In this document: piece by piece, positions 1-37,093 of the stretch
Layout of the letters: the number at the start of each line of letters is the position of its first letter
Position numbering within the stretch: the stretch's first letter is position 1
Origin: an uncultured Clostridia bacterium
Lineage (GTDB): Bacteria; Bacillota; Clostridia; TANB77; CAG-508
NCBI GenBank assembly: GCA_947631335.1
Contig: CANRKZ010000010.1
Location: 1-37,093, forward strand
Direction: 5' to 3'
Length of the DNA: 37,093 bases
Notes under the pieces: model-generated
Databases searched by the model: none
Told to the model about the DNA's origin: nothing
The model's input: only the letters and a program-made list of their open reading frames with translations
Translations under genes and position numbers: made by a program

Positions 1-11
1 GAGAAAGTAAA

Positions 12-3000
12 ATGAAAATAAGAAAAATAATATCAACAATAATTACATTAACAATTCTGCTAAGTACAATATTACCTACTATAACACTTGCAGAAAATGA
101 GTTAAAAGATAGAATAAAAGATAATAATGTTGTTGAAGAACGTCAACAGATGGAAAATAATGATATTAATAAAGATAATTTCGATTCAGGTGTTGATATT
201 GAGGAAAGCATGACAAATCAGAATATAGATAATAAAGAAAATATAGATAATAAAACTGAACAAAATATAGAAGATAATAAAAGTATAAAACAAAATAAAG
301 ATGTTATTGAAAAATCAACTTCAGTAAATAACGATGAGAGTAATGAATCAGAACAAAATATTAAAAAAATACCAAATCTTCAAAATGCTAAAATATTGTA
401 TAGTTCGCATATAGAAGGAAATGGATGGGAAAAAGAATTTTCTAAAAAAGATGGAGAGTTGTCTGGGACAGAAGGACAGTCAAAAAGAATAGAAGCTATC
501 AAAATAGCATTAGGAAATGCAGAAGAAATAAAAGAAAATGCGAATATAAAGTATCAAGTACATGTACAAGATTATGGATGGATGAATTGGAAACAAAATG
601 GACAAGTAGCAGGAACGGAAGGACAAAGTAAAAGAATAGAAGCGATAAAGATAGAATTGAAAGGGATGGAAGGATATTCAGTAATATATAAAGTACATAT
701 TCAAGATAAAGGATGGAGTAAATGGTGCAATAATGGAGAAACAGCGGGAACAGAAGGAGAAGGTAAAAGGATAGAGGCAATACAGATAAAAATAGTAAGA
801 AATCCTAAAATAGAAATCAATTATACATATAATGAGGAAAAGAATATAGTAAAAGCAGAAATAACATCAGATAAAGAGTTAGATTATATTAGTGACAGTT
901 CATGGAAGTTAAGTGAAGATAAATTAACTTATACAAAAGAATATGATGTAAATGATATTTATCCAATAACAGTAAGAGATATAGATGGAATAAAAAGTAA
1001 TCTAGAAGTAAATATAACACAAGTTGTAGAGCCAAATAGTATGGTAAAATATAGTTCACATATAGAAGGAAATGGATGGGAAAAAGAATTTTCTAAAAAA
1101 GATGGAGAGTTATCTGGGACAGAAGGACAGTCAAAAAGAATAGAAGCTATCAAAATAGCATTAGGAAATGCAGAAGAAATAAAAGAAAATGCGAATATAA
1201 AGTATCAAGTACATGTACAAGATTATGGATGGATGAATTGGAAACAAAATGGACAAGTAGCAGGAACGGAAGGACAAAGTAAAAGAATAGAAGCGATAAA
1301 GATAGAATTGAAAGGGATGGAAGGATATTCAGTAATATATAAAGTACATATTCAAGATAAAGGATGGAGTAAATGGTGCAATAATGGAGAAACAGCGGGA
1401 ACAGAAGGAGAAGGTAAAAGGATAGAGGCAATACAGATAAAAATAGTAAGAAATCCTAAAATAGAAATCAATTATACATATAATGAGGAAAAGAATATAG
1501 TAAAAGCAGAAATAACATCAGATAAAGAGTTAGATTATATTAGTGACAGTTCATGGAAGTTAAGTGAAGATAAATTAACTTATACAAAAGAATATGATGT
1601 AAATGATATTTATCCAATAACAGTAAGAGATATAGATGGAATAAAAAGTAATCTAGAAGTAAATATAACACAAGTTGTAGAGCCAAATAGTATGGTAAAA
1701 TATAGTTCACATATACAAGGAGATGGATGGGAAAAGAAGTTCTCAAAAATAGATGGAGACACATCAGGAACGGAAGGCCAAAATAAAGGAATAGAAGCAA
1801 TACGAATATCACTAGGAAATTCAGAAGAAATAAAAGAAAGTGCAAGTATAAAGTATCAAGTGCATGTTCAAAATTATGGATGGATGGATTGGAGAAAAAA
1901 TGGAGAAGTAGCTGGAACAGAAGGAGAAAACAAAAGAATAGAAGCGATAAAAATAAATATAGAAGGACTCGATGGATATTGTGTAGAATATAGAACTTAT
2001 ACAGAAGGAACAGGATGGCAAAAGTGGAAAAGTGATGGAGAGATATCAGGTACAGTAGGTGAATCTAAAAAAATTGAGGCAATACAAATAAGGGTAGTAA
2101 AAAAAGAAAATAAAACAATAGAACCTAGTGTAGAATATCAGATTTCTGTAAAAAAGGATGAATGGCAAGAAAAAGTTCCAGAAAATAAAATCGCAGGAAC
2201 AACAGGAAAAGCCATAAAAGCTTTGAAAATTGAATTAAAAGGAGCGAATGAAGAAAGCTCAATACAATATAAAGTATATACTTCAAACAATTGGCAAAAT
2301 TGGGTAAATAATGGAGAAGAAACACAGATAAAAGAACAATCTAAAAGTGTAGAAGCAATACAGATAAAACTGAATAATTTAGAAGGTTATAGTGTAGAAT
2401 ATAGAGTTCAGATATCTGGGTATGGATGGCAAAAATGGAGAAAGAATGGGGAAGTAGCTGGTACAATAAATGAAGGTAAAATGATAGAAGCAATTCAAAT
2501 AAGAGTTGTATACAATACTTCAGAAATATTAGAACCAGAAGTATCTTATCAGGCATATGTACAAGAAGAAGGATGGAAGGAAGAAACAATTGAAGGTTTT
2601 GCAGCAGGAACAGAGGGACAAGGAAAAAGAATAGAAGCTCTAAAAATTAATATATCTGATGTTGATTCAAGTGCAAAGATAAAATATAGAACTCATGTGG
2701 AAGATATAGGTTGGCAAGCATGGGTAAAAAATGGTACAATGACAGGAACAACAGGTCAATCTAAAAGGATTGAAGCTATAGAGATAAAACTTGAAGGATT
2801 AGATGACTATACAGTAGAGTATCAAGTACATATCCAAGATTATGGATGGAGTGACTGGATGATAGATGGAGAGACAGCGGGAACAACAGGAAAAGGAAAA
2901 AGAATTGAAGCAATTAGAATTAAAATTGTCCCAAAGTATTATAGAAGTTATAAAGGTATTGATGTTTCAGAATTTAATGGTACAATTGATTGGCAAAGTG

Positions 3001-3569
3001 TAAAAAAATCTGGAATTCAGTTTGCAATGATTAGATGTGGATATAGGGGATACAGAAATCCAAGAATTGTGATGGATAGTAAATTTGATGAAAATATTCG
3101 AAATGCATCTGCAGTTGGAATAAAGGTAGGAATATATTTCTTTAGTCAAGCAGTATCAATTTCGGAAGCAGTTGAAGAAGCAAATTATGCTGTTAATTTA
3201 GCTAAAAAATATAATTGTGTTACATATCCGATAGCAATAGATACAGAATCATCTGGTGCTGATAATCATGATGGTAGGGCAGATGTAATAGGAACAGCAT
3301 TAAGAACAAATGTAATAGCAGCTTTTTGTAACCAAGTAAGTAATTTAGGTTACAAACCTATGATTTATGCAAGTAGAGATTGGCTTTATTATAATTTAGA
3401 AATAACAAGGCTCTTATCTTATGAAACATGGCTTGCCCATTATACGGGAAGTCCATCTATCAAAAGTAATTATAGGTATAATTATACAATGTGGCAATAT
3501 ACATCATCAGGTTCTATTTCTGGAATAAATAGTAATGTTGATATGAATATAGGATATAAAAAATATTAA
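12..3569 (+). CDS. Secreted ChW-repeat protein with C-terminal GH25 (lysozyme/muramidase) domain
   Basis: N-terminal signal peptide (MKIRKIISTIITLTILLSTILPTITLAE), Asn/Glu/Lys-rich low-complexity linker, about 15 ChW repeats (Y-x-x-H-x-Q-x-x-G-W...G-T-x-G-x-x-x-R-I-E-A-I-x-I), C-terminal GH25 signature YKGIDVSEFNGTIDWQSVKKSGIQFAMIRCGYRG...YPIAIDTES...TMWQYTSSG. Confidence 0.93.
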   Translation: MKIRKIISTIITLTILLSTILPTITLAENELKDRIKDNNVVEERQQMENNDINKDNFDSGVDIEESMTNQNIDNKENIDNKTEQNIEDNKSIKQNKDVIEKSTSVNNDESNESEQNIKKIPNLQNAKILYSSHIEGNGWEKEFSKKDGELSGTEGQSKRIEAIKIALGNAEEIKENANIKYQVHVQDYGWMNWKQNGQVAGTEGQSKRIEAIKIELKGMEGYSVIYKVHIQDKGWSKWCNNGETAGTEGEGKRIEAIQIKIVRNPKIEINYTYNEEKNIVKAEITSDKELDYISDSSWKLSEDKLTYTKEYDVNDIYPITVRDIDGIKSNLEVNITQVVEPNSMVKYSSHIEGNGWEKEFSKKDGELSGTEGQSKRIEAIKIALGNAEEIKENANIKYQVHVQDYGWMNWKQNGQVAGTEGQSKRIEAIKIELKGMEGYSVIYKVHIQDKGWSKWCNNGETAGTEGEGKRIEAIQIKIVRNPKIEINYTYNEEKNIVKAEITSDKELDYISDSSWKLSEDKLTYTKEYDVNDIYPITVRDIDGIKSNLEVNITQVVEPNSMVKYSSHIQGDGWEKKFSKIDGDTSGTEGQNKGIEAIRISLGNSEEIKESASIKYQVHVQNYGWMDWRKNGEVAGTEGENKRIEAIKINIEGLDGYCVEYRTYTEGTGWQKWKSDGEISGTVGESKKIEAIQIRVVKKENKTIEPSVEYQISVKKDEWQEKVPENKIAGTTGKAIKALKIELKGANEESSIQYKVYTSNNWQNWVNNGEETQIKEQSKSVEAIQIKLNNLEGYSVEYRVQISGYGWQKWRKNGEVAGTINEGKMIEAIQIRVVYNTSEILEPEVSYQAYVQEEGWKEETIEGFAAGTEGQGKRIEALKINISDVDSSAKIKYRTHVEDIGWQAWVKNGTMTGTTGQSKRIEAIEIKLEGLDDYTVEYQVHIQDYGWSDWMIDGETAGTTGKGKRIEAIRIKIVPKYYRSYKGIDVSEFNGTIDWQSVKKSGIQFAMIRCGYRGYRNPRIVMDSKFDENIRNASAVGIKVGIYFFSQAVSISEAVEEANYAVNLAKKYNCVTYPIAIDTESSGADNHDGRADVIGTALRTNVIAAFCNQVSNLGYKPMIYASRDWLYYNLEITRLLSYETWLAHYTGSPSIKSNYRYNYTMWQYTSSGSISGINSNVDMNIGYKKY
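399..1700 (+). repeat. Tandem direct duplication, 2 x 651 bp (399-1049 and 1050-1700), in frame (217 aa) inside the ChW/GH25 gene
   Basis: Copies match by eye apart from about 2 substitutions (ttcgcat/ttcacat; gagttgtct/gagttatct). The spurious antisense ORFs 499-780 and 1150-1431 translate identically, which confirms the 651-bp offset. Confidence 0.95.
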
Positions 3570-3576
3570 GATTTAA

Positions 3577-3612
3577 GCTAGTAGTTTATGGGAAAAACTA
3601 CTAGCATTTTTT
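3577..3612 (+). terminator. Rho-independent terminator after the GH25 gene
   Basis: GCTAGTAGTTT-atggga(aa)-AAACTACTAGC followed by ATTTTTTG. Confidence 0.85.
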
Positions 3613-3624
3613 GTCGAAAAAAGA

Positions 3625-3653
3625 TTGAAAAAGATAAAATGTAGTGATAAAAT
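3625..3653 (+). promoter_or_regulatory. Putative sigma-A promoter for the second ChW gene
   Basis: TTGAAA - 17 nt - TAAAAT, about 40 bp upstream of the ATG at 3693. Confidence 0.5.
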
Positions 3654-3692
3654 ATGAATGAATAAGATTGAAACAAAAAAGGGGGTACTAAA

Positions 3693-6600
3693 ATGAATAT
3701 AAGAAGAACAATATCGATAATAACTTTTTTTATCATTGTTTCAAGTGTATTTATACCTACTACAACATTAGCATTAGATGAAATAAAAGAGATAGATAAT
3801 ACTATAAAAGAAGAGGAGGAAATAATTCAGGACGATATTAAAAATAAGGAAAACAAACAAGAAAATACTACAAAAGATGAGAAAAAAACTGAAGACAGTT
3901 CAAAAAATGAAGATGTAGAAAAAGAAGAAAACGATACAAATAAAAATGATAATAAATTAGATGAAAATATAGAAGAAAAAGAAAATATAAAAAAGAACAC
4001 AACAGATAATAATACAACAAAAATAATAGAACAGGAATTAAATTCTACAACACAACCATTGATGAGCACAAAAGATGAAAATATTGAAGCAGCATTATCA
4101 GTTTCTTATAGAACACATGTACAAGAAGAAGGATGGCAAGAATATGTAAAAGATGGACAAACATCAGGAACATCAGGAAAAGGGCTAAGATTAGAAGCAA
4201 TTAATATACAGTTATCGAATAATACAAGTGAAAATATAAATATTAAGTATCAAGTCCATGTACAAGATATAGGTTGGCAAGATTGGAAACAAAATGGTGA
4301 ACTGTCAGGAACATCAGGAAAAGGGCTAAGATTAGAAGGTATTAGAATTTGCTTGGATAGTTCTGAAGAATATTCAATTATGTATAGAGTCCATGTACAA
4401 GATATAGGTTGGCAAGATTGGAAAATAGATGGAGAAATGGCAGGAACATCTGGAAAATCCTTAAGATTAGAAGCAATAGAAATTAAAATAGTTAAAAAAC
4501 AAAAAAAAGGAATGTTATGTATAGAAACACCAACTAATGAAAGTACATATTATAATTCAGAAACTTCTAATATAACGGTTAAAGGATGGAAGATGGCAAA
4601 TGTATCAGATACCTATATAAAAGCATATGTAAATGATACACAAATTGATTCTGAAACAATTAAATATGATGAAAGACCTGATATAATAAAAGAAATAACC
4701 AATTACGGAACAGCAATCCAAAATCCAATACCAGGATATGAGTTTAACATTGATGTTTCCAAGCTAAAAGACGGCTTTAATACAATAAAAATAGACTTGT
4801 TTTCTGATAGTACAAAACTAGAAACAAAGAGTATAACAATTAAGTGGGATAAAAATTTACATGTACAATATAACACACATGTACAAGAAGAAGGATGGCA
4901 AGATTGGAAAACAGATGGAGAAATGGCAGGAACATCAGGAAAAGGCCTAAGATTGGAAGCAATGAATATAAAGTTACTAAATAATCAAAATGAAAATTTG
5001 AATATAAAATACCAAGTACATGTTCAATCTGAAGGATGGCAAGATTGGAAACAAAATGGTGAACTAGCAGGAACATCAGGGAAAGGATTAAGACTAGAAG
5101 CTATTAAAATTTACTTAGATAGCTCTAAAGACTATTCAATTATGTACAGAGTACATGTTCAAGATGAAGGATGGCAAGATTGGAAAACAGATGGAGAAAT
5201 GGCAGGAACGTCAGGAAAATCCTTAAGATTAGAAGCAATAGAAATTAAAATAGTAGAGAAAAAAATAAAAAGTAGGATGTGTATAGAAACACCGACGAAT
5301 GGAAGAACATATTATAATTTGGAAACTTCTAATATAACCGTCACAGGATGGAAAATGGCAGATGTATCAGATACTTATATAAAAGCATATATGGATAATA
5401 AAGCAATCGATTCTACATCTATTAAATATAATAAAAGACCAGACATAATAAGAGAAATAACTGATTATGGAACAGAAATACAAAATCCAACACCAGGTTA
5501 TAGCTTTAATGTTGATTTTTCAAATTTAGAAGGTGGAAATCATACCATAAAAATTGAAATGTGGTATAAAGATAAACTTTTAACAACGGATAGTACAACA
5601 TTTTATTTGGATACCAATATACATATTAAATATAGTGCACACGTAGAAGATATAGGATGGCAAGAATATGTAGAAGATGGAGCAATCATAGGAACAATGG
5701 GAAAAGAACTAAGGATAGAAGCTTTAAAGATTCAATTAATAAATGCACCATCCACCGTACATATTAAATATAAATCTTATGTTCAAGGTAAGTGGTCAGA
5801 TTATGTAAGAGATGGACAAGAAACAGGAACAACAGGAAAAGGATTGAGATTAGAAGCTATTCAAATAGAAATAGAAGGAGCAGAAAGATATAGTGTAGAA
5901 TATAGATCACATGTTCAAAATATTGGATGGCAATCTTGGGCTTCGAATGGTATGGGGTCTGGAACAAAAGATCAATGGTTAAGGCTAGAAGCATTACAAA
6001 TAAGAATAGTAAAAACAGAAAATACAGTTGTGCCAAAGGTAAAATATTCTAGCCATAATGCATTAAATGGTTGGATGCAATATTGTGAAAATGGTGTTAT
6101 ATCCGGAAGTACAAACAATGGAACAAAATTAGATGCTATAAAAATTGGACTAGAAAATAGCAGTACAGCACATATAAAATACAGTGTGCATGTCCAAAAC
6201 ATAGGTTGGCTAGAGAATGTACAGGATAATGACCAAGCAGGAACAAGTAGTTCGGCAAATGGTATAGAAGCCATTAAAATTGAATCAGATGGATTAAGTG
6301 GATATTCTATAGAATATAGAGTCTATATAATTGGAAAAGGATGGCAGGATTGGAAATATGATGGAGAAGTAGCGGGAACTACAGGTCAAAGCCTACAAAT
6401 TAGTGCTATTCAAATAAAAATAGGAATAAAAACATATGTAAAAAAACCAAATTCCTCAAATTTTTCAACCTTAGATGAATCAAAATATCCAGGATTTAAA
6501 CAAGCATTGCAACAATTACAAAGTAAATATCCAAATTGGACATTAAAGATAGTGTATACAGGTTTAAAATGGAATGATGTTTTAGATGCAGAAGAACGAT

Positions 6601-7331
6601 ATAGCAATGGTGAACCATATAGTTTGACACAGGAAACAGGAAATTGGAGAGATTCTTCAGATAAAAATTCATATCAAGGAGGATGGTACAAGGCATCAAG
6701 AGCAGCAATAGCTTATATGATGGATCCACGAAATAGCTTAGACCAGTATTATGTTTTTCAATTTCAAAATTTAAATACATCTTCAATAGAAAATGTTGAA
6801 AATGTCTCTGCTATGACGAATGGAACATATTTACAAAATTATTGCAATACTATAGTAGAAGCATCTAAAAGTTATAATGTTAGTGCGTTTCATTTAGCTT
6901 CAAGAATGATATTAGAGCAAGGAACATCAGGATGGAGTGTTAATGGATACCAATATAATGGTGTAACCGTATACAACTATGCTAATATTAAAGCAACTGG
7001 AAAAACAGATAAAGATATAGCAGAAAGTGGAGCAGCATATGCATGGTCTAATAAATGGTTTACACCGGAATTTTGTATAAACGGAACAGCTAAGTGGATT
7101 TATGATAATTATTTAAGCAATGGACAAAACACAAAATATTTTGAAAAGTATAATGTGGTAGCACAGCCATTTTATACACACCAATATATGCAAAATATTA
7201 GAGCAGCAAATGATGAAGGAAAAAACACAGCAAAAAGTCTTGAAAGTCGTGGATTACTAGATTATCCTTATGAATTTTTAATACCAGTTTACGAAGATAT
7301 GCCATCATCTGCTTGCCCAAGACCTAACTAA
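3693..7331 (+). CDS. Secreted ChW-repeat protein with Ig-like inserts and C-terminal glucosaminidase-type (peptidoglycan hydrolase) domain
   Basis: Signal peptide, K/E/N-rich linker, about 12 ChW repeats, two copies of an Ig-like segment (ETPTN..TYYN.ETSNITV.GWKMA.VSDTYIKAY), C-terminal segment typical of clostridial endo-beta-N-acetylglucosaminidase-like proteins (YPNWTLKIVYTGLKWNDVLDAE...FHLASRMILEQGTSGWSVNG...YNYANIKATG). RBS gggggt upstream. Confidence 0.88.
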   Translation: MNIRRTISIITFFIIVSSVFIPTTTLALDEIKEIDNTIKEEEEIIQDDIKNKENKQENTTKDEKKTEDSSKNEDVEKEENDTNKNDNKLDENIEEKENIKKNTTDNNTTKIIEQELNSTTQPLMSTKDENIEAALSVSYRTHVQEEGWQEYVKDGQTSGTSGKGLRLEAINIQLSNNTSENINIKYQVHVQDIGWQDWKQNGELSGTSGKGLRLEGIRICLDSSEEYSIMYRVHVQDIGWQDWKIDGEMAGTSGKSLRLEAIEIKIVKKQKKGMLCIETPTNESTYYNSETSNITVKGWKMANVSDTYIKAYVNDTQIDSETIKYDERPDIIKEITNYGTAIQNPIPGYEFNIDVSKLKDGFNTIKIDLFSDSTKLETKSITIKWDKNLHVQYNTHVQEEGWQDWKTDGEMAGTSGKGLRLEAMNIKLLNNQNENLNIKYQVHVQSEGWQDWKQNGELAGTSGKGLRLEAIKIYLDSSKDYSIMYRVHVQDEGWQDWKTDGEMAGTSGKSLRLEAIEIKIVEKKIKSRMCIETPTNGRTYYNLETSNITVTGWKMADVSDTYIKAYMDNKAIDSTSIKYNKRPDIIREITDYGTEIQNPTPGYSFNVDFSNLEGGNHTIKIEMWYKDKLLTTDSTTFYLDTNIHIKYSAHVEDIGWQEYVEDGAIIGTMGKELRIEALKIQLINAPSTVHIKYKSYVQGKWSDYVRDGQETGTTGKGLRLEAIQIEIEGAERYSVEYRSHVQNIGWQSWASNGMGSGTKDQWLRLEALQIRIVKTENTVVPKVKYSSHNALNGWMQYCENGVISGSTNNGTKLDAIKIGLENSSTAHIKYSVHVQNIGWLENVQDNDQAGTSSSANGIEAIKIESDGLSGYSIEYRVYIIGKGWQDWKYDGEVAGTTGQSLQISAIQIKIGIKTYVKKPNSSNFSTLDESKYPGFKQALQQLQSKYPNWTLKIVYTGLKWNDVLDAEERYSNGEPYSLTQETGNWRDSSDKNSYQGGWYKASRAAIAYMMDPRNSLDQYYVFQFQNLNTSSIENVENVSAMTNGTYLQNYCNTIVEASKSYNVSAFHLASRMILEQGTSGWSVNGYQYNGVTVYNYANIKATGKTDKDIAESGAAYAWSNKWFTPEFCINGTAKWIYDNYLSNGQNTKYFEKYNVVAQPFYTHQYMQNIRAANDEGKNTAKSLESRGLLDYPYEFLIPVYEDMPSSACPRPN
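4100..5623 (+). repeat. Diverged tandem repeat of about 762 bp (ChW triplet plus Ig-like domain, two copies)
   Basis: gtatagaaacacc(a/g)ac(t/g)aatg at about 4519 and 5281 (offset 762 bp), each flanked by homologous ChW triplets. Outer boundaries are approximate. Confidence 0.8.
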
Positions 7332-7383
7332 ATAAAATACAATTTTATATCAATAGTTTTTTTGAGGTAGAAAATATTGAAAG

Positions 7384-7406
7384 GAGGTTACTTTTTTAGT
7401 AACCTC
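7384..7406. terminator. Hairpin, possible terminator after the glucosaminidase gene
   Basis: GAGGTTACT-ttttt-AGTAACCTC perfect 9-bp stem. The downstream T-tract is weak. Confidence 0.45.
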
Positions 7407-7546
7407 TAAATTATTTATCCACTCCAATATTTATTATAGAAATATAAATTTTATAATTCTGAAATGAGTTTTTTAAAATATACAAGTTTAAATAGTATTG
7501 CAAAGATGGATTTATTATGATACAATTCGGCATAAAGGGGGAGAAT

Positions 7547-8662
7547 ATGATAGATTTTAATGTACCAACGTATGTTGGAAAAGAAAAAGAATATATAAGT
7601 AAAGCAATTGATAATAAAAAAATATGTGGAGATGGAGAATTTACAAAAAAATGTCATAAATGGTTAAATGAAAAAACAAATTCAAATGTCTTATTAACAA
7701 CTTCTTGTAGTCATGCTTTAGACATGTCAGCAATTTTATCAGATATAAAATCGGGAGATGAAGTAATTATGCCATCTTTTACATTTGTATCAACTGCTGA
7801 TGCATTTGTACTTAGAGGAGCAAAAGTTGTTTTTGTAGATATTAGACCAGACACAATGAACATAAATGAAAAATTAATAGAAGAAGCTATAACAGAAAAA
7901 ACAAGGGCAATTGTACCAGTGCATTATGCAGGAGTAGCGTGTGAAATGGACACAATAATGGAAATTGCCAAAAAACATCACTTATTGGTTATTGAAGATG
8001 CAGCTCAAGGAGTTATGAGTGAATATAAAGGAAAACCACTCGGAACAATGGGTGATTATGGATGTTATAGTTTTCACGAAACTAAAAATTATAGTATGGG
8101 CGAAGGTGGAGCTTTATTAGTAAAAGACAAAGATAACTTTGAAAGAGCTGAAATAATAAGAGAAAAAGGTACTGATCGCAGCAGATTTTTTAGAGGGCAG
8201 GTTGATAAATATACTTGGGTAGATGCAGGATCTTCTTATTTACCAAGCGATATAAATGCTGCATATTTATATGCACAATTAGAAAAAGCAGAAGATATCA
8301 ATGAAAAGAGATTACACTTATGGGATTTATATTATGAAAGTTTACAAGATGTTAAGAATATAGAATTACCATATATTCCTAAAGAATGTAAACATAATGC
8401 TCACATGTTTTATATTAAAACAAAAAATATGGAGGAAAGAACAAGACTAATAAAATATTTAAAAGAAAATGATATTTTAACTGTATTTCATTATATACCA
8501 TTACATTCATCCCCAGCAGGAAAAAAATATGGAAGATTTAATGGAGAAGATAAGTATACAACTAAAGAAAGTGAGAGATTACTTAGACTTCCAATGTACT
8601 ATGGTTTGAAAGATAAAGAAGTATTAGAAGTTTGTGATAAGATAAAAAAATTCTATAAATAG
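7547..8662 (+). CDS. DegT/DnrJ/EryC1-family PLP aminotransferase, WecE/RffA-like (dTDP-4-amino-4,6-dideoxyhexose transaminase)
   Basis: PLP lysine context SFHETKNYSMGEGGALL; N-terminal IDFNVPTYVGKEKEYISKAIDNKKICGDGEFTKKC resembles the RffA/WecE family. ATG at 7547 follows gggggag and is preferred over 7517. Confidence 0.88.
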   Translation: MIDFNVPTYVGKEKEYISKAIDNKKICGDGEFTKKCHKWLNEKTNSNVLLTTSCSHALDMSAILSDIKSGDEVIMPSFTFVSTADAFVLRGAKVVFVDIRPDTMNINEKLIEEAITEKTRAIVPVHYAGVACEMDTIMEIAKKHHLLVIEDAAQGVMSEYKGKPLGTMGDYGCYSFHETKNYSMGEGGALLVKDKDNFERAEIIREKGTDRSRFFRGQVDKYTWVDAGSSYLPSDINAAYLYAQLEKAEDINEKRLHLWDLYYESLQDVKNIELPYIPKECKHNAHMFYIKTKNMEERTRLIKYLKENDILTVFHYIPLHSSPAGKKYGRFNGEDKYTTKESERLLRLPMYYGLKDKEVLEVCDKIKKFYK

Positions 8663-8676
8663 GAGTAAGCTAAATT

Positions 8677-9807
8677 ATGAAAGGTAAAATAGTAATAATA
8701 GGAGCAAATGATTTTCAAAATCAATTAATACTAAAAGCAAAAAGTCTAGGTTATGAAACACATGTATTTGCGTGGAAAGATGGAGCCATTGGAGAAAAAA
8801 CAGCAGATTATTTCTATCCAATAAGTATTGTTGAAAAAGAAGAAATTCTAAAAAAGTGTAGAGAAATTAATCCAGATGGAATATGCTCTATTGCATCTGA
8901 TTTAGCAACAATCACGGTTAATTATGTAGCAGAAAAATTAGGACTTCCTTGTAATCCAACTTCAATTACATTGCAATGTACAAACAAATATGAAATGCGA
9001 AAAAAAATGAAAGAAAATGATGTTAAAACACCAGGATTTATAAAGTTAAGTAATGATATTTCAACCTGGAAAATAAAAGATCTAGTATTTCCTATAATAG
9101 TTAAACCAACAGATAGATCAGGAAGTAGAGGAATAACTAAGGTATTTAATAAAGAAGATTTAGATAAGGCAGTACATTATGCAACAAAAGATTCTTTTGA
9201 AAAAATGGCAATAGCTGAAGAATATATAGAAGGAGACGAATATAGTTGTGAATGTATTTCATATAAAGGTAAACATTATTTTTTAGCCTTTACAAAAAAA
9301 TACACAACCGGTTCGCCAAATTTTATAGAAACTGCTCATGAAGAACCATCCGATATAAGTGAAGAAATTCAAAATGAGATTAAAGAAAATATATTTAAAG
9401 CATTAACAGCATTAGGAATAGAAAATGGAGCAAGTCATACAGAATTTAAAGTAGATAAAAATGGAAAATTTGGTATTATCGAAATCGGAGCTAGAATGGG
9501 TGGAGATTGTATAGGATCAGATTTAGTTCAAATATCTACAGGATATGATTTTATAAAAATGGTTATTGATGTAGCAGTAGGAAATAAACCAGACTTTACA
9601 AAAATAACAAAACCAACAAAAGCAGTCATAAAATTTATATTTACAGAAAAAGATTTGGAAGAAATGAAGAAATTTAAGCAAGAACATCCAGACCAGATTT
9701 ATAGAATTAGTGATATGCAATTAGAAAATTTAGGAAAGACGACTGATAGCTCAAGTAGAATAGGATATTATATTTATACACCAGAAAAAAATAACAAATT
9801 ATCTTAA
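8677..9807 (+). CDS. ATP-grasp domain ligase (carbamoyl-phosphate synthase-like ATP-grasp fold)
   Basis: Preceding-domain motif IVIIGANDFQNQLILKAKSLGY, FPIIVKPTDRSGSRGI, EEYIEGDEYSCECI, IEIGARMGGDCIGSDLV metal/ATP motifs. Confidence 0.85.
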   Translation: MKGKIVIIGANDFQNQLILKAKSLGYETHVFAWKDGAIGEKTADYFYPISIVEKEEILKKCREINPDGICSIASDLATITVNYVAEKLGLPCNPTSITLQCTNKYEMRKKMKENDVKTPGFIKLSNDISTWKIKDLVFPIIVKPTDRSGSRGITKVFNKEDLDKAVHYATKDSFEKMAIAEEYIEGDEYSCECISYKGKHYFLAFTKKYTTGSPNFIETAHEEPSDISEEIQNEIKENIFKALTALGIENGASHTEFKVDKNGKFGIIEIGARMGGDCIGSDLVQISTGYDFIKMVIDVAVGNKPDFTKITKPTKAVIKFIFTEKDLEEMKKFKQEHPDQIYRISDMQLENLGKTTDSSSRIGYYIYTPEKNNKLS

Positions 9808-9846
9808 ATTAAGATGAGTATTATTAAAAATATAAAGGAGGAAACA

Positions 9847-10851
9847 ATGATATTAATAGTAGGAGGAACAGGATATATTGGAAGATATTTATCAATATAT
9901 CTAAAGGAAAAAGGATATGATGTTTTAGCATTAGGTAGGTCTAATAAAGTAAAAGATTTTTTTGATGATAATAACATAAATTTTCAAATATTCAATATCG
10001 AAAATGACGAAGATTTTAAAAAATTACCAACACAAAATATTGAAGCAATTATTAATTTAGCAGCTTGTTTAGCTGAACATGAAACACCTGTTGAAAAATT
10101 TTTTGATATAAATACGATAGGAACTTATAAAATATTAGAATTTGCAAGAAAGAATAATATTAAAAAGGTTATTATGACTTCTAGTCATAAAGTATATAAT
10201 GCAGTAGAGAAAAAAGGACCAATATCTGAGGAAGATAGAGTATGTTTCCAAGGAGATCATACTCCATATATAATATCTAAAATTGCTGCAGAACATTTTA
10301 TGGAATATTATCATAAAGAATTTGGATTAGATACTATTTCTCTAAGATTAACTGGAGTTCATGGATATGGAGAAATATTAGGTTTCTTAACGAAAGAAGG
10401 GGATTATACAAAAAGTACATTTGAAATATTTGTTGAAAAAGCATTAAAAGGTGAAGATATTGAAGTTTGGGGAAAAAATGATATAAAAAGAGATCATGTA
10501 TATATCAAAGATGTTTTATATGCTTTAGAATGTTCTATCAAAGCGAATGATATAAGTGGCATTTTTAATATTGCATCAGGTAAAGGATATACTTTATATG
10601 AAGAAGCTCAAATTATTGCTAAAGTATTTGCAACAGATAAAGGAGAATCCAAAGTAACATTGAATGAAAATAAACCAGGATTATCAAGAGGATATGTGTA
10701 TAAAATAGATAAAGCTAAAAAAGCTTTAAATTGGGAACCAAAATTTGATGACTATGAAACTATGTTAAGAGACTATAAAAAAGAATGGAAAGAGAAAAAA
10801 TTTAAAAATTATCATAATGTAAAAAAAGGACAAGAACCAGTAACATTCTAA
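9847..10851 (+). CDS. NAD(P)-dependent nucleotide-sugar epimerase/dehydratase (extended SDR)
   Basis: GGTGYIGRYLSIYL Rossmann motif, YISK active site (TPYIISKIAAEHF). ATG at 9847 has RBS aaaggagg; the ORF-track start at 9814 is less likely. Confidence 0.87.
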   Translation: MILIVGGTGYIGRYLSIYLKEKGYDVLALGRSNKVKDFFDDNNINFQIFNIENDEDFKKLPTQNIEAIINLAACLAEHETPVEKFFDINTIGTYKILEFARKNNIKKVIMTSSHKVYNAVEKKGPISEEDRVCFQGDHTPYIISKIAAEHFMEYYHKEFGLDTISLRLTGVHGYGEILGFLTKEGDYTKSTFEIFVEKALKGEDIEVWGKNDIKRDHVYIKDVLYALECSIKANDISGIFNIASGKGYTLYEEAQIIAKVFATDKGESKVTLNENKPGLSRGYVYKIDKAKKALNWEPKFDDYETMLRDYKKEWKEKKFKNYHNVKKGQEPVTF

Positions 10852-11882
10852 TGGATATAACAAAGTTAAGAAAAAATAGTCTCTTTGTTGGCAGAGCAGC
10901 CACAGCTATATATTTAATATTAAATACTTTAATGAAAGAAAAAGATGTAATATTACCAAGTAATATATGTTATGCAGCTGTATATCCTATTATTTATTCT
11001 GGAAATATTCCTGTTTTTGTAGATATAGATAAAAAAACAGGAAATGCTTCATTTAAAGAAATAATAAAAAAAGTAAATAAAAATACAGGAGCCATTATTT
11101 TCCCTTATATGTATGGCAATGTGTCCAAAGATATACTTAAATTAAAAAAATATTGCAATCTTCATAATATTATTTTAATTGAAGATTGCGCATCTGCCAT
11201 GGGTGCCAATATAGGTGATTATAAAGTTGGTAGTGTAGGTGATTATTCTATATTTAGCACTGGTCATGCAAAAATAATTGATGTTGGTAATGGAGGAGTT
11301 TTATTATCAGATAATAATATTGATGAAATAATAGATAATTATAATAAATTGGATTTATATAATGATGAGATAGAGAGAAAACTAGACGAATTTTCAAAAA
11401 AATATAGACAATTGCGTAATGATGGAGATAATGAAAAAGTTAAAGATTTCTTTAACAGTGATTATAGAAAATTATTTATATATAAAATTGATAAATCAGT
11501 TATAGATAAAATGAAAAAAGAAATTTCAAATTTTGAAAATATTAATAAAGAAAGAATAGAAAAGTATAATCTGTTTATAAAAAATCTTCAAAAAAGTAAT
11601 AAATATAAGATATTAAAATTTCAAGATGGATCAAATCCTTGGCGCTTTACTTTATTAGTAAAAAATGACAAAGATAGAAAAGAGTTAATACAAATATTAT
11701 TAGAAAACAAATTATTTGTAAGTGATTGGTATCCATGTATTGGAAAATCATTTTCAGATAATGTCTATCCAAACAGTGATTATATGGAAAAAAGAATATT
11801 AAACTTTTCCTTAACAGATGATGAAAAAAACATACTAGAAATATGCAAAATAATAAATAACTATTTTAAGGGGAGTAAATAA
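10851..11882 (+). CDS. Divergent DegT/DnrJ/EryC1-family aminotransferase-like protein
   Basis: DVILPSNICYAAVYPIIYSGNIPVFVDID, LIEDCASAMGA, FSTGHAKIIDVGNGGVLLS (K and GxGG spacing of the family retained). Start overlaps the upstream stop. Confidence 0.78.
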   Translation: MDITKLRKNSLFVGRAATAIYLILNTLMKEKDVILPSNICYAAVYPIIYSGNIPVFVDIDKKTGNASFKEIIKKVNKNTGAIIFPYMYGNVSKDILKLKKYCNLHNIILIEDCASAMGANIGDYKVGSVGDYSIFSTGHAKIIDVGNGGVLLSDNNIDEIIDNYNKLDLYNDEIERKLDEFSKKYRQLRNDGDNEKVKDFFNSDYRKLFIYKIDKSVIDKMKKEISNFENINKERIEKYNLFIKNLQKSNKYKILKFQDGSNPWRFTLLVKNDKDRKELIQILLENKLFVSDWYPCIGKSFSDNVYPNSDYMEKRILNFSLTDDEKNILEICKIINNYFKGSK

Positions 11883-11884
11883 AA

Positions 11885-12844
11885 ATGAAAAAAATAAGTT
11901 TTGTTATACCATGTTATGGTAGTGAAAAAACGATAGGTATTGTAATTAACGAAATAGATACTATTGTTAATCAAAATAAAGAATATGATTATGAAATAAT
12001 AGCTATTAATGATAAATCTCCAGATAATGTATGGCAAGTTTTGAAAGAAATTGCGAGTAAAAATAAAAAGGTAAAACTAATTAACTTAGCCAAAAACATG
12101 AATAGACCAGGAGCGGTTATGGCAGGGTTATCAGTTGTTTCGGGAGATTATATAATAATTATGGATGATGATGGACAATGTCCTATAGAAAATCTATGGA
12201 ATTTAATAAAACCATTAGAAGATGGACATGATGTTTCGATGGCTAAATATACACAATATAAGCAAAGTATATTTAAGAGTTTTGGTACAATTGTAAATAG
12301 AAAAATGACAGAAATTATAATGGAGAAACCAAAAGATTTAAATTTTACAAACTTTATGGCATTACAAAGATATATAGTGGAAGAAATTAAAAAATATAAA
12401 AATCCATATCCATATCTTACAGGTCTATTACTTAGAACTACAAGTGATATGGTAAATGTGAAAATGGAAGAAAGAAAAAGAATAAGTGGAAATACTAATT
12501 TTACATTTAAGAAAATGCTTAATTTATGGCTAAATGGATTTACTGCATTTTCAATAAAACCATTAAGAATTTCAACAATATTGGGAGTTATAACAGCTAT
12601 ATTTGGATTCGGTTATGGAATATATATAATAATTTTAAAATTACTTATTAGCTCAATAACAGTAGAAGGATATAGTTCTATAATGGCTGTATTACTATTT
12701 ATTGGTGGTATCATAATGATGATGTTAGGAATGATTGGAGAATATATAGGAAGAATTTATATAAGTATAAATAATTCACCACAATATGTAATAAAAGAAA
12801 CGATAAATATGGACAAAGGAGAAGAAGATGAAAAAAATAAATAA
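11885..12844 (+). CDS. GT2 glycosyltransferase with two C-terminal TM helices (polyprenyl-phosphate sugar transferase, ArnC/GtrB/DPM-like)
   Basis: ISFVIPCYGSEKTIGIVI, NDKSPDNVW, DYIIIMDDDGQCP, ISGNTNFTFKKM, two C-terminal hydrophobic segments. Confidence 0.88.
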   Translation: MKKISFVIPCYGSEKTIGIVINEIDTIVNQNKEYDYEIIAINDKSPDNVWQVLKEIASKNKKVKLINLAKNMNRPGAVMAGLSVVSGDYIIIMDDDGQCPIENLWNLIKPLEDGHDVSMAKYTQYKQSIFKSFGTIVNRKMTEIIMEKPKDLNFTNFMALQRYIVEEIKKYKNPYPYLTGLLLRTTSDMVNVKMEERKRISGNTNFTFKKMLNLWLNGFTAFSIKPLRISTILGVITAIFGFGYGIYIIILKLLISSITVEGYSSIMAVLLFIGGIIMMMLGMIGEYIGRIYISINNSPQYVIKETINMDKGEEDEKNK

Positions 12845-13172
12845 ATACATACTTTCTTTACACCTATTATTATTTTGCTTTTCATTTTGCGGAGTATTTT
12901 CAAAATTAGCATCACAAAATGAATTTTTATCGATTAAATTCTGTATATTTTATGGAATTTCACTATTCATTCTTGGAATGTATGCAATTTTTTGGCAACA
13001 AATATTAAAGAAAATTTCTTTAACTACAGCATTTTTTAATAAAGCTGTTACAATTATTTGGGGAATGTTATGGGGGGTTCTATTCTTCAGAGAAACCATA
13101 TCAATTAATATGATAATAGGAGCAATAATTGTACTTATAGGTGTAGGATTGGTGGTGAAAGATTATGAATAA
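12828..13172 (+). CDS. Small EamA/SMR-like four-TM membrane protein (ArnE-like)
   Basis: 114 aa, four hydrophobic segments, C-terminal GAIIVLIGVGLVVKD typical of SMR/EamA half-transporters; overlaps the GT2 gene. Confidence 0.75.
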   Translation: MKKINKYILSLHLLLFCFSFCGVFSKLASQNEFLSIKFCIFYGISLFILGMYAIFWQQILKKISLTTAFFNKAVTIIWGMLWGVLFFRETISINMIIGAIIVLIGVGLVVKDYE

Positions 13173-13509
13173 AGTTTTTATATATTCAGGAGTATATATT
13201 TTAGGAGTAATCATTTCAGCATTTGCACAAATATTGTTAAAAAAGTCAGCAAACATAGAAAGAGAAAGTAAAATAAAAGAATATTTAAATTTTAAAACAA
13301 TGTTTGCCTATGGAATATTTTTTGGAGCAACATTATGCACAGTAATTTCCTATCAATATGTACCATTATCTATGGGACCAATTCTTGGGACAACAGAGTA
13401 TATATTTGTAGCAGTCTTAAGTTATTTGCTATTGAAAGAAAAAATTAGTAAGAAAAAACTAATAGGATTAATAACTATAATATTGGGAGTATTAATATTT
13501 TCAATATAA
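13165..13509 (+). CDS. Small EamA/SMR-like four-TM membrane protein (ArnF-like), paired with the preceding ORF
   Basis: 114 aa, SAFAQILLKKSA and LKEKISKKKLIGLITIILGVLIF; overlaps 12828-13172. Confidence 0.78.
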   Translation: MNKVFIYSGVYILGVIISAFAQILLKKSANIERESKIKEYLNFKTMFAYGIFFGATLCTVISYQYVPLSMGPILGTTEYIFVAVLSYLLLKEKISKKKLIGLITIILGVLIFSI

Positions 13510-13525
13510 ATAAAAGGGGGAAAAA

Positions 13526-14908
13526 GTGGAATTAACAGAAAAAACTAAAAAAGCAATAAAAATAACTATAACAATAATATTGGCAATATATGTTTTTTGT
13601 TTATGTTTTGCATGGGCTAAAAACATACCGTTTAACAATGCTCCAGATGAAAAAATGAAATATGATGTATGTGAGTATATTTGTAATAATTTAAAATTAC
13701 CACATGGTGGAGATGAAAGTATAAGAGATCCAATATGGGGGATATCTTATGCATTTACACCCATTCTTTCTTATATGTTTTCAGGAATATTTATGCGAAT
13801 AGCAATACATTTTACACAAAGCGCCTTTGAGATAGTTTTGGCAGCAAGATTTATAAGTATTTTGTGTATGGTAGGATATGTAATTATGAATGCTAAAATA
13901 GGAGATAAATTGTTTAAAGGTGCGTATAAATGGTTATATGTAGCATTTGTAACTTTTTTACCACAAGTAGTATTCTTAGGATCCTATATAAATAATGATT
14001 CATTAGCATTATTATCAATTTCGATAATAGTATATGCATGGATTATTGGATTAGAAAAAGATTGGAACTGGAAATCATGTATATTAATGGCTATAGGAAT
14101 TAGTATTTGTGCATTATCATATTATAATGCTTATGGATATATATTATGCAGTTTATTTATATATTGTATAAGTAGCTATATAAAGAAAATCAATATAAAG
14201 GAATTTTTAAAAAAGGGTATAGTAATAGCATTAATTGTTTTTGCATTAGCAGGATGGTGGTTCGTGAGAAACTTTATATTATATGATGGAGATTTTATAG
14301 GATTAAATGTTTCAAGAGAATATGGAGAACAATATGCATTAAACCAATATAAGCCATCTAATAGAAAAACTCCAGCACATCAAAATATGTCTCTAAAATA
14401 CATGCTTATAGATAAAAAGTGGATAAAAACAACAATACAAAGTTTTATAGGACAATTTGGTTATATGGATATTACAATGGATAAAGTATTTTACAATGGA
14501 TATAAAATTGTAGGAGTCATAGGATTAATAGGAGCAATAGGAGGATTTTTTATTTCAAAAATAATAAGTTTAATAAAAAAAATAAAGAAAAAAACAGAGA
14601 CAAAATATACAGATGAAGAAAGAATAAAAATAAAAGAAAAAATATTATTTACTATTTTAATGGTTATATGTATTATTATTCCAATAATATTAAGTATTTA
14701 TTATTCATATTCTTCAGATTTTCAACCACAGGGAAGATATATAATGCCAATAATTATACCATTTATGTATTTTATTACAAAGGGAATAAAAAATATTTTA
14801 AAATTCGTTATAAGAAATGAGAAAATTCAAAATGTTTTAGTAGGAGTAATTGCATTTATTTGGACAGTAATTCCAATAATAGTATTTATAAAATACATAA
14901 AACGATAA
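13526..14908 (+). CDS. Polytopic membrane protein, GT-C-like / DUF2142-like putative glycosyltransferase
   Basis: GTG start after aaaggggg; first extracytoplasmic loop NNAPDEKMKYDVCEYI, about 10 TM segments, SDFQPQGRYIMPIIIPF. Confidence 0.68.
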   Translation: MELTEKTKKAIKITITIILAIYVFCLCFAWAKNIPFNNAPDEKMKYDVCEYICNNLKLPHGGDESIRDPIWGISYAFTPILSYMFSGIFMRIAIHFTQSAFEIVLAARFISILCMVGYVIMNAKIGDKLFKGAYKWLYVAFVTFLPQVVFLGSYINNDSLALLSISIIVYAWIIGLEKDWNWKSCILMAIGISICALSYYNAYGYILCSLFIYCISSYIKKINIKEFLKKGIVIALIVFALAGWWFVRNFILYDGDFIGLNVSREYGEQYALNQYKPSNRKTPAHQNMSLKYMLIDKKWIKTTIQSFIGQFGYMDITMDKVFYNGYKIVGVIGLIGAIGGFFISKIISLIKKIKKKTETKYTDEERIKIKEKILFTILMVICIIIPIILSIYYSYSSDFQPQGRYIMPIIIPFMYFITKGIKNILKFVIRNEKIQNVLVGVIAFIWTVIPIIVFIKYIKR

Positions 14909-14913
14909 TAAAA

Positions 14914-14955
14914 ACTAAAAAAAGGACAAGAAAAACTTGTACTTTTTTTAGTTTA
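14914..14955 (+). terminator. Rho-independent terminator
   Basis: ACTAAAAAAAGGACAAG-aaaaa-CTTGTACTTTTTTTAGT extended stem. Confidence 0.8.
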
Positions 14956-14965
14956 ATGTTATTAT
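14937..14965 (+). promoter_or_regulatory. Putative promoter for the rhamnose cassette, overlapping the terminator arm
   Basis: TTGTAC - 17 nt - TATTAT upstream of rfbD. Confidence 0.4.
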
Positions 14966-14997
14966 AAACGAGTAAAACATTGAAAGGAAGTGTCAAT

Positions 14998-15858
14998 ATG
15001 AAAATATTAATTACAGGAGCAAATGGAATGCTTGCAAAATCTGTAATAAAAAGATTAGAAGGAAATGAATTAATTTGTACAGATGTAGAAGAATTAGATA
15101 TAACAAATCAAGATGCAGTAATAAAATTTGTAGAAAAAATAAAGCCAGAATATATAATAAATTGTGCTGCATATACAGCTGTTGATAAGGCAGAAACCGC
15201 AGGAGAAATAGTAGAAAAAATAAATGCAGATGGACCAACCAATTTAGCAAAAGCTGCAAAACAAGTAGGAGCAGTATTAGTACATATTAGTACAGATTAT
15301 GTATTTGGTGGAAATTTAGATATTGAAAAAGTATATAAAGAAGATGATAAAAAGGAACCAGTAACAGTATATGGAATAACTAAGTTACATGGGGAAGAGA
15401 AAATTCAAGAAAATACAGATAAATATTATATTTTTAGAACTGCATGGTTATATGGAGATGGCAATAACTTTGTAAGAACAATGTTAAAATTAGGAGAATT
15501 AAAAGATGAAATAAGTGTTGTATGTGACCAACATGGATCACCAACATATACAGAAGACTTAGCAAATATTATAGGAGAAGCTATTGAGAAAAAAATACCT
15601 TATGGGGTATATCATGCAACAAATGAAGGATATACAACATGGTATGATTTTACGAAAGCAATATTTGAATTTACAGGAACAATTTGTAATGTTAATCCAG
15701 TAAGTACAGAAGAGTATATTGAAATGATGCAAATAACACAAGCAAAGAGACCAAAGAATTCTCAAATGTCAAAAGAAAAATTAAAAAAAGCAGGAATCAA
15801 TGTTGTAGAATGGGAAGGCGCATTGAAGAGATACTTAAAACAAGAAGGAAAAATGTAA
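14998..15858 (+). CDS. rfbD: dTDP-4-dehydrorhamnose reductase
   Basis: MKILITGANGMLAKSVIKRL, INCAAYTAVDKAE, ISTDYVFGG, YGITKLHGE, FRTAWLYGDGNNFVRTML. ATG at 14998 with RBS gaaaggaag. Confidence 0.93.
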   Translation: MKILITGANGMLAKSVIKRLEGNELICTDVEELDITNQDAVIKFVEKIKPEYIINCAAYTAVDKAETAGEIVEKINADGPTNLAKAAKQVGAVLVHISTDYVFGGNLDIEKVYKEDDKKEPVTVYGITKLHGEEKIQENTDKYYIFRTAWLYGDGNNFVRTMLKLGELKDEISVVCDQHGSPTYTEDLANIIGEAIEKKIPYGVYHATNEGYTTWYDFTKAIFEFTGTICNVNPVSTEEYIEMMQITQAKRPKNSQMSKEKLKKAGINVVEWEGALKRYLKQEGKM

Positions 15859-15934
15859 TTAAAAGAGTAATATAAAAACCATTCTAGTTTCAAAATTTTG
15901 ATATAGAATTTATAACAAAAAAAGGAGAATTAAA

Positions 15935-16825
15935 ATGAAAAATAGAAAAGGAATTATATTAGCAGGAGGAAGTGGAACAAGATTATATCCATTAACACAT
16001 GCAATATCAAAACAAATAATGCCAGTATATGATAAACCAATGATATATTATCCAGTATCAGTATTAATGGAGGCAGGAATAAAAGAGGTTTTAATTATAT
16101 CAACACCAAGAGATATAGTAACTTTTAAAGAACTATTAGGTGATGGATCTAAATGGGGAATGAAATTTGAATATAGAATCCAAGAAAAACCAAACGGATT
16201 AGCAGAAGCATTTATCATAGGAGAAGAATTTATAGGTAAAGACAATGTTGCAATGATTCTAGGAGATAATATGTTTTATGGAGAGCATTTTGCAGAAAAG
16301 TTAAAAGCTGCAAATAGTAGAGAAGAAGAAGCAACAATATTTGGGTATTATGTAAAAGATCCAAGAGCTTATGGAGTAGTAGAAATAAATAAAGATGGAA
16401 AGGCAATATCTATAGAAGAAAAACCACAAGAACCAAAATCAAATTATGCAGTTCCAGGTTTGTATTTCTATACAAATGAAGTAATAGAAATTGCAAAAAA
16501 TGTTAAACCATCTGAAAGAGGAGAATTAGAGATAACATCTGTAAATGATGAGTATATGAAACGTGGTAAGTTAAAAGTAGAAAAATTAGGAAGAGGAATG
16601 ACATGGTTTGATACAGGGACACATGATGCTTTATTAGAAACAGCGAGTTTTGTTCAAACAATAGAGAAAAGACAAGGAATGCAAGTTTGTTGCCCTGAAG
16701 AAATTGCTTATAAACAAGGATGGATAACAAGTGAACAATTATTAGAAATATCACAAAAATATTTAAAAACAGAATATGGAAGATATTTAAAGGATTTAGC
16801 AGAAAATAAATTTGGAGAAGAATAA
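15935..16825 (+). CDS. rfbA: Glucose-1-phosphate thymidylyltransferase
   Basis: [67 protein letters not shown]-type motif. Confidence 0.97.
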
Positions 16826-16866
16826 TTTGGATGACAATTTCGTAGATAAAAAAGGAGTGAAAAGTA

Positions 16867-17448
16867 GTGGGAAAATTTAAAATAGTAGCTACTTCAATTG
16901 ATGGAGTACTTATAATAGAACCAACTGTTTTTGGAGATAATAGGGGCTATTTTATGGAAACATATAGTAAAGCTGATTTTGAAGAAATAGGATTAGATTA
17001 TAATTTTGTACAAGATAATCAATCAAAGTCTAAAAAAGGTGTATTAAGAGGATTGCATTTTCAAAAAGAAAATACACAAGCAAAATTAGTAAGATGTATC
17101 AAAGGAGAAGTATTTGATGTAGCAGTAGATTTAAGACCTGGAAGCAAAACATACGGTAAATGGGAAGGCGTGATTCTTTCAGAAGAAAATAAAAAGATGT
17201 TTATGATTCCAAGAGGATTTGCACATGGATTTTTAGTATTATCAGATGAGGCTGAGTTTACCTATAAATGTGATGACATATATAATCATGAAGCAGAAGG
17301 TGGACTAGCTTGGAATGATCCAGATGTAGCAATTGATTGGCCTTTAGAAGATATAAAAGAATCAGATTTATTGACATCGGAAAAAGATTCTAAATGGCCA
17401 TCATTAAAAGAATTAAGTAAGACTGATTTATTTCGAAACTTAAAATAA
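16867..17448 (+). CDS. rfbC: dTDP-4-dehydrorhamnose 3,5-epimerase
   Basis: FGDNRGYFMETYSKADF, QDNQSKSKKGVLRGLHFQ, VDLRPGSKTYGKWEGV, PRGFAHGFLVLSD. GTG start with RBS aaaggagtg. Confidence 0.96.
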   Translation: MGKFKIVATSIDGVLIIEPTVFGDNRGYFMETYSKADFEEIGLDYNFVQDNQSKSKKGVLRGLHFQKENTQAKLVRCIKGEVFDVAVDLRPGSKTYGKWEGVILSEENKKMFMIPRGFAHGFLVLSDEAEFTYKCDDIYNHEAEGGLAWNDPDVAIDWPLEDIKESDLLTSEKDSKWPSLKELSKTDLFRNLK

Positions 17449-17468
17449 TATAGAAGGAGAATAGAAAA

Positions 17469-18437
17469 ATGAGTAAAAATGTATTAATAACAGGAGCTGC
17501 GGGATTTATAGGAGCAAATTTTGCAGAATATTTTGTAAATAAACATCCAGATTATAGAGTAATAGTAGTAGATAAATTAACATATGCAGGAAATATGGAT
17601 AACTTAAAAAAAGTCAAAGATAAAATAGAATTTGAACAAGTAGATATATGTGATTTTAAAAAAATTAAAGAGATATTTAAAAAATATAATATAAATGGAG
17701 TAATCCATTTTGCAGCAGAATCACACGTTGACAACAGCATAAAAAATCCATTTGTGTTTACTCAAACAAATGTAATAGGAACCCACACATTATTGGAAAC
17801 AGCAAAACAAATTTGGGGAGAAGGTAGCCCTAACAAATTTGTACATATTTCAACAGATGAAGTGTATGGTTCATTAGGCGAAGATGGTTATTTTACAGAA
17901 AAGTCTCCAATAAAACCAAGTAGTCCATATTCATCATCAAAAGCAAGTTCAGATTTAATTGCACTTGCCTATAAGGAAACTTATAAGATGAATGTTAATG
18001 TAACAAATTGTTCAAATAATTATGGACCATACCAACATAACGAAAAACTAATACCACATATGATTAAATTAGCCTTAAATAATGAAAAATTACCAGTATA
18101 TGGTGAGGGACTAAATATAAGAGATTGGCTATATGTCGAAGATCATTGTGAAGCAATCGACTTAGTATTTCATAATGGTGTATCAGGAGAAAGATATAAT
18201 ATAGGTGGGCATAATGAAAGAAGAAATATTGAAATTGTAAAACTAATATTACAAAGATTAGGAAAGTCAGAAGACTTAATTGAACATGTTACAGATAGAA
18301 AAGGACATGATTATCGATATGCTATTGATCCAACTAAGATAAAAAAAGAACTTGGTTGGGAACCAAAAACTAAATTTGAAGATGGAATTGTAAAAACAAT
18401 TGATTGGTATTTAGAAAATCCAGAATGGTTAAAATAG
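17469..18437 (+). CDS. rfbB: dTDP-glucose 4,6-dehydratase
   Basis: NVLITGAAGFIGANFAEYF, LTYAGNMDNL, HFAAESHVDNSI, HISTDEVYGSLG, PYSSSKASSDLI, NCSNNYGPYQ. Confidence 0.97.
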   Translation: MSKNVLITGAAGFIGANFAEYFVNKHPDYRVIVVDKLTYAGNMDNLKKVKDKIEFEQVDICDFKKIKEIFKKYNINGVIHFAAESHVDNSIKNPFVFTQTNVIGTHTLLETAKQIWGEGSPNKFVHISTDEVYGSLGEDGYFTEKSPIKPSSPYSSSKASSDLIALAYKETYKMNVNVTNCSNNYGPYQHNEKLIPHMIKLALNNEKLPVYGEGLNIRDWLYVEDHCEAIDLVFHNGVSGERYNIGGHNERRNIEIVKLILQRLGKSEDLIEHVTDRKGHDYRYAIDPTKIKKELGWEPKTKFEDGIVKTIDWYLENPEWLK

Positions 18438-18476
18438 TATATTAATATATGATAAGAGAAAGGTGTTATAGAAAAA

Positions 18477-19217
18477 ATGCAGAAAGGCAAAGAAGATAGA
18501 ATAGTTGTTGAACATGTTTATAAAACATTCAAAATATATATGGATAAGGCTAATAGTTTGAAGGAAAAATTGCTATTTTGGAATAGAAATAAAAAAGAAA
18601 CAAGAGAAGTATTAAAAGATATAAATTTAACAATTAAAAATGGAGAAGCAGTTGCTCTTATAGGAATAAATGGTAGCGGAAAATCAACACTATTAAAACT
18701 AATGACCAAAATAATATATCCTAATAAAGGAAGTATAACAACATATGGCAAATTAACTTCACTTCTTGAATTAGGAGCTGGATTTCATCCGGATTTTTCT
18801 GGAAGAGAAAATATATATTTTAATGCATCAATATTTGGACTTACTAAAAAGCAAATAGATGAGAGAATAGATAAAATTATAGAATTTTCTGAATTAGGTT
18901 CATTTATTGATAATCCAGTAAGAACATATTCTTCTGGTATGTATATGAGATTAGCATTTGCTGTTGCAATAAATGTAGATGCTGATATATTACTAGTTGA
19001 TGAAATACTAGCAGTAGGAGATCAACACTTTCAAGAAAAATGTATTGAAAAAATGAAGGAATTAAAAGAACAAGGAAAAACCATGGTTTTTGTAACACAT
19101 AGTATGAACACAGTAAAAGAATTTTGCAGTAGAGCGGTGTGGCTAAGTAATGGTGTAGTAAAAATGGATGGAGAACCAAATGATGTAATAGAAAAATATT
19201 TAAAGGAGACTTTATAA
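18477..19217 (+). CDS. Polysaccharide ABC exporter ATP-binding protein (Wzt/TagH/KpsT-like, no C-terminal binding domain)
   Basis: Walker A GINGSGKST, signature YSSGMYMRLAFA, Walker B DILLVDEILAVGD. 246 aa in total. Confidence 0.93.
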   Translation: MQKGKEDRIVVEHVYKTFKIYMDKANSLKEKLLFWNRNKKETREVLKDINLTIKNGEAVALIGINGSGKSTLLKLMTKIIYPNKGSITTYGKLTSLLELGAGFHPDFSGRENIYFNASIFGLTKKQIDERIDKIIEFSELGSFIDNPVRTYSSGMYMRLAFAVAINVDADILLVDEILAVGDQHFQEKCIEKMKELKEQGKTMVFVTHSMNTVKEFCSRAVWLSNGVVKMDGEPNDVIEKYLKETL

Positions 19218-19991
19218 ATGAAATTAGCAAAAGAATTATATAATTATAGGGAATTATTAAAGACTAATATAACTAAAGATGTTGGAGGTAAATATAAAAA
19301 TTCATTTTTAGGCGTTTTATGGTCTTTTGTAAACCCACTTTTACAAATAGCAGTATACGCATTAGTATTCCAAGTAATACTAAGGAGTAATATAGAAAAT
19401 TATGCAGTATATTTGTGTTGTGGATTAATTCCATGGCAATATTTTAGTAACGTTGTCTTACGAGGAGCTGCAACTATTATTGATAATGGAAATATCATAA
19501 AAAAAGTGTATTTTCCTAGAGAAATTTTACCAATATCAGTTGTAACTAGTGAAGGAGTAAACTTTTTGATTTCTACTATAATAATAATTGGATTTGTAAT
19601 ATTTGGAGGAATAGGACTATCAGCAAATATCTTTTGGTATTTTCTAATATTAGCAATACAATATGTAGTCTCTATAGGAATTGCGTTTATTGTATCAAGT
19701 TTAACAGTATATTTTAGAGATTTATTACATCTTTTAGGTGTATTTATGCAATTATTATTTTATGCAACACCAATTGTATATTCAATTACTGATGTACCAG
19801 CAGGTTTTCAATGGTTATTAAAACTAAATCCAATGACATATTTAATAGATGGTTATAGATCAATATTTTATAATAAAACAATGCCAAATTTTGATTATCT
19901 GTTAATAGCTTTGGTAATGGGGATTGTATTATGTGTTATAGGATATTTTATGTTTAAAAAATTACAAAAAGGATTTGCAGAGGAGTTGTAA
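19218..19991 (+). CDS. Polysaccharide ABC exporter permease (Wzm/TagG-like, ABC-2 type)
   Basis: YRELLKTNITKDVGGKYKNSFLGVLWSFVNPLLQIAVYALVF, LNPMTYLIDGYRSIFY; multiple TM segments. Start overlaps the upstream stop. Confidence 0.93.
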   Translation: MKLAKELYNYRELLKTNITKDVGGKYKNSFLGVLWSFVNPLLQIAVYALVFQVILRSNIENYAVYLCCGLIPWQYFSNVVLRGAATIIDNGNIIKKVYFPREILPISVVTSEGVNFLISTIIIIGFVIFGGIGLSANIFWYFLILAIQYVVSIGIAFIVSSLTVYFRDLLHLLGVFMQLLFYATPIVYSITDVPAGFQWLLKLNPMTYLIDGYRSIFYNKTMPNFDYLLIALVMGIVLCVIGYFMFKKLQKGFAEEL

Positions 19992-20084
19992 AGATATAGA
20001 ATTAGAAGCTTAGATATTTTAACTTTGCTTCTTATTTCGTATTTAAAAAGGTATTGTGTGAAAATATAATAAGGAGTTTTCTAT

Positions 20085-21038
20085 ATGAAAAAAATAAGTG
20101 TAATAATACCAGTATATAATACGGGAAAATACATAAAAAAATGTCTAGATTCAATATTTAATCAAACAATGAAAAATATAGAAATTATTATAATAAATGA
20201 TGGTTCTACAGATGATTCAGAAAAAATAATACATGATTGGATAGATCAGCATAAAACAAATATGGAAATAAGATATTTCAAAAAAGAAAATAGTGGATTA
20301 TCAGATGCAAGAAATTATGGAGTAAATAAAGCAACAGGAGATTATATATCATTTGTTGACTCAGATGATTATATTGAAAAAGATTTATATAAAAACATGG
20401 AAAAATACATGAATATGAATATAGATTTAATAAAGTTTAAAGCAATAGCTTTAGATGACAAAGGAAAAATATTAGAAAGATTACAAGGACCAATATTTGA
20501 CAAATGTACTGGAGAAGAAGCTTTTGCAAGATTATGCATAAAGGATAAATATTTAGAGGTTGCATGGTTGTACTTATATAGGAGAGAATTTTTTATTGAT
20601 AATAAATTTAAGTATGATAAAGGTACATATCATGAAGATTTTGGATTAACACCATTTGTTATAATACAAGCTAAAAGCGTGATATCTAGTGAGTATTTTG
20701 GATATTGCTATATAAAAAGGGAAAATAGTATAACGAATAGTACAGATGTCAAAAAAGACAAAAAAAAGGCTGCAGATATACTAAAGCATTATGATAATGC
20801 AATAGATAAAATAGAAAAAATAAATGTTGAAGAAAAGACAAAGAAACTAATAAAAAGATATTATTCTAATAGTTTGTTGCTAAAAGCTAGCTCACTCCAA
20901 GGAGAAGAACAAAAAAAGTATATACAAGAAATAAAATTAAGAAAAGTCTATAGAAATATAAAAGCAGAGAACTTAAAACAATTAATCAAGAAGATAATCA
21001 TAATGATTAACATTAAATTATATTTAAAGATGAGGTAA
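20085..21038 (+). CDS. GT2 family glycosyltransferase
   Basis: KKISVIIPVYNTGKYIKKCLDSIFNQTMKNIEIIIINDGSTDDS, LSDARNYGV, ISFVDSDDYIE. Confidence 0.92.
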   Translation: MKKISVIIPVYNTGKYIKKCLDSIFNQTMKNIEIIIINDGSTDDSEKIIHDWIDQHKTNMEIRYFKKENSGLSDARNYGVNKATGDYISFVDSDDYIEKDLYKNMEKYMNMNIDLIKFKAIALDDKGKILERLQGPIFDKCTGEEAFARLCIKDKYLEVAWLYLYRREFFIDNKFKYDKGTYHEDFGLTPFVIIQAKSVISSEYFGYCYIKRENSITNSTDVKKDKKKAADILKHYDNAIDKIEKINVEEKTKKLIKRYYSNSLLLKASSLQGEEQKKYIQEIKLRKVYRNIKAENLKQLIKKIIIMINIKLYLKMR

Positions 21039-21041
21039 AAT

Positions 21042-21995
21042 ATGCCAAAAGTAAGTGTTATTGTGCCAGTATATAATGTAGAAAAATATATAGAAAGATG
21101 CTTAAATTCATTAGTTAATCAAACAATGAAAGATATGGAAATAATAGTCGTGAATGATGGAAGTAAAGATACTTCAAAAAAAATCATAGAGAATTTTATG
21201 CAAAAGTATCCAGAAAAATTAGTTTATTTAGAAAAGCAAAATGGAGGACTATCAGATGCTAGAAATTATGCTATACCATATGCAAAAGGTGAATATATTG
21301 CATTTTTAGATTCGGATGACTATGTAGAGCAAAATATGTATAAAGATATGTATGAATTAGCTAAAAAAGAAAACAGTGATATGGTGGAGTGTGATTTCTA
21401 TTGGGAATATCCCGATAGAGTTAAATTAGATATCGGAGAAATTTACCACAATAAAAAAGAAATGCTGGAAAAAGTAAGAGTAGTTGCTTGGAACAAATTA
21501 ATAAAGAGAGAAATATTGAAAAAGACAAAAATAAGATTTCCGATAGGATATAGATATGAGGATGTGGAATTTACCTACAAACTAATTCCATATCTAGAAA
21601 AAATCTCTTTTTTAAAAAAGCCATGTATACATTATATTCAAAGAGATAATTCTATATCAAATTCATATAATGAAAGAACAAAAGAAATCTTTAATGTTTT
21701 AGAAAATGTTCTTGATTTTTACAAAGAAAATGAAATTTATGAAGAATATAAGGAACAATTAGAATATATTTATATTAGAATTTTATTTTGTAGTTCGCTG
21801 TTAAGGATGGTAAAGATAAAAGATAAAAAAGTAAGAAGAAAATTGTTAGCAGAAACATGGAAAAAAGTAAATACAACATTTCCAGATTGGAAACGAAATA
21901 GACTTTTAAAAAAGAAAAGTAAAAAAAATTTTTATATGAGAACTTTAAATAAAATTACTTATAGGATTTACTGTAGTATATTTAGAAAAATTTAA
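21042..21995 (+). CDS. GT2 family glycosyltransferase
   Basis: PKVSVIVPVYNVEKYIERCLNSLVNQTMKDMEIIVVNDGSKDTS, AFLDSDDYVE. Confidence 0.92.
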   Translation: MPKVSVIVPVYNVEKYIERCLNSLVNQTMKDMEIIVVNDGSKDTSKKIIENFMQKYPEKLVYLEKQNGGLSDARNYAIPYAKGEYIAFLDSDDYVEQNMYKDMYELAKKENSDMVECDFYWEYPDRVKLDIGEIYHNKKEMLEKVRVVAWNKLIKREILKKTKIRFPIGYRYEDVEFTYKLIPYLEKISFLKKPCIHYIQRDNSISNSYNERTKEIFNVLENVLDFYKENEIYEEYKEQLEYIYIRILFCSSLLRMVKIKDKKVRRKLLAETWKKVNTTFPDWKRNRLLKKKSKKNFYMRTLNKITYRIYCSIFRKI

Positions 21996-22028
21996 GAAAA
22001 AATATTTAGACATAAAGAGGAGAAAAAA

Positions 22029-23135
22029 ATGAAAAAACTTTTATTTGGAATAACAAGTCTAACCTTAGGGGGAGCAGAAAGAGTATTAGTGGATCTATCA
22101 AATGCCTTATGTGATAAATATGATATTACTATTTTTACTATATACGCCCAAGGGGAATTAGAAAAACAATTATCTAAAAAAATAAAAGTAAGATCACTAT
22201 ATGATATACAGTATAATGAATTGACAAATGGAAAGAAAAAGATAGTTCCTTTAAAGATTTTTCTGAATAAGAAAAAAATATATAAAAAATATATATGTGA
22301 TAATTATGATATAGAAATAGCATTTTTGGAAGGTCCAATAACTAGGTTATTTAGTGTAAAAAATAAAAATACTAGAAAAATAGCATGGATACATAATGAT
22401 ATTTCTGAAGTTTTTGGAAATGACATAAAGGCAAAGTTAAAAAGAAAAATTGACAAAAAAATATATTCTAAATATGAGACTTTAGTTTTTGTGAGTCAAG
22501 ATAATAAGGAAAAGTTTAAAGATATTTATAAAGTGAAAAATAAAAAAGAGGTTATATATAATTATATAGATAAGGAGAACATCATAAAAAAAGCAAATTT
22601 AACAAGTGATGTAGGGTTTGATAAAGACACTATAAACTTCGTTACAGTAGCAAGACTAGTACCTCAAAAGGCAATAGACAGATTAATTAATATCCATACT
22701 AAATTGATAAAAGAAGGGTTAAGACATAATATTTATGTAATAGGTGACGGCCCGGAAAAAGAAAAATTAATTAAAATGATACAAAATAATCAGATTCAAA
22801 GTACATTTCATTTATTAGGAAAAAAAGAGAATCCATATCCATATATTAAAAATGCAGATTATTTTTGCTTATTATCGAATTTTGAAGGGTATGGAATGGT
22901 TTTGGAAGAAGCTAAAATATTAGATAAACCAATAGTTATAACAGATACAGCAGCAAGAGAAGCAGTAAATAATTATCAACGAACAACCATATTGAAAAAT
23001 AGTGAAAAAGAAATTTATGAAGGGCTAAGAAAGATAATAGTAGATAAAGATATAGATAATAGCAGTAATCGAATAATGAATAGATATTGTAATGACCAAA
23101 TATTAAAAAAAGTAATACAGTTAATAGAAAAATAG
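22029..23135 (+). CDS. GT4 family glycosyltransferase
   Basis: LTLGGAERVLVDLSNAL N-terminus, NFVTVARLVPQKAIDRLI, YVIGDGPEKEKL, LLSNFEGYGMVLEEAK. Confidence 0.92.
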   Translation: MKKLLFGITSLTLGGAERVLVDLSNALCDKYDITIFTIYAQGELEKQLSKKIKVRSLYDIQYNELTNGKKKIVPLKIFLNKKKIYKKYICDNYDIEIAFLEGPITRLFSVKNKNTRKIAWIHNDISEVFGNDIKAKLKRKIDKKIYSKYETLVFVSQDNKEKFKDIYKVKNKKEVIYNYIDKENIIKKANLTSDVGFDKDTINFVTVARLVPQKAIDRLINIHTKLIKEGLRHNIYVIGDGPEKEKLIKMIQNNQIQSTFHLLGKKENPYPYIKNADYFCLLSNFEGYGMVLEEAKILDKPIVITDTAAREAVNNYQRTTILKNSEKEIYEGLRKIIVDKDIDNSSNRIMNRYCNDQILKKVIQLIEK

Positions 23136-23146
23136 GGAGAAATAGT

Positions 23147-24022
23147 ATGAAAATATCAATACTAACACCAACTTATAATAGAAAAGATTTATTGAAGAGA
23201 TTATATTCTAGTTTGCTTAAAAATTCCAAACATGGACTAGATATTGAATGGCTCATAATGGATGATGGTTCAACTGATGATACAAAAACAATAGTGAAAG
23301 AATTTAAAAAAGAAAATAAAATAGAGATAAAGTATTATAATCAGGAGAATCAGGGAAAAATGGTAGCTATAAATAATCTAGTAACATATGCAACAGGAGA
23401 ATTAATAATTGATTGTGATTCAGATGATTATTTTACAAATAATGCTTTTAAGATTATAAAAGAAGAATATGAAAAATATAAAAATCAAAATAATATCTAT
23501 GGTTTATGTTTCTTAAAATTTGATCAAAATGGTAAGAATATGGGAAATGAATTTAGAAATCAAAGAACAACCATGTTTGATTTATACTTTAAAGAAGGAG
23601 AAACAGGAGAGAAAGCTATTGTATTTTTTTCAGGCGTAAGAAAAAAATATAAACATGAATTAGAACATGGCGAAAATTTTATAACAGAAGCAAGAATGTA
23701 TCATAAAATGGATCAAAGTTATAAAATGATTTGCATAAATAAGACTATTATGATTTGTGAGTATCAACCCAAAGGTTATAGCAAAAATATAAAAAAACAA
23801 TTTAAAGAAAATCCATATGGATATTATGAATATTTTAAAGAAATTTTACAAAGAGATATGAAAGGAGTAAATTTTAAAAAAAGACTGTATGTAATAAAAC
23901 ATTATATATTGTTTAGCTATTTAACTAAGCAATATCATATAAGAAAGGTTAAAAATTGGCTAAATAGAATACTTATCTGTTTTATGTGGATTCCAGGGAT
24001 AGTAAAAAGTAGTAGGATTTGA
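23147..24022 (+). CDS. GT2 family glycosyltransferase
   Basis: KISILTPTYNRKDLLKRLYSSLL, MDDGSTDDT, LIIDCDSDDYF. Confidence 0.9.
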   Translation: MKISILTPTYNRKDLLKRLYSSLLKNSKHGLDIEWLIMDDGSTDDTKTIVKEFKKENKIEIKYYNQENQGKMVAINNLVTYATGELIIDCDSDDYFTNNAFKIIKEEYEKYKNQNNIYGLCFLKFDQNGKNMGNEFRNQRTTMFDLYFKEGETGEKAIVFFSGVRKKYKHELEHGENFITEARMYHKMDQSYKMICINKTIMICEYQPKGYSKNIKKQFKENPYGYYEYFKEILQRDMKGVNFKKRLYVIKHYILFSYLTKQYHIRKVKNWLNRILICFMWIPGIVKSSRI

Positions 24023-24089
24023 TAAATATTGTAGAGAAAAAATCAAAAATAATAAGAAATAACAAGATAAATTACAACGTACACAAAGT

Positions 24090-24123
24090 AAAAACGTTAG
24101 ACTAAAGTGTTTAACGTTTTTAA
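24090..24123 (+). terminator. Rho-independent terminator at the end of the glycosyltransferase block
   Basis: AAAAACGTTA-gactaaagtgtt-TAACGTTTTT. Confidence 0.7.
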
Positions 24124-24158
24124 ATTTTGAAACATTAATAAAATTGAATTTTAATTGC

Positions 24159-24187
24159 TTTACTTTTATATATGTGAATGATATAAT
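24159..24187 (+). promoter_or_regulatory. Putative promoter for the gtrA-like gene
   Basis: TTTACT - 17 nt - TATAAT. Confidence 0.4.
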
Positions 24188-24253
24188 TGAACTAATGTAA
24201 TGAAACAGTTTAGTTTAAAGAATTAATGAGTTTATAAAAGAATAGAGGAAAAA

Positions 24254-24679
24254 ATGAAGAAAATAGAAGAATTGATTAAGAAAGTATGTACAAGAGAAAT
24301 GATTTTATATATTACTTTTGGAATACTTACAACATTAGTAAACTTAGGATCATTTTATGTAATGAATACATTTTTTCATTGGGAGGAGAATATATCTAAC
24401 TTTATAGCTATATTATTAGCAGTTCTTTTCGCATATGTAACAAATAAAGATTTAGTTTTTCATTCAGAGGCTCAATCTTTAAAAGAAAAAATTCAGGAAT
24501 TTTGTAAGTTTATATTAGGAAGAGCATTTACTATGATAGTGGAATTCGTAGGAGGATTTGTATTATTTAAACTTCCAATTCCTAATATCATTACCAAAAT
24601 GGTACTTACTATAATTGTGATTATTTTAAATTTCTTTATCAGCAAATTTTTTGCTTTTAGAAGTAAAAAAGATAATTAA
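24254..24679 (+). CDS. GtrA-like four-TM membrane protein
   Basis: YITFGILTTLVNLGSFYVMN, FAYVTNKDLVF, FFISKFFAFRS: GtrA family layout. Confidence 0.88.
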   Translation: MKKIEELIKKVCTREMILYITFGILTTLVNLGSFYVMNTFFHWEENISNFIAILLAVLFAYVTNKDLVFHSEAQSLKEKIQEFCKFILGRAFTMIVEFVGGFVLFKLPIPNIITKMVLTIIVIILNFFISKFFAFRSKKDN

Positions 24680-24701
24680 TCTAGAAAGAAGGAAGTAAAA
24701 A

Positions 24702-25652
24702 ATGAAAAAAATAAGTGTCATAATACCGGCATATAATGAAGAAGAATCTTTACCAATTTTATATAAAAGAATGGAAAAATTAATAAAAAGTATGGAAAAT
24801 TATGAATTTGAAATTCTTTTTGTGAATGATGGAAGCAAAGATAAAACACTTGAAATAATAAAGAAAATGAGACAAGAAGATAATAGAATTTGCTATGTAG
24901 ATTTTTCAAGAAACTTTGGAAAAGAAATAGCAATGATAGCAGGATTAGATTATGCAACAGGAGATTGCGTTATCTTTATGGATGCAGATTTACAAGATCC
25001 ACCAGAACTAATACCAGAATTAGTAAAATACTGGGAAGAAGGATATGATGATGTATATGCAAAAAGAAAATCAAGAAAAGGAGAGAGCTTTTTAAAGAAA
25101 TTTACATCTAAGATGTATTATAAAGTATTACAACACTTAACAAAAGTCGAGATCCAAAGAGATACAGGTGACTTTAGATTGTTAGACAGACGATGTGTAA
25201 ATGCTTTAAAAAAATTAAGAGAATCACAAAGAAATACAAAGAGTATGTTTAGCTGGATTGGATATAAGAAAAAAGAAGTATTATATGATAGAGATCCAAG
25301 AGTAGCAGGAAAAACAAAATGGAATTATATAAAATTAGTTGATTTAGCAATTGATGGAATAACATCTTTTACTACATCTCCACTTAGACTTTCAACATTT
25401 ATTGCTATACCAACATTTGCAGTGCTATTTATATATTTTATTTATGTAATTGTAAAATGTTTTGTTGTGAAAGAAGCTATCCAAGCCTTTCAAGCAATTA
25501 TATTGCTAATTTTATTCTTTTCTGGGATTCAAATATTATTATTTGGAATTGTAGGAGAGTATTTAGGTAGGATCTTTAAGGAAACGAAAAATAGACCATT
25601 ATATCTAGTAAATGAATATAATGGGAAAAAAGAAATGAATGATAAAAATTAG
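24702..25652 (+). CDS. GT2 glycosyltransferase with TM domain (GtrB/DPM1-like, polyprenyl-phosphate hexose synthase)
   Basis: KISVIIPAYNEEESLPILYKRM, FMDADLQDPPELI, RDTGDFRLLDR, RVAGKTKWNYIKL, two C-terminal TM segments. Confidence 0.92.
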   Translation: MKKISVIIPAYNEEESLPILYKRMEKLIKSMENYEFEILFVNDGSKDKTLEIIKKMRQEDNRICYVDFSRNFGKEIAMIAGLDYATGDCVIFMDADLQDPPELIPELVKYWEEGYDDVYAKRKSRKGESFLKKFTSKMYYKVLQHLTKVEIQRDTGDFRLLDRRCVNALKKLRESQRNTKSMFSWIGYKKKEVLYDRDPRVAGKTKWNYIKLVDLAIDGITSFTTSPLRLSTFIAIPTFAVLFIYFIYVIVKCFVVKEAIQAFQAIILLILFFSGIQILLFGIVGEYLGRIFKETKNRPLYLVNEYNGKKEMNDKN

Positions 25653-25664
25653 TATTAATTAATA

Positions 25665-25700
25665 AAGGAATGTTGTTATATTAATATAACAACATTCCTT
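25665..25700. terminator. Perfect 36-nt palindrome, probable terminator of the polysaccharide locus
   Basis: AAGGAATGTTGTTATATTAATATAACAACATTCCTT is its own reverse complement. Confidence 0.7.
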
Positions 25701-25704
25701 AGTA

Positions 25705-25733
25705 TTGTAAAATATTATGAAATATAGTATAAT
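25705..25733 (+). promoter_or_regulatory. Putative promoter for trpS
   Basis: TTGTAA - 17 nt - TATAAT, 30 bp upstream of the trpS start. Confidence 0.6.
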
Positions 25734-25763
25734 ACCTACATAAGTAAAGGAGAAGAGAAAACT

Positions 25764-26765
25764 ATGGAGAAAAAGAGAATATTAACAGGAGATAGACCAA
25801 CAGGAAGATTACATATTGGGCATTATTTCGGATCATTAAAAAAGAGAGTAGAAATGCAAGAAAGTGATAAATATGATTCTTATATATTAATAGCAGATGT
25901 TCAAGCACTAACAGATAATTTTAACAATCCAGAAAAGGTAAGAAAAAACGTAAGAGAAGTAGCAATGGATTATTTATCAGTAGGAATCGATCCTAAGAAA
26001 ACTACAATTTATATTCAGTCTATGATACCAGAAGTAGCAGAATTAACAGTATTTTATTCTAATTTAGTAACCATTGCAAGACTACAAAGAAATCCAACGG
26101 TGAAAACAGAAATTGCACAAAAAAGAGATTTGTTTGGAGAAAGTGTAACATATGGATTCTTAGGGTATCCTGTAAGTCAAGCTGCTGATATAACAGCATT
26201 TGAAGGAGAACTTGTTCCAGTAGGAGAAGATCAATTGCCATTAATTGAGCAAGCAAGAGAAATTGTAAGAAAATTTAATAATATTTATGGAAAAGTATTA
26301 ATAGAACCACAAGCAGTGCTATCAAGCGGAAAAAGGATAAAAGGTCTAGACGGTAATGAAAAAATGGGAAAATCTTTAGGAAATGCCATTTATTTATCAG
26401 ATAGTGAGGAAGAAATAACAAAGAAAGTAATGAGTGCACTAACAGATCCAAATAGAATAAAAAAGGATGATTTAGGAAATCCTGACATATGTATGGTAGC
26501 TTATTATCACAACTTATTTAGCACAAAAGAAGAAGTAAAAACAGTATGCGAAGAATGTAAAGGTGGAAAAAGGGGTTGTGTAGCTTGTAAAAAACAATTA
26601 GCAAAAAATATAATAGAAGAATTAAGACCAATTAGAGAAAAAAGGGCTTATTATGAACAACATCCAGAAGAAGTTGATAAAATTTTAATGGAAGGAACAA
26701 AAAAAGCACAAAAAGTAGCTAAGGATACAATAAAAAGAGTAAAAAAAGCAATGAAACTAGATTAT

Positions 26766-26774
<9 letters not shown>
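25764..26774 (+). CDS. trpS: Tryptophanyl-tRNA synthetase
   Basis: KRILTGDRPTGRLHIGHYFGSL (HIGH), DQLPLIEQAREIVRKFN, KMGKSLGN (KMSKS-like), CEECKGGKRGCVACKKQLA. Confidence 0.96.
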
Positions 26775-28181
<1,407 letters not shown>

Positions 28182-28234
28182 TACTTAAAAATAAAGCCAA
28201 AATACAGAAATAAAAATGATGCGAGGTAAGGTGT

Positions 28235-28735
28235 ATGAGTGGAGAAAAAAGAAAAGACTATTTGACATGGGATGAATATTTTATGGCAATCGCAAAATTG
28301 TCTGCTATGAGAAGCAAGGATCCATCTACACAAGTAGGAGCTTGTATTGTAAGTAATGATAATCGAATTTTATCGATTGGATACAATGGAGCTCCAAATG
28401 GATTTAGTGATGAAAAATTTCCTTGGGGAAGAGAGGGTGATAATTTAGATACCAAATATCCATATGTTTGTCATGCTGAATTAAATGCAATTTTAAATTA
28501 TAGAGGAAGTAAAAAAGATTTAGAAAATTCTAAAATTTATGTAGATTTATTTCCCTGCAATGAATGTGCAAAAATTATTATTCAATCTGGTATTAAAGAG
28601 GTGATTTATCTATCTGATAAATATGCCAACTCTGAAAATAATATTGCTTCTAGAAAATTGCTAGATGAATGCGCAATAAAATATGGTAAAGTAAAATTAA
28701 AACAAGAAAAAGATATAAAAATTGAATTGAATTAG
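28235..28735 (+). CDS. Deoxycytidylate (dCMP) deaminase
   Basis: [56 protein letters not shown] zinc-deaminase motifs. Confidence 0.93.
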
Positions 28736-28756
28736 AAGCTTCAATTCAATTTTTTT
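28717..28756. terminator. Bidirectional terminator between convergent dCMP deaminase and rimI
   Basis: AAAAATTGAATTGAA-ttagaagc-TTCAATTCAATTTTTTT. Confidence 0.85.
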
Positions 28757-29178
28757 GTCATAATAATAGCATTTTGATTTTGATAATAATTTTTTCGAGT
28801 TCCTAAATTTTTAAAACCAAATTTTTTATATAAACGAATAGCAGGTAAATTATTTTCATTTACTTCTAAAGAAAGTGAAGTTAAGTTTAATTGTATAGAA
28901 AGCGAAATTAAATTTTCTAAAAGTAAAGTACCAATTCCTTGATTTCGGTAAAATTTTTTCGTTACAATATTCATAATATCTGCTTCGTCCATAATGATTT
29001 TAATGCCTGCAAAACCTACGATTTCATTATTTATTTTAGCTAGAATATAAGTAGAATTATGATTATCCAGTTCTTCTTTTAAAATAGAATAATTCCAAAA
29101 ATTATCAAAATCATTTATTAAGTTATTTTTGATAAGATCTAAATCAGCTAATGTCATTTTGCTTATTTCTATATTCAT
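28741..29178 (-). CDS. rimI: Ribosomal-protein-alanine N-acetyltransferase RimI-like (GNAT)
   Basis: VTKKFYRNQGIGTLLLENLI acetyl-CoA motif, LEVNENNLPAIRLYKKFGFKNLGTRKNYY; adjacent to tsaB/tsaE. Confidence 0.9.
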   Translation of the reverse strand: MNIEISKMTLADLDLIKNNLINDFDNFWNYSILKEELDNHNSTYILAKINNEIVGFAGIKIIMDEADIMNIVTKKFYRNQGIGTLLLENLISLSIQLNLTSLSLEVNENNLPAIRLYKKFGFKNLGTRKNYYQNQNAIIMTKKLN

Positions 29179-29182
29179 TATT

Positions 29183-29920
29183 CTAATCCTTTCTAAAATG
29201 GTTGTTTTGTTTTTCTTCTAATTGTCTTTGTGCTTGTGGCTTTTTTAAATATAAAGGTAAAACTTCCTTAGTATTAGCCCTAGATTTATAGTTATCAAAT
29301 CCTGCAATTCCTAAAGAATAAGAATTTATAAGATTAGAATCATTGGCAGCAAAATTTGCATGTTTATAAACTTTTTGTATAGCCGTTTTATAAATATCTG
29401 AACCATCACCAACAAAATAAAGAGATGGATTTTCTAAAGTATCTTCGCAATAACTTTTTAGAATAGCAAGACAAGTTTCTATACTTTCTGCTTGCGGTTC
29501 TATTAAGTTTTCTAGAACACTATTTTTCTTCTCATAGAAAGCAAAATAACAATTATCATTTTTACAATCTATTATGCTACAAATAAATTCATTTTCCTGA
29601 ATATCATCTTTAATATTATAAGCTAAAACTTCTAACGAATTAATACCTATACAAGGTATATTTAGACTATCACCAAAAGCTTTTGCAGTGGAAACTCCAA
29701 TTCGAATTCCAGTAAAAGAACCAGGACCAATATCACAAGTAATTAAATTAATATCTTGTAGAGTTAAATTACTTTTTGTGAAAGCTTCTTTAATCATTGG
29801 CATTAAATTTTCAGAATGTGTTCTTCCTGTATTTGTATCTAGACTACAAATTAGTTTAGTGTTTTCTAAAATAGAAACACCGCAAATATTACTTGTCGTA
29901 TCAATACTTAATATCTTCAA
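29183..29920 (-). CDS. tsaB: tRNA threonylcarbamoyladenosine biosynthesis protein TsaB
   Basis: MKILSIDTTSNICGVSIL, RTHSENLMPMI, GPGSFTGIRIGVSTAKAF. Confidence 0.94.
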   Translation of the reverse strand: MKILSIDTTSNICGVSILENTKLICSLDTNTGRTHSENLMPMIKEAFTKSNLTLQDINLITCDIGPGSFTGIRIGVSTAKAFGDSLNIPCIGINSLEVLAYNIKDDIQENEFICSIIDCKNDNCYFAFYEKKNSVLENLIEPQAESIETCLAILKSYCEDTLENPSLYFVGDGSDIYKTAIQKVYKHANFAANDSNLINSYSLGIAGFDNYKSRANTKEVLPLYLKKPQAQRQLEEKQNNHFRKD

Positions 29921-30357
29921 AATAAAACCTCCTTTGAAGTGACATTTAAAATTCTAATTTCTTCATTTAAAGAGTCTTTGGAAAAAGTAATATGGATATA
30001 ATTTTCAGGTAGGACATCTTCGATTAATTCACCCCATTCAATTAAACAAATACCTTTTTCAAAATATTCTTCTCCACCAATCTCATAAAATTCAGAAGAG
30101 TCTTCCAATCGATAAACATCAAAATGATAAATATTAATATTTTCTTTTTTATATTCATTTACAATGTTAAAAGTAGGACTAGAAATTTCTTTTTCTAAAT
30201 TAAAATAGGATAAGAAACCTTCTACAAATTTAGTTTTACCAGATCCCAATTCACCAGTTAGCACAATAACACTATTAGAGGTCAATTTAGATGCTAGTTT
30301 TTTTGCAAAATCTTTAGTATCCTTTTCACTTTTAGAAATAAATTTATAAATTCCCAT
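29917..30357 (-). CDS. tsaE: tRNA threonylcarbamoyladenosine biosynthesis ATPase TsaE
   Basis: VIVLTGELGSGKTKFVEGFL, SSPTFNIVNEY, HFDVYRLE, CLIEWGE. Confidence 0.95.
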   Translation of the reverse strand: MGIYKFISKSEKDTKDFAKKLASKLTSNSVIVLTGELGSGKTKFVEGFLSYFNLEKEISSPTFNIVNEYKKENINIYHFDVYRLEDSSEFYEIGGEEYFEKGICLIEWGELIEDVLPENYIHITFSKDSLNEEIRILNVTSKEVLF

Positions 30358-30471
30358 AATTTCTCCTTTTTATGAAGTTATTAATAAAAAATGTTAATAC
30401 AATTTAAATATTAAAACTAGTTTAATATTACCTATTATAATATAAAAAATAAAAAAATTCAATGAAAAGGG

Positions 30472-30500
30472 TTGATAAATTATTATGGTTGTAATATAAT
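30472..30500 (+). promoter_or_regulatory. Putative sigma-A promoter for mreB
   Basis: TTGATA - 17 nt - TATAAT. Confidence 0.65.
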
Positions 30501-30543
30501 TGTAATGAATTTGTAATAAAAGAGAAATAAAAATAGATTGTGA

Positions 30544-31567
<1,024 letters not shown>

Positions 31568-31569
31568 AA

Positions 31570-31612
31570 TAATGTCGCATTGGGAATCGTTTCTCATGCG
31601 ACATTGTTTATT
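31570..31612 (+). terminator. Rho-independent terminator after mreB
   Basis: AATGTCGCAT-tgggaatcgtttctc-ATGCGACATT followed by gTTTATTTT. Confidence 0.75.
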
Positions 31613-31645
31613 TTAAAAATAAATAATTGAAAGAAAAGAGAAAAT

Positions 31646-32965
31646 ATGGAAAAGATAGGAATGAAAAAAGTAGCTTTTATTACACTAGGATGCAAAGTGA
31701 ATCAATATGAAACAAATGGGATGATACAGCAGTTTATAAAAAGTGGATATCAAGTAGTAGAACCAAACGAAAAAGCAGATATATACATAATTAATACTTG
31801 TACAGTTACCAATATGTCAGATAGAAAGTCAAGACAAATGCTTCGAAGAGTAAGACAATGTAATCCACAAGCAATTGTTGTTGCATGTGGATGTTATGTA
31901 CAAGTAGCTAAAAAAGAATTAGAAAAAATACAAGAAATTGATTTAATTTTAGGAAATAACGAAAAAAAAGATATTGTAAAATATATAGAAGAATATAGAA
32001 AAAAACAAAACAAACAAATTGAAATAGAAGATGTTATGAGACAAACAAAGTTTGTTGATTTTGGAGAAGTTACTTATACAGAAAAGACAAGAGCTGTTAT
32101 TAAAATACAAGATGGATGTGACAGATTTTGTTCATATTGTATTATTCCCTATGCACGAGGAAGAGTAAGGAGCAGAAGACCAGAAAGTATCTTATTAGAA
32201 ATAAAAGAGATTGTAAAGCAAGGAATCAAAGAAATTGTTATAACTGGAATTCATGTAGCCTCCTATGGAAAAGATTTTAAACAGGAATATCAATTGATTG
32301 ATTTATTGGAAGAAATAAATCAAATAGAAGGAATTGAAAGAATTCGATTAGGGTCTATAGAGCCTTTATTAATTAACGAAGAATTCATGAAAAGACTTAT
32401 AAAATTAAAAAAAGTATGCCATCATTTCCATTTATCTTTACAAAGTGGATGTGATGAAACTTTAGAAAGAATGAATCGAAGATATACAACCAGTCAGTTT
32501 ATAAATATTGTAAATATTTTGAGAAAATATTATAAAGATGTCATATTGACAACAGATATTATTGTTGGATTTCCTGGAGAAACGGAAGAAGAATTTTCTA
32601 AAACATATGAGTTCTTAAAAAATATAGAATTTTACAAAATGCATGTATTCAAGTATTCTCCACGAAAAGGAACAAAAGCAGCCAAAATGAAAGAACAAAT
32701 CGATGGAAATAAAAAAGAAGAAAGAAGTCAGAAATTAATAGAATTATCCAATCAGATTGAAGAAAAGTATCATAAAAGTTATTTAGGAAAAAAGGTAGAA
32801 GTATTATTTGAAGAAAAAAAAGATGGAGTTTATAAGGGACATACTCAAAATTATCTACTAGCATATTTGCCAGAAGAACAAGTAAAAGCACATGGAATTG
32901 AAAATGAGATAATAGAAGTGAAATGTACTTGTGCTAGAAAGGATTATCTTTTAGTAGAAATATAA
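31646..32965 (+). CDS. mtaB: tRNA (t6A37) methylthiotransferase MtaB, radical SAM
   Basis: FITLGCKVNQYETNGM, CDRFCSYCIIPYARGRVRSR, TGIHVASYGKD, C-terminal TRAM-like region. Confidence 0.94.
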   Translation: MEKIGMKKVAFITLGCKVNQYETNGMIQQFIKSGYQVVEPNEKADIYIINTCTVTNMSDRKSRQMLRRVRQCNPQAIVVACGCYVQVAKKELEKIQEIDLILGNNEKKDIVKYIEEYRKKQNKQIEIEDVMRQTKFVDFGEVTYTEKTRAVIKIQDGCDRFCSYCIIPYARGRVRSRRPESILLEIKEIVKQGIKEIVITGIHVASYGKDFKQEYQLIDLLEEINQIEGIERIRLGSIEPLLINEEFMKRLIKLKKVCHHFHLSLQSGCDETLERMNRRYTTSQFINIVNILRKYYKDVILTTDIIVGFPGETEEEFSKTYEFLKNIEFYKMHVFKYSPRKGTKAAKMKEQIDGNKKEERSQKLIELSNQIEEKYHKSYLGKKVEVLFEEKKDGVYKGHTQNYLLAYLPEEQVKAHGIENEIIEVKCTCARKDYLLVEI

Positions 32966-32967
32966 CA

Positions 32968-32997
32968 ATGTAATAAAAATGTAATAAATACGTAACA
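32968..32997. promoter_or_regulatory. Three direct repeats (ATGTAATA / ATGTAATA / ACGTAACA) with 11-bp period
   Basis: Repeat units start at 32968, 32979 and 32990, about 30 bp upstream of the -35 at 33028. Confidence 0.6.
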
Positions 32998-33027
32998 AAT
33001 ATTTAATATAAAAAACAGTAGAATAGC

Positions 33028-33056
33028 TTGAATATCATGGAAAAATATAGTATAAC
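33028..33056 (+). promoter_or_regulatory. Putative promoter for the 110-aa protein gene
   Basis: TTGAAT - 17 nt - TATAAC. Confidence 0.55.
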
Positions 33057-33096
33057 TAAAGTAACATTGTGAATAAATACAAAGGAGGAAATAGGA

Positions 33097-33429
33097 ATGG
33101 CAGATTTAGGAGAAGAAAACAAGGTATCAGGCGTTTTTGGAGGGGTAGAATTTAATAATAATTCAACAAAAGAGGAAGAAAATTTTCAAAATGCAGGAAC
33201 AATCAGAAATAATAATTTACCAGTAAAAACAGGATTCTGGAATAAATTTAAAAATTTCTGGTTACAAGAAATTGATTGGAATAAAGAAATAAAAGTAGAA
33301 TTAACACCTTATCAACAAAAAATTGAAGATGAAATAAATGAGTTTTTACATCAAGAGATAACTTGGCAAAAAGTACACGATTTTTTATTCCAAGAAATAA
33401 CATTTGGAAAAAAGAAAAACCAAGCTTAA
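33097..33429 (+). CDS. Small protein of unknown function (110 aa) with three aromatic QEI motifs
   Basis: Strong RBS aaaggagg at a suitable spacing, plausible promoter and terminator. Motifs NFWLQEIDWNKE / EFLHQEITWQKV / DFLFQEITFGKK. Confidence 0.85.
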   Translation: MADLGEENKVSGVFGGVEFNNNSTKEEENFQNAGTIRNNNLPVKTGFWNKFKNFWLQEIDWNKEIKVELTPYQQKIEDEINEFLHQEITWQKVHDFLFQEITFGKKKNQA

Positions 33430-33473
33430 AACATGTCTTTATTTTTAATTGTAAATTTTAGGTAAATTAAAAT

Positions 33474-33513
33474 AAAAGTATAGCACAATTAAGAAATATG
33501 TGCTATACTTTTT
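33474..33513 (+). terminator. Rho-independent terminator
   Basis: AAAAGTATAGCACA-attaagaaata-TGTGCTATACTTTTT. Confidence 0.88.
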
Positions 33514-33602
33514 GTGTTATAGAGAAGAAAATACAGCAGAAATGTATATAAAAATAAATATAAAAAAGTAATAATAGGGTAGAAAAAAGAAAGGAGGATG
33601 GA

Positions 33603-33647
33603 GTGATATCAAAAATGGATATTTTATCCTTTTGGAAACGCTCCTAA
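33603..33647 (+). CDS. Putative 14-aa leader ORF upstream of radA (VISKMDILSFWKRS)
   Basis: GTG start 5 nt after AAAGGAGG; stop 6 nt before the radA ATG. Confidence 0.35.
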   Translation: MISKMDILSFWKRS

Positions 33648-33653
33648 TAAGAT

Positions 33654-35012
33654 ATGGCAAAAAGTAAAACTATTTTTGTTTGTAGTGAGTGTGGAAATGA
33701 GTCTAGTAAGTGGCTAGGAAAATGTCCTGCATGTAATAGTTGGAATACTTTTTATGAACAAAAAATAGTAGAAGGTAAGAAGAAAGATAAAATAGAAAAA
33801 GCAATAATAGTTCCTCAAACTTTAAATTCCTATGAAGCAAAAGAAACATTAAGAATTCATACAGGCTTTCAGGAACTGGATAGAGTTCTGGGAGGAGGTT
33901 TAGTAAAAGGTTCCTTAGTATTACTAGGTGGAGAACCTGGAATTGGAAAATCTACTCTTATCCTACAGATTTGTGATAAAATAAAAGGTGATGGGAAAGT
34001 ATTATATGTTTCAGGAGAAGAATCTGCTGAACAGATAAAACTAAGAGCAGATCGATTGGGGATCAATAATGAAGATATTTTATTTTTAGGAGAAACGGAT
34101 ATCGATATTGTAAATCAAGCAATTATCAATGTAAATCCTAAATTAGTTATTATTGATTCGATACAAACTATGTATTCAGATGAATTAACAGCAGCGGCTG
34201 GAAGTGTTAGTCAAGTAAGAGAAATCACTGCACAAGTTATGCGAATTTGTAAATCAAAGGCGATTACAACTATTATTATAGGACATGTTACTAAGGAAGG
34301 AAATATAGCAGGGCCAAGAGTTTTAGAACATATGGTAGATACAGTCTTATATTTAGAAGGAGAACGATATTTTTCGTATCGAATTTTAAGAGGAGTCAAA
34401 AACAGATTTGGTTCAACAAATGAAATTGGTATGTTTGAAATGCAAGAAAAGGGAATGTGTGAGATTACCAATCCATCGGATATATTAATATCAGAAAGAG
34501 AAGATAATCCAGCAGGATCTTGTATTGTATCTAGTATGGAGGGAACAAGACCGATTTTAGTTGAGTTACAAGCCTTAACATCACAAACAATATTTGGCTA
34601 TCCAAAAAGAACTGCTAATGGAATAGATTATAATAGACTCGCTTTGTTAATGGCAGTGTTAGAGAAAAAAGCAGGTTTAATGCTTGGATCACAAGATGTA
34701 TATTTAAATGTAGTAGGAGGATTAAAAATTAATGAACCATCTATTGATTTAGGAATTATGCTAGTAACGGCATCTAGTTTTAAAAATATACCCATTCCAA
34801 AAGATATGATTATTATAGGTGAAGTTGGACTGACAGGAGAAGTCAGAAGGATTAACTTAATAGAAAAAAGATTGAAGGAAGCAGAAAAGTTAGGATTTAA
34901 AAGTTGCATCATTCCAGAAAGTAATAAAAAGGACTTGAAAGATAAATATAAATTAGATATAATAGGCACTAAGGACATTAATGATGCGATGAAAAAGGTT
35001 GGGATAAAATAA
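33654..35012 (+). CDS. radA: DNA repair protein RadA
   Basis: FVCSECGNESSKWLGKCPACNSWNTF zinc finger, GGEPGIGKSTL, KNRFGSTNEIGMFEM, YLNVVGGLKINEPSIDLGI. Confidence 0.97.
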   Translation: MAKSKTIFVCSECGNESSKWLGKCPACNSWNTFYEQKIVEGKKKDKIEKAIIVPQTLNSYEAKETLRIHTGFQELDRVLGGGLVKGSLVLLGGEPGIGKSTLILQICDKIKGDGKVLYVSGEESAEQIKLRADRLGINNEDILFLGETDIDIVNQAIINVNPKLVIIDSIQTMYSDELTAAAGSVSQVREITAQVMRICKSKAITTIIIGHVTKEGNIAGPRVLEHMVDTVLYLEGERYFSYRILRGVKNRFGSTNEIGMFEMQEKGMCEITNPSDILISEREDNPAGSCIVSSMEGTRPILVELQALTSQTIFGYPKRTANGIDYNRLALLMAVLEKKAGLMLGSQDVYLNVVGGLKINEPSIDLGIMLVTASSFKNIPIPKDMIIIGEVGLTGEVRRINLIEKRLKEAEKLGFKSCIIPESNKKDLKDKYKLDIIGTKDINDAMKKVGIK

Positions 35013-35036
35013 CTTAAACAGAAGGGAGAATTAGTA

Positions 35037-36116
35037 TTGAGAAAAGGCAAAGAGGATAATATTACAGAAATTTTAAAACTAATTGCACCAGGAACTCCAA
35101 TACGAGATGGATTAGAAAATATTTTAAGAGCAAGAACAGGAGCTTTATTATTAATAACAGATAATAACGAGGTATTAAAAGAAATAGTAGACGGTGGATT
35201 TATTATAAATGAAGACTATTCATCATCTAAATTATATGAACTTGCTAAAATGGATGGAGCAATTGTGCTAAGTGGAGATCTGAAAAAAATCTTGTATGCG
35301 AATGCTCAATTGATACCATCTTACGAAATTATGACCTTAGAAACAGGGACAAGACATAGAACAGCTGAAAGAACAGCGAAGCAAACAGGGGAATTAGTGA
35401 TTAGTATATCACAAAGAAGAAATATAATAACAGTATTTAAAGGAAATGACAGGTATATATTAGAAGATACAAATGCTGTATTAAATAAGGCAAATCAAGC
35501 AATACAAACACTTGAAAAATATAAAAAAGTCTTTGACAATAAACTAAGTATTTTAAATGAATATGAATTTAATGATATTGTAACTTTACAAAATGTTATT
35601 GTAGCAATTCAAAGAGCAGAAATGGTAATGAAAATTGTAGAAGAGATCCAAAGACAAATTTATGAATTAGGTGATGATGGTAGACTTGTAAAAATGCAAT
35701 TAGAAGAATTAATTGGAGGACTTGAAAAAGAAGAATTGCTAATTATAAAGGATTATAGGGTACCAAGTAGAAAAAAGAAAACTCCGGAAGAAATTATAGA
35801 ATGCTTAGAAGAATTAAGCTATGAAGATTTATCAAAAGAATCAATTATTGCCAAATTATTAGGATATGAAAATTTTGATAATTATGAAGAAGTAGCTGTT
35901 TATACAAAAGGATATCGAATTTTGAACAAGATACCGAGAATGCCATCCAATATAGTAGAAAATTTAGTAGATTCTTTTAAATCTTTTCAGCATATACTAG
36001 CAGCTGATATTGAGAGTTTAGACGAAGTAGATGGCATTGGAGAGGTAAGAGCAGGGACAATTAAACAATCTTTAAAAAGAATGCAAGAACAATTTATTTT
36101 TGATAATTTAATTTAA
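35037..36116 (+). CDS. disA: Diadenylate cyclase / DNA integrity scanning protein DisA
   Basis: DGAIVLSGDLKKILYANAQL, TGTRHRTAERTAKQT (RHR), HhH region DEVDGIGEVRAGTIKQSL. TTG start after aagggag. Confidence 0.95.
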   Translation: MRKGKEDNITEILKLIAPGTPIRDGLENILRARTGALLLITDNNEVLKEIVDGGFIINEDYSSSKLYELAKMDGAIVLSGDLKKILYANAQLIPSYEIMTLETGTRHRTAERTAKQTGELVISISQRRNIITVFKGNDRYILEDTNAVLNKANQAIQTLEKYKKVFDNKLSILNEYEFNDIVTLQNVIVAIQRAEMVMKIVEEIQRQIYELGDDGRLVKMQLEELIGGLEKEELLIIKDYRVPSRKKKTPEEIIECLEELSYEDLSKESIIAKLLGYENFDNYEEVAVYTKGYRILNKIPRMPSNIVENLVDSFKSFQHILAADIESLDEVDGIGEVRAGTIKQSLKRMQEQFIFDNLI

Positions 36117-36133
36117 GAAAGGAAGAATAAAAA

Positions 36134-36928
36134 ATGAAGAAAACGAAAAATATTATATGGGTTATAGCACTAATTTTAGTAATTCTATTAATAGGAGTAA
36201 TAGCTTTTGGATACTATAAGAATGCAACAATGGAGGTGAAAAATCCAGTTGCAACAATAGAAGTAGAAAATTTTGGAACAATAAAGGTAGAATTATATCC
36301 AGATTTAGCACCTGAAACAGTTGCAAATTTTATAACACTTGCTAATAGAAGTTTTTATGACGGACTAACTTTTCATAGAATAGTAAAAGACTTTATGATT
36401 CAAGGTGGAGATAAAGAGGGCACAGGAAGTGGTTCTGCTAACATTTCAGACTTAAAAGATGGTGGAGAAGATGAGCAATATTCCATTAAAGGAGAATTTA
36501 TTGCAAACGGAATAGATAATAAATTAAAATTTGAAGAAGGCGTTATTGGTATGGCAAGAAATGATTATACACAATATTCATCTTCTTTAAAAGAAGAATC
36601 TTATAACTCAGGAAGTTCTCAGTTCTTTATTATGACAAAAAATAATACATCTTTAAATGGTTATTATACATCTTTTGGAAAAGTAATAGAAGGTATGGAT
36701 ATAGTTCACAAAATAGAACAAGTAGAAGTAAAAGCAGCGGATAATGGCCAAGAAACAGAAAACGCAGAAGTTAGTACACCAGTCAATCCAGTTAAAATTA
36801 ATACTATTAGAGTAGAAACCAATGGAATTGATTATGGCTTACCAGAAACTTTAACACCTTTTGATTATACGACATGGATGTATCAACAATATGGAATTGA
36901 TCCAAATAATTATACTACGACAGAATAA
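36134..36928 (+). CDS. Membrane-anchored cyclophilin-type peptidyl-prolyl cis-trans isomerase
   Basis: N-terminal TM anchor, then VELYPDLAPETVANFITLANRSFYDGLTFHRIVKDFMIQGGDKEGTGSG, GSSQFFIMTKN. Confidence 0.92.
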   Translation: MKKTKNIIWVIALILVILLIGVIAFGYYKNATMEVKNPVATIEVENFGTIKVELYPDLAPETVANFITLANRSFYDGLTFHRIVKDFMIQGGDKEGTGSGSANISDLKDGGEDEQYSIKGEFIANGIDNKLKFEEGVIGMARNDYTQYSSSLKEESYNSGSSQFFIMTKNNTSLNGYYTSFGKVIEGMDIVHKIEQVEVKAADNGQETENAEVSTPVNPVKINTIRVETNGIDYGLPETLTPFDYTTWMYQQYGIDPNNYTTTE

Positions 36929-36950
36929 TATAAAAAAATAAAAAAAGTAG

Positions 36951-36980
36951 TTGACAAATAGGGTGGAAATTGGTTATAAT
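36951..36980 (+). promoter_or_regulatory. tRNA promoter
   Basis: Consensus TTGACA - 18 nt - TATAAT. Confidence 0.75.
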
Positions 36981-37018
36981 AATTAATGTGCTCGATGGTT
37001 TAAGTGCACGTAAACAAT

Positions 37019-37093
37019 GGTGGATGTAGCGTAGTTGGTTAACGCGCCAGTTTGTGGCACTGGAGACCGTGGGTTCGAGTCCCATCTTCCACC
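37019..37093 (+). tRNA. tRNA-His (anticodon GTG)
   Basis: G-1 plus GTGGATG acceptor, D-stem GCGT/ACGC, anticodon stem CCAGT-TTGTGGC-ACTGG, T-arm GTGGG-TTCGAGT-CCCAT, acceptor CTTCCAC and C73. The window ends at C73. Confidence 0.95.

Follow-up and report, generated by a model that had tools for sequence, protein, structure and literature searches.

Gene content of the locus

We analysed a window of 37,093 nucleotides (contig CANRKZ010000010.1, assembly GCA_947631335.1) from a low-GC, Clostridia-like bacterium, whose genome is 92% complete and was surveyed by single-family searches wherever a genome-wide statement is made below. The module of interest comprised eight open reading frames between positions 7547 and 14908, all on the forward strand, packed tightly and in some cases overlapping (Table 1). 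They encoded WecE, an ATP-grasp enzyme (ATPG), an SDR enzyme, a second DegT enzyme, a GT2, two SMR proteins (SMRa and SMRb) and a GT-C protein; a previous reading made from the sequence alone (hereafter the sequence-only reading) had the named genes, their place and their tight packing right, but had counted seven of them. It had also placed rfbA/rfbB downstream, where we found rmlA and rmlB within a full set of four dTDP-rhamnose genes that included rmlD and rmlC, followed by an ABC polymer exporter. The rmlD gene was assigned by profile (TIGR01214, 286 bits against a cut-off of 224), while rmlA, rmlB and rmlC were named by their translated sequence and position. Genes for ChW-repeat proteins lay directly upstream of the module, and others were present on further contigs of the genome.

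Table 1. Features of the module and of the genes downstream of it, with window positions.
Feature	Position	Strand	Basis
WecE, dTDP-4-amino-4,6-dideoxy-D-galactose (Fuc4N) aminotransferase	7547..8662	+	TIGR02379, 640 bits (cut-off 435)
ATPG, proposed to N-acylate the sugar 4-amine	8677..9807	+	PF13535, structure model, neighbourhood
SDR (GalE/epimerase family), optional	9847..10851	+	PF01370
Second DegT-family PLP enzyme, shortened N-terminus, optional	10851..11882	+	PF01041
Membrane GT2, predicted polyprenyl-phosphate sugar transferase	11885..12844	+	PF00535
SMRa, EamA/SMR half-transporter, predicted flippase subunit	12828..13172	+	PF00892, 33.8 bits
SMRb, EamA/SMR half-transporter, predicted flippase subunit	13165..13509	+	PF00892, 43.6 bits
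GT-C glycosyltransferase (DUF2142-like)	13526..14908	+	Structure model, Foldseek, DUF2142 homologue
rmlD, rmlA, rmlC, rmlB, dTDP-rhamnose genes (starts 14995, 15935, 16867, 17469)	14995..18437	+	rmlD profile; others translated sequence
ABC polymer exporter (Wzt/TagH-like ATPase, Wzm-like permease)	18477..19991	+	Pfam and NCBIfam matches

The first gene of the module encoded a strong WecE, well supported as the predicted maker of dTDP-Fuc4N: it scored above the curated cut-off, in line with its earlier description as a WecE-like aminotransferase, and its closest solved structures were WecE entries (4piw/4zah and 6blg). RmlA and RmlB would also produce the WecE substrate. The SDR, which probably starts at 9847 and not at 9814, kept the catalytic YxxxK motif and lacked the dehydratase DE pair in the alignment, and its close homologues were found only in loci L020, L025 and L037. 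The PLP lysine and aspartate were conserved in the second DegT enzyme, and all five of its homologues that we found adjoined or neighboured an ATPG gene. The SDR and the second DegT enzyme are an optional pair linked to the ATPG gene.

The ATP-grasp enzyme

The structure model of ATPG (pLDDT 90.4) had the L-amino-acid ligase BL00235 as its top match (3vot, TM 0.81), with RizA and BacD also within the first seven, and the profile match to BL00235 reached 1.6e-41 at 24% identity. Structural modelling, which the sequence-only reading had advised, thus grouped ATPG with the L-amino-acid ligases and not with an unrelated function, and these bacterial enzymes are its nearest relatives by fold and profile. 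Ligases of the BL00235, RizA and BacD type make dipeptides, whereas ATPG is proposed to act on a sugar amine, and the window ATPG had no match to the C-terminal domain of such ligases (LAL_C2, PF18603). A relative from Enterococcus hirae did match LAL_C2. We found no paper on ATP-grasp aminoacylation of Fuc4N or Qui4N, a negative that carries little weight because the literature search covered few subscription papers.

ATP-grasp enzymes use many acids, and the divergent profile matches of ATPG included 4dim, annotated as phosphoribosylglycinamide synthetase. The enzyme could accordingly add an acid other than an amino acid (e.g. a hydroxy or dicarboxylic acid), by which no positive charge would be gained while the rest of the module would act as proposed; amino-acid ligases nevertheless lead both the structural and the profile matches, and we regard this reading as rather unlikely.

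Membrane components

The best NCBIfam matches of the GT2 were PgfS (167 bits, cut-off 500) and ArnC (151 bits), both under cut-off. SMRa and SMRb, already recognised from the sequence as a pair of 114-aa SMR/EamA half-transporters, both exceeded the PF00892 cut-off (28.2 bits), and their weak ArnE matches were far under cut-off. A GtrA-like protein was encoded outside the module, at position 24254 of the window. For the large polytopic protein the structure model (pLDDT 92.9) grouped with GT-C glycosyltransferases, its Foldseek matches being OST, ALG9, Pmt4, AglB, PglB and ArnT; P40, D41 and E42 were invariant in 17 sequences, with an acidic residue after TM1. Its sole family match was PMT_2, slightly under cut-off, but the earlier label "DUF2142-like" was correct, because the homologue in locus L013 scored above the DUF2142 cut-off. 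By family and model, the GT2, the two EamA/SMR proteins and the GT-C protein are a predicted lipid-carrier glycosylation set, in which putative GT-A, flippase and GT-C components are encoded together as in multi-component transmembrane glycosylation systems. The ABC exporter next door is a possible source of the acceptor; an LCP ligase for polymer anchoring was looked for and none was found.

The GT-C enzyme might instead glycosylate secreted proteins, such as those of the adjoining ChW-repeat genes, and not a polysaccharide (compare Pgf of Streptococcus mutans). PgfS was the top score of the GT2, a YfhO-type protein in locus L020 was weakly similar to PgfM1/PgfM2, and protein glycosyltransferases were among the matches of the GT-C model; apart from the ChW genes upstream in the window, large genes with a similar start lay upstream in L020, and ChW-like ORFs occurred near the module in L012. 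However, the PgfS and PgfM scores were far under their cut-offs, ChW genes were not confined to this contig, and the modules often adjoined polymer exporters or other glycan genes, so that protein glycosylation seems unlikely to us.

Conserved neighbourhood and exchange of the proposed acylating enzyme

The search for conserved gene order proposed in the sequence-only reading recovered a conserved neighbourhood: in many gut Clostridia, the ATPG gene had those for WecE, a membrane GT2, two SMR proteins and a polytopic protein as neighbours, though in shuffled order. Its recurrence across Clostridia indicates more than chance. Among the 196 genomes of the order, ATPG orthologues were present in six, each with WecE adjacent, and WecE in nine (hypergeometric P ~1e-9 for co-occurrence, relatedness ignored). 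The order also contained two weaker ATP-grasp matches, in G106 (40%) and G039 (35%), which we treated as paralogues and left out because their neighbourhoods showed other DegT enzymes but no SMR pair. We then considered 41 ATPG loci with 6 kb of context on both sides: WecE was present in 34 and missing in 7, the membrane GT2 was present in 28, the SMR pair in 25 and the polytopic protein in 33, and 17 loci had all four partners. Named records carrying ATPG were Hespellia stercorisuis, Faecalicatena contorta, Mediterraneibacter massiliensis and Treponema ruminis (WecE was found next to ATPG in each of these except M. massiliensis); the system is therefore testable in culture.

The strongest new evidence was a natural swap between ATPG and a PseH-like N-acetyltransferase. 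Two genomes (G188 and G090) had WecE and lacked ATPG, and a GNAT was placed between WecE and GT2 (WecE-GNAT-GT2-SMR). The one GNAT of the swapped slot that was tested (L108) scored above the PseH cut-off (101.1 against 93.1 bits), and about five ATPG/GNAT exchanges were found in the WecE tree. A PseH-like GNAT in the ATPG slot, together with repeated exchange, suggests that Fuc4N is N-acylated before it is loaded onto the lipid. The swap supports the part of the sequence-only reading in which the sugar amine is acylated; beyond this, we infer that the acyl group added by ATPG is an amino acid. Neither ATPG nor GNAT was nearby in 22 of 99 WecE loci, and acylation by these two enzymes is therefore not universal, although several of those 22 loci had a divergent ATP-grasp enzyme or a hexapeptide transferase, or were cut by a contig end. 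Because relatives exchange the tagging enzyme for an acetyltransferase, the idea is directly testable and, if true, comes with a built-in natural control, ligase against acetyltransferase in one slot.

That ATPG is only co-located and modifies a glycan building block other than Fuc4N is improbable: some ATPG loci had no WecE within 6 kb, and in G425 WecE lay on one contig and a DegT2-ATPG-GT2 set on another, but the strong ATPG-WecE linkage despite shuffled order and the PseH-like GNAT in the ATPG slot both argue against it.

Proposed pathway

We consider it probable that the module is a multi-component transmembrane glycosylation system for N-acylated Fuc4N. In a well-supported first step, RmlA/RmlB and WecE would yield dTDP-4-amino-4,6-dideoxy-D-galactose. 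With moderate confidence, ATPG would activate a carboxylic acid (an amino acid being the likeliest) and join it to the sugar 4-amine as an amide. Judged by its family, the membrane GT2 would move the acylated sugar onto polyprenyl phosphate, the SMR pair would flip the lipid-linked sugar, and the GT-C enzyme, whose modelled fold fits this role, would pass it on to an acceptor at the surface, for which the polymer exported by the adjoining ABC transporter is a plausible candidate. Where present, the SDR and second DegT enzyme may alter or supply one substrate.

It is possible, if short of probable, that this represents a gut-Clostridia cassette in which ATPG aminoacylates Fuc4N before lipid loading, flipping by the Arn-like pair and surface attachment, as an exchangeable source of surface amino groups; loci with a second ATP-grasp enzyme may then build a peptidyl sugar. 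If true, the cassette would be a route for tagging surface sugars with amino acids in common gut bacteria, comparable to teichoic acid D-alanylation and to Ara4N on lipid A. By exposing free amino groups, it would be expected to change how cationic antimicrobial peptides, phages and host lectins bind to the cell.

Comparison with known systems

The sequence-only reading had invoked an "ArnC + ArnE/ArnF + ArnT logic". As a mechanism this stood, since the Arn pathway (ArnBCADTEF) shares an amino sugar on polyprenyl phosphate, an SMR pair and GT-C transfer, but membership in the pathway was rejected because the ArnE, ArnC and ArnB family scores were far under cut-offs and no lpxC was found in the genome. 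Moreover, the module would use a WecE-type dTDP sugar and not UDP-Ara4N, and the deformylase is absent from it. Across its eight proteins, the sole trace of ArnA or ArnD was a weak SDR-domain similarity to ArnA. The enterobacterial common antigen shares the aminotransferase family at the WecE step. In that pathway the amine becomes N-acetylated and the sugar forms part of a repeat unit, whereas in our module an ATP-grasp ligase takes the acyl slot and addition of the sugar seems to take place on the outer side of the membrane.

Systems of the CsbB-GtcA-YfhO type likewise combine a polyprenyl-phosphate membrane GT-A, a small flippase and a GT-C transferase for decorating Gram-positive surface polymers. 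The module differs in its predicted EamA/SMR flippase pair, its predicted WecE-made sugar and its own proposed acylating enzyme; the flippases listed for multi-component transmembrane glycosylation systems are of the GtrA or Wzx types (PMC8035078, PMC7389260). Like the window, a Clostridium butyricum capsule locus combines predicted dTDP-Fuc4N genes with rhamnose genes and a TagGH-type exporter; a term search of the text found no mention of an ATP-grasp ligase (PMC12342839). Finally, the Citrobacter pentofuranose system also has three components, including a transporter (ORF14) likened to EmrE and ArnE, but its donor is a pentofuranose, it has one transporter gene and a GT136 enzyme, and it belongs to a Gram-negative O-antigen (PMC11127046).

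Gene content of the glycan cluster

We examined the module in its setting in the window, which is contig C10, one of the 54 contigs of a 1.2 Mb assembly that is 92% complete. WecE is followed by the other members in the order listed in the table, and the dTDP-rhamnose genes, the ABC polymer exporter and additional glycosyltransferases come next. The GtrA-like/PgfS-like pair forms a second lipid-carrier set that closes the glycan cluster. ChW repeats, found just upstream of the module, were also detected elsewhere in the genome (contigs C1, C14, C21 and C45).

Features of the module and its surroundings in the window
Feature	Position	Strand	Remarks
Two large ChW-repeat proteins	12-7331		GH25 domain in the first
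Eight-gene module	7547-14908	+	some genes overlap
WecE		+	640 bits (cut-off 435)
ATP-grasp ligase	8677-9807
SDR
Second DegT-family protein
GT2		+	two hydrophobic stretches close to the C-terminus
Two EamA proteins (SMR pair)		+	114 aa each
Polytopic GT-C protein	13526-14908
dTDP-rhamnose genes, exporter, glycosyltransferases			downstream of the module; all four dTDP-rhamnose genes
GtrA-like protein and another PgfS-like GT2	24254-25652		GT2 scores 319.6 bits against PgfS (cut-off 500)
mreB	30556-31567		split; the two ORFs overlap and cover 2-54 and 77-325 of the model

Conservation of the neighbourhood

Orthologues of the ATP-grasp ligase were present in 6 out of 196 genomes of the order and WecE in 9, and in all six of the former WecE adjoined the ligase or was one gene away. 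A GTDB scan for the ligase found 168 relatives; the 80 that were retained came mostly from gut Clostridia MAGs, with some isolates, Treponema ruminis and three Saccharibacteria-labelled records. WecE lay within six genes in 64 of the 75 loci read, and the SMR pair in 44. The subset with full context (41 loci, at least 6 kb on either side) contained WecE in 34, the membrane GT2 in 28, the SMR pair in 25, the polytopic protein in 33 and all four in 17 loci, though all the locus counts are descriptive, since the loci were selected by the ligase and are mutually related. Gene order was shuffled among loci, which favours functional linkage over plain inheritance of one arrangement.

The three loci titled Candidatus Saccharibacteria (L022, L025, L026) have the module and were placed beside Clostridia in the WecE tree; either mislabelling of the records or transfer of the module could account for this. 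Four loci (L032, L049, L053, L077) contained one or two extra divergent ATP-grasp genes beside the ligase, and L032 and L049 also a hexapeptide acyltransferase; with these genes the substituent might become longer or be acetylated.

Proposed acylation of the sugar amine

Two genomes (G188 and G090) had WecE without the ligase, in the order WecE-GNAT-GT2-SMR with a DUF6056 protein close by. The GNAT of G188 scored above the PseH cut-off; the reaction for which PseH is named is acetylation of a 4-amino-4,6-dideoxy sugar. Across a class-wide sample of WecE loci, the ligase or a GNAT recurred near WecE, and some other loci had a divergent ATP-grasp or hexapeptide transferase. In the WecE tree (99 rows) the ligase was near in 67 rows, GNAT in 9, both in one (T. 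ruminis, with a weak GNAT score) and neither in 22; the tree shows five switches between ligase and GNAT. On plasmids, relatives of the ligase lie together with a DegT aminotransferase both in Bacteroides finegoldii and in a capsule locus of Enterococcus hirae. The simplest reading of these gene patterns is that the ligase acylates the sugar amine.

The ligase model (35 homologues; pLDDT 90.4) matched best the L-amino-acid ligase BL00235 (TM 0.81), followed by 4dim, RizA and BacD, and the profile search agreed with the BL00235 match. An amide would be formed on Fuc4N, and the acid joined to it would probably be an amino acid.

The SDR and second DegT co-occurred in the window, L020, L025 and L037, and additional second-DegT homologues were found near the ligase in L079 and G425. 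PLP-binding residues are intact in the second DegT. The SDR has the YxxxK pair and lacks the dehydratase DE pair, whereas the RmlB of the window has it. The two enzymes may modify the acid or produce another amine.

Predicted transfer across the membrane

The polytopic-protein model (17 homologues; pLDDT 92.9) resembled GT-C enzymes, namely OST/STT3, ALG9, Pmt4, AglB, PglB, ArnT and EmbC (TM-scores about 0.4-0.55). GT-C enzymes commonly have their catalytic acid after the first helix, and a PDE motif at this place was invariant in the homologue alignment. The modified sugar would be loaded onto a lipid, then flipped, and finally transferred to a putative surface acceptor. We did not find lpxC in the genome (92% complete), which makes lipid A an unlikely acceptor; a LytR-CpsA-Psr (LCP) ligase, which could anchor an exported polymer, was not found in it either.

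PMC8035078 and PMC7389260 review multi-component transmembrane glycosylation systems, which the module resembles in its working; the flippases listed there are GtrA or Wzx, and the module has the SMR pair in their place. A related system has an ArnE-like transporter (PMC11127046). The module also resembles Arn in its working, yet by the tests applied it is not an Arn pathway. A Fuc4N-containing capsule is predicted for Clostridium butyricum, with no mention of an ATP-grasp ligase (PMC12342839), and we found no description of the cassette in the literature searched.

Divided genes

Locus L018 has a tandem GT-C gene pair (13800-17055; 83.6% DNA identity between copies), each copy divided at the identical point into two overlapping ORFs that match residues 22-116 and 121-458 of the window's GT-C protein; this is possibly a conserved split or recoding, or else a shared break. 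Finally, the division of mreB into two overlapping ORFs suggests a frameshift or an assembly error.
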